Source: Bacteroidales bacterium
GTDB taxonomy: Bacteria > Bacteroidota > Bacteroidia > Bacteroidales > NBLH01
Length of the DNA stretch: 44,310 nt
Assembly (NCBI GenBank): GCA_016937695.1
Contig: JAFGWC010000137.1
Location: 1-44,310 of the forward strand
Reading direction: 5' to 3'
Of the stretch, positions 1 to 44,310 are shown in pieces (within the stretch, counting starts at the first letter, position 1; each line of letters starts with the position of its first letter). Position numbers and translations under genes: made by a program. A model generated the notes under the pieces. It did not search any database. It saw only the letters and a program-made list of their open reading frames with translations, and was not told the DNA's origin.

Positions 1-3000
1 AAATCAGAAATAAAAGCAAAATTTAAATCGCTAATTAATATTAAAACCGACTTTGTATTTGAAATTCCATATAATACAAGCGAAAATAACGGTTTTATTG
101 TAGATATTGACAACACGCCTGTAGAAACAAGTTATGATTTTGAAACTGACAAAGCCAAAAATGAATTGTCGGATACAATTGCTTGGGCAAAACCGCTAAT
201 TATAAGCACAGACAAGCTTTCAAACAGCAGTGAAATGCTTAAACCTTTAATCAATTTCACTTATAATGACTATTTTGATAATATCTCGAAAAATTATAGA
301 AGTCCATTATACAAATCTACAGACGGATTAGACGCTTTACAACTTGCTTTATCGCCTATTTGTATTGCCAGAATTCAAAAATCAGTAATAGAATATATAT
401 TATCTGGAAATTTGGATTTTAATGCAAAAAAATGGCGTATTGCTGTAATTGAAAGAGATGTTCCTTGTGCTTTTCTCGCTTTTCAGGATTTGAAATTGTT
501 TTTTAATAATTTATTCTCGTTAAAAGAAGAATTAATTAGCTTTCCTGATGTTGAATTGATAATTTATAGAACTTCAGAATTTAAGAATACTAAATTGAAT
601 CAATTATATCAAGGCATTATTAAATCGTTTGATAATTTTGATGAGAATGATGAATTTGATTTAATTTTAGATGTGTCTGTTTTACAAAGAAGCTCTGTAA
701 AATGCAAGGAATATATCACAAAAGCTAAACATAAAGCAATAATTCGTTCGGTTACAAGCATAAATTCAAAAAGAAAATTGTTAACCGATAAATTTATAAA
801 ATACAACAGTTTAAAAAATATAAAATCTGATGCTGATAAAGATAAAAGAACTAGTGCTTTAAAATATTTTTTGAAAAATATATTTAGAAGAGAAAATTTC
901 TTATCAGGACAATTAGAAATAATAAATAATTCTTTAGCCGGAAAAAATACTTTAGGAATATTATCACCAAATAGCGGAAAATCAGTTGCTTATCAACTAT
1001 CTGCAATGTTGCAACCAGGCGTTTCTGTTGTTGTAAATCCAATAAATTCTGTTACTTCTTTTCAAAAGAAAATTTTAGAAAATGCCGGAATAGACTTTTA
1101 TGATTATGTAAATAACTCTCTGGAAAACAGCGAATTAGTGAATACTCATTTCGAAAATATTGAAAATTCTAATCCATTATTAATTTTTATTGCACCGGAA
1201 TTTTTAAGAACAAAAGATTTTAGAAATTTGATTTACAGAATGGACATTAACAAAACTGATTTTTCATATTTTATTGTTGATGAAGCACATTGTTTATCAG
1301 AATGGAGTCATGATTTTAGATTTGAGTATAATAAATTAGGAGAGATTGCCAACAAGCTTTTTAAATCGAAAAAACAAAATTTACCAACTGTAATTGCATT
1401 AACTTCAACTGCAAGTTATTCGGTAATTGAAGAAATAAAAGAAGAACTGTTTATTAAAGATGAAGATATAATTACAGTTAATGAAAATAATTTTGATATC
1501 GATTTTAATGTTATTGATGTAAGTAGCAATATAATAATGCCTTCAATGCAAATTGAACAAGTCAAAAATCTTGTTGGAAGCAGAAAACAAGTGCATTTTA
1601 ATTACCTTATCGAAGAATTATTTCCTGCCGGAAAATCAAACAATAAAAACAGCAGTCTTATTTATTGTCCAACAGCTTACGGAACATACGGAATTACTGA
1701 TAGTAATAATGATGGATTAGCCGATAAACTTATCAGTAATTTTGAAAATTTGAAAATTGGATGGTTTTTAGGAAGCACTGATGATAATACTGATAATGTT
1801 CCTATTGGCGACGCTTTTAAATCTGAAGAATATTATAATAAGTTTATTAACAGCAAGTTAGACATACTTCTTGCAACAAAAGCTTTTGGTGTTGGAATGA
1901 ATAAAACTGATATCAGAAATGTTATTTATTTTAATATGCCATGTTCTGTTGATGATTTTATTCAACAAACATACAGAGCAGGAAGAGACTCAAAAACTTC
2001 AAAATGTTATATATTTCATGATAAACAAGAAATGTCGGTTCCAAACGAAAATTATTTACATGAAAGATATGGTATTACTAAAACAAATATCGATAAATAC
2101 GTTTGTTACGAAGCATTATTAAAAAAATATAAAGGAAAAGAAAAAGATATTGCCGCAGCAATTGATTTGCTTACAGAAATTACCAGTAATAAAGAAAACC
2201 ATTTAGATTTAATTCAAGAAGCCGTTTTTAATGAATATAATTTAATTGTTAATATTAGCTTTCAGCCTGATAATCAGCCAACTAGCATTTATGTTAATTC
2301 AAACGAAAATTCTTATGGTTTTATAAATATCTCTGATTGGAGTTTACATAATGAATATTCAAATTTCGATTCTGCTGTAAGTCTTCAAATATTGTCTTTT
2401 GTAAACGATAAAATTAATAATATTTGTAAAAATAACTCTTCTGAAATAGTTAAATGCTTAACAAAAGAAATTCATCAGCAAAAAGTAAAAGGAATTGAAA
2501 CATATTTAAACGAATTAAAAATTGGTGAAGTTCAAGAAATAATAATTCCTTTTAAAAATAATGCAGTTATTGAAATAGAATCAATTCTTAAATCTAAAAT
2601 ATCAAAAACATTTAATAAAGCTTTAATTTGGAAAATATACGATAACACACATTCTTTAAATGAATTTATTAGCGAATTAAACCATATTAGTAATATTCAA
2701 AAAGACCCAAAAAAGCCACAGGTTAAAATGGCTGTTTCTAATTTATATTACAAAATAAGGCGAAAACAAGAAACTTTAAGTGCGATTTATAAATTGAGCA
2801 AACTTGGATTGGTTGAAGATTATGTGATTGATAATTATAAAAAGGAAGTAATTGTAAAGATTAAGAAAAAAAGCGATGAAATATATTTATTAAACATATA
2901 CAATTATATAAGTAAGTTTTTGCTAAATGATAAATTTGAAGAAATTAAAAGTAACGAGAAAAATATTAACGGAAGTACAATTGAGAAAGCAATTAAAATA

Positions 3001-3612
3001 TACACCGAATTTATTTTTGATTTTATTGTTAAAGATAAATTTAATTCGATAGAATTATTAGATAAATTAATTTACGATATTCAAAAACTTAACGAAAACG
3101 GGAAAAAATTTGAAGCAAATAAATTATTTAAAGACTATTTAAGTTCTTATTTTTCAGCTAAATACACAAACAAAGAATTTTCTTCATTAATAAATGCAAA
3201 AGCATTAAATCAAGAAAATCAAGATTTTGAAACATTAAAATCATATATAATAAACACATCATTTTACAAAGAAAATTGGTTGCATTTGCTTAATTCAACA
3301 AGAAAAATTGCACAAACAAATCCAAACCATTTTATTTCGTTATTGCTAAATGCATATTCAGAATTAATGGTTGGTGAAAATAATGATGAAAACATCAATT
3401 TTGCACTAGACCAAATAGCACGTGGATTTATCAGAATGCGACAATCAAAAAACATAAATATTGAACAATATAGTTCAAATATTAAATTATTTTTAGACTA
3501 TTTATATCAGAATAAAAGTGATATAAAAGAGCATTATGAAGAAATAATGGAATTGCGGATGCACTATATTTGGCTTAAAGATTTTAATAAAAAATATTTA
3601 GTTGCCAATTAA
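1..3612 (+). CDS. RecQ-like superfamily 2 DNA helicase, very large, 5' end outside the window
   Basis: The reading frame is open from base 1, so the gene begins upstream; a TTG at 166 is internal, not a start. About 1203 codons are visible. A RecQ-type helicase core is clear: a Q-motif-like FLSGQ followed by a P-loop NSGKS near codons 324-327, a DEAH box at 1279-1290 continuing as CLSEW..DFRFEY (the RecQ aromatic-rich loop), TSTAS (motif III), [11 protein letters not shown] (motif V) and QQTYRAGRD near 1963-1989 (motif VI). These predict ATP-driven 3'-5' DNA unwinding. A segment near codon 145 ([11 protein letters not shown]) and the roughly 530 residues after motif VI match no domain I can name; no RQC zinc cysteines or HRDC domain are evident. 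At over 1200 residues it is about twice housekeeping RecQ, so an accessory role, for example phage defence, is plausible. The helicase call is firm; the role is inferred. Confidence 0.88.
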
Positions 3613-3674
3613 AATATTAAATTAATAAAAGCGTAATGTGCTTAAAATTAACCACTTAAACATTATATTTAGGT

Positions 3675-4397
3675 ATGAACGATAAAATCAACAATGAACT
3701 GGTAAAAATTCAGGATGAATTAAGTTCTTTAGATACAGCAGTAAAACAAATAGAAAAAGCCGAAACTGTAGCAAGTAATGTAATTAAAACTATAAGCGAG
3801 CTGCAAGGAAAATATAGTAATCATCTTGATTTTATTCAAAAGCAAGTTAGTGAATTGCTCGCTAAAAACGAAATTCAGTCAGAAGACAGATTAAACCAAC
3901 TTTCAGAAAGCTTTAAAAAACAAGCTGAAGAAATGAGCAATGTTTTTTCAGAATATCATAAAACTACCGTTTCTGCGCAAAATCAGAATAATGATATTTT
4001 AAAACGTAGTTTAGATAAAACCGATTCGCAGATTTATCAAATAAGCGCTTCGCACAGCAAACAAATTGATGAGGTTAATGGATTGATAACCAAATATTTA
4101 GATTTAGCACAAGCAACAGCAGAATTAAATCAAGACATTACAAATATTGATTTTCCTGTTAGATTGCAAAACCTCGAAAGTGCAGCAAAACAGCTTAATC
4201 AAGTTCAAGTTGAGCTAAATAACGATTTTTTGTCAATTGATACAAAAACTGACGAAATATTAAAAAAAATAAAAAAACAAAATAGAAAATCTACAACAAT
4301 AATGATTTTTGCAATACTTATTTTTATTGCTGTTGCAGGAATTGGTTTAGATGTTTTGTTGAAATATTTTCCTGATATGCTAAGTTTTTTAAAATAA
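3675..4397 (+). CDS. Coiled-coil protein with C-terminal membrane anchor, unknown function
   Basis: 240 residues. The first about 200 are rich in Glu, Gln, Lys, Asn and Ser with spaced Leu/Ile, as expected for long coiled coils, and have no signal peptide. A basic stretch (KKIKKQNRK) precedes one hydrophobic helix at about residues 207-229, followed by a short tail. This suggests a tail-anchored protein with its helical bulk in the cytoplasm. It starts 62 bases after the helicase stop and is followed 18 bases later by the MazG-like gene, so co-transcription is likely. I do not recognise the family. In the operon it could be a membrane tether or sensor for the helicase, but that is inference. 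Confidence 0.75.
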   Translation: MNDKINNELVKIQDELSSLDTAVKQIEKAETVASNVIKTISELQGKYSNHLDFIQKQVSELLAKNEIQSEDRLNQLSESFKKQAEEMSNVFSEYHKTTVSAQNQNNDILKRSLDKTDSQIYQISASHSKQIDEVNGLITKYLDLAQATAELNQDITNIDFPVRLQNLESAAKQLNQVQVELNNDFLSIDTKTDEILKKIKKQNRKSTTIMIFAILIFIAVAGIGLDVLLKYFPDMLSFLK

Positions 4398-4415
4398 ATA
4401 ACATTTAATTTAAAA

Positions 4416-4754
4416 ATGGCCTTATTAAAACTTAAAAAAAATCCGCAATTAAAAGATTATCAGGAATATATAAAACAAATTACTATTGAAAGAGGCTGGA
4501 ATAAAAACTCGCCTCTCGAAATATTTTTGCTTTTTAGCGAAGAAATTGGCGAATTTGCAAAAGCAATTCGAAACAGAATAGAATTATACCACGAACAAGG
4601 AAAAAAGATTAATCCAAACGAACTTGAAGAAGAAATTGCTGATGTTTTTAGCTATTTAATCGATTTAGCTAATGTTTTTGATATAGATTTAGAAACAGCA
4701 TTCAGAAAAAAAGAAGAAAAAAACGCAAACAGAGTTTGGAAAAATAATGAATAA
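4416..4754 (+). CDS. MazG-like nucleotide pyrophosphohydrolase
   Basis: 112 residues, the size of a single-domain MazG-like all-alpha NTP pyrophosphatase. The metal-binding signature is present: EEIGE at residues 42-46 and ExxD at 73-76 within EEEIADV, followed by a basic segment (FRKKEEKNANRVW) where family members bind the nucleotide phosphates. These enzymes hydrolyse (d)NTPs to NMP and pyrophosphate and serve in pool cleaning or stress responses. It is the last gene of the three-gene + strand cluster. Pairing with a large helicase and a membrane coiled-coil protein is not a housekeeping arrangement and hints at nucleotide-pool manipulation during phage attack. The family call is strong; substrate and role are unknown. 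Confidence 0.85.
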   Translation: MALLKLKKNPQLKDYQEYIKQITIERGWNKNSPLEIFLLFSEEIGEFAKAIRNRIELYHEQGKKINPNELEEEIADVFSYLIDLANVFDIDLETAFRKKEEKNANRVWKNNE

Positions 4755-4799
4755 TTAACATTTCTGATTTTTTTTCCTTTATGCTAAATTTGAAATCTT

Positions 4800-4807
4800 T
4801 ATATTTG
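4800..4807 (+). promoter_or_regulatory. Candidate -7 promoter element for purB
   Basis: TATATTTG matches the Bacteroidota -7 consensus TAnnTTTG and lies 16 bases before the purB ATG. No TTTG -33 element is found at the usual 19-21 base spacing, so this is only a candidate. Confidence 0.3.
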
Positions 4808-4823
4808 TTAAAATTTTTAAAAA

Positions 4824-6167
4824 ATGGATTTAAACAGTTTAACAGCAATTTCACCTATTGATGGTCGTTATAGAAGCAAATCAGAAATACTTGCAGATTA
4901 TTTTTCTGAATATGCTTTAATCAAATACAGAATTTTAATTGAAGTTGAGTATTTTATTGCTTTGTGCGAACTTCCAATTAAGCAATTAAAAGATTTTGAT
5001 AAAAAAAATTATAAAGCTTTAAGGCAAATTTATCAAAGTTTTAATATTGAAGATGCTAAAAGAATAAAAGAAATTGAAAAAACTACAAATCACGATGTAA
5101 AAGCGGTTGAATATTTTCTAAAAGAAAAATTCGATTTGCTAAAAATATCAAATTTTAAAGAGCTTATTCATTTTGGTTTAACATCACAAGATATCAATAA
5201 TACAGCAGTTCCATACTCTTTGCAAGAAGCAATGAGCTATATCTATTATCCTATTATTGACAGACTTATAATAAAATTAAGCGAGCTTGCCGAAGAATGG
5301 AAAGATATTCCAATGCTTGCCAGAACACATGGACAGCCTGCTTCTCCAACTCGTTTGGGAAAAGAAATTGATGTTTTTATTGAGAGAATTCAAAAACAAA
5401 TCGGACTTTTAAGATTTATACCATATTCTGCTAAATTTGGTGGAGCAACCGGCAATTTTAACGCTCATAATGTTGCATATCCAAATATTAACTGGGCAGA
5501 ATTTGCAAATTCGTTTGTAAATCATGTTTTAAATTTAGATCGTTCGCAAACTACAACACAAATTGAACATTACGATAATTTGGCTGCAATGTTTGACGGA
5601 ATTAAGCGAATAAATACAATTTTGCTTGATTTATCTAAAGATTTTTGGACATATGTTTCCATGGATTACTTTAAACAAAAGATTAAAAAAGGCGAAGTTG
5701 GTTCGTCTGCAATGCCTCATAAAGTAAATCCTATTGATTTTGAAAACGCCGAAGGAAATCTTGGAATGGCAAATGCTATTCTCGAACATTTATCGGCAAA
5801 ACTTCCAATTTCTCGTTTACAAAGAGATTTAACCGATTCTACAGTTCTCCGAAATATTGGAGTTCCTTTTGCACATTCATTAATTGCTTTTGAATCTTTA
5901 ATTAAAGGTTTAGATAAACTTGTATTAAATAAAATTGCAATTGATAATGATTTATCAAGAAATTGGGCTGTTGTGGCTGAAGCTATTCAAACAATATTAC
6001 GCAGAGAGAATTATCCGAATCCTTACGAAGCTTTAAAAGAGCTAACTAGAACAAACGAAACAATTGATAAAGAATCAATATCCAAATTTATTGATAAACT
6101 TGATGTTAGCGAAGAAATTAAACAAGAGTTAAAGAAAATTACACCTGAAAATTATGTAGGAATATAA
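4824..6167 (+). CDS. purB: Adenylosuccinate lyase
   Basis: 447 residues, close to the E. coli-type PurB length of about 456. It cleaves SAICAR to AICAR and adenylosuccinate to AMP, releasing fumarate in both cases, in cytosolic purine synthesis. The N-terminus carries LTAISPIDGRY, typical of this subfamily. The general acid/base region ARTHGQPASPT places a His at about residue 169. The fumarase/aspartase-superfamily signature SSAMPHKVNPIDFENAEGN starts at residue 294 and holds the catalytic mobile-loop serine. The start is the first ATG after the AT-rich leader. It stands alone on the + strand, with the gene after it convergent. Confidence 0.97.
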   Translation: MDLNSLTAISPIDGRYRSKSEILADYFSEYALIKYRILIEVEYFIALCELPIKQLKDFDKKNYKALRQIYQSFNIEDAKRIKEIEKTTNHDVKAVEYFLKEKFDLLKISNFKELIHFGLTSQDINNTAVPYSLQEAMSYIYYPIIDRLIIKLSELAEEWKDIPMLARTHGQPASPTRLGKEIDVFIERIQKQIGLLRFIPYSAKFGGATGNFNAHNVAYPNINWAEFANSFVNHVLNLDRSQTTTQIEHYDNLAAMFDGIKRINTILLDLSKDFWTYVSMDYFKQKIKKGEVGSSAMPHKVNPIDFENAEGNLGMANAILEHLSAKLPISRLQRDLTDSTVLRNIGVPFAHSLIAFESLIKGLDKLVLNKIAIDNDLSRNWAVVAEAIQTILRRENYPNPYEALKELTRTNETIDKESISKFIDKLDVSEEIKQELKKITPENYVGI

Positions 6168-6177
6168 TATTAGAAAT

Positions 6178-6199
6178 ATTGTTAAATTAAACAATTTTA
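6178..6199 (+). terminator. Weak hairpin between the convergent purB and glycosyltransferase genes
   Basis: ATTGTT (6178-6183) pairs with AACAAT (6190-6195) across a 6-base loop and is followed by TTTTAT. The stem is only 6 bp and AT-rich, and overlaps the 3' end of the opposing gene. It is a plausible but weak terminator for purB. Confidence 0.3.
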
Positions 6200-7056
6200 T
6201 AATTTTTATATCCAATTTCAATACCTGTGAGTTTTTTATACAAATTCTTTAATTTATATTTAAAACGTATATTATTTAGCGAAATATCATATTCAAAAGT
6301 CCAGTTTTTTTTAGAAATTAAATCTTGCATTACTTTTGGATGAGTTCCTTCAAATAAGGCTAAAGCGTCAATTTCAGAATAGTCAAAACCATCTAAAAGT
6401 TTTGTAGCTTCTATTTTTTTGTCATCATTAGACCAAAACTTTCTCGAATCGTTTCTTTTTTCACTCTGCGTTCTTGGGTCTTTTACCCAGCCATAATGAT
6501 ACATATATGCTTCAATAGGTTTTACATTAAGTTTTTTATTTTCATCTTTTCTAAAACCTTGAGCATCGCGGTATGAATAAATTTTTTTGTTGTTTTTAAC
6601 AACTCTTATTTCGTGTGGATACCATTTTGCAGAACTTCCAACATAATCGTATGAGCCATAAAAATGAAGATATTTGAAAAGTAAACCATCAACGTTGTTA
6701 TCGTCTTTCCACTTTTGCATTGCTTCTTTAATTGTTGGCAAATATTTTTCATGAACAACTTCGTCGCCTTGAATATAAAAAGCCCAATCGCTTTCATCAG
6801 CAATAGCTTGAAATGCTTTATCTGTTTCAACAGCAAGCACTTTGCCTCCTTCTCTTAGGCTTTCGTCCCAAACGGTTTCAATTATTTTAATTTTATCTGG
6901 ATTTATCGATTTAATTAATTCTAAAGTTTCATCATCCGAGTTTCCAACAGCAACATAAAAATCATCGCAAATTGGCAAAATAGATTCTATTGCTTCAACA
7001 ATTGGGAAACCATATTTAATTGCATTTTTGATAAATGAAAAACCGCTAACTTTCAT
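6187..7056 (-). CDS. Family 2-like glycosyltransferase
   Basis: 289 residues, soluble, no signal peptide. The N-terminus reads as a GT-A fold: a first strand (VSGFSFIKNA), then CDDFYVAVGNSDDET, which resembles the nucleotide-sugar-binding VDxSxDxT region of GT2 enzymes. WAFYIQGDEV near residue 95 sits where the metal-binding DxD-like motif is expected. The C-terminal half (HEIRVVKN, YMYHYGWVKDP) resembles Bacteroidota proteins annotated as glycosyltransferases. Donor and acceptor are unknown. It starts 9 bases after the stop of the upstream membrane protein gene (7066-7584), so the two are probably one operon. An envelope-glycan role is inferred. Confidence 0.75.
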   Translation of the reverse strand: MKVSGFSFIKNAIKYGFPIVEAIESILPICDDFYVAVGNSDDETLELIKSINPDKIKIIETVWDESLREGGKVLAVETDKAFQAIADESDWAFYIQGDEVVHEKYLPTIKEAMQKWKDDNNVDGLLFKYLHFYGSYDYVGSSAKWYPHEIRVVKNNKKIYSYRDAQGFRKDENKKLNVKPIEAYMYHYGWVKDPRTQSEKRNDSRKFWSNDDKKIEATKLLDGFDYSEIDALALFEGTHPKVMQDLISKKNWTFEYDISLNNIRFKYKLKNLYKKLTGIEIGYKNYKIV

Positions 7057-7065
7057 TTTTGTAAA

Positions 7066-7584
7066 TTAATTTAAATTGTTTTTTATTGATTGATTTACTT
7101 TGTCAAAGCCTTCATTATAAAGTCTTTGAATAAGGTCAGATGTTATTGATTCTTTAAACGAATAATAAAAATTATCTTCATCTTCAGCTTTTAGCTGATT
7201 GATTTTTAAATCTCTATTGTATAAAGCTTCAGATATAACAATCGAATTTTCAAAAAATATAGAATTATAATCGATCTTGATTTTATTTTGACCGCTTAAT
7301 TTTATTACTGTATAAATACTTTTAATTTCGGGTTTTAGAATTGTAAAACTTAAATCAACCAGTTTTTCAATTTCATTATTATAATTATCTGATGTTAAAA
7401 AAATATTTTCAACATTTTTTTTCAAAAAAGCTTCGTATTTTTTATCAATTTTCTTAAAAAGCATTTTTACTTTACTAGTGCTGATAAAATTCTTTTTTTT
7501 GCCAAAAATATTAACCAGCAAAATATAGATTAATACAATTAATAAAATAAAAACGAAGAATTCGGAAAAAATTCTCATAATCAA
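7066..7584 (-). CDS. Membrane-anchored protein of unknown function
   Basis: 172 residues. Residues about 8-28 form one strongly hydrophobic helix, followed by a basic stretch (GKKKNF), so the remaining soluble alpha/beta-looking part is probably cytoplasmic. It contains many Lys, Asn and Ile and no cysteines or recognisable catalytic motif. Two Met codons (residues 1 and 3) are possible starts. It precedes the family-2-like glycosyltransferase by 9 bases and is likely co-transcribed with it. I do not recognise the family. Confidence 0.65.
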   Translation of the reverse strand: MIMRIFSEFFVFILLIVLIYILLVNIFGKKKNFISTSKVKMLFKKIDKKYEAFLKKNVENIFLTSDNYNNEIEKLVDLSFTILKPEIKSIYTVIKLSGQNKIKIDYNSIFFENSIVISEALYNRDLKINQLKAEDEDNFYYSFKESITSDLIQRLYNEGFDKVNQSIKNNLN

Positions 7585-7643
7585 TATTTTTTTAATGGAT
7601 AATTCAATGAATGTTTATACTTTTGGACATTAAAATTAAAAAA

Positions 7644-7651
7644 CAAATATA
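7644..7651 (-). promoter_or_regulatory. Candidate -7 promoter element for the membrane protein / glycosyltransferase pair
   Basis: On the minus strand this reads TATATTTG, matching TAnnTTTG, 60 bases before the start at 7584. No -33 TTTG is found at the usual spacing. Confidence 0.35.
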
Positions 7652-7659
7652 GAAATAAT

Positions 7660-7685
7660 AATTAGTAACTGGTAATTAGTAATTC
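7660..7685. repeat. AT-rich repeat, copy 1 of an intergenic sequence shared with 14992-15017
   Basis: This stretch consists of AATTAGTAACTGG followed by TAATTAGTAATT. It is nearly the same as bases 14992-15017, differing by one inserted base, and shares an uninterrupted 17-base core (ACTGGTAATTAGTAATT). It lies between divergent genes. It may be a trace of a small interspersed element. Confidence 0.45.
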
Positions 7686-7721
7686 GTAATTTATTAGGTA
7701 AGTTTTTTATCACAGAAACTT

Positions 7722-7791
7722 AAACTAATAGAATTAAACTAATGAACTAATGAACTAATGAACTAATGAACTAATATACTAATAAACTATT
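7722..7791. repeat. Tandem array of an 8-base unit (GAACTAAT) upstream of the ABC exporter
   Basis: Four exact consecutive copies of GAACTAAT run from 7744 to 7775. They are flanked by degenerate copies: AAACTAAT at 7722 and 7736, and ATACTAAT and AAACTATT afterwards. The array ends about 10 bases before the exporter ATG, where its promoter or leader must lie. Slippage in copy number could vary promoter spacing. The rest of 7585-7800 holds no gene. Confidence 0.85.
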
Positions 7792-7800
7792 ATTTATATT

Positions 7801-9621
7801 ATGAGAGATTTTTTAAAAGTCTTAATTCCTTACATTTTACCATATAAGTTGCAGGCATTTTTAAATATTGCATTTAATATTTTAGCCTCAATATTTTCAT
7901 TATTTTCTTTAGTAATGATAATTCCTTTTTTAGGAATTTTATTTGATCCTGAAAAGCTAGTTACGATAAAACCTGCTTTTGAATATAGCTCCGAATATCT
8001 ATTAAATAATTTTTATTATTTCGTAAGCCAAATAATTATAGATAGTGGACAAGAAAAAGCATTGTTAGTTGTAATTGTTTTTATTTTGTTAATGATTTTT
8101 TTGAAAAACTTTTTCTCTTATTTTGCCAATTTTTTTATGGCACCACTTAGAAATGGTATTGTAAAAGATATTAGGAATAAGATTTTTGGAAAAATACTAA
8201 ACTTACATATTGGTTACTTTTCGGAAGAAAAAAAAGGAGATATTATTTCACGTATGACTACTGATGTTCAAGAATTTGAATGGTCTGCTATGTCGTCAAT
8301 TGAAATGTTTTTCAGAGATCCAATATTAATTATTATTTTCTTTTCATCTCTGATTTTTATTAGTCCCGGACTTACACTTCTTATAATAGTTTTGCTTCCT
8401 TTAAGCGGTATTATCATTGGACGAATTGGTAAAAGCTTGAGAAAAAAATCTACAGAAGTTAGATCACGAATGGGAACTTTATTGTCAATAATGGAAGAAA
8501 CTATTGGCGGATTAAGAATTATTAAAGCATTTATTGCAGAAAAAAAAGTTGCAGATAAATTTCAAACAGAAAATAGCAAATACACAAAAGTTGTTACAAA
8601 TGTATTTAGAAGAGAATATTTAGCATCACCATTAAGCGAATTTCTTGGCGTTTTAACATTAATGATTGTAATGTATTATGGCGCAGCTATTGTTTTAAAA
8701 GAAGAAAGTTCTCTATCGCCAGAATTATTTATGGGATATATTGGAATATTTTCTCAAGTAATTAATCCGGCAAAAGCCTTAACTACAGCATATTATAAAA
8801 TACAAAAAGGTCTGGCAGCAAGCGATAGAATTAACAGTATTATTGATACAGAAATTGAAATAATTGATAAAGAAAATGCGGTTGAAATTAAGGATTTTAA
8901 ATCAGAAATTGAATTTACAAATGTAGGTTTTAAGTATATTGAAGCTGATGTTTTAAAAGATATTAATATTAAAATACAAAAGGGTAAATCAATTGCACTT
9001 GTTGGGCAATCCGGTTCAGGAAAATCTACTTTAGTTGATTTATTACCAAGGTTTTATGATGTTAAAGAAGGCGATATTAAAATTGACGGAATTTCTATAA
9101 AGGATTATAAAATTAAAAGTTTACGCTCATTAATGGGAAATGTAAATCAGGAATCAATTTTATTTAACGATACAATTTTTAATAATATAGCTTTTGGAGT
9201 TGCTAATGCCACAGAAGAACAAGTTATTGCAGCAGCTAAAGTTGCTAATGCTCACGATTTTATAATGGAAGCAGATGATGGCTATCAAACAAACATTGGC
9301 GACAGAGGCGGTAAACTTTCTGGCGGACAAAGACAAAGATTAAGCATAGCTCGTGCTGTATTAAAAAACCCGCCGATTTTAATTCTAGATGAAGCTACAT
9401 CGGCATTAGACACTGAGTCTGAACGACTTGTACAAGATGCTTTAACAAATTTGATGAAAAACAGAACTTCAATTGTAATTGCTCACAGGCTTTCTACAAT
9501 AAAAGGTGCTGATGAAATTTGTGTAATGCACGAAGGCAAAATTGTTGAAAGAGGAAATCATGAGGAGTTAATAAAATTGAACGGCTATTTCAAAAAACTT
9601 CATGATTTACAAATGTTTTAG
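7801..9621 (+). CDS. MsbA-like ABC exporter, fused permease and ATPase
   Basis: 606 residues with the half-transporter layout. About six transmembrane helices lie in residues 1-320 and the nucleotide-binding domain in 355-606. Walker A GQSGSGKST is at 402-410, the LSGGQ signature at 506-510 and Walker B ILILDEATSALD with D530/E531, followed by the IVIAHRLSTIK switch-histidine region. The length and domain order match MsbA/type IV exporters that flip lipid A-core or other lipids at the inner membrane; drug or peptide export is also possible. It probably works as a homodimer. It is transcribed alone, preceded by a tandem 8-mer array and ended by a good hairpin. Its stop overlaps the stop of the convergent gene. 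Confidence 0.92.
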   Translation: MRDFLKVLIPYILPYKLQAFLNIAFNILASIFSLFSLVMIIPFLGILFDPEKLVTIKPAFEYSSEYLLNNFYYFVSQIIIDSGQEKALLVVIVFILLMIFLKNFFSYFANFFMAPLRNGIVKDIRNKIFGKILNLHIGYFSEEKKGDIISRMTTDVQEFEWSAMSSIEMFFRDPILIIIFFSSLIFISPGLTLLIIVLLPLSGIIIGRIGKSLRKKSTEVRSRMGTLLSIMEETIGGLRIIKAFIAEKKVADKFQTENSKYTKVVTNVFRREYLASPLSEFLGVLTLMIVMYYGAAIVLKEESSLSPELFMGYIGIFSQVINPAKALTTAYYKIQKGLAASDRINSIIDTEIEIIDKENAVEIKDFKSEIEFTNVGFKYIEADVLKDINIKIQKGKSIALVGQSGSGKSTLVDLLPRFYDVKEGDIKIDGISIKDYKIKSLRSLMGNVNQESILFNDTIFNNIAFGVANATEEQVIAAAKVANAHDFIMEADDGYQTNIGDRGGKLSGGQRQRLSIARAVLKNPPILILDEATSALDTESERLVQDALTNLMKNRTSIVIAHRLSTIKGADEICVMHEGKIVERGNHEELIKLNGYFKKLHDLQMF

Positions 9622-10280
9622 GCTAAAAATCTATTTAGCCTTTTATTTAATGAAAATAATAAAACTAATAATAAAAAAATAAATGGGACTAATATGTTAA
9701 AGTTTATTGGCTGAGAAATGCTTTTGTTTATTAAATATCCACTGTAAACATTTATAAAAACAACAGGTAAAAAACCAATTGCAGAGCCTAAAATATATTT
9801 TGATGTCTTGATTTTTGTAAATCCGAAACTGTAATTTAAAATTGATGACGGAACAATATAAATGGCTCGTAAAATAATAATTAACAGCAAACCTTTCTTA
9901 TCTATTTGATTATTAAGCTTTTCAATTAGCTTTTTATTGCCAAACTTTTTATTAAACTTATCTCTAAATAAATATCTAACACTTATAAAAGTAACTGTTA
10001 AGCCTGCCATTGTTGCAATCCATGCAAATATAAATCCGTAAAATATACCAAATACATAGCCTGAAAAAATTGTGAAAAATACTCGTGGTATTGCAGCTAT
10101 ATTAAAAAGTATATATAAAATTATCATATAAATGGCTGCGATATTTCCCAAACTAAGAAAATAGTTTCTTAAATTATTGATGTTTTCAATTGTAAGTAAT
10201 TGATTTACTTTAAAATAAAAAAACAAAAAAATCAATAAAGAAATTGTTAAAAGATATAATATCTGAAGGTAAAATTTCAT
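9618..10280 (-). CDS. TVP38/TMEM64 (DedA-type) membrane protein
   Basis: 220 residues with about five or six hydrophobic segments. The family signature is visible: SGYVFGIFYGFIFAWIAT (Gly-rich re-entrant region), then TVTFISVRYLFRDKF and AIYIVPSSILNYSFGFT, where TVP38/DedA proteins have a conserved Arg and Pro. These inner-membrane proteins are implicated in lipid scrambling or transport and envelope homeostasis. It follows rlmN by 35 bases on the same strand and is probably co-transcribed. Its TAA (9618-9620) overlaps the TAG (9619-9621) of the convergent ABC exporter, and the exporter's terminator lies in its last codons. Confidence 0.85.
   Translation of the reverse strand: MKFYLQILYLLTISLLIFLFFYFKVNQLLTIENINNLRNYFLSLGNIAAIYMIILYILFNIAAIPRVFFTIFSGYVFGIFYGFIFAWIATMAGLTVTFISVRYLFRDKFNKKFGNKKLIEKLNNQIDKKGLLLIIILRAIYIVPSSILNYSFGFTKIKTSKYILGSAIGFLPVVFINVYSGYLINKSISQPINFNILVPFIFLLLVLLFSLNKRLNRFLA
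9620..9645 (+). terminator. Intrinsic terminator of the ABC exporter
   Basis: AGGCTAAA (9620-9627) pairs perfectly with TTTAGCCT (9634-9641) around a 6-base loop, followed by TTTATTT. The hairpin begins at the exporter's stop codon and lies inside the 3' coding end of the convergent TVP38 gene. Confidence 0.75.
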
Positions 10281-10315
10281 TAAATTTTAATATGTTTTAA
10301 AAATATCATTTCTAA

Positions 10316-11356
10316 TTATCCTTTTTCAAGCAAAGCTTTTGTTGAAAGCAAACCGCAGGCAGCATCAATATCTAAACCACGCGAAGCTCTAATTGTAGTG
10401 AAAATGCCTTTATCTCTTAATTGACTTTGAAATTCTAATATTGCTTCATCGGCAGAGCCTGAAATGTCAATTGTAGGAACAGGATGAAAACGTATTAAAT
10501 TTATTTTACATTTAATACCATTTAGTATTTTTGCAAGCTCATTAACGTGTTTTTTTGTATCATTAAAATCTTTAAACATTATATATTCAAAAGAAACACG
10601 TCTATTTCTGCTAAAATCCCATTCTTTTATTTCTTGTAAAATTCTTTCAATTGGTTGAGCTTTTTGAATAGGCATTATCTTTTGTCTTTCATCATCAAAC
10701 GGATTGTGCAAACTTACTGCTAAATTGCATTCGCTTTTTTGAAGAAACTTTTTTAATGCATCTAAAATGCCAATAGTGGAAACTGTAATTCTTTTTGGGC
10801 TCATCTCAAATCCCCAATTAGAAGTTAAAATTTCTAAAGCTTTCAGTACATTTTCAAGATTATCTAAAGGTTCGCCCATGCCCATAAAAACAATATTACT
10901 AACCTGTTCGCTTTCGTCAATACTTTTTAACTGATTTACAATTTCGCCTGCACTTAAATGATTTTGAAATCCTTGTTTTCCTGTCATACAAAAAACACAA
11001 GCCATTTTGCATCCAACTTGAGATGATACACATAGCGTATTTCTATTTTCTTCTGGAATATAAGCTGTTTCAATAAATTTTCCATTATCTGTTGCAAATA
11101 AATATTTTAATGTTCCGTCTTGCGAAGTTTTTTTATCAATTGGTTTAATTGTTCCAATAAAGTAATTTTTATTCAATATTTCTCTTGCACTCAAAGATAA
11201 ATTTGTCATTTCATCAATTGAGTTTATATTTTTTTTATATAACCAAAGAGCAATTTGTTTTGCTGTAAATCCGGGAAAATTCAACGATTCAACAATTTCT
11301 TTAAGTTCAGTTAAAGTTTTTCCGAATAAAGCAATCTTTTCTATTTTTGTATCCAT
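10316..11356 (-). CDS. rlmN: Dual-specificity 23S rRNA/tRNA A2503/A37 methyltransferase RlmN
   Basis: 346 residues, typical for RlmN. This radical SAM enzyme makes 2-methyladenosine at 23S rRNA A2503 and at A37 of some tRNAs. The cluster-binding CxxxCxxC is C116-C120-C123, followed by MTGKQGF. The family motif VFMGMGEPLDN is present, and the second catalytic cysteine is in DIDAACG near residue 334, which separates RlmN/Cfr from other radical SAM enzymes. The N-terminal FPGFTAKQIALWLYKK is the usual accessory domain. It is first in a probable two-gene unit with the TVP38 protein. Confidence 0.97.
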   Translation of the reverse strand: MDTKIEKIALFGKTLTELKEIVESLNFPGFTAKQIALWLYKKNINSIDEMTNLSLSAREILNKNYFIGTIKPIDKKTSQDGTLKYLFATDNGKFIETAYIPEENRNTLCVSSQVGCKMACVFCMTGKQGFQNHLSAGEIVNQLKSIDESEQVSNIVFMGMGEPLDNLENVLKALEILTSNWGFEMSPKRITVSTIGILDALKKFLQKSECNLAVSLHNPFDDERQKIMPIQKAQPIERILQEIKEWDFSRNRRVSFEYIMFKDFNDTKKHVNELAKILNGIKCKINLIRFHPVPTIDISGSADEAILEFQSQLRDKGIFTTIRASRGLDIDAACGLLSTKALLEKG

Positions 11357-11723
11357 TTTTTTTTCAGTAAATTCAATTTTGCAAAATAAGATATAATAAT
11401 ATTAATAATCTAAATTAATTTTTTATTTTACTGATTATTTTAAAGGTTTTTTTATGAGAATGATGAATTTATAAGAATAATTAAATAAAAGACAAACTAA
11501 TTTTAAGAGTAAATTGAATTTAATGTATTTGTTCTATTAAATTTGTTGTTTGTTATATATAATAAACTTTTGTTCGATTTTAATAATTATGGTCAATTTC
11601 GAACACTAAATTAAATTTATATCAGTAAATTATTTGATTTTACTGTTTGATTATCAATTAGTTAAATGTAGTGGCATTTGAATTGATTGATATAATCAAA
11701 TTACACGGAAATAAATATTAGAG
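11357..11723. other. Divergent intergenic region, no gene seen
   Basis: These 367 bases separate rlmN (-) from the permease (+) and are very AT-rich. The only structure noted is a 7-bp inverted repeat, TGTTCGA (11571-11577) and TCGAACA (11599-11605), separated by 21 bases. It could be an operator, but the match is short. No convincing promoter with both elements, RNA gene or small ORF was found. Confidence 0.5.
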
Positions 11724-14135
11724 ATGTTTAAAAGCTTTATAAAACTTACTTTTAGAAAAATTTTCAGAGAAAAAACTTATTCATTAATAAATATTATTGG
11801 TTTATCTGTTGGTTTAGCTTCTTTTATAATTATAATGCTTTATGTTTACGATGAATATAGTTACGATAAATACCACTCAAAATCAGATAGGATTTATAGA
11901 ATAACTAGTGTAATTGATGCAAAAGGAGTAGGCGAAGAATCATCTAGTCAGCCTTATCCTTTAGGGCCGAAACTTTTAGAAGAATATCCGCAATATATAG
12001 AAAATTCGGTTAGATTTTTTAATCTGCAAAAATCTATGTTTACAGTTAGTTATAAAGACAAAACATTTAATGAAAAACGATTTTTTTATGCCGATTCTTC
12101 AGTGTTTGATATATTTGATTTTGAGATAGTTAAAAGAAAAAAAAATGCTAATTTTAATGATGAATTTACTATAATTATTACAGAATCTACAGCCGAAAAA
12201 TATTTTGAAGATACAGACCCAATTGGGAAAAAATTAAAAATTGACAATTATTTCGAATTTGAAGTTATTGGAGTTATTAAAGATGTAAAATCACAATCAC
12301 ATTTTAAGTTTGATTTTTTAGCTTCGTTTTCTTCATTAAAACTGCTTTTTGGAAATGATTCAGAAATTGTTAAAAATTGGGTTTGGAATCCGTTTTGGAC
12401 ATATATTTTAGTAAAAGACAATGAATCTGCTCAAAAGCTTGAAGCAGATATGGAAAATTTTGTTAAAAAATATTTTGATATGGGAAAAAACGAAACTTTT
12501 ACATTAAAACTTCAGCCTTTAACAGATATTCATCTAAAATCGCAACTTGATTACGAAATTGAAAAAAACAACAATGAAAAATATGTGAACATTCTTGTAA
12601 TAATTGCCATACTTATTTTAATAATTGCGGCTATTAATTTTATTAATTTGGCAACTGCAGGAGCTGCTAACAGAGCCAAAGAAATTAGCATTAAAAAAAT
12701 TGTCGGTGCAAGCAGATTTCAATTGCTAATTCAATTTTTAACCGAGTCTATTATAATGGCTTTTTTAAGTTTAATTGTTGCAATTTCATTAGTTGAACTG
12801 TTTTTACCGGCGTTTAGTATGGTTTCAGGAAAAGAAATTACAACCGATTTTAGATTTAAAACAGAAACTATATTAATGCTTATAAGTCTTGGCATTTTTA
12901 CAGGTTTTTTATCAGGGTTTTATCCTGCATTATTTTTATCTTCATTTAAACCAATAAAGCTTTTAAAAGGAAATTTTAGATTAGGCACAAATTCCACAAA
13001 ATTTAGAAAAGTATTGGTTTTTGTTCAATTTTCTATTTCTATTGTGCTGATTATTAGTACAATAGGTATTTTCAAACAATTAAAATATATACACAATGCT
13101 GATTTAGGATTTGAGAAAAAAGAAATTATTTTAATTAATACGGAATATTCAAGATTAGCTCATTATTATACAAAATTTAAAAACGAATTAGTCAAAAAAA
13201 AATATATTAAATATGTTACCGGAATGGACTATATTTTAGGTTCCAGCCATAATACATATGCATTTAAAGCAGAAGGTTTTTTTAATGATATTCAATTTTA
13301 TCCAGCACTTACTGTAAGAGATGATTTTGTTAAAACATTTGATATTAAGATAGTTGAAGGCTCAGATTTACCAAAAGATGAAACTGAAGCTTCAAATTAT
13401 ATACTTGTAAATGAAGAAATGGTTAGCTATTTAGGCTTAGAAAAAAATTCTGAGATTATTGGAAAAGTGTTTCTTTCAGGCGAACAAGCAAAAAAAGTAA
13501 TTGGCGTTTTTAGTAATGTAAACATTACTTCTCTTCACACAAAAGTAGAACCTTTTATTATTAGTATTATAGACCAAAAAGAGTTAAGAGGTATTCAAAC
13601 CAAATATATTGCAATTCAAGTTGAACCAGACAAATTAAAACAAAGCTTGGCAGATATTGAAACTCTATGGAATAAATTTAATGTAAACAGACCATTTGAA
13701 TATAAATTATTACAAGATGAAATAGACTCGCTTTACAAATTTGAAGATGTTTTAGGTAAATTAGCCAGAATTTTTACAATACTTTCAATACTAATTGCAT
13801 CTTTAGGAATTTGGGCGTTAACTGCCTTTATTACAGAGCATAGAACAAGAGAAATAGGAATTAGAAAAGCACTTGGAGCTTCAATTTTTAATATTGTAAA
13901 GCTTATTAATTTAGAATTTATTGTTATAATGATAGTTGCAAATATAATTGCTTGGCCAATTGCATATTTTATTTTAGAATACTGGATAAATACTTTTGCT
14001 TATAAAGCTGATGTTAATTTGTGGACTTTTGCTTTTGCAACTATAATTTCTTTCATTATTGCTATTGTTGCAATAAGCCATAAATCAATTGAAGTTGCCA
14101 GAAAAGATCCGGTGGATTCTTTAAAATATGAATAG
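11724..14135 (+). CDS. MacB/FtsX-type ABC transporter permease
   Basis: 803 residues, the common Bacteroidota double-FtsX permease. It opens with FIKLTFRKIFREKTYSLINI followed by TM1 (about 21-42), then a periplasmic MacB core domain to about residue 280. Next comes an FtsX domain with three helices (about 285-430, including AINFINLATAGAANRAKEI and the KKIVGAS signature). A further helix, a second periplasmic domain and a final FtsX domain (about 680-800, EHRTREIGIRKALGAS) follow. Such permeases pair with a LolD/MacB-type ATPase to act on lipoproteins or export substrates mechanically. No partner ATPase is adjacent, so it must use one encoded elsewhere. It stands alone and converges on the cytidylate-kinase-like gene. 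Confidence 0.92.
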   Translation: MFKSFIKLTFRKIFREKTYSLINIIGLSVGLASFIIIMLYVYDEYSYDKYHSKSDRIYRITSVIDAKGVGEESSSQPYPLGPKLLEEYPQYIENSVRFFNLQKSMFTVSYKDKTFNEKRFFYADSSVFDIFDFEIVKRKKNANFNDEFTIIITESTAEKYFEDTDPIGKKLKIDNYFEFEVIGVIKDVKSQSHFKFDFLASFSSLKLLFGNDSEIVKNWVWNPFWTYILVKDNESAQKLEADMENFVKKYFDMGKNETFTLKLQPLTDIHLKSQLDYEIEKNNNEKYVNILVIIAILILIIAAINFINLATAGAANRAKEISIKKIVGASRFQLLIQFLTESIIMAFLSLIVAISLVELFLPAFSMVSGKEITTDFRFKTETILMLISLGIFTGFLSGFYPALFLSSFKPIKLLKGNFRLGTNSTKFRKVLVFVQFSISIVLIISTIGIFKQLKYIHNADLGFEKKEIILINTEYSRLAHYYTKFKNELVKKKYIKYVTGMDYILGSSHNTYAFKAEGFFNDIQFYPALTVRDDFVKTFDIKIVEGSDLPKDETEASNYILVNEEMVSYLGLEKNSEIIGKVFLSGEQAKKVIGVFSNVNITSLHTKVEPFIISIIDQKELRGIQTKYIAIQVEPDKLKQSLADIETLWNKFNVNRPFEYKLLQDEIDSLYKFEDVLGKLARIFTILSILIASLGIWALTAFITEHRTREIGIRKALGASIFNIVKLINLEFIVIMIVANIIAWPIAYFILEYWINTFAYKADVNLWTFAFATIISFIIAIVAISHKSIEVARKDPVDSLKYE

Positions 14136-14154
14136 ATAATTTGAATTTCTAAAC

Positions 14155-14838
14155 TTAAATAAACTCTTTTTTTTTCATCAAATAAATAATAGAGTCTGTA
14201 ATTTCATCCGTTGATAATGTCATTACGTTGAAACTGACATCAAAAAAATTATTAAAATCTTTTTTTTGGGATAAAGATTCTTTCAATAAATTACGCTTTT
14301 GGTCAATTTCTGTTGCATATTTTCTCATTTCTTCTAAAGTTCTGCCTCTTTTTTGTGCTGCCATCTCAATTCGCCATTCAAAAGGTGCATGTAGTTTTAT
14401 ATGTAATGATTTTGGAATATCTCTTGAAATTATAACTCCACCCATTCCTATAATTATATTGTTGCCTTTTTCTGCAAATGATCTTACAACTTCAATAATT
14501 TTATTCTTTATTTTTGCATCACTAGTATAATATTTTTCAGAAGTACTCCATATTATACTTTCTATCACATTCATTCTTTTTCCTTCAAAAATATGTTTTA
14601 TTCTGTTTTCTTTTAGGTTTAATGCTTTGGCTGTATTTTCAAATATTTCTTTATTTATCCAAGCCCAATTCTTTTTATTATTAGTTAAATTATTTAGTTT
14701 TTCAACTAAATTTTGCGAAAGTTCTTTGGCTGAACATCCATATTCTCTGGAAATAGTAATAACCGGACCTTGCAAACTACTTTCTGAAATTGAACCCTTA
14801 TATTTATCTGTAAGGTATTTTTTTAAATTGATACGCAT
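14155..14838 (-). CDS. Cytidylate-kinase-like family protein
   Basis: 227 residues. GPVITISREYGCSAKELSQ at about 24-42 resembles the P-loop region of the cytidylate-kinase-like family (Pfam Cytidylate_kin2): a terminal strand, then ISREYG.G in place of a classical GxxGxGK. Further family features are NIIIGMGGVII, HIKLHAPFEWRI and RKYATEIDQKRN, the last resembling the LID region. Members are NMP-kinase-fold proteins in Bacteroidota and Firmicutes; few have a proven substrate, so nucleotide phosphorylation is inferred. It is transcribed alone, convergent with the upstream permease. Confidence 0.8.
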   Translation of the reverse strand: MRINLKKYLTDKYKGSISESSLQGPVITISREYGCSAKELSQNLVEKLNNLTNNKKNWAWINKEIFENTAKALNLKENRIKHIFEGKRMNVIESIIWSTSEKYYTSDAKIKNKIIEVVRSFAEKGNNIIIGMGGVIISRDIPKSLHIKLHAPFEWRIEMAAQKRGRTLEEMRKYATEIDQKRNLLKESLSQKKDFNNFFDVSFNVMTLSTDEITDSIIYLMKKKEFI

Positions 14839-15178
14839 AACTTAGATTTTTAAAACCATATTAATTCGCTTTTAGAATTTGTAAATGCCGTATATTAAAA
14901 TATTCATTTTCATGATGATATAAAGTTTCATCGCTCTAGTTTAGATTTTCTAAGATATTTTAAATATCAGCATTATTTATATTTTGCAATTAATTAGTAT
15001 ACTGGTAATTAGTAATTAAGAATATTAGAAGTTCATTTTTAATTAACAATTACTAATTTCTAATTTCTAATTGCCTGTCAATTAATGTAATCCAAATAAT
15101 TTTACGCATCACAGAGTATTTAATCCAGAGCCAACTTTATATATAAAATGGCAAACAGATTTGGGATAATAAAAATTT
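14839..15178. other. Intergenic region with AT-rich repeat, no convincing gene
   Basis: About 340 bases upstream of the cytidylate-kinase-like gene. They contain the second copy of the repeat shared with 7660-7685 (see 14992-15058). No RNA gene and no conserved reading frame were found. Confidence 0.5.
14992..15058. repeat. AT-rich repeat, copy 2, with an 11-bp inverted repeat
   Basis: Bases 14992-15017 repeat the sequence at 7660-7685, including the 17-base core ACTGGTAATTAGTAATT. Its end AATTAGTAATT (15007-15017) is repeated as a perfect inverted copy AATTACTAATT (15048-15058), giving a possible hairpin with a 30-base loop. The pattern fits the remains of a small non-coding mobile or palindromic element, but low base complexity makes chance similarity possible. 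Confidence 0.45.
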
Positions 15179-15319
15179 ATGAGTTATAGTAAATTTACGA
15201 AATTTAATTATTGCAAAAAAGCTATTAATGAAAAATTTGAAATCGAATCAAATGGTATTATAGAAGATTTATCATATTCCGAATTTATTTCGCAAAAGAA
15301 AATCGTAACAAAAAAGTAG
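15179..15319 (+). CDS. Possible small ORF of 46 residues, doubtful
   Basis: An ATG at 15179 opens a 46-codon frame ending in TAG, with a mixed, protein-like composition (MSYSKFTKFNYCKK at the start, EFISQKKIVTKK at the end). It has no signal peptide or motif I recognise. It converges on the small membrane protein gene 15 bases downstream. It may be a real small gene, a decayed remnant or chance. Confidence 0.25.
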   Translation: MSYSKFTKFNYCKKAINEKFEIESNGIIEDLSYSEFISQKKIVTKK

Positions 15320-15334
15320 AAAATAAAATTCTTT

Positions 15335-15565
15335 TTAGCAAGCGCCACAAGTAAGATTATTCTTTTGATTCGATTTTTTAATATTTTTATCGATAATTCT
15401 TTGTTGGGTGTTATAGCAGAAAATTTTTCTTTTACGCATAGTTTTATTGTGTCCTACACGTGTTTCAGGAAATTCGCCATTTTTTTTTAATATAATTGTT
15501 ACAGCAAATCCTAAAAATGCAAAAGCTAGAAGAGGTAAGGATAAAAGTAATAGTTTTATGAACAT
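15335..15565 (-). CDS. Small single-pass membrane protein conserved in Bacteroidota
   Basis: 76 residues. Residues 3-26 form one hydrophobic helix, followed by GEFPETRVGHNKTMRKRKIFC and TQQR. I recall the pattern FP.T.vG.NK....gi.C..TQ.R from short Bacteroidota membrane proteins of unknown function. It also loosely resembles the Cys-containing NqrM-type assembly factors of the Na+-NQR complex. The protein ends in CGAC, a Cys pair that could bind metal or heme. It has its own good promoter (15588-15619). Function unknown; the NqrM link is a weak guess. Confidence 0.7.
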   Translation of the reverse strand: MFIKLLLLSLPLLAFAFLGFAVTIILKKNGEFPETRVGHNKTMRKRKIFCYNTQQRIIDKNIKKSNQKNNLTCGAC

Positions 15566-15587
15566 TTTTTTCTTTTTTATTATTAGG

Positions 15588-15619
15588 CAAATATAAAGCT
15601 ATAAATACAAGTTTCCAAA
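15588..15619 (-). promoter_or_regulatory. Bacteroidota-type promoter of the small membrane protein gene
   Basis: On the minus strand a -33 TTTG (15616-15619) is followed after 20 bases by a -7 TATATTTG (15588-15595), matching TTTG / TAnnTTTG in sequence and spacing. The -7 lies 22 bases before the ATG at 15565. Confidence 0.6.
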
Positions 15620-15679
15620 AAAACAAATATCAGTAAATCACTAAAATTATTATTTTATAAATTTATTATAAATAATAAT

Positions 15680-16804
15680 TTAGTTTTTTTTAACTTCGAA
15701 ATATGATATAAGATTATCTAGTTTTTTAGAAAATTCGCTAATATCACTTGCTTTAGAATTAATTTTTTCTACTTCCTGAGAGTTTTCTTGAATCATTTTA
15801 TTTAAATCTTGAATTGAAATATTAATTTGCTGAACGCTGTTGTTTTGTTCAGCCGTGGCTAGTGCAATTTCTTTAATTAGATTAGTACTAATATTTGCTT
15901 CGTCAACAATATTTAAGAACTGTTTTCCAGAGTTCAACGAAACTTCCAAAACTTTAGCAGAAACAGCTTCTATTTCAATAGCAGCATTGTTGCTTTTTTC
16001 TGCTAATTTTTTTACTTCATTAGCAACAACTGCAAAACCTTTACCAGCTTCACCTGCATGTGCAGCTTCAACAGCCGCATTTAAAGCAAGTATGTTTGTT
16101 TGAAATGCAATATCATTTATCATTTTAATTTTTTCTGATACTTGTGTCATCGCTTCTACGGAATCTGTATTTGATTTGCTGCCTTCATTAACTGCGTTAA
16201 CTGTCTTTTTAGCAATCGATTCTGTTTTTTTTGAATTATCGGCTGTTTGTTCTATTGCAGCAGTTATTTCTTCCATTGTTGCAGAAATTTCTTCGATAGA
16301 TGCTGCTTGAGCTGAGGAGTTAGAAGAAATTGTATTCATTATTCTGTTTAAATCACCGCTTGTTTTTATTAAGTTAATTGAGTTTTGTTGTATATTATTG
16401 ATTAATTCTCTTAGGTTATTAGAAATTTTGTTTATTGAATTTGCCATTTTGCCAATTTCATCTTTCCTATTAGAATATTTTTTTGATATTTTATCAATAA
16501 TCTTTCCATTTGAAAGCTCAGTTAAATTATCAACCATATCATTAAGTGGATCTTTTACATATTTTGAGGCTATATATATACCTAGGCCAATTACAACTAA
16601 ACCTATTGGTAATGCAATTGCCTGAGAATAAGATTCATAGTGAATTCTTGCTTGTGTATTTACAGAGTCAAAAAGTATTGTAATAATCCAAATTGTGCTG
16701 ATTTGTTTGAAAACAGATTCTTTAAAAAGCAGTCTCATTAAAATTGCAGCAATTGGGATTGCGATTACAAAAAGTCTTATTGTAGAAATAAAAAACGGAT
16801 CCAT
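15680..16804 (-). CDS. Methyl-accepting chemotaxis-type signalling protein without a sensor domain
   Basis: 374 residues. Two or three hydrophobic helices (about 7-27, 36-46 and 62-80) are joined by very short loops, so there is no periplasmic ligand domain. A HAMP-like segment follows (about 81-125), then the coiled-coil MCP signalling domain. Its hairpin tip ([20 protein letters not shown], about 228-247, then [19 protein letters not shown]) is well conserved, so it should bind CheW/CheA. It presumably senses membrane state or a partner protein. No che genes are in the window. It lies downstream of the frameshifted STAS-like gene on the same strand. Confidence 0.9.
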
Positions 16805-16926
16805 AATAAATATATTAAAAAATTTAAAAAATTGTTAATCAGAATATTATCTTTCTGAGTAATGGTTTTTGTATATTTAGATAAATTTTATTTTAGGCTT
16901 TTTTTTTATTAATTTCAAATTAATTT

Positions 16927-17293
16927 TATTTTTCTTTAACAAGCCAATTTTTTGCTTCTTCAATACTATCTAAAGCTATAATACTGCCATCAACAAATCT
17001 ATTAACTATAGAAAGTAATACTTTTTTACTTCCAGTTAAACCAACCATAACTTTTTTTTACTATATGGTTTTGTTATTTTAGCACTGTTTTTTAAAGCTT
17101 TTAATACAGTTGATGAAGTATAAGAACCTCTTACATCAATAATTTCTAAAAGATTATACTCAGCTAATTCAACAATAAAATTTGTTGTTTCTTCAATTGC
17201 AGCAATTGAATCTAGATCATCTGATAAATTAGACCAATCAGTGTAAAATATTTTTTTGTCGTTATGCCATATAGGGAAAATTCTTTTTTGCAT
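16927..17293 (-). pseudogene. STAS/SpoIIAA-like protein, disrupted by two frameshifts
   Basis: The start (17293) encodes a good N-terminus: IFYTDWSNLSDD, ELAEYNLLEIIDVRGSYTSS, TKPYSKK. The frame is lost in an A8 run (17052-17059) and stops at 17036. One base added there restores VMVGLTGSKKVLLSIVNRF and LDSIEEAK; one more base in an A5 run (16949-16953) restores NWLVKEK and a TAA at 16927. The rebuilt 122-residue product matches small Bacteroidota STAS/SpoIIAA-like proteins (DVTGSY... VKK.A.VG.TG.KK.LL...N...EEAK.WL). Both lesions are single A losses in homopolymers, so true decay, sequencing error and frame-slippage expression are all possible. If only the first is an error, the frame instead runs on to about 16876. 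Confidence 0.7.
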
Positions 17294-17353
17294 TGACTTT
17301 AATTTTTTTAGATTTTAAAATTAATATAATTTTTTTTAAATCAAACTATTAAG

Positions 17354-19063
17354 TTAATCAAGTTTTAGAATTACTTTTTCTATTTTCCCATTAATATAGT
17401 TTGCATCGTATATTAACTTACCAATGCTATTATATTTTTTAAATCTACCTTCTTTGCTATTGTTTTTATAATTAATTTCACTTTCTGGTTTCCCGTTTGA
17501 GTACCAAGACATCCATTTTCCTTCTTTTTTACCATCTTTATATGCTTCAAATCTAACTTTAAATCCTCCTTCGATATAATATGTCCAAAAACCGTCTCTG
17601 ATTCCATTTTTATATGCTCCTTCAACATTTATTCTTCCATCTGCAAAATATGTTACATAAGGGCCGTTTTGTATTCCATTATTGAATCCTTCAACAAGTT
17701 TATTCAAACCATTTTCGTTCCAATATCTTGAAACGCCATTTTTTATATTTTCTTTATAGTATATTTCATACTTTTGTTGTCCGTTTTCGTACCATGCTTT
17801 CCACTTTCCATCCATTTTACCATTATGGAAATTTCCAGTCATTTGAATTTTTCCTGATTCGTACCAGGATTGCCAAGGACCTTCTTCTTTTCCATCTTCA
17901 AAATTTCCTTCATAATATTTTTTGCCGTTTTCGTAATATACAATCCAGTTACCATCTTTTTTGTCATTTTTAAAATTTCCTTTTTTCCATTCGTAACCGT
18001 TTGAATACCAATACGTCCAAAATCCATTCATTTTTCCTTTTGAATATATTCCTTCGTTTCCTTTTTGTCCGTCTGTTCGCCAATATGTCCATTTCCCTTC
18101 TTGAACATCATCAATAAAATTTCCTGATATGTCTAATTTTCCATCTTCAAGCCACCATTGTGCTTGTCCGTTTTTTTTACCGTTTTTAAACTCTATTTCA
18201 GTTGATAAATTTCTATTTTGGTACCAAAATTTATGAATGCCTTCTTTTATTCCATTTTTGAATTGACCTTCAAATTTTTTTTCGCCTGTTTCCCACCAAA
18301 ATATCCAAACTCCGTCTTTTTTGCCAACTTTTAATTGGCCTTCCATCTCCAATTGTTCGTTTTGATACCAAATTCTATTTATTCCATTTGTGTAATTCAT
18401 CTCTGTCCAGCGGTTTCCGTTTTCGTACCACGAAAGCCATAATCCTATTTCATTATTTTCAGAATAAGAGCCTTTTTTAAGTATTTTTCCACTCAAATAA
18501 TAACTTGTCCATAGTGAATCTTTTTTTCCATCTTTATAAAAACCTGTTTCTTTTATTTTTCCTTCTGGATATATTTCTTTATAAAAGCCATTGCCATTTT
18601 TGACTAAAGTATCGCCAAGTGTCGACCACACATTAATTACTTTCATTTCGCCATTTGAAAAGAAATATTCTTCTTTAAATTTTCCTTCTTTTTCATTGTA
18701 ATAAGTCCAAATGCTGTCTTTTAGGTCTTTTTTATAATAGCCTTCTGTTTTTATTTTGCCTGTTTTATACCATTCAAGATATTTTCCATGCTTAATTCCG
18801 TTTTTCAAATATCCTTGGTTTTCTTTTTTCCCGTTAGTGTAAAAATATGTTACTCTTCCGTTTGGAACTCCAAAATTATATTCGGTTTCGCGGACAAGAT
18901 TTTCCTGATCATCCCAAAATTTCCATAATCCTGTTTCTTTGCCAGTATTTGTCATTAATCCTTCAGAGCGTTTTTTCTTATTTTTCCAATATTCAGTTTG
19001 TACTTCTTGCGAGTATATATTAGAAATGCCAAGTATTAATATTATTGTCAGAATTAATTTCAT
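17354..19063 (-). CDS. Secreted YwqK-type MORN-repeat protein
   Basis: 569 residues. Residues 1-18 are a signal peptide ending at ISNIYSQ. The rest is about twenty tandem repeats of roughly 23 residues with the pattern G.w..Wy.nGk...eg.fknGkkdG, such as GNWIVYYENGKKYYEGNF. This is the MORN_2/YwqK repeat, which forms an elongated beta-sheet. Family members are often labelled toxin-antitoxin YwqK antitoxins, but here a secreted repeat protein of unknown binding partner is the safer reading. It lies between the STAS-like gene and the first PorE-like gene, with 60- and 89-base gaps, so co-transcription is possible. Confidence 0.85.
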   Translation of the reverse strand: MKLILTIILILGISNIYSQEVQTEYWKNKKKRSEGLMTNTGKETGLWKFWDDQENLVRETEYNFGVPNGRVTYFYTNGKKENQGYLKNGIKHGKYLEWYKTGKIKTEGYYKKDLKDSIWTYYNEKEGKFKEEYFFSNGEMKVINVWSTLGDTLVKNGNGFYKEIYPEGKIKETGFYKDGKKDSLWTSYYLSGKILKKGSYSENNEIGLWLSWYENGNRWTEMNYTNGINRIWYQNEQLEMEGQLKVGKKDGVWIFWWETGEKKFEGQFKNGIKEGIHKFWYQNRNLSTEIEFKNGKKNGQAQWWLEDGKLDISGNFIDDVQEGKWTYWRTDGQKGNEGIYSKGKMNGFWTYWYSNGYEWKKGNFKNDKKDGNWIVYYENGKKYYEGNFEDGKEEGPWQSWYESGKIQMTGNFHNGKMDGKWKAWYENGQQKYEIYYKENIKNGVSRYWNENGLNKLVEGFNNGIQNGPYVTYFADGRINVEGAYKNGIRDGFWTYYIEGGFKVRFEAYKDGKKEGKWMSWYSNGKPESEINYKNNSKEGRFKKYNSIGKLIYDANYINGKIEKVILKLD

Positions 19064-19152
19064 TTTTTTTATTTTTAAAGTTTTATAATCAGAAATAAAA
19101 TTAAGAAAAATATTTGATGGTTGATTTTTATATTAGCTTTTTTTGATAACGC

Positions 19153-21159
19153 TTAATTATTATTATTGTTATTTAAAAAATCATTTACAATAACTTTTGC
19201 TTTCGGGTATTTATCTATTATTTTTCTTAATTGAATTTCGGCTTCCCATTCATAAATATATTCTCCAACGTAATAAATGTATGTGCTTTTGTTGTTTATA
19301 TGTTCCTTAACATCTTCAATATCAGAAAAATATGATAGAGCTTGTTTTGTTTGAGAATCTGCTAGTTTTATAGAATAAATTTTATTTTTAATTATACTTG
19401 AATCATTTTGTGTAATATTTTGATTATTATCAAAACTGTTTAATTCAATTGAATTTACAAAAGATATTGAATTAGATTTTGGATTTGAAACTATTAGATT
19501 AGTTTTAAATTTGTTATTTGTTATGTTTTTATAAAATTGAATGTTGCTTTTAGGAATTACAATAATATCATCTAAGTTTACTATTTGATCTAAAACTAAT
19601 ATTGAACCTCCTGGATTTGAGTCGATTATATTTTTGTGTATAATTATATCATCATAAAAATAAGTGAAATTATATTTTTTCCCTGCTTTTAAAATATATT
19701 GATATTTGCCGGAGTTTGGAAAATTTTCTGCTTTAATAATAGTATCAAAATCATTTTCTTCGAAAATTACTATTTTCAGGTTTTTTATTGAATCTTTTTC
19801 GTTAAATATTAGTTTTCCTCTGATTGCAATATAATCATTTCTTCCAATAGTATCTAGCTCTATTTCAAACACATCGCTATTTCCTTTTCCGCCAGTTCTT
19901 TTCGAAGAAAAATATGCTTTTTTCCCTAATCTCATAGGGATATAAAAAAAATCGTCAAAAACTGAATTAATAGGCATTCCTAAATTAATTGGTTCTGTCC
20001 AATTTCCGGTTTTATCTTTAACACTTGCGAAAATATCAAAATCGCCGATTGAATTATGACCTTTTGATGAAAAAAATAATGTTCCGTTTTTGTGCAAATA
20101 TGGCATTTCTTCATCATATATTGTATTAATTTTATTGCCAAGATTTTTTGCATCGCCCCAAGCGCCATCTTGTTGTTTTTCAGATATATAAATATCTGTG
20201 CCGCCTAAAGAACCTTTTCTGTTGCTTGTGAAAAAAAGAAATTTTCCATCTGGCGAAAAACTACCATTTGTTTCTTGATATTTTGTGTTAATATTTGAAT
20301 TAAACTTTTTAGGCAACGACCATTGATTCGAACTATTTTTTTCGCTTAAATATAAACTTCCTTTTTGTTTGTCAATTCTTTGAATTATCATTTTTGAAGC
20401 ATCTTCTGATAAAAAACAAGCTTTTTCATGACTTAAAGTGTTAATTTTATTGCTTATTTCAACTGGATTTTCCCATACTTCTTCTTTAAACGATGATTTA
20501 TAAATATTTTCATCATATTCCCCATCTATTTCTTTTTCGCTTTTATTAATTGATGGTTTTTTTCTGCTAGTAAAAATTATTTCTTTTCCATTTGAATTTA
20601 TTAAGGGGAAATAATCTGAATATTTTGAATTTATATCTATTAAGCTTTCAATTTTTAGATTAATTTTAGATTTAGATATTAAATTGGCATTTTGACAGTA
20701 ATTTTTTAGTCGTAATGCTGCGTTTTTAAATTCAATCTGATGTTCGGGAATTTTATTAATGGAAGAGTCTAATATTTGAATTGCTTTAGAGAATTTGTTG
20801 TTTAAATGATATGCTTTTGCTAAATAATAAAATGCTTCGGCAGGTGCATTATTTTTATCATCTGTGCTTTTTAGTGATATAGAATTTTCTAAATAACTTA
20901 ATGAGGTTTCTTTACCATATTCAGTGTTTAAATAGCAAAATCCGATTAAAAAATTTAATCTGGAATTGTTGTTTTCGTTGATTAACAATCTTTTGTATAA
21001 AATTAAAGCTCTTTCAAATTTATCTTCTGCTAAAGCTTCTTCGGCAAGTTTTTCAATTTCATTTTTGCTTAATTCTTTATCAGAAACAGTTCTTTGAGCA
21101 TTTAATTCAAAGGATTTTAATAATAAAATACAGAATAATATTTTAAAAAGCCATTTCAT
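19153..21159 (-). CDS. PorE-like TPR/beta-propeller protein with SPOR-like end and no OmpA domain
   Basis: 668 residues. A signal peptide (1-21, ending FELNAQ) leads into TPR-like helices (about 30-170). Five PD40-type propeller blades follow (about 175-435), for instance SFSPDGKFLFFTSNRKG and LGGTDIYISEKQ. A carboxypeptidase-regulatory-like beta domain starts near 443. The last part (YIYYVGEYIYEWEAEIQLRK, then FPKAK-like KYPKAKVIVNDF) looks like a divergent SPOR domain, which in other proteins binds denuded peptidoglycan. It ends in a poly-Asn tail. T9SS protein PorE and the two paralogues at 27492 and 30565 carry an OmpA-like domain that is missing here. A periplasmic or outer-membrane scaffold role is inferred. 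Confidence 0.85.
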   Translation of the reverse strand: MKWLFKILFCILLLKSFELNAQRTVSDKELSKNEIEKLAEEALAEDKFERALILYKRLLINENNNSRLNFLIGFCYLNTEYGKETSLSYLENSISLKSTDDKNNAPAEAFYYLAKAYHLNNKFSKAIQILDSSINKIPEHQIEFKNAALRLKNYCQNANLISKSKINLKIESLIDINSKYSDYFPLINSNGKEIIFTSRKKPSINKSEKEIDGEYDENIYKSSFKEEVWENPVEISNKINTLSHEKACFLSEDASKMIIQRIDKQKGSLYLSEKNSSNQWSLPKKFNSNINTKYQETNGSFSPDGKFLFFTSNRKGSLGGTDIYISEKQQDGAWGDAKNLGNKINTIYDEEMPYLHKNGTLFFSSKGHNSIGDFDIFASVKDKTGNWTEPINLGMPINSVFDDFFYIPMRLGKKAYFSSKRTGGKGNSDVFEIELDTIGRNDYIAIRGKLIFNEKDSIKNLKIVIFEENDFDTIIKAENFPNSGKYQYILKAGKKYNFTYFYDDIIIHKNIIDSNPGGSILVLDQIVNLDDIIVIPKSNIQFYKNITNNKFKTNLIVSNPKSNSISFVNSIELNSFDNNQNITQNDSSIIKNKIYSIKLADSQTKQALSYFSDIEDVKEHINNKSTYIYYVGEYIYEWEAEIQLRKIIDKYPKAKVIVNDFLNNNNNN

Positions 21160-21238
21160 CTTATGTAAAACGATTAACAGTATTTTAATTATTATATTTT
21201 ACTAAAAAAATATTATTTTAGGAAAATATATAAATAAA

Positions 21239-21418
21239 TTAATTTGCTGTCTTATTTTTAAATTTTAGTACAATTTTTCGAATAATTTCAATAATTATAC
21301 TTACAGCAATGAAAATGCCAAAAAAGAAAATAAATTGAGTAAAACCTTCGATATTTAACTCATTTACAAGCCAATATCCTAATATTGCAGAAATTATTAT
21401 TCTAAGAATGTTTGTCAT
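21239..21418 (-). CDS. Small two-helix membrane protein
   Basis: A 59-residue frame fills the gap between pbpC and the PorE-like gene. It starts MTNILRIIISAILGYWLVNE, continues through a short polar turn (LNIEGFTQ) into a second long hydrophobic helix, and ends with a basic tail (IIRKIVLKFKNKTAN). Two helices in a hairpin with a positively charged end fit a small inner-membrane protein. No family is recognised. The regular hydrophobic/basic pattern makes chance unlikely. Flanking gaps are 79 and 103 bases with no other structure seen. Confidence 0.6.
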   Translation of the reverse strand: MTNILRIIISAILGYWLVNELNIEGFTQFIFFFGIFIAVSIIIEIIRKIVLKFKNKTAN

Positions 21419-21521
21419 ATATAATTATAATAGTTTTAAGTATTATTAGAAAAATTTATTGTTTAGTATTAAAGAATAAATTTAAATGTAAAATATTTTA
21501 ATAAATTATATAATTTTGTAA

Positions 21522-23870
21522 TTAAAAGTTAATCATTTTTACTGAAATATAAACATTTGAATTCCTTCCTTTATCATCGGTACACGAAATTTTAATTTTC
21601 CCGGATTGTGGTTTATAAAAAACGCTTTTGGTTGGCAATTCTGCTTTTAAAAATTTATCGTTTACATACCAAAAAACTTTATTTACATCATTTGCAGCAT
21701 TACAAGTAAGCATTATTTCAGTAGAATCTGTTTTATCTACAAAATACTCAACATTATTAACCGGCGAAGTAATTTCGGGTATATTTTCTGCAAATACTCT
21801 TTCACATTTAGGGTTATGTTTTGGGATTTTTATGTATTTTACTTGTTGTTTTTCATAATAAGTAATCATTTCCGGTTTATAATTTGGATAAAAGGCTTCA
21901 ATATATCCGTTTTCCGGCAAACAGCTTGTACAGTATGAGATTGTAGAATCGGGCGAAATATATACTTTTTTTAAGTGATTACAAATATTTGTTGATGATA
22001 CTTCCGGAATATATGCATCAATTATTAAATTTTTGCAAAATGAATTAGGAATCAGTCCAGATTCTGAGCAGACCATTCTAAAATCAATTTTCTCAGGTTG
22101 TTCGTAAAAATCATTTTTAGATTTATAATCAATTGTATTGAATATTTCAAATAGGAGTGGAGATGCTGATTCTGAACCACTTAGCTCTTGAACTCCTTCT
22201 GATGAAAAATTTCCTACCCAAACTCCTATTGTATAATCTTTGTTGTATCCAATACTCCATGCGTCTTTTCGTCCATATGATGTTCCTGTTTTCCACGCAA
22301 CTTTTGGTAAATCTGCACTGTTTTGCCATTCTAAAGGTAAATCAGGACGCTTTACTTGTGTTAATATTTCGGTGAGCATATATGCTGATTCTGTTGATAT
22401 AATATTAAATCCTGTGTTAGAAGTGTCTGATTTTAACCAGTTTACATCCGTAAATACTCCTTGATTTGCAAATGCATGATAAAGCATGGTTAATTCTTCT
22501 AAAGTAACACCGCAGCCACCTAAAACTAAAGAAAGACCAAGTTTTGATTCGTCTTTTCGTATTTGATTAAAATTTACTTTTTTTAATGCTTTAATGAAGT
22601 TTTCTGTTTTATAAGAATTTAATATTTTAACAGCAATAATATTTAATGAGTTTATTAATGCATTACTAACAGTAACAATTCCATGATAATCAGAATCGTA
22701 ATTTTTTGGTTCGTAACCGCTATAATTTACAGGAACATCAGTAATTTTTAATTTTGGGGTTATAAGTCCTTTATCAAATGCCAGAGCATATAAAAATGGC
22801 TTTAAAGTACTTCCGGGCGAGCGAATAGCTTTTATTCCATCCACTTGTCCGGCATCTTCTTTATTTGAAAAATCTGCTGAACCAATATATGTAATTATGC
22901 TGTTTGTATTATTATCGATGATTAGTACTGATGCATTTTTTATATTGTTGGAATACAGACGATTAATATAGTTTTTGACAATATTTTCAATTTTTATTTG
23001 TTTTTTTAAGTCTAAATGTGTGTATATATTTGGTTTATCGGCAAACATGCGCCTTAGTCTGAATGAATATTGAGGTGCTGATTTTGGTGATATGTGTCTG
23101 GAAGCTGTTAATGGTTCGTTTAGTGCATCGTTAATATCTTGTTTTGGAAATAATTTAGCTTTTTCAAATCGTTTAAGCCAAAGGTTTCTTGATTTAATTA
23201 TCATTGCGTTATCTTTTCCTAAAACCAGAGAATTTGGTCTGTTTGGAATTATAGAAAGTGCTGTTAATTCTGCAAGACTTAAGTGATTTGGTGCTTTTTC
23301 AAAATAAAGAATTGATGCCGCTTTTACGCCTTCAATATTACCTCCGAAAGGAATTATATTTAGGTACATTTGAAAAATTTCTTCTTTACTAAAGTGCATT
23401 TCTAATTGAAAAGCTCTAAACATTTCAATTATTTTATTAAAATAAGTTCTGTTTTTTGGTTCTAGTAATCGAGCAACTTGCATTGTAATTGTTGATGCGC
23501 CTGATGTTCTTTTTTGCTTTAGAATATTATTTGTTGCAGCTCTTATTATTGCGGCCAAATTTACACCAGGATGATAATAAAAATATTTATCTTCTTTGAA
23601 AATTATCGCTTTTTCGAGTAATGGTGTAATTTCATTTATTTCTGTTTTCATTCTCCATTTGTCGTCGTAACTTAAAAAAGCATGAACTACACTGCTATCT
23701 GAAGAATTAATTATTGTTGAGTATTTTATATTTATTTTGAAAGGGAAAGCTAAATCTAACAATAGAAATAGTGCTAAAACTATTAATATTGCTGATATAA
23801 ATTTTCGAAAAGAAATTGGTATTTTAAACCAGTAAAATTTAATTTGTTTTAAGATAATTGTGATATCCAC
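21522..23870 (-). CDS. pbpC: Penicillin-binding protein 1C
   Basis: 782 residues, the usual PBP1C size. After one membrane helix (about 24-42) comes a GT51 transglycosylase domain with FKEDKYFYYHPGVN (catalytic Glu at 93) and RTSGASTITMQVARLL (121-136). The transpeptidase domain carries the SxxK motif STLK with nucleophile Ser354 (after IRSPG) and KTGTS at 527-531. The C-terminal 80 residues (ITSPVNNVEYFV on) form the BiPBP_C beta domain that marks PBP1C. It polymerises and possibly crosslinks peptidoglycan at the inner membrane. Unlike in many bacteria, no alpha-2-macroglobulin gene adjoins it. It starts 4 bases after the tethered HTH gene. Confidence 0.96.
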   Translation of the reverse strand: MDITIILKQIKFYWFKIPISFRKFISAILIVLALFLLLDLAFPFKINIKYSTIINSSDSSVVHAFLSYDDKWRMKTEINEITPLLEKAIIFKEDKYFYYHPGVNLAAIIRAATNNILKQKRTSGASTITMQVARLLEPKNRTYFNKIIEMFRAFQLEMHFSKEEIFQMYLNIIPFGGNIEGVKAASILYFEKAPNHLSLAELTALSIIPNRPNSLVLGKDNAMIIKSRNLWLKRFEKAKLFPKQDINDALNEPLTASRHISPKSAPQYSFRLRRMFADKPNIYTHLDLKKQIKIENIVKNYINRLYSNNIKNASVLIIDNNTNSIITYIGSADFSNKEDAGQVDGIKAIRSPGSTLKPFLYALAFDKGLITPKLKITDVPVNYSGYEPKNYDSDYHGIVTVSNALINSLNIIAVKILNSYKTENFIKALKKVNFNQIRKDESKLGLSLVLGGCGVTLEELTMLYHAFANQGVFTDVNWLKSDTSNTGFNIISTESAYMLTEILTQVKRPDLPLEWQNSADLPKVAWKTGTSYGRKDAWSIGYNKDYTIGVWVGNFSSEGVQELSGSESASPLLFEIFNTIDYKSKNDFYEQPEKIDFRMVCSESGLIPNSFCKNLIIDAYIPEVSSTNICNHLKKVYISPDSTISYCTSCLPENGYIEAFYPNYKPEMITYYEKQQVKYIKIPKHNPKCERVFAENIPEITSPVNNVEYFVDKTDSTEIMLTCNAANDVNKVFWYVNDKFLKAELPTKSVFYKPQSGKIKISCTDDKGRNSNVYISVKMINF

Positions 23871-23874
23871 AATA

Positions 23875-24339
23875 TTATTTCGAATTAAAATAGAGTATTA
23901 AAATAAATCCTATAATCAATAAAACTGAAATGAAAATTCCAATTATTGTTTCCCAATAACTGGTTTTTTCAAAATTAAATTTGTATTCTTCGGATAAAGG
24001 CTTGTTTGACAGTGTTTTACCATTAGCGTTTTTTACAATTCGTTCAGTTATTTCATCTGCTAAAACATCAACAGTTATAAATTTATTTTCTATTTCTAAT
24101 TCGATATCATTTTCTGAATTGCTTTCTTTTGAAATATCGTTAATAATATCTTCTTTTTCAATATCAATTAATTTTTCTTCTTCCGGCGGATATGTTTCAA
24201 GAAGAAAATCTTTATCTATTAAATATTGACTATTTTCAACTTTTACGTATTCTGTACGAATTCTCTTTTTACAAAGTCGATATATTGTTGTTTGGCTTTT
24301 TCCTGTCAGCTCAATTGCTTCTTTAACTGAAATAAACAT
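23875..24339 (-). CDS. Membrane-tethered helix-turn-helix protein
   Basis: 154 residues. Residues 1-52 (FISVKEAIELTGKSQTTIYR, then LCKKR... and YLIDKDFLLE) match the MerR/excisionase-type winged HTH: a helix, a turn, a recognition helix and a wing. A Glu/Asp-rich linker follows (about 53-125). The C-terminus is one membrane helix (about 131-150) ending in a short tail, so the DNA-binding end faces the cytoplasm. Only 4 bases separate it from pbpC downstream, so the two are almost certainly co-transcribed. A candidate -7 TAATTTTG (minus strand, 24369-24376) lies about 30 bases upstream. Coupling wall synthesis to transcription is an attractive but unproven idea. Confidence 0.8.
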   Translation of the reverse strand: MFISVKEAIELTGKSQTTIYRLCKKRIRTEYVKVENSQYLIDKDFLLETYPPEEEKLIDIEKEDIINDISKESNSENDIELEIENKFITVDVLADEITERIVKNANGKTLSNKPLSEEYKFNFEKTSYWETIIGIFISVLLIIGFILILYFNSK

Positions 24340-24622
24340 ATGTTAAGTTTAAAGTAATTAATGCATTCCAAAATTAACAAAATTTATCGTAAAGATAAAA
24401 TATCTATAGAAATCTTGTTTAAATAGCGATATAAGAAAATTTTTATTTTCAAAATCACAAAAGATTAAAAATAAAATTCTAACAAATATCAATCCTTAAA
24501 TTTAAAAATATTTAAAAAATTGATATCAATATTATTTTGTTAAAGGATATAGTTTTAATCTTTCTTTATATTTTCAAGTTTCAGTTTTCAAATTGTCGAT
24601 GTTTAAATAGTGTTGACCGTTT

Positions 24623-25738
24623 TTACTTTTTACTTTTGTTTTTAATAATTCGGTAGCCAATTCCCCATTCAACAAAATCGGCAGCAGCCCAATATGTTTT
24701 TAAATTTAAACTTATAATTAGTTTATTATCAAATCTATAGCTTAATCCAAATCGATTGTAGCTTGTTTGAAAAGATCTTGCGCGACCAATTATATAAACT
24801 CCCATTTGAGTTGTAAATGACATTTTTCCGTAAACAAAATCGTAAGAAAAATGAGCACCTGAATAAAACATTTCTGTATTTGTGGGATTTTCAATTCCTT
24901 CATTTTTTAAGATTTCAATTCGTGATTTATCGTAAAAAACATCAATTCCTATTCCAAACATTCCTTTGTTTGAAAATTGCCTTTTTGCATTAATTGAAAG
25001 GCTTGAAATTGGATACATTGTTTCTCTGGCAGGTGCAATATTTTTAAATCCACTTGATAGAATTACGGAATATTCGTATTGCTTTTTAAATTTTGGAATT
25101 TCGGAACAAATCTTTGTATAGTTATCATGAAAATTATAATTGAAACCTGTTTGAAATGATACAATATTGAAGCCTTTGTTTGGTTGCCATGTTCCACCAT
25201 TTGAATAATGAGTAATTCCAAATCCAAAAGTTATAAATGTTTTTTTTGCAATTTTTAATTTAGATTCCAGACTTAAATTTATGTAAACATTTAAGTGTGA
25301 GCCAATTGCAATATTGTATTTGTTGTCATATAAATCATATTTTTTATTAAGCCATGCAATACCTTCAGAGAATTTATAGCTTAAAATAAATTTATTGCTT
25401 TCAATAATCGGAATACTTATATAAGGAAAAATTGCGTTTACTTTTCCCAGTAAATCAGGATTTCCTAAATCTGCGTAATAATATCCCAAACCTAATGTTG
25501 GATATTTATAAATTTGTTGCCAGTTTTTATCGCCTTTTGTTCTAAATCCGATATTTGTTTCAAAAGCTTTTACATAGTCTTTTATAAAGTATTTAAAAGA
25601 TTCGTGATGTGCATAAATATATCCGGATGAATATTTTGCTGATATACTTATGTTTTTAGTTGAGTCTATGTTTTGAGAATTGCTTTTTATTTGAAAAAGA
25701 ATTGTTATAATTAAAATTAGAGAAATATTTTTGTTCAT
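24623..25738 (-). CDS. PagL-like acyloxyacyl hydrolase / lipid A deacylase, outer membrane
   Basis: 371 residues with a signal peptide (1-22, ending KSNSQ) and alternating polar/aromatic strands typical of a beta-barrel. GFGITHYSNGG places H177 and S179 in the PagL catalytic arrangement (HxS), followed by PNKGFN; this motif defines the lipid A 3-O-deacylase family in Bacteroidota. It would trim acyl chains from lipid A in the outer membrane. It is longer than enterobacterial PagL (about 185 residues), as usual for the Bacteroidota acyloxyacyl hydrolase branch. It starts 6 bases after the GIN lipoprotein gene and closes a three-gene unit. Confidence 0.82.
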   Translation of the reverse strand: MNKNISLILIITILFQIKSNSQNIDSTKNISISAKYSSGYIYAHHESFKYFIKDYVKAFETNIGFRTKGDKNWQQIYKYPTLGLGYYYADLGNPDLLGKVNAIFPYISIPIIESNKFILSYKFSEGIAWLNKKYDLYDNKYNIAIGSHLNVYINLSLESKLKIAKKTFITFGFGITHYSNGGTWQPNKGFNIVSFQTGFNYNFHDNYTKICSEIPKFKKQYEYSVILSSGFKNIAPARETMYPISSLSINAKRQFSNKGMFGIGIDVFYDKSRIEILKNEGIENPTNTEMFYSGAHFSYDFVYGKMSFTTQMGVYIIGRARSFQTSYNRFGLSYRFDNKLIISLNLKTYWAAADFVEWGIGYRIIKNKSKK

Positions 25739-25744
25739 TCTTTT

Positions 25745-26470
25745 TTACTTTTTTATCAATTTTCCGCTGCCTGTATGTTCTTTAATTTCAATGTTATACG
25801 GATTTCCTGAATAATAAATATTTCCCGAATCTAAAATATTAACATCAAGTAAACCATCTGTTTTAACATAGATATCGCCCATGCTTTTGTTATATGCATA
25901 GCAAGCTTCGGTTAAAACTTCTTCTGCATATATAAATGAGGAATATAATGCATATACATATAGTTTTTTAGATTTTCCTTTTAATATATAATCGCCAGAA
26001 CCAAACCATATTGCTAATTTAAATACTTTGCTGTTAATTGTTAAATCGCAATATCCAATTTGTGATTCAAATCTTATTGATAATGAAGGAGTTACTAATG
26101 TGTCGATTGAATATAAATTTGCTGCATCGTAAACTATAAGCTGTGTTAAAGTGTCAAAAGTGATATATAAATTTTTATTGGCATAGCCTTTAATAAAATC
26201 GCATTTATTTAAATCGTTAATTGTTAAAACATCATTTTTAACAACTGTTTCAATATTTGGAATTATATTTTTTCCGGCTTCAATTTCAATTTTATTTTCT
26301 ACTCCCGATTTTAAGTAAACATTAAAAACTCCATAAAGTTCAATTTGCTTAAAATCAGCAGTTTGTCTTTCAATTTTAACAATTTCTCCCGAAGAACTCA
26401 GGCAATTATTTTCACAAGAATTCAAAAAAAATGATAATATGATAATAAAATAAGCGGCTAAATTTTTCAT
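25745..26470 (-). CDS. GIN-domain (DUF2807) lipoprotein
   Basis: 241 residues. The N-terminus is a lipoprotein signal with lipobox LNSC and acylated Cys at position 19. FKQIELYGVFNVYLKSG and IIPNIETVVKNDVLTIND are the opening of the GIN domain (putative auto-transporter adhesin head), a right-handed beta-helix. The later repeats (LSIRFESQIGYCDLTINSK, SGDYILKGKSKKLYVYAL) fit that fold. It should sit on the periplasmic side or on the cell surface. It lies between the radical SAM gene (16-base gap) and the PagL-like gene (6-base gap). Function unknown. Confidence 0.85.
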   Translation of the reverse strand: MKNLAAYFIIILSFFLNSCENNCLSSSGEIVKIERQTADFKQIELYGVFNVYLKSGVENKIEIEAGKNIIPNIETVVKNDVLTINDLNKCDFIKGYANKNLYITFDTLTQLIVYDAANLYSIDTLVTPSLSIRFESQIGYCDLTINSKVFKLAIWFGSGDYILKGKSKKLYVYALYSSFIYAEEVLTEACYAYNKSMGDIYVKTDGLLDVNILDSGNIYYSGNPYNIEIKEHTGSGKLIKK

Positions 26471-26486
26471 TGATAATTTATAATTT

Positions 26487-27377
26487 CTATAATCCTCTTT
26501 GCCATTCTTCTCTTAGATTAACTTTGTCAGGATTTTTAATTGTATAGTTTAATTTTTCTAATAAACTTTGTTTGTCTTTTGATAAAATTCCTTTTAAAAC
26601 AAGATAATTTGACGCATGATCGCTTCTAAAAACAGTTTGATTTAATTCTGTTTTTGATAAAAATAACTGCATTTCTTCGAGCAGTTGTAAAATATTCATT
26701 TCAACATATTCTGCATTAAATTTTTGTTTAAAATGATTTATTCCAAAAGGAAAACTCAAAACTAAAGTTGATAAAAATTCCGGTTGAATTAAATTAACAA
26801 GTTTTGCCGAATTTTCGGCATGTTGTTGCCAATAATTAAGTCCGCCGAGTCCGTTTAAAATCATTACCGAACTTTTAATTCCGGCTTGGTTGCTTTTTAA
26901 AAGTCCTTGTAACGAAGAATCAAAATTTTCTCCTTTATTTACTATGCTAAGTAGTTCATTATCACCAGATTCTAAGCCAACATAAACTAAAGTTAAGCCA
27001 GCATTTTTCAAGCTTTTTAATTCATCAATATTTTTATTTTTTAAGTCTTTTGGTTTAGCATAAGCTGATATTCGTCTTACATTTGGGAAAGTTTTATTTA
27101 TTAATTCAAGAATTTGTAACAGTTTATCGGTTTTTAAAACCATTGCATCGCCATCGGCCAAAAATATTTTGTTTATTTTTTCAGAATAGCCTTTAAATTG
27201 CAATATTTCTGATTTAATTAAATCAAAACTTTTTATTTTAAATTTTTTCTGAGTATACATTTCGCAAAAAGCACAATTATTCCACGAACATCCACTTGTA
27301 ATTTGAAAAATTAGCGAATTGGCTTCGCTTGGCGGCCTAAAAAGCGGATATTCATATTCTATTGATGGATAATGCAT
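26487..27377 (-). CDS. Radical SAM protein with CX4CX2C cluster motif
   Basis: 296 residues. The cluster cysteines are C30, C35 and C38 in TSGCSWNNCAFCEMY, a CX4CX2C spacing that differs from the classical CX3CX2C but occurs in a known COG1032-related family. The downstream KIFLADGDAMVL region corresponds to the SAM-binding GGE-like motif, and LTLVYVGLESGDNELLSIVNKG is typical of B12-less radical SAM proteins of this group. It lacks a B12-binding domain and has no C-terminal TRAM domain. Substrate unknown. It heads the unit with the GIN lipoprotein and PagL-like enzyme, though a functional link is not established. Confidence 0.85.
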   Translation of the reverse strand: MHYPSIEYEYPLFRPPSEANSLIFQITSGCSWNNCAFCEMYTQKKFKIKSFDLIKSEILQFKGYSEKINKIFLADGDAMVLKTDKLLQILELINKTFPNVRRISAYAKPKDLKNKNIDELKSLKNAGLTLVYVGLESGDNELLSIVNKGENFDSSLQGLLKSNQAGIKSSVMILNGLGGLNYWQQHAENSAKLVNLIQPEFLSTLVLSFPFGINHFKQKFNAEYVEMNILQLLEEMQLFLSKTELNQTVFRSDHASNYLVLKGILSKDKQSLLEKLNYTIKNPDKVNLREEWQRGL

Positions 27378-27491
27378 TTTAATTCAGAAATTTATGAATG
27401 AAAAAATAAAAGATTTGCAAATATTTTGTAATCAATTTTACTGCAAAAATATTTGAAATTTGTTTACAAACAATTAGTATTTTTTGAAAAT

Positions 27492-29840
27492 TTATTCTTT
27501 TTTTAATTTTGCAGGAAAATATTCTGAAATTTTTCTAATATAAGCATCAATAAAACCTAGTTCTATAATTTTTTCTAGCTCTTTTTTCGCTTTTTTTAGT
27601 GTTTTAAATTCTCCAGTCGAGTATTTATATAAATTTCCTGTAAAAAACATTTGTAAATTTTCAATTTCTTTAAAATATTTTTGACTTATTGGTTTGCTGT
27701 AAGCACCTAATTGAATGGTAAATACAGAGTCTAATCTTGCAATTTCATTTTCAATTTCTTTGTTATTTGGATTTATATCATAAACAGCAGGGATTTTAAT
27801 TTTTCTGAATTTAAGCTTTTGTTTAGGGTCATTTATGATTTTAAATTCAACTCTTCTGTTGTAAGGTAATGATTGCCAGATATATGAGCCATCTTTATAT
27901 TTGTTTTTTGTTAGCTGATTTTTAACTCCATTACCTTTATATGATATTTGTTTTTTATTAACACCTTGAGAAATTAAAAAATTTGCGACTATTTTTGCTC
28001 TTTTGTCAGATATTTTTAAATTATATGATTCGGGTCCCTGAGTATCGGAGTATCCAATTAATTCTATTTGTGCTTCAGGATTTTCTTTTAAATAATTTGA
28101 TAATTTTATTAAGTTATCTTTAAAATAATCGAGCTGAAAACTGTTTACTTTAAATAAAATATCTTCTACATAAGTTACATCTGTTTCATAAGTAATTGTA
28201 TTGTCGTATTCAACAATATCTTTATTTATTGCAATTTCTTTTTTTCTGCCAATTATATTATCACAGTTTTTATCCCCAACTAAAGAAACTGTTTTGTAAA
28301 TTATCTGAAAATCAGAGTCTTCGCCTATATAAAAATTTTCTATATGTTCATCATTATCATTAATTTGATATACTGCTTTGTAATTTTTTCCTTTGTTTAA
28401 AACAAACAAATATTTTCCTGTTTTGCTGTTTGGTTTATAATATCCTTCAATTTCGGAGCTTTCAGAGTCAAAAACGCTAATTTGAACATTTTCAATATCA
28501 TAATCGCATGCTTCAACTTTTCCTTTTATCACGGCAAGTGATTTTTCTTCAGCTTCAGGTAAACCCATTAAATAAATATCAGAATTTCCAAAACCATCGC
28601 TTTTAATCGAAGAATAATAGGCTCTTTTACCATCTGGAGTTAAAACGTAAAAAGCGTCATCGCCGACTGTATTTGCCGGATATCCAAGGTTTTCCGCCTC
28701 TGCCCAGGTACCAAATTCATTTTTTTTGCTGATAAAAATATCGTAGCCGCCAATTGTATTATGTCCTTTAGAGCTAAAGTAAAGACTTATTCCATCGTGA
28801 TGAATAAATGGTCCTTCTTCATCTTTTTCGGTGTTAATTCCGGCGCCAAGGTTTTCTGCTTTTCCCCATTCGCCATTTGCTTGTTTTTCAGATATATATA
28901 TATCTAAACTGCCATATCCGCCAGGCCTGTCTGATGTAAAATATAAATATTTTCCATCGGCAGACAATGAAGCATGAGTTTCTCTGAATCGTGTGTTAAT
29001 ATGAGGACCGAGGTCAACAGGAACGGACCATTTATCGCCGGTTAAATAACTAGTTAATATTGTTCCGCCCTCTACATCTCTATATATAAAAAGTTGCTGT
29101 CCATCTGGCGAAATGCCTATTGAAGCCTCATGTGCCTCAGTATTTATATTTTCACTAATGCTAATCGGTTTTGTCCAATTTTGGTTTTCGAAATAAGAAA
29201 TGTAAATATCTTCGTTGTATTGTCCGTCTAGTTCTAATTTTTCATTTTCATGCCTTTTTCTTCTCGATGTAAATATTAAAACTGTTTCATCTGCTGATAT
29301 TACCGGGCTATGATCTGAATATTCTGAATTTATTGTTTGGTTTAATATTGTAATTTGTGTTTCTATTGGATTTTGTGATAATTTTAATCCTGATTCGCAT
29401 TGACTTGATTCATAGTTAATTGCATCTATTACTTCTTTGTTTTTAACATGATGTTTTAGTTTGTTTAATATATCAATAGACTTTTCAAATTGGTAATTTA
29501 AATGATAAGCTTTGGCTAACTGAAATTTAGATTCTATTGCTTCGTTTGATTTTGGATTGGTTTTATCAAAAATTTCTACTGATTTAATAAGGAATGGAAT
29601 AGATTTTTCTTTTCGTAGTATTGTATTTAAATAACAATATCCTAATTTAAAATTTAATGTAGCATCGTTTGGCGAATGTTTTAAAAGAGCAGTTGCAAGT
29701 TGAATAGCTTCATCATAATTTGCTTCATTGATAAATGCATCTAGTTCATTATCAGTATTTTGAGATAAAGAGTTAAAATTTATTAAAACTGCAGTAATTA
29801 TTAATAAATATTTAATGAATGTATTTTTGTTTTTTTTCAA
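27492..29840 (-). CDS. PorE-like protein: TPR, beta-propeller, regulatory, OmpA and SPOR domains
   Basis: 782 residues. Signal peptide 1-26 (ending NSLSQ), TPR helices (about 30-165), five PD40 blades (about 170-430, such as GQLLFIYRD-type and LGSLDIYISEKQANG), a carboxypeptidase-regulatory-like domain near 435-500, an OmpA-like peptidoglycan-binding domain (about 558-667, with ELIGYSDTQGPESYNLKISD and NRRVEFKI) and a C-terminal SPOR domain (about 704-770, FTIQLGAYSKPIS). The first four modules are the layout known for PorE, which ties the type IX secretion system to peptidoglycan; the added SPOR domain gives a second wall-binding module. It lies 187 bases downstream of the GNAT gene. T9SS involvement is inferred from domain order. 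Confidence 0.9.
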   Translation of the reverse strand: MKKNKNTFIKYLLIITAVLINFNSLSQNTDNELDAFINEANYDEAIQLATALLKHSPNDATLNFKLGYCYLNTILRKEKSIPFLIKSVEIFDKTNPKSNEAIESKFQLAKAYHLNYQFEKSIDILNKLKHHVKNKEVIDAINYESSQCESGLKLSQNPIETQITILNQTINSEYSDHSPVISADETVLIFTSRRKRHENEKLELDGQYNEDIYISYFENQNWTKPISISENINTEAHEASIGISPDGQQLFIYRDVEGGTILTSYLTGDKWSVPVDLGPHINTRFRETHASLSADGKYLYFTSDRPGGYGSLDIYISEKQANGEWGKAENLGAGINTEKDEEGPFIHHDGISLYFSSKGHNTIGGYDIFISKKNEFGTWAEAENLGYPANTVGDDAFYVLTPDGKRAYYSSIKSDGFGNSDIYLMGLPEAEEKSLAVIKGKVEACDYDIENVQISVFDSESSEIEGYYKPNSKTGKYLFVLNKGKNYKAVYQINDNDEHIENFYIGEDSDFQIIYKTVSLVGDKNCDNIIGRKKEIAINKDIVEYDNTITYETDVTYVEDILFKVNSFQLDYFKDNLIKLSNYLKENPEAQIELIGYSDTQGPESYNLKISDKRAKIVANFLISQGVNKKQISYKGNGVKNQLTKNKYKDGSYIWQSLPYNRRVEFKIINDPKQKLKFRKIKIPAVYDINPNNKEIENEIARLDSVFTIQLGAYSKPISQKYFKEIENLQMFFTGNLYKYSTGEFKTLKKAKKELEKIIELGFIDAYIRKISEYFPAKLKKE

Positions 29841-30027
29841 CTTAGTTATTTTATTGCTTTTATATGATTATAAATTTAAGCTAAGTTTTTTTTTATAGCA
29901 AAATTAAATCTCAATAATTTTATAAAAGCCTTGATTAATTTTATAAACAAACCACTACAAAGCAATTATTTTATAAGTTGGTATAAATATTATGTTTATA
30001 TAATAAATAATAAATAAATTGGAATTT

Positions 30028-30558
30028 TTATTTTTTGATATTTTGAAGGAAAAAAACATTTTCAAAAGTTTCAGAAGTCTTTTTCCAGCTTATTAATTTG
30101 CCACTTATTAAAAAGTGCAGGTTTTGAAATAGCTTTAGGCTGGAGGTGTTTTTTTCACTAATTTCGCAATATAATTGATTTAAACCCAGATATTTAAATG
30201 AATAATTAATAATGATTTCTAGTGATATTCCGGCATATCCTTTTTTCCTGTTTTCGCTATCGGCAATTAAAATTCCTATTCCTGCTTTTAGATTATAAAA
30301 ATCTATATCAAATAAATCAATTGTTCCAATTGCTGAATTATCAATTTTATTTATAATTATTAGTCTTAGTTGTTTTGTTTCAAAAATATCTTTGTTCGAG
30401 TTTTCAATATATTGTTTTAAAATATATTTTGAATATGGTACAAGCGTATTGCTGAATTGCCAGTTTTCCGAGTTGTTTTCCCATTTATATAGCAATTCCA
30501 AATCTTCGGGCTCAATAGCCCTAAGTTTTATAATATTGTTTTCCAATAAATTCGACAA
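30028..30558 (-). CDS. GNAT-family N-acetyltransferase
   Basis: 176 residues, cytosolic. The RimJ/RimL-like opening IKLRAIEPEDLELLYKWENN is followed by GTIDLFDIDFYNLKAGIGIL, then the acetyl-CoA-binding region ENRKKGYAGISLEI, where RxxGxAG is the GNAT motif A. The end (LNQLYCEISEKNTSSLKLFQN) is motif B. It acetylates an unknown amine, perhaps a protein N-terminus or an amino sugar. It starts 6 bases after the stop of the PorE-like gene upstream, so it is probably co-transcribed with it. Confidence 0.9.
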   Translation of the reverse strand: MSNLLENNIIKLRAIEPEDLELLYKWENNSENWQFSNTLVPYSKYILKQYIENSNKDIFETKQLRLIIINKIDNSAIGTIDLFDIDFYNLKAGIGILIADSENRKKGYAGISLEIIINYSFKYLGLNQLYCEISEKNTSSLKLFQNLHFLISGKLISWKKTSETFENVFFLQNIKK

Positions 30559-30564
30559 ACTCTT

Positions 30565-32727
30565 TTATATTTTAGTTTCTGTAGTGTTAGATTCTGATTT
30601 TTTATAATTATTTCTGTAGTTTTTATTTCTAAAGTCTAACGGAATGTTTTGAATTGGTTTTACAAGCAAACTAGAATTACCTTGTTTATTAACTCTAAAT
30701 TCAATTCTTCTGTTAAATTTTTGAGCTTCTGTATTCCATGTTCCATCCGGATTTAAATTAATTGCGATAGGATTTTCTTCACCATAACCAACAACTATCA
30801 TTTGTTCCTCTTTTGCACCTTTTCTCATAAGGTAAAGTTTTACTACATTCCCTCTTTTTAATGAAAGTGCTTGATTATAAATGGCTTTGCCTTTAGAATC
30901 TGCATATGCACCAATTTCAATTACTGTATTTTGATTTTCTTTTAAGTATTTAGCTAAAGCTTTTAGGCTTTTACTGTCTGGTACTTCATCTGCATTATTA
31001 AATGGAAATAAAATATTTTCTATTTTAATGTTTTCATCATATACAATACCATTTTCATCAATATTGTCAATATTAATTCCACCGGCAAATTCTTGTTCTT
31101 CCATCAATTGAAGTTCATTATCAGCACATGGCGGATCAACAGGAATTTCAATAACTTTATATAATTGTTGATATGCTGCTTCTTTCGGAACATAAAGTTT
31201 TTCAGATAAAATTAACTTTCCGTTCGATTCAAAAAGCACATTGTATTTTCCGTCTTTATTTAAAACAAAAAGGAATTTTCCTGATTTTGAATTAGGTGTG
31301 TAAATTCCAATTACTTCATCATTGCTGGCATCCATAACTGTTATTGACACTTCAGGTAAATTTCCTCTGCAAACAAAAATTTTACCTGTCATTATTGTAA
31401 TTTTTGTTTTTTCAGCTTCTTTAAATTTGATTACAAAAATGTCTGATTTACCATAACCTTCATTTTTGTTAGATGTGTAATATGCTTTTTGTCCATCTGC
31501 AGAAGGAACAAAAAATACATCATCTGAAGTAGTATTTATTGGAAAACCAATATTCTCTGGTATTGTCCATGTTCCAAACTCATTTAAAGAACTTTTAAAT
31601 ATATCAAAACCGCCAAGTCCGCCATGGCCTTTTGAACTGAAATAAAGTGTTACTCCGTCTGGATGTATATATGGAGCTCTTTCATCTGATTCTGTATTTA
31701 TTGAAGGGCCCAGATTCTTAGCTTCACTCCATTCGCCGGAAATAAGTTTATGTGCAACGTAAATATCTAATCCGCCGTAGCCTCCTTTTCTGTCGCTTGT
31801 GAAGTATAGTTTATTTCCATCTGCCGATAATGATGCGTGTGTTTCTCTATATTTTGTATTTATTGTTGGACCTAGTTTCATGGGTACAGACCATTCTTCG
31901 CCATTTAATTCACTAACATAAATACTTCCTTCGTCTTCAGATTTATATATATAAAGTTGTTGTCCATCTACCGACAAGCCTATTGATGCTTCATGTTCTG
32001 AAGTATTTATATTTTTACCTATACTTATTGGGTAAGTCCAACCTTCTTCTTTTCCATAAGAGACAAATATATTTTCAGAATATTCTCCATCACTTTCCAT
32101 TTCATCTCCAATATCTGTTTCTCTTCTTGATGTAAATATTAAAATTGATTCATCACCATTAATTATTGGACTATGATCTGAAAATTCAGAGTTTATTGAA
32201 TCTCCGATGTTTTCTATTTCTATTTTTTTAGCTTGGCTTGTTAAATTTTTACCTTCAATACATTTAGTTATTTCATTATTAATAATTAGCAGAAGTTTTT
32301 TATTTTTTGTTTGTTCTGTTAATTTTTCGTACTGAGATATGGCTTCGTCAAAACGATAGTTTGATTGATATGCTTTTGCTAAATAATAACTTGTTTCAAG
32401 AAATTGGCTCGATTTCTTCTTTTTTTTACTTAATATTTGTACCGATTTTTCAATATAATCAATTGCTTTTTCTTTTTCGTGTGCAGTATTTAAATAACAA
32501 AATCCTAATTTGAAATTTATTTGTGCATTATTAGGGTCTTCGTCCAACATTCGTTGATATAGGTTAATTGCACCTGTGAAGTTTTCATTGTCGATATAGT
32601 CATCGGCAATATAAAATAAATCATTTTGCTCTTGCGATTTAAGCGATATTGGTATAAGTATAAATAAATTTATAAAAAATAATATCGAAAAACTTATTGT
32701 GGTAAAATTAAATTTTTGACCTTTCAT
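30565..32727 (-). CDS. PorE-like protein: TPR, beta-propeller, regulatory and OmpA domains
   Basis: 720 residues from the ATG at 32727. That start is preferred over an in-frame one at 32808 because it gives a clean signal peptide (MKGQKFNF, then a hydrophobic core ending SLKSQ); the longer form would bury it behind a basic extension. TPR helices (about 30-165) lead to five PD40 blades (about 170-435, such as SLSADGNKLYFTSDRKGGYG), a regulatory domain near 442-505 and an OmpA-like domain (about 567-680, EIGAYADSKGKAIYNQALSL, NRRIEFRV). A short Ser/Asn-rich tail follows. This is the PorE architecture without a SPOR domain. It is the third of three related genes here and precedes the GNAT gene by 6 bases. 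Confidence 0.9.
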   Translation of the reverse strand: MKGQKFNFTTISFSILFFINLFILIPISLKSQEQNDLFYIADDYIDNENFTGAINLYQRMLDEDPNNAQINFKLGFCYLNTAHEKEKAIDYIEKSVQILSKKKKKSSQFLETSYYLAKAYQSNYRFDEAISQYEKLTEQTKNKKLLLIINNEITKCIEGKNLTSQAKKIEIENIGDSINSEFSDHSPIINGDESILIFTSRRETDIGDEMESDGEYSENIFVSYGKEEGWTYPISIGKNINTSEHEASIGLSVDGQQLYIYKSEDEGSIYVSELNGEEWSVPMKLGPTINTKYRETHASLSADGNKLYFTSDRKGGYGGLDIYVAHKLISGEWSEAKNLGPSINTESDERAPYIHPDGVTLYFSSKGHGGLGGFDIFKSSLNEFGTWTIPENIGFPINTTSDDVFFVPSADGQKAYYTSNKNEGYGKSDIFVIKFKEAEKTKITIMTGKIFVCRGNLPEVSITVMDASNDEVIGIYTPNSKSGKFLFVLNKDGKYNVLFESNGKLILSEKLYVPKEAAYQQLYKVIEIPVDPPCADNELQLMEEQEFAGGINIDNIDENGIVYDENIKIENILFPFNNADEVPDSKSLKALAKYLKENQNTVIEIGAYADSKGKAIYNQALSLKRGNVVKLYLMRKGAKEEQMIVVGYGEENPIAINLNPDGTWNTEAQKFNRRIEFRVNKQGNSSLLVKPIQNIPLDFRNKNYRNNYKKSESNTTETKI

Positions 32728-32945
32728 ACTTTTTTGTTTTCTGCAATTTATTATCTTTTTGATAATAAAATATGTAAATCTTTTTCTATTCTTATAATTT
32801 ATTGACAAAAATAATGAAGATTTATTTGCTTTTCTATTTAATTATTGAAATTAATTTATTTTAACAATTTGTATACCACAAAATACATTCCACTATTGCT
32901 TTTATTTTTTAGTATAAAATTTTTATTTATTTATATAATCTACTG

Positions 32946-34895
32946 TTATTTAGAGTTTTGGCTTATTATTAGTTTAATTGATTTTAAAATTAATAAAATG
33001 TCTTTATAAAACTTATAATTTTTAGCATAATTTAAATTCAAATTGTAAATTTCATTATCTGTTTTATCTAAAGGGCTTGTTGTAAAAATTACACCTTTCT
33101 TTAATTTTGGTAGTCCTTTTGTATGATTTGTCGACTTATTGTAATACGAAACCCATGTTTTTTTTGAGATTAGAACATCAATAACTTTTTTTATGAAGAT
33201 TTTATTGTTTTTTATTATCAACAAAAATATGGGGCTTAAAATTAAGAAAAATAAAGAAAACCCAATATCTACAATTCTTTTAAGAAAAATATTTAATGGT
33301 TTTGAAATTATATTTAGATTTAATTCCGGTATTGTTTCTGCATTTATTATTGATTTACTTCCAACAATTGAATTACTTTCCGGCAAAACTATTTTATAAT
33401 CCAAATTTAAATCTTTTGTTTCAAGCATTATTTGAATTATTTCTGATGTCGATATTTTTTTAAGGTAAAATATTAATGTTTCAATTTTATTGATTTTTAT
33501 TAGTTCATTTATTTTTTTTATTTTATCAGAAAAAGATTGTGTATTATTATAAATATTTGCTGAGTATTTATCAATTGTGTATAGTGTATCTATAAGTTTG
33601 TCTGTGAAAATTGTTTCATCTTCGTAGCCAATTATTAATGCTTTTTCTTTTTTTTGTTTACTAAATGAAATTCTGTTTAAACTAAACAAATTTATTATAA
33701 ATCGGTTTAATAATGAAAAAATCAGCATTGCTATACTTCCAATAATTAACAAAGCTCTTGAATATCTATAAGTTTCAGGAAGAAGTGAGTAAACAACTAA
33801 AATAAATAAGCTTCCAAATATTATTGATTTTATAATATTATTGATTTTTGTGTTTCTTTTATATCCGCCATAAATAAATAATGAAATTATCCATATTAAA
33901 ATTATTACAGGCACATAATAATTAATGAATTTAAAGGAATAGTAAGATTTATAGTTATACAAAAAATTGCTCCAAAATGGAATAAGCCATAAATAGAATA
34001 AATAAATAGAACTAATATCCATAAATGGAAGGATTAATTTATCAAAAGTGCGTTTAATAACAGAAAAGCTTGCTCTAAAATATATTGCTAATTGTATTAA
34101 AATTAGATAAGTAGTTCTTTTTTTTCCTGTATAATGTTTTTTGGCAAAAATTATCATTGCCTCGTAGAATAATTTTACATACTTTAAACTAGACTTCTTG
34201 GTGCTTTCGCCTTTGTAATGAATAATAGTTGTTGTTGGAAGATAATAGTTTTTATATCCTGATTTTATTATTCTGTAAGATAAATCAATATCTTCGCCAT
34301 ACATGAAAAATTTTTCATCAAATAAACCTGATTTTTCAAGAGCTTCTCTTTTTATAAACATAAATGCGCCTGATAGTACTTCTATTTCATGAATTTGATT
34401 TTCATCCAGATATTTTAATTGATATTTACCAAATAGTTTTGAACTTGGGAATAATGCTGAAAACCCAAATATTTTAAAAAATGCAGATGAAGGAGTAGGC
34501 AATGCTCTTTTTGATTCTGGTAAAAATTTACCTTTTCCATTAATCATTTTAACTCCAATTGCTCCTGCATTTTGGTTTTTATTCATAAAATCTATACATA
34601 CATCAAAGCTGTTTTCACTTACAATAGTATCAGGATTTAGTATAAGAATATGGTTTCCTTTTGAGATTTTAATAGCTTGGTTACAGGCAGTTCCAAATCC
34701 CAAATTTTTATCATTTATAATCAAATTTATTTCAGGAAATAAATTTCCTATCATTTCAATAGAACCATCTACAGAACTATTATCAACAACAAATATTTCA
34801 GTTTTTATGTTTTTTGATGCTTTTTTAACTGAATATATGCATTGCTCAAGAAATTCTTTTACATTATAATTTACAATAATTACAGATAGTTCCAA
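32946..34895 (-). CDS. Family 2 glycosyltransferase fused to a sugar-transferase-like membrane module
   Basis: 649 residues. Residues 1-240 are a GT2 enzyme resembling rhamnosyltransferases: LSVIIVNYNVKEFLEQCI, VVDNSSVDGSIEMI, LGFGTACNQAI and the NPDT metal site. About four to five membrane helices follow (about 285-400). The C-terminal region (about 430-645) resembles polyprenyl-phosphate sugar transferases: an NAD(P)-like CoA-binding-type segment, KRIVDIGFSLFFLILSPIF, then LPKLKKG and a YAKNYKFYKDI end. The middle of the catalytic sugar-transferase domain is shortened, so the C-terminal half may be inactive or regulatory. An exopolysaccharide or O-antigen role at the inner membrane is inferred. 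No other glycan genes adjoin it. Confidence 0.8.
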   Translation of the reverse strand: MELSVIIVNYNVKEFLEQCIYSVKKASKNIKTEIFVVDNSSVDGSIEMIGNLFPEINLIINDKNLGFGTACNQAIKISKGNHILILNPDTIVSENSFDVCIDFMNKNQNAGAIGVKMINGKGKFLPESKRALPTPSSAFFKIFGFSALFPSSKLFGKYQLKYLDENQIHEIEVLSGAFMFIKREALEKSGLFDEKFFMYGEDIDLSYRIIKSGYKNYYLPTTTIIHYKGESTKKSSLKYVKLFYEAMIIFAKKHYTGKKRTTYLILIQLAIYFRASFSVIKRTFDKLILPFMDISSIYLFYLWLIPFWSNFLYNYKSYYSFKFINYYVPVIILIWIISLFIYGGYKRNTKINNIIKSIIFGSLFILVVYSLLPETYRYSRALLIIGSIAMLIFSLLNRFIINLFSLNRISFSKQKKEKALIIGYEDETIFTDKLIDTLYTIDKYSANIYNNTQSFSDKIKKINELIKINKIETLIFYLKKISTSEIIQIMLETKDLNLDYKIVLPESNSIVGSKSIINAETIPELNLNIISKPLNIFLKRIVDIGFSLFFLILSPIFLLIIKNNKIFIKKVIDVLISKKTWVSYYNKSTNHTKGLPKLKKGVIFTTSPLDKTDNEIYNLNLNYAKNYKFYKDILLILKSIKLIISQNSK

Positions 34896-35012
34896 AACAA
34901 GAGTTTTATTGCTAATTTATTTTAAGAATATTTTGAATAATGGGCTTTAAGCCGCTAAAGAAAAATTCAACCGTAATTGCGATAAAATGAAGTTCAGATA
35001 TTCATTAAAAAT

Positions 35013-35037
35013 AAAAAACAGCAAAAAGCTGTTTTTT
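35013..35037 (-). terminator. Strong intrinsic terminator after the SUMF1 gene pair
   Basis: AAAAAACAGC (35013-35022) pairs perfectly with GCTGTTTTTT (35028-35037) around a 5-base loop. On the minus strand the stem ends in six T residues just after the stop at 35041. The symmetry means it would also work on the other strand. Confidence 0.8.
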
Positions 35038-35040
35038 ATT

Positions 35041-35832
35041 TTATGGATTTTTTACTATTCTAAACCCATAATTATAGTTTGTAAAATGAGGATAAGGACC
35101 ATCTCTTGAAGTAACTCTTGTCATGTCGTCAACATAATACCAAGAGCCGCCTCTAATTACTCTGAAAATTCCACTTTCGCATCCTGTAGGATTTTTTTGC
35201 GCTTGAGAAGTGTATCTTCCGTACTTATCTAAACACCATTCCCAAGCATTTCCACTCATATCGTAAATGCCTAATTCATTGGGTCTTAAGGAACCTACAG
35301 GTCTTGGACCTTTTTCGTAGCTGGTTTCGTCATACCAAGCTACTTTATTTATATTATTTGTGCCACTATATTTATAGTTTTTTGATTTTTCACCGCCTCT
35401 TGCTGCGTATTCCCACTGGGCTTCTGTTGGTAAAGAATAATTTTCTCCGGTTGTTTTTGAAAGCCATTTGCAATATTCATTTGCTGCATTCCAATCTATA
35501 TGAACGATAGGGTATTTATCTATCCATTCCCATTTTTTTGCATTTGGGTGTAATTCATACCATGCAGAGTTAGGAGAAGGAGGCATTTTATTTCCGGTTG
35601 CATTGCAATATGCCTTATATTCAGCTACAGTAACTTCATATTTTCCAATATAAAAATCATCTAAAGTAACATTATGAACAGGTTTTTCATCGCTATCTCC
35701 GTTAAGGTTTCCCATTTTAAAAGTTCCGCCTTTTACAAAAACCATTTCAGGTTTTATTTGTGCAAAAACAGATTGACTTATAAATAAGGATAAAGTAACA
35801 AAAAAGAAAATCGTTATTGTATTATTTCTCAT
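35041..35832 (-). CDS. Secreted SUMF1/FGE-fold protein, copy 2
   Basis: 263 residues with a signal peptide (1-24, ending SVFAQ). The rest is one formylglycine-generating-enzyme/SUMF1 fold: MVFVKGGTFKMGN at the start, YIGKYEVTVAEYKAYC, LPTEAQWEYAARGG, MSGNAWEWCLDKYG and RVIRGGSWYY, ending NYGFRIV. The active-site Cys pair of true FGE is not visible in the RGGSW...GFR segment, so sulfatase activation is unlikely; GldJ/GldK of gliding/T9SS machinery use the same fold structurally. No lipobox is present. It is a tandem paralogue of the upstream gene, 33 bases away, and ends at a strong terminator. Confidence 0.85.
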   Translation of the reverse strand: MRNNTITIFFFVTLSLFISQSVFAQIKPEMVFVKGGTFKMGNLNGDSDEKPVHNVTLDDFYIGKYEVTVAEYKAYCNATGNKMPPSPNSAWYELHPNAKKWEWIDKYPIVHIDWNAANEYCKWLSKTTGENYSLPTEAQWEYAARGGEKSKNYKYSGTNNINKVAWYDETSYEKGPRPVGSLRPNELGIYDMSGNAWEWCLDKYGRYTSQAQKNPTGCESGIFRVIRGGSWYYVDDMTRVTSRDGPYPHFTNYNYGFRIVKNP

Positions 35833-35865
35833 CCCAACTATTATTAATTATTCTTTATTGAAATA

Positions 35866-36765
35866 TTATTTATTTTTTGCTAATCTAAACCCATAATTAT
35901 AGTTTGTAAAATGAGGATATGGACCATCTCTGTCTGCTATTCTAGCAAGCTGAGATCTGTAGTGCCATGATCCGCCTCTTATTACTCTATGGATGTTTTG
36001 TCCTGCACCTTTAGGATTGTCTTTAGGACTAATTGAATAATAACTCCCGGAGTAATAATCGTTACACCATTCCCACACGTTTCCGCTCATATCATAAATT
36101 CCAAGTTCATTGGGTTTTTTTGTTCCAACTTTCATTGGGCCTTTAAGTCCTGTTGTTTCATCATACCAAGCAACATCATCCAGATTATTGCTTCCGCTAT
36201 AATTATAACCTTTAGATTTGTTTCCGCCTCTTGCTGCAAATTCCCATTCTGCTTCTGTTGGGAGTCTGTAGCCATTTTTACTGAAATCACATGTAGTATT
36301 TTCGCCTGCTATTTTATAACATTTTTCCAAGCCGTTTTTTTCACTTAGCCAATTGCAATATTCAACAGCATCATACCAAGTAACATTGTGCATAGGGTAG
36401 TAGTCTTTCCATCCCCACCATTGACTTTTTGAAAGAGGATAATATAATTTAGTATCAGGATGTTCTGCAAACCAGGCTGAATCTGGAGATGATGGCATTT
36501 TTTTTCCGGTTGCTTTTACAAATTCTTTATATTCTTTAACAGTAACTTCGTATTTACCAATCATAAAACTATTAAGTGTTACATCATGTCTTGGAAGTTC
36601 ATTCTTAAATTCTGCGCCTTCTACAATGTCTTTTTTTGTGTCTCTACCCATTTTAAATGTTCCACCTTCAACTAAAACCATCTGTGCTTGCGCATTTATG
36701 TTTGTTGAAAATAAAAAGGATAATACTATCAGTACTGTTGTGTTTTTTAATATTAACTTTCTCAT
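35866..36765 (-). CDS. Secreted SUMF1/FGE-fold protein, copy 1
   Basis: 299 residues. A signal peptide (1-26, ending NINAQ) precedes a SUMF1 fold: MVLVEGGTFKMGR, MIGKYEVTVKEYKEF, HNVTWYDAVEYCNWL, LPTEAEWEFAARGG, MSGNVWEWCNDYYS and RVIRGGSWHYRS, ending NYGFRLAKN. It is about 36 residues longer than the paralogue downstream, mainly an insert near 95-115 and one near 145-165. As in that paralogue, the catalytic Cys pair is missing near the C-terminus, so a structural or carbohydrate-binding role is more likely. It heads a two-gene unit 33 bases upstream of copy 2. Confidence 0.85.
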   Translation of the reverse strand: MRKLILKNTTVLIVLSFLFSTNINAQAQMVLVEGGTFKMGRDTKKDIVEGAEFKNELPRHDVTLNSFMIGKYEVTVKEYKEFVKATGKKMPSSPDSAWFAEHPDTKLYYPLSKSQWWGWKDYYPMHNVTWYDAVEYCNWLSEKNGLEKCYKIAGENTTCDFSKNGYRLPTEAEWEFAARGGNKSKGYNYSGSNNLDDVAWYDETTGLKGPMKVGTKKPNELGIYDMSGNVWEWCNDYYSGSYYSISPKDNPKGAGQNIHRVIRGGSWHYRSQLARIADRDGPYPHFTNYNYGFRLAKNK

Positions 36766-36998
36766 TATTAGTTTATTTATTTACTAAAGAATTTGTTCTT
36801 TAAAACTATAAAATTAACAAAAAATTCTAATAATTTTTATCAAAATTGATGCCTATTTAAAAAAAATAATTAATACTTAGATATTTATGCGACTAAAAGT
36901 ATAGAATATCAGCTTGTTATCTGTTGGTTAATAATTTAATTTATATGATTTGAAAAGCTTCTTCTAATTTTTTTTATTTAAATTTAATTGTCGTTATT

Positions 36999-37019
36999 AT
37001 TAAACATACAATGTTTAAT
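36999..37019 (-). terminator. Hairpin immediately downstream of mqnA
   Basis: ATTAAACAT (36999-37007) pairs perfectly with ATGTTTAAT (37011-37019), leaving a 3-base loop, 2 bases after the mqnA stop. On the minus strand no T tract follows, so it may be a 3'-end stabilising hairpin and not a full terminator. Confidence 0.4.
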
Positions 37020-37021
37020 TT

Positions 37022-37822
37022 TTATTTAATTGGAATTTTTTCGATTTTTTCTCCTGAAAAAATACCTATTTCATCAAGTTCATTTAGGAAAAAATTTAAA
37101 GCTTGTTTTTTTTCTTCATTTAATTTATAACTAATATTTTCTGTAAAATATTCTTTTAAATCAATTTTATTTTCAGGGAAACTGTTATAAAATTCTTCTG
37201 CAACTTTGTTGATATTTTCTATTCCGTATTTTAAAGCATTGTTAAATTCAGAAATAAATTCCTTATTTATATGTTTGTTTGAAACCCATGCAGCAAAAAC
37301 GAATGGTAGATTTGTATATTTTTTCCATTCTTCGGCTAAATCATAAATATATTTGTATTTCTTTATTAAATGAAAAGTTCTATCTCCAATAATTAAACCT
37401 GCTTTATTTCCTTTTATTTCTGTTTCGTAGCCTTTTGTTGTTGTTTCCCATGTTGGATTAATTAGCCAATATTTATTTGCTAAAATTCTTATTAAATTAA
37501 CAGATGTTCTGGATTGATAATCTAAATAAATGGATTTTATTTCTTTTAAAGGTACTTCGCTAAGTAAAAGAACTGTTTTTACTTTTCCTTCTGCGCCTAT
37601 ACAATAGTCTGAAATTATTTGCGAATTATTTAAAAATGGAATAGCTGCAACAGGAATTAAAGCTATATCTACTTCATTGTTAATCAATTTTTTAGCACAT
37701 ACAGATGGCATATCTTGTTCAAATATTATATTTTCAGATAAGTTGCTGTTTTTTATTCCGTATAAAAATGGTAGAGTATTCAAATATGATACTGCTGATA
37801 TTTTTATTTTTTCTTTTGTCAT
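37022..37822 (-). CDS. mqnA: Chorismate dehydratase of the futalosine menaquinone pathway
   Basis: 266 residues. It opens KISAVSYLNTLPFLYGI, the family hallmark, and continues with EVDIALIPVAAIPFL, YCIGAEGKVKTVLLLSE, IYLDYQSRTSVNLIRIL and NKAGLIIGDRTFHL, then LPFVFAAWVSNK. This periplasmic-binding-protein-like fold dehydrates chorismate to 3-[(1-carboxyvinyl)oxy]benzoate, the first step of futalosine-route menaquinone synthesis, which many Bacteroidota use. The homologous MqnD lacks the SYLNTLP opening. It is cytosolic with no signal peptide. It lies 166 bases downstream of the EI24 gene and probably has its own promoter or reads through. Confidence 0.93.
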   Translation of the reverse strand: MTKEKIKISAVSYLNTLPFLYGIKNSNLSENIIFEQDMPSVCAKKLINNEVDIALIPVAAIPFLNNSQIISDYCIGAEGKVKTVLLLSEVPLKEIKSIYLDYQSRTSVNLIRILANKYWLINPTWETTTKGYETEIKGNKAGLIIGDRTFHLIKKYKYIYDLAEEWKKYTNLPFVFAAWVSNKHINKEFISEFNNALKYGIENINKVAEEFYNSFPENKIDLKEYFTENISYKLNEEKKQALNFFLNELDEIGIFSGEKIEKIPIK

Positions 37823-37988
37823 TTATTTTAAGAGTTCTATTAGTTAAAAGTTTATAAAGTTATAAATATCATACAAATACTTTAATATTAGTTAAACTAA
37901 ATGCTTATTATTCAGTATATTAATTTGTTTTTTAGCAAATTATGTAAAAGTAGTTTTCCGTTTATTTTATGTAAACAAGTATTAAAAC

Positions 37989-38792
37989 TTATAAATTGGA
38001 TTCAATTTCAGATATTTCTTTCATTGATATTACTGCAGCTACTATCGATATATTTACTAAAAAAAGTGAAATATACGATCCACAAAATGGAATCAATAAT
38101 GAAACTGCAAATATAGACCCATTTCCAATTGCAACGCCTTTATATTTCCTTATATTTGCTATGCTTTCCTGTATGTTTAATTTTTTTCTTTCATTAATAT
38201 AATCAATAAATGAAAAACCGTAAAAGTATGCAGAAATAAAGAATAATACAATAGTTCCTAGCCAACCAATAACGGGAATAAAGCTTATTACAAACATTAG
38301 TAATACAAAAAACAATTCTAAAAATAAGTTTCTTATTGCAATTATAATTCCTCTAATTATATCTTTTACAAGTTGCTTAAAATCAGAATTATATACTTGA
38401 TTTGTTAATATTTTTTCAGCTTTTTCAGATAAATATGATAGCACAGGTGCCATTATTATTATCACTACATATCCTGAAATATATGCAAAGACAAGAAAAA
38501 ACAATATTTCAATAAATACTGTAATAATTCCGCCAATAAGTCCTTTTAAAAAATTAGAGTCCTGAAAATTTACCCAATTTATGATTAATTCTTTTATGTA
38601 ATCAATAAAATTAATTATAAATGCTTGACCTACAATAAATAGAATAATATTTAAAACTATAGGAATAAGAAATGTCCAAGCTAAATTATTTTTAAAAATA
38701 AATGATGTTGCTTTAGAATAATTTTTTATTCCTATATAAAATTGTTTTGAAAACTTAATTTTTGATTTTTTATTTTCAATCATTGCTTGCAA
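37989..38792 (-). CDS. EI24/CysZ-like membrane protein
   Basis: 267 residues, several strongly hydrophobic helices (about 36-62, 80-128, 165-200 and 215-255). The opening (FYIGIKNYSKATSFIFKNNLAW) and PVIGWLGTIVLFFISAYFYGFSFIDYINERK match the EI24 domain of CysZ-like sulfate/ion channels; the central FGFSxiDY-type segment is conserved. Enterobacterial CysZ imports sulfate; the Bacteroidota members are uncharacterised, so transport is only inferred. The ATG at 38792 overlaps the end of creD by 17 bases; an internal ATG at 38783 would cut this to 8. The overlap implies translation coupled to creD. Confidence 0.85.
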   Translation of the reverse strand: MQAMIENKKSKIKFSKQFYIGIKNYSKATSFIFKNNLAWTFLIPIVLNIILFIVGQAFIINFIDYIKELIINWVNFQDSNFLKGLIGGIITVFIEILFFLVFAYISGYVVIIIMAPVLSYLSEKAEKILTNQVYNSDFKQLVKDIIRGIIIAIRNLFLELFFVLLMFVISFIPVIGWLGTIVLFFISAYFYGFSFIDYINERKKLNIQESIANIRKYKGVAIGNGSIFAVSLLIPFCGSYISLFLVNISIVAAVISMKEISEIESNL

Positions 38793-40113
38793 ATGAATAC
38801 CAATTTATTTTTTTAGATAAATACATTACAATTGCCATAACTATAAATAAACCAATACTTCCCATTAAAAGAGCATAATCCTGAAGTTGTAATGTTATGT
38901 ATATAAATACGTACAAAATAATTAAAGTTAAGCCTGTAATTGCTGTTTGTAAATTATCTTTAAATATGCTTTTAGAATATAATGTTATTAATGAAATTGT
39001 TGCAATTGACGAAATTGCATATGCAATATTAAAGTTCAAGTGTTCTGAAATTGCAAGTAATAATGCATAAAATATTATTAACGCTAATCCTACTAATAAA
39101 TATTGAATTGGATGAATTCTTTTTTTATTTAAAACTTCAACAAAGAAAAATATCAAAAATGTAAATGAAATAATCATAATTGCGTATTTTGCCGAGCGCA
39201 TTGATTTTTGATAATGATCAACAGGTATTATTAAACTTACTCCAAATGCCGAATTGGCTATTTGGTATTGCGAGCCTAACCATTTTTGAGGGTAGTTTCT
39301 ATTTAAATGCAGTACTTTCCAATTTGCATCAAATCCATCTTTGGTAATATTGTGATTTTCAGGCAAATATGCGCCTTGAAAACTTGGGTTAGACCAAATA
39401 GACTTCATGTTTATTTCTGTAGTTTTTCCAACAGGAATAAAATATAATTCTTCACTTCCTCTTAATTTTATATTAAATGTAAATTCATTTTCAATTTCAT
39501 TATTTTCTGATATGTTTATTCTTGTGCTTACTCCTGTTGATATTACATCGTTATTTTCTAAACCCGGATTAAATGGGAAAACATTTTTATCAAAATTTAA
39601 TTTCATTTCATTTTTTATGCCTCGCATATCTGTAATCCCAACAGCCAGATATGCTTCTTTCCACAAAATATCTTTATCCGGAATATTCCAATCATCAAAA
39701 TTAGTTTTATTAAATTTTCCCGAAAATTTTAAATCTGTTGTATAAACTACAACATCATATATTCCTCGATGACGTTTTTCGGGCTCAATTACTGATTCAA
39801 TTGCTAAGTTTTCGGGAAGAAAATGTGCGTATTCTGTTTGTGTATATATTTCTTTTTTTTCGTTTACATATGATTTCTTGAAAGGTACTGTTAATACAGG
39901 TCCAGAAATTGTTTGAATTTCGCCCCATATTGCACTTACTTCTCTTTTTGCATCATCGTTTCTGTATTGTCTTTCACTAATAAGTGATTCAATCATTGAT
40001 GCAGGAATTAGTAGTATTAAAATCATAAAGCCAATTGACAGAAGTCTAATTGTTAATGAGTTTCTTACCCAGATATTTAATTTTTCAAAAAATGATTTAT
40101 CTTGATCGATCAT
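38776..40113 (-). CDS. creD: CreD, inner-membrane envelope stress protein
   Basis: 445 residues. One helix (about 20-40) carries the family opening IGFMILILLIPASMIESLI followed by ERQYRNDDAKREVSAIWGEIQTISGPVLTVPF, diagnostic of CreD. A long periplasmic beta-domain to about residue 290 contains LIIPVDHYQKSMRSAKYAIM, and five or more helices complete the C-terminus. In gammaproteobacteria CreD responds to the CreBC system and to beta-lactam stress; no CreBC genes adjoin here. It is third in an apparent operon after the SpoIIE phosphatase and the L7/L12-domain protein (42-base gap) and overlaps the EI24 gene. Confidence 0.95.
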   Translation of the reverse strand: MIDQDKSFFEKLNIWVRNSLTIRLLSIGFMILILLIPASMIESLISERQYRNDDAKREVSAIWGEIQTISGPVLTVPFKKSYVNEKKEIYTQTEYAHFLPENLAIESVIEPEKRHRGIYDVVVYTTDLKFSGKFNKTNFDDWNIPDKDILWKEAYLAVGITDMRGIKNEMKLNFDKNVFPFNPGLENNDVISTGVSTRINISENNEIENEFTFNIKLRGSEELYFIPVGKTTEINMKSIWSNPSFQGAYLPENHNITKDGFDANWKVLHLNRNYPQKWLGSQYQIANSAFGVSLIIPVDHYQKSMRSAKYAIMIISFTFLIFFFVEVLNKKRIHPIQYLLVGLALIIFYALLLAISEHLNFNIAYAISSIATISLITLYSKSIFKDNLQTAITGLTLIILYVFIYITLQLQDYALLMGSIGLFIVMAIVMYLSKKINWYSFASND

Positions 40114-40155
40114 AGCTTATTTTTTTTATTTTATTGATATTAAGTGTGTTCGGTA

Positions 40156-41022
40156 TTAAAATTTTTTCTTTTCTCTTTTTATAGATTTAGTTTTATTTGT
40201 ATTTATATTTTTTGATTTGTTTCTGTATTTGTCATCTTTTTTTGTTGATTGTGTTTTTTTGTTTGTAATAACAAAAGCATCAAAAGGAGATTTTTTTGCT
40301 ACAAGATAATATGAAATACTCATTGCAATTAAAATTATAAAAATATTTGAGTTAAAAATTCCGAAAAAGAATCCACTAAATCCAAATAATGTATGATATA
40401 TGTAAGAGAAAACAATATTTTTAAATAAAGATGCCGGAATGTAAAAGAAAAAGGTTAATCCGGCAGCAATTTTTGCAATATTTATGTCTTCTTTTTTTGT
40501 CCCATTTTTAAGAATAATTGCATTTCCTATACCAACAATTAATATTATTAAATATCCAAAATAATGGCTAAAGTAAAATACTGATAATGAATATATTAGT
40601 GCGCTTATTGTCGAAAATATAAGTGCCGATTTAATGGCTTTTGTAAATGCATATGCATCTGCTCTTTCATCAATTTTTTCAAAAAAATCCTTGTCTTTTT
40701 CTATTATTAATGGTTCTGGGTTTTGTTCTTCATTTTCAATAAATATGAGGTTTTGCTCATTGTTTTCAATAATAATATGAGTTTCTGCACCGCCAACATG
40801 TGAATCAGGTTTTTCAGGTTCATAAATTTCTATTAGTGCGCCTATGCTTGTAAAATTGTTTTTTATTTTTTCAAAATCAGCATTTTCATCTTTTATTTCA
40901 AAAATTGACGGAGTATTATTTACAATTTCATTACTTTCTTTCAAACCAAGAGATGTTATCCACCTAATTAGTTTTATAAGTTCGATTTTATTGTTGCCAA
41001 CTTTTGTTAATTTAACTTGCAT
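40156..41022 (-). CDS. Membrane protein with an N-terminal ribosomal L7/L12 C-terminal-like domain
   Basis: 288 residues. Residues 1-70 (VKLTKVGNNKIELIKLIRWI, TSLGLKESNEIVNN, then FTSIGALIEIYEP) align by eye with the C-terminal domain of ribosomal protein L7/L12, including K..GLKEA..lV and the final G..veL strand. An acidic linker (about 71-125) leads to about four membrane helices (about 132-240) and a long basic C-terminal tail. L7/L12 CTD normally recruits translational GTPases; on a membrane protein it may be a general protein-binding module. It lies 15 bases after the SpoIIE phosphatase gene, so the two are likely co-transcribed. Function unknown. Confidence 0.75.
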   Translation of the reverse strand: MQVKLTKVGNNKIELIKLIRWITSLGLKESNEIVNNTPSIFEIKDENADFEKIKNNFTSIGALIEIYEPEKPDSHVGGAETHIIIENNEQNLIFIENEEQNPEPLIIEKDKDFFEKIDERADAYAFTKAIKSALIFSTISALIYSLSVFYFSHYFGYLIILIVGIGNAIILKNGTKKEDINIAKIAAGLTFFFYIPASLFKNIVFSYIYHTLFGFSGFFFGIFNSNIFIILIAMSISYYLVAKKSPFDAFVITNKKTQSTKKDDKYRNKSKNINTNKTKSIKREKKKF

Positions 41023-41037
41023 ATGATAAAACTCAAA

Positions 41038-43365
41038 TTAAAATTTCATTCCTATTACAATAATATCGTCAAGCTGTTTTAAATCTCCTTTCCAGTCGTT
41101 AAATGCCTGATTTAAAATGTTTTTTTGTTCTTTCATTGTTTTGTCTTGAGCCGAAAGAATTAAATTTTTAAAGTTTAAATATTTATACTTACCGCCTTTT
41201 GGTCCTCCAAATTGGTCTGCATAACCATCTGAAAATAAATATATTGTGTCGTTTTCTTGTAGTTGGATTGTGCTATTACTAAATGATTTTGGTTCTTTAA
41301 TGTGTATTCCAATAGGCATTTTATCGCCTTTTATTTCTGTTAATTCATTATTTCTGATATGATAAATCGGATTATATGCACCTGAAAATTGCAACTCTTT
41401 TGTCTTCGTGTTGATTACTGCAAGAGAAATATCCATACCGTCTTTTGCTTCATCATCTTTCCATGTTTGGTGAAGTGCTTCAATAATTCTATTTCTAAGA
41501 CTATCAAGTATATCTGAGGCTGTGTAAAAATTATCGGTAACAATTTCGTTTAAAAAAGAAACTCCCAATAAGCTTAAAAAAGCTCCCGGAACTCCATGAC
41601 CTGTACAATCAGCTGCAGCTATAACTATGTGATTTTCAAGACGTTTCATCCAGAAAAAATCGCCGCTAACAATATCTCTTGGTTTAAAGAAAATGAAATA
41701 ATCAGGAATTAAATCTGTAAACATCTCTCTTCTTGGCAAAACAGCATTTTGAATTCTTTGAGCGTATTGTATACTGTCCATAACTTCTTTTCTTGCTTGT
41801 ACAGCGATATCTCTTTGTTGAGATACCATTTCTCTTTGTGAAGTAATTTCTTCATTTAACTGTTTAAGCTCTTCATTTTTTTGAGAAATTTCAATATGTT
41901 GAGCTTCTAGTTTTATATTCGCTTTTTGTTTTATTCTGTAACTTCTAAAAATAAAGAAAGCCAAAGCAAACATTAATGCTAATCCTAAAACTGCACCTTT
42001 TGTTATTAACGATTGTCTTTTAAGTTCTTCAGTAGCAAGCATATCTCTTCTTTGCTGCTCCAGTTCCATTTCTTTTTGCTTTTTATTTAGTCTATATCTG
42101 AATTCCTTTTGTGTAGAGCTTTTAATATTTCCTTCGCTTATTATTTTATCATTCATTTTTTTAAAAAGCACATGATATTGATAAGCAAGTTTGTACTTAC
42201 CAATGTTAGCATATGAAAAACTTAATCCTTCTGCAACATCCATTATTCTTTCCGGAGATCCTATTTCTTCTGCAAATTTTTTAGCCATTTCAAAATATCT
42301 AACTGCTAAACCATAATCCTGGATTGAATCAAAATAAGCTCCTTTTCTTGATAATGAAATTATAATTCCGTTTTTATCGCCCATTTCTTCATTTGCAAGT
42401 AAACTTTTTTGATAGTTAATTAAAACTTTTTCGTAGTTGCCAAGTTGTAAATATGCATCGCCAATATTAGTATATGAAAGTGCTACGCCTTTTTTAAATC
42501 CTATTTCTTCATATAATGGTAAGCTTTTATTTAAATAATCAAGCACTTTTGTTGTATATTCTTTCCTTTTAATTGCTGTAATTGTATCATTTTCAGACAT
42601 TTTGCTGTAAACCTCTGCCAAATTATTGTAATTGTCAGCAATGCCTTTTTTGTCGTTTATCTTTTTATTTATTTCAAGTGCCAGATTAAAATATTCAATT
42701 GCTTTGTTTTCAATTTCTTGTGCATGGTATATATTGCCAATATTATTGTATGTTACTGCTATTTCTATTTCATTTTTAAGTTCTTCGTGTATTTGCAAGC
42801 TTTTAAATGAAAAATCAAGTGAACTTTCAAAATCGCCTAATTCAAGATATATATTTACAATATTATTATAGCTCCTTGCTAAACCATCTACATCGTTAAT
42901 TTCTTTTTGTATGATACTGCTTTTTATATAGTTTTCGAGAGCTTTGTTGTATTCACCAAGATTTTTCTGAATAATTCCGATATTCATATAAGCACGTGCA
43001 ATTCCCCAATTATCTCCGGCATTTTGCCAACTTTCCAGGCTTAGCATAAGGTTGTTCATTGCTTTTTCGTAATCGCCTTTTATATAAAACAAAATTCCTA
43101 TTTGACGATATGCATTTGCAGAACCTTTATGAAATTTCAGAATCTTTGAAATTGTTAAAGCATTATTTGAAAATTCCATTGCCGAATCTAAATCGATTCT
43201 CTGATATTGCTTGGCTAATTCAAGTAAACTGTTTACTTGATTTGTGTCTTTTGTCTGTTTTGAAATTTCTAGCTTTAAACTGTCAATTACATTTTCTTGT
43301 GTATAAGCACTATAAAAATTTAATGTAAGTATAAAAATTAATATACTTTTAATTTTGAATAACAT
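41038..43365 (-). CDS. TPR-containing SpoIIE-type PP2C phosphatase
   Basis: 775 residues. A signal peptide (1-22, ending SAYTQ) and about nine TPR units (about 45-425, repeats such as ARAYMNIGIIQKNLGEYNKA) face the periplasm. A membrane helix (about 452-475), then a Glu/Gln-rich coiled coil (about 480-535), then the cytoplasmic SpoIIE/PP2C domain. That domain begins SIQYAQRIQNAVLPRREMF and carries metal-binding Asp motifs SGDFFW, AADCTGHGVPGAFLSLLG and DGMDISL, plus FSDGYADQFGG. It dephosphorylates Ser/Thr on a partner-switch anti-sigma-antagonist type protein. It heads the operon with the L7/L12-domain protein, creD and the EI24 protein and has its own promoter-like element. Confidence 0.93.
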   Translation of the reverse strand: MLFKIKSILIFILTLNFYSAYTQENVIDSLKLEISKQTKDTNQVNSLLELAKQYQRIDLDSAMEFSNNALTISKILKFHKGSANAYRQIGILFYIKGDYEKAMNNLMLSLESWQNAGDNWGIARAYMNIGIIQKNLGEYNKALENYIKSSIIQKEINDVDGLARSYNNIVNIYLELGDFESSLDFSFKSLQIHEELKNEIEIAVTYNNIGNIYHAQEIENKAIEYFNLALEINKKINDKKGIADNYNNLAEVYSKMSENDTITAIKRKEYTTKVLDYLNKSLPLYEEIGFKKGVALSYTNIGDAYLQLGNYEKVLINYQKSLLANEEMGDKNGIIISLSRKGAYFDSIQDYGLAVRYFEMAKKFAEEIGSPERIMDVAEGLSFSYANIGKYKLAYQYHVLFKKMNDKIISEGNIKSSTQKEFRYRLNKKQKEMELEQQRRDMLATEELKRQSLITKGAVLGLALMFALAFFIFRSYRIKQKANIKLEAQHIEISQKNEELKQLNEEITSQREMVSQQRDIAVQARKEVMDSIQYAQRIQNAVLPRREMFTDLIPDYFIFFKPRDIVSGDFFWMKRLENHIVIAAADCTGHGVPGAFLSLLGVSFLNEIVTDNFYTASDILDSLRNRIIEALHQTWKDDEAKDGMDISLAVINTKTKELQFSGAYNPIYHIRNNELTEIKGDKMPIGIHIKEPKSFSNSTIQLQENDTIYLFSDGYADQFGGPKGGKYKYLNFKNLILSAQDKTMKEQKNILNQAFNDWKGDLKQLDDIIVIGMKF

Positions 43366-43430
43366 AAGCAGCTTTTAATTTTTTTTAAGCAATAAATTTA
43401 GTTATTTAATTAATCAATACAAATTATGTA

Positions 43431-43463
43431 CAAAAATAATACAGCTTTTTTATTTATTTCAAA
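43431..43463 (-). promoter_or_regulatory. Bacteroidota-type promoter of the SpoIIE phosphatase operon
   Basis: On the minus strand TTTG (43460-43463) is followed after 21 bases by TATTTTTG (43431-43438), matching TTTG / TAnnTTTG. The -7 lies about 65 bases before the start at 43365. Confidence 0.5.
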
Positions 43464-43741
43464 AAATATTTATTTTGATTTTACTTTATGATTGTTTTAA
43501 AATCAGTTTAAGATAAATATCTTAGCTGTGATATAATAATTGTATTGTATAATTGGTTTCAAAAGCATATAAATTAAATATTTCATACACATTATTTTAT
43601 ATCACTGCCAATATTTTTTATATTTGTATTATGATTTTTAATCTTTTCATAAACATATACTCTCGAGAATATAAGCATTTGTTTGAATGTCTTATGTGTT
43701 GATTTCCAATTATATCTGTTAAAATTATGTGATGTTTAAAG

Positions 43742-43885
43742 ATGTATATCAAAAGATATTCAGATTTTATTAATTTCTACAGAACTTTCTTTGATTATCT
43801 TATAAAAAGCTACTATTACACGAATAAAGCATCAAAAATATTCGTTGATATATTTGAGTTGTTAGCTTTTAAATATTTAAAATAA
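43742..43885 (+). CDS. Possible small ORF of 47 residues, doubtful
   Basis: The frame opens MYIKRYSDFINFYRTFFDYL and ends FELLAFKYLK. It is rich in Tyr, Phe and Lys, as translated AT-rich spacer often is, and overlaps the candidate -7 element at 43849. It has no known motif or signal. It is listed only because it fills much of an otherwise empty gap. Confidence 0.2.
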   Translation: MYIKRYSDFINFYRTFFDYLIKSYYYTNKASKIFVDIFELLAFKYLK

Positions 43886-43913
43886 AAATAACTCATTATT
43901 ATAAACTTGTTAT

Positions 43914-44310
43914 ATGCAAACAAGTATTTCTAAAGGTATAATTTTTAGCTTTAAGCGATATTCTGTACACGATGGTCCGGGAATAAGACAAACTGTGTTT
44001 TTTAAAGGTTGTCCGTTAAATTGCTGGTGGTGTCATAATCCTGAAAGTCAGGATATTAAATCTGAAAAAGCTGTAAGAAAAAATATAGTTGATGGTTTTG
44101 AGTTTGTGCAATCTGAAACTCTTGGTAAAATTATGACCGTTAATGAACTTCTGGCAGAAATTAAAAAGGACGTAATTTTTTATGATGAATCGGGTGGTGG
44201 AGTTACTTTTTCTGGCGGAGAACCTTTATTGCAACACCAATTTTTATTAGAAGTTTTAAAAGAATGCAAAAAGCTTGATATTAATACAGCTGTTGATACT
44301 ACAGGATTTG
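43914..44310 (+). CDS. Glycyl-radical-enzyme activating protein (pyruvate formate-lyase activase-like), 3' end outside the window
   Basis: The first 132 codons are present. After GIIFSFKRYSVHDGPGIRQT comes the radical SAM cluster motif GCPLNCWWCHNPES with C33, C37 and C40 (CxxxCxxC), then GGGVTFSGGEPLLQ, the SAM-binding GGE motif. This opening is typical of activases that install the glycyl radical on pyruvate formate-lyase or a relative. No ferredoxin-like Cys cluster appears between the two motifs, unlike the two-cluster subgroup (TIGR02494-type), so it is nearer PflA. The target enzyme is presumably encoded next door, beyond the window edge. It implies anaerobic fermentation. Confidence 0.9.
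   Translation, partial: MQTSISKGIIFSFKRYSVHDGPGIRQTVFFKGCPLNCWWCHNPESQDIKSEKAVRKNIVDGFEFVQSETLGKIMTVNELLAEIKKDVIFYDESGGGVTFSGGEPLLQHQFLLEVLKECKKLDINTAVDTTGF

Follow-up and report, generated by a model that had tools for sequence, protein, structure and literature searches.

One propeller scaffold with exchanged wall-binding ends in three paralogues of a Bacteroidales genome

Introduction

The stretch of DNA analyzed here (44,310 nucleotides, hereafter the window) carries three genes whose products, P0001, P0002, and P0003, resemble each other except at their C-termini. An earlier note, made from the sequence, took them for PorE-like paralogues that may attach the same scaffold to different zones of the cell wall. 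This raises the question of whether wall-binding ends are truly exchanged on a common scaffold, and what such an exchange would serve. PorE of Porphyromonas gingivalis (PG1058) is a lipoprotein, and in PorE the Asp, Asn, and Arg residues that hold diaminopimelate (DAP) have been described (PMC7192894). According to the accessible part of PMC5053529, the PorE family is multi-copy, with 2–13 members per species in some species, and some homologues bear C-terminal extensions; the string 'spor' occurs 0 times there.

Results

Three complete open reading frames, all on the minus strand, lie where the earlier note had placed them (Table 1), and a TPR region followed by a TolB-like propeller is common to their products, which bears out its view of one scaffold with swapped wall-binding ends. 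In Pfam searches, the PD40 matches total 52.2 bits in P0001, 114.6 bits in P0002, and 110.3 bits in P0003. The five PD40 blades claimed for each protein are recovered, at a lax limit of E 10, as five stretches in P0002 and P0003 and as two in P0001; the model of P0001 is a TolB-like propeller by fold. The claim of a shared β-domain after the propeller stands in part: strands are predicted there in the model of P0001, and Pfam finds no CRD family in any of the three. A simple pattern search shows no lipobox at the three N-termini, its single match being to an upstream TTG extension of P0003, and by this search a lipid anchor is not supported. Since the genome's own PorE shows no lipobox by the same pattern either, this absence does not discriminate the three proteins from PorE. 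In all, the genome has 16 propeller genes, of which these are three. A scan of regulatory signals counted 127 promoter-like sites (100 expected) and 6 terminator-like sites (5 expected), and these counts were left out of the argument.

Table 1. Features of the window discussed in the text
Feature	Coordinates	Strand	Remarks
P0001 (668 aa)	19153..21159	-	Signal-like N-terminus, TPR, TolB-like propeller, beta domain, disordered linker, SPOR-type end; without OmpA
P0001 TolB-like beta-propeller, residues 168-438	19846..20658	-	Local profile; Foldseek best matches are TolB
P0001 SPOR-type domain, residues 592-662	19174..19386	-	Two glycan-site positions changed; AF2 model, structure comparison, leave-out profile
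Penicillin-binding protein 1C (PBP1C)	21522..23870	-	Upstream neighbor of P0001; TIGR02073 699 bits (cut-off 494.2)
Small protein, HTH_17-like N-terminus	23875..24339	-	Upstream of PBP1C; HTH_17 below cut-off; 40% identical gene in the same place in G003
P0002 (782 aa)	27492..29840	-	TPR, propeller, OmpA, SPOR
P0002 SPOR domain, residues about 704-772	27525..27731	-	Q710 and K739 kept
P0002 OmpA_C-like domain, residues 559-669	27834..28166	-	Contains DTQGPESYNLKISDKR (D-x7-N-x6-R)
GNAT acetyltransferase	30028..30558	-	Between P0002 and P0003; PF13302 60.7 bits; conserved neighbor
P0003 (720 aa)	30565..32727	-	TPR, propeller, OmpA
P0003 OmpA_C-like domain, residues about 570-680	30688..31020	-	Contains DSKGKAIYNQALSLKR (D-x7-N-x6-R)
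Family 2 glycosyltransferase	32946..34895	-	Upstream of P0003; relative near a P0003-type gene in G003, G004, G006, and G016

The OmpA ends are as first described. P0003 ends in OmpA (54.8 bits, PF00691 cut-off 27.2), and P0002 ends in OmpA (60.7 bits) plus SPOR, the latter at 13.9 bits in Pfam, below the cut-off of 21. No PF00691 match was found in P0001 by the Pfam search. In both OmpA ends, the DAP-binding residues are spaced as in PorE (D-x7-N-x6-R), as they are in 58 of 60 OmpA-bearing rows in a pattern search over the second half of each protein. Judged from these residues, the OmpA end of P0003 should bind the diaminopimelate stem.

The C-terminus of P0001 had been called SPOR-like, a reading that the earlier note would have given up if the end did not score as SPOR. 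Plain Pfam gives it no SPOR match (PF05036), and the genome's five Pfam SPOR matches include neither P0001 nor P0002, whereas profile and fold comparisons do identify the end as SPOR. P0001 is matched weakly by a home-made profile built from 34 SPOR domains (12.5 bits, with E 1.1e-4 in a set of 14 ends); this profile does not find the orthologue in G005 (4.2 bits), and the five P0003-type ends score at most 3.2 bits. With a profile of the SPOR subtype built without the P0001 clade, P0001 reaches 55 bits, against 11.5 bits for the highest-scoring of 1000 shuffled sequences. This second profile is not fully independent, because the search that collected its 59 domains used a query from the P0001 clade together with a local profile to which the clade had contributed. 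The home-made profile and the fold comparison are independent of that gathering. The AlphaFold2 model of residues 585–668 (mean pLDDT 84.6) has the order strand-helix-strand-strand-helix-strand. In VIA-align, which carries a warning that middling Z values are common, the model matches CwlC (Z 7.3), RlpA (7.1; 66 residues at 2.3 Å), DamX (6.6), and DedD (6.0), versus 4.9 or less for unrelated folds; its best structural match is 6ozd, a putative exported protein (Z 8.3). On this predicted model, the end of P0001 has the SPOR fold. Alternatively, it could be a small ferredoxin-like domain that merely resembles SPOR, as the silence of Pfam and the Foldseek search with the end alone would allow: no match reached E 0.001, the four best matches were not SPOR, and the E-values to SPOR were weak (0.16–0.62). 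The 55 bits of the leave-out profile and the lower scores of unrelated folds in VIA-align make this alternative extremely improbable. A weaker point against it is that the three best PDB matches of a mixed profile, made from P0001-type ends and ordinary SPORs, are CwlC, FtsN, and DamX. The SPOR-like assignment is thus retained on the leave-out profile and the predicted fold.

The glycan-binding site is altered in this domain. With the columns placed via FtsN and the accessible part of PMC6895207, P0001 has K598 at the position of FtsN Q251 and RlpA Q270, and I628 at the position of FtsN R285 and RlpA R309; within its clade, the glutamine is kept in one of four proteins and the basic residue in none of the four. 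Among 30 other propeller proteins, the final SPOR has Q in 26 and R/K in 25, and all SPORs of these proteins together have Q in 41/59 and R/K in 40/59. The SPOR of P0002 retains both residues (Table 1). Because K598 and I628 replace Q and R, binding of denuded glycan by the SPOR-only end of P0001 is doubtful. Only 13 of 63 domains of the subtype begin with the strict QxGA[FY]-like sequence of classical SPORs, and glycan binding is therefore putative for the whole subtype. The P0001 end is invariant in four genomes of two families at Y629, Y630, G632, W638, E639, A640, R645, P652, N659, and F661.

The earlier note had linked the set to the type IX secretion system (T9SS) through PorE. Three PorE forms fixing T9SS machines to different wall zones would explain why P0002 and P0003 share, as far as tested, the PorE order of TPR, propeller, and C-terminal OmpA_C-like domain with DAP-binding residues (P0001 is without OmpA, and the CRD corresponds to predicted strands in P0001 only), and the genome does possess a T9SS (GldM 407 bits, cut-off 180). 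However, the PorE model NF052230 scores the three proteins at 182, 230, and 268 bits, less than half of its cut-off of 600, and a separate gene at C60 passes at 690 bits as the only one to do so. In addition, no T9SS component is recognizable among the eight neighboring window genes scanned. The scores and the separate PorE speak against the trio as the T9SS PorE, the proposed link is not supported, and a set of PorE forms on different zones is very improbable. The set also differs from PorE in that SPOR ends are added or stand without OmpA. The highest-scoring named family for all three is CHU_0125 (NF053607; 190, 243, and 282 bits against a cut-off of 620, which no gene of the genome passes). 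Like these proteins, CHU_0125 of Cytophaga hutchinsonii is built of TPR, PD40, and OmpA; its loss damages outer-membrane integrity, and no SPOR is named for it in the accessible part of PMC5891637.

Comparison with relatives, which the earlier note had proposed as a search for similar trios, shows that the trio is not one conserved cluster. P0002 and P0003 form one conserved locus. P0001 belongs to a different one that includes PBP1C and, in relatives, also a lytic transglycosylase (SLT). The order P0002-GNAT-P0003 is found in 3 of 6 same-genus relatives, and in a fourth it is interrupted by a contig end. A single conserved operon is ruled out by G006, where the P0001 orthologue lies on a different contig near PBP1C. 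In the five genomes that have a P0001 orthologue, it is near PBP1C in three and immediately follows an SLT gene in three; in G006 and G003, PBP1C lies upstream with the SLT gene in between. The SLT family, whose matches to Pfam are partial, was found in 5/60 genomes. No SLT gene was found in this genome or in G005, which are two of the five with a P0001 orthologue, and tblastn found no decayed copy in the gap at 21160–21521 (best E 0.91). The SLT region of G016 has no gene like the window's propeller genes in the 14 kb covered, and that of G041 resembles foreign high-GC DNA, judged by its open reading frames. The position of P0001 beside a cell-wall building enzyme suggests wall remodeling; its link to PBP1C and SLT is one of gene neighborhood, which is not function.

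Exchange of wall-binding ends is real and spread through the order. From 182 candidate rows, 166 had uncut ends and 82 were left after repeats were removed. Their ends comprise OmpA with 0–3 SPORs; 1, 2, or 4 SPORs without OmpA; or neither as far as found by local profiles, a class of 11 rows of which four are 614–960 aa long and may carry ends that these profiles miss. Ends change at least 21 times on the 82-row tree, outside of which stands one PD40-OmpA gene of the genome (C48, L010), being below the propeller-span limit. The three proteins do not group together in the free tree, but a tree constrained to keep their clades united is not rejected (AU p 0.176), so their supposed monophyly is neither recovered nor refuted. 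Of the 38 regions examined, 13 contain neighboring propeller genes with unlike ends, and such neighbors recur in eight families; this is not a genome-wide rate because the 38 regions were picked for matching P0001, P0002, or the SPOR end (60 were fetched, of which 20 of this genome and two fetched for SLT were left out). These end changes, together with the 16 propeller genes of the genome and the two altered glycan-site positions of the P0001 clade, would also be expected from ordinary paralogue drift, in which ends are shuffled without division of labor and the SPOR of P0001 is a relic that has lost wall binding. The residues kept invariant in four genomes of two families make a dead remnant unlikely, however, and both the link of P0001 to PBP1C or SLT and, among the regions examined, the neighboring unlike ends in eight families recur. 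We regard drift as rather unlikely.

Discussion

In our judgment, it is somewhat probable that the three proteins are CpoB-TolB-Pal-like tethers diversified by their wall anchor, that is, paralogues in the wide PorE/CHU_0125 family of Bacteroidota and not the T9SS PorE. The N-termini suggest that all three are probably exported to the periplasm. Partners in the outer membrane or periplasm would probably be held through the TPR and propeller, and the C-terminal end would grip the wall. Where P0003 should hold the stem peptide, P0002 probably binds stem peptide and stripped glycan both, since it carries OmpA plus a SPOR that keeps the glycan-binding glutamine and basic residue. P0001, because of its wall-remodeling neighborhood with PBP1C and, in relatives, SLT, is more likely to guide or regulate these enzymes, or to hold an altered ligand, than to be a stem-peptide tether.

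PorE has been proposed to be a fused CpoB-TolB-Pal tether, and septal trafficking has been suggested as possible, in the accessible part of PMC12204202. The three proteins are like Tol-Pal in that the propeller folds like TolB and the OmpA end is like Pal. They differ from it in being fused in one chain without TolB_N, and no SPOR module is described for the fused reading in that part of the paper. TolB_N (PF04052) has no match in the genome at E 0.001 or, with the limit relaxed to E 10, in any of the three proteins; the fused family may therefore take the place of TolB. This absence is no rule of the phylum, because TolB_N matches occur in one Bacteroides control genome.

The C-terminal SPOR fold is shared with RlpA, FtsN, DamX, DedD, and CwlC, and P0002 also keeps the two glycan-site residues. 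Here, in contrast, SPOR stands on a propeller scaffold, and in P0001 other residues occupy the mapped Q and R positions. Class A penicillin-binding proteins, one of which P0001 adjoins, are targets of DamX and DedD; in E. coli, PBP1B is stimulated by DamX, and PBP1A and PBP1B by DedD, according to the accessible part of PMC7642682. A thin literature search found no published description of SPOR combined with the propeller scaffold.

A broader model may be put forward as a speculation that we consider unlikely as a whole. In many Bacteroidales, one-chain TPR-TolB-like-Pal tethers would replace separate Tol-Pal, and their ends would sort them to different parts of the wall. Forms with OmpA would act on the wall in general, and those with OmpA plus SPOR would track stripped glycan where the cell divides. 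P0001 and other SPOR-only forms would have given up tethering for partnership with a PBP1C and lytic transglycosylase pair, with a changed SPOR ligand, and unlike neighboring ends would be complementary anchor sets. The glycan recognized by SPOR domains is enriched at the septum, as stated in the accessible part of PMC6895207, and SPOR on a propeller scaffold therefore offers a direct test of the septal trafficking of PorE-like tethers. If the model is true, the OmpA plus SPOR forms would be a Tol-Pal-like tether with a built-in septal address.

Three propeller proteins with different C-terminal ends

P0001, P0002 and P0003, the three propeller genes of the window, differ at their ends much as the earlier note had read them: P0003 has OmpA, P0002 has OmpA and SPOR, although its SPOR score of 13.9 bits lies under the Pfam cut-off of 21, and P0001 lacks OmpA. 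In the predicted model of P0001 (mean pLDDT 73.3), a TPR helix bundle and the propeller precede a β domain (~443-528), after which a linker of low confidence (534-591) leads to a folded end. TolB gives the model's top PDB matches. The three proteins would be exported to the periplasm and may bind partners.

Coordinates and domain matches of the window features
Feature	Position	Strand	Description
P0001	19153-21159	minus	668 aa; PD40 52.2 bits, TPR-like match, without OmpA (Pfam)
P0002	27492-29840	minus	782 aa, TTG start; PD40 114.6 bits, TPR-like match, OmpA (Pfam)
P0003	30565-32727	minus	720 aa; PD40 110.3 bits, TPR-like match, OmpA (Pfam)
GNAT acetyltransferase	30028-30558	minus	between P0002 and P0003
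59-codon ORF	21239-21418	minus	hydrophobic, membrane-like; in the PBP1C-P0001 gap, 15.5% GC, where relatives have an SLT gene
MORN_2 repeat protein	17354-19063	minus (strand of P0001)	directly downstream of P0001
PagL-type lipid A deacylase domain	24623-25738		43.8 bits; between the two loci

The P0001 end

Pfam finds no SPOR match at the C-terminal end of P0001. A profile of 34 Pfam-detected SPOR domains from this genome and relatives, run on 14 protein ends, found all five P0002-type ends (17.4-24.5 bits), P0001 (12.5) and its orthologues in genomes G006 (17.9) and G022 (10.4); the orthologue in G005 reached only 4.2 bits, and the five P0003-type ends scored 3.2 bits or less. With a subtype profile that leaves out the P0001 clade, P0001 scores 55.0 bits (E 2.8e-16) versus 11.5 for the best of 1000 shuffles, the profile being not fully independent of P0001 because its members were gathered with a P0001-clade query. 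Residues 585-668, modelled alone, have a core pLDDT of 92-95 and the order strand-helix-strand-strand-helix-strand. The VIA-align leaders are 6ozd (Z 8.3), CwlC (7.3), RlpA (7.1; 66 residues, 2.3 Å), DamX (6.6) and DedD (6.0), and the next scores fall to 4.9; Foldseek support is weak (RlpA E 0.16, CwlC E 0.19). From the profile scores, the modelled fold and the VIA-align matches, and despite the silence of Pfam, we conclude that the P0001 end has a SPOR fold with divergent sequence, which agrees with the SPOR-like end proposed before.

Ligand-site residues

The diaminopimelate-binding residues of PorE are Asp576, Asn584 and Arg591 (PMC7192894). The D-x7-N-x6-R spacing is present in P0002, P0003 and 58 of the 60 OmpA-bearing tree rows. 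An OmpA-bearing P0001 relative in G016 (L141 6038-8176, row L059) lacks the pattern, and its OmpA site may be degraded.

In the RlpA SPOR domain, Q270 and a patch of arginines (R302, R309, R311) serve in ligand binding, and Q251 and R285 of FtsN are the counterparts of Q270 and R309 (PMC6895207). With the site columns placed by FtsN alignment, residues are kept in some ends and lost in others: P0002 has Q710 and K739, and P0001 has K598 and I628. The P0001 clade has Q in 1/4 and a basic residue in 0/4; among 30 other propeller proteins, Q is present in the final SPOR of 26 and R or K in that of 25 (41 and 40 across all 59 SPOR domains of these proteins). A strict QxGA[FY]-like start occurs in only 13 of 63 SPOR domains. 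The P0001-clade end carries an invariant pattern, Y-Y-x-G ... W-E-A ... R ... P ... N-x-F, and therefore appears to be kept for some purpose. The ends may bind the wall.

Two loci

The three genes belong to two loci rather than one conserved trio: P0002 and P0003 lie in locus A and P0001 in locus B. The locus A order, GT2 (family 2 glycosyltransferase) - P0003 - GNAT - P0002, also occurs in G004 and, with one further ORF separating GT2 from P0003, in G003 and G006. In G002, the contig breaks off within P0002, after P0003 and GNAT; in G001, the two orthologues are on separate contigs; in G005, no P0002 orthologue was found at E 1e-80. The G004 orthologue of P0002 (L129 7134-9767) has its SPOR doubled into two similar tandem domains. 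Besides this genus, G016, G035 and G039 also have a GNAT gene next to propeller-anchor genes (L133, L134, L137, L141, L142).

Locus B consists of penicillin-binding protein 1C (PBP1C) followed by P0001. P0001 has orthologues in G003, G005, G006 and G022, the G003 copy meeting the contig end before its C-terminus. PBP1C is upstream in G003 and G006; the window PBP1C scores 699 bits for PBP_1c (cut-off 494.2). Directly upstream of P0001 in G003, G006 and G022 is an SLT lytic transglycosylase, two of these genes giving partial matches to PF01464 (25.7 and 27.2 bits, cut-off 21.3). A search of 60 genomes at E 1e-25 found this family in 5, and it adjoins P0001 in all three that also have P0001; this genome and G005 give no match at that threshold, and no SLT remnant was seen in the window.

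Phylogeny and exchange of ends

On a tree of 82 rows (TPR and propeller), P0001 groups with G006 and G005 (support 100), then G022 (91). The clade lies near two genes that adjoin GNAT, one from G016 with OmpA and one from G035 with a borderline SPOR of 15 bits (83). P0002 and P0003 form one genus clade each (99, 99) within a 15-row set including genes of three other families (94). The unconstrained tree does not unite the three clades; forcing them into one carries a penalty of 25.5 log units, which the AU test does not reject (p 0.176). The ends (O, OmpA; S, SPOR) are O 36, none 11, OSS 10, OS 8, S 7, OSSS 6, SS 3 and SSSS 1, and at least 21 end changes are needed, versus a mean of 42.9 with shuffled labels. 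One 970-residue propeller protein (L229 2183-5095, G196) has four SPOR domains without OmpA.

The P0001-type end was matched in 123 of 393 genomes of the order at E 0.001. Within the stretch examined, 22 of 26 loci (four close orthologues excluded) join the end to a propeller within one ORF, and longer stretches add three more (L221, L222, L233). In a class-wide sample of 295 genomes, 33 matched at E 1e-4, namely this genome and 32 outside the order, where 2 of 29 loci examined have a same-ORF propeller. At least two propeller genes with complete ends occur in 15 of 38 regions, and the ends differ in 13 of the 15, across eight families, a rate that is biased because the regions were chosen for matches; the 13 include O - OSS - none neighbours in G039 and G152. 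Short propeller proteins (517-537 aa) in which no wall anchor was found directly adjoin long genes with OmpA and two or three SPORs in three families (L137 in G039, L218 in G152, L219, L222, L223). The anchorless form may be a soluble partner for the anchored one.

Relation to PorE and possible wall function

The earlier note linked the trio to the T9SS as PorE-like paralogues. P0001, P0002 and P0003 score 182, 230 and 268 for NCBIfam PorE (600 required) and 190, 243 and 282 for CHU_0125 (620 required). A PorE identity is not supported, as all three fall below the cut-off while another gene of the same genome (G000:C60:15867-17789) passes it with 690. With this gene and GldM present, the genome has a T9SS with its own PorE. 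It has 16 propeller genes, three in the window and 13 elsewhere; by local profiles, 12 of the latter have OmpA, one has neither end and none has SPOR. On contig C128 (L117 1550-2587 and 2633-4684), the same two modules stand in two proteins: immediately upstream of a propeller-OmpA gene lies the gene of a 345-aa protein whose SPOR reaches the Pfam level.

The PG1058 study found 424 proteins with similarly ordered domains across 174 species, with 2-13 copies in some species and C-terminal extensions in some (PMC5053529); the string 'spor' is absent from its text. In a 2025 paper PorE is read as a CpoB-TolB-Pal fusion, with tethering and possible septal trafficking proposed (PMC12204202), and loss of CHU_0125 gives sixfold more vesicle release (PMC5891637). 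DamX stimulates PBP1B, and DedD stimulates PBP1A and PBP1B (PMC7642682). SPOR domains recognise septum-enriched glycan (PMC6895207). The different ends may sort the three proteins spatially along the wall, if such sorting occurs.
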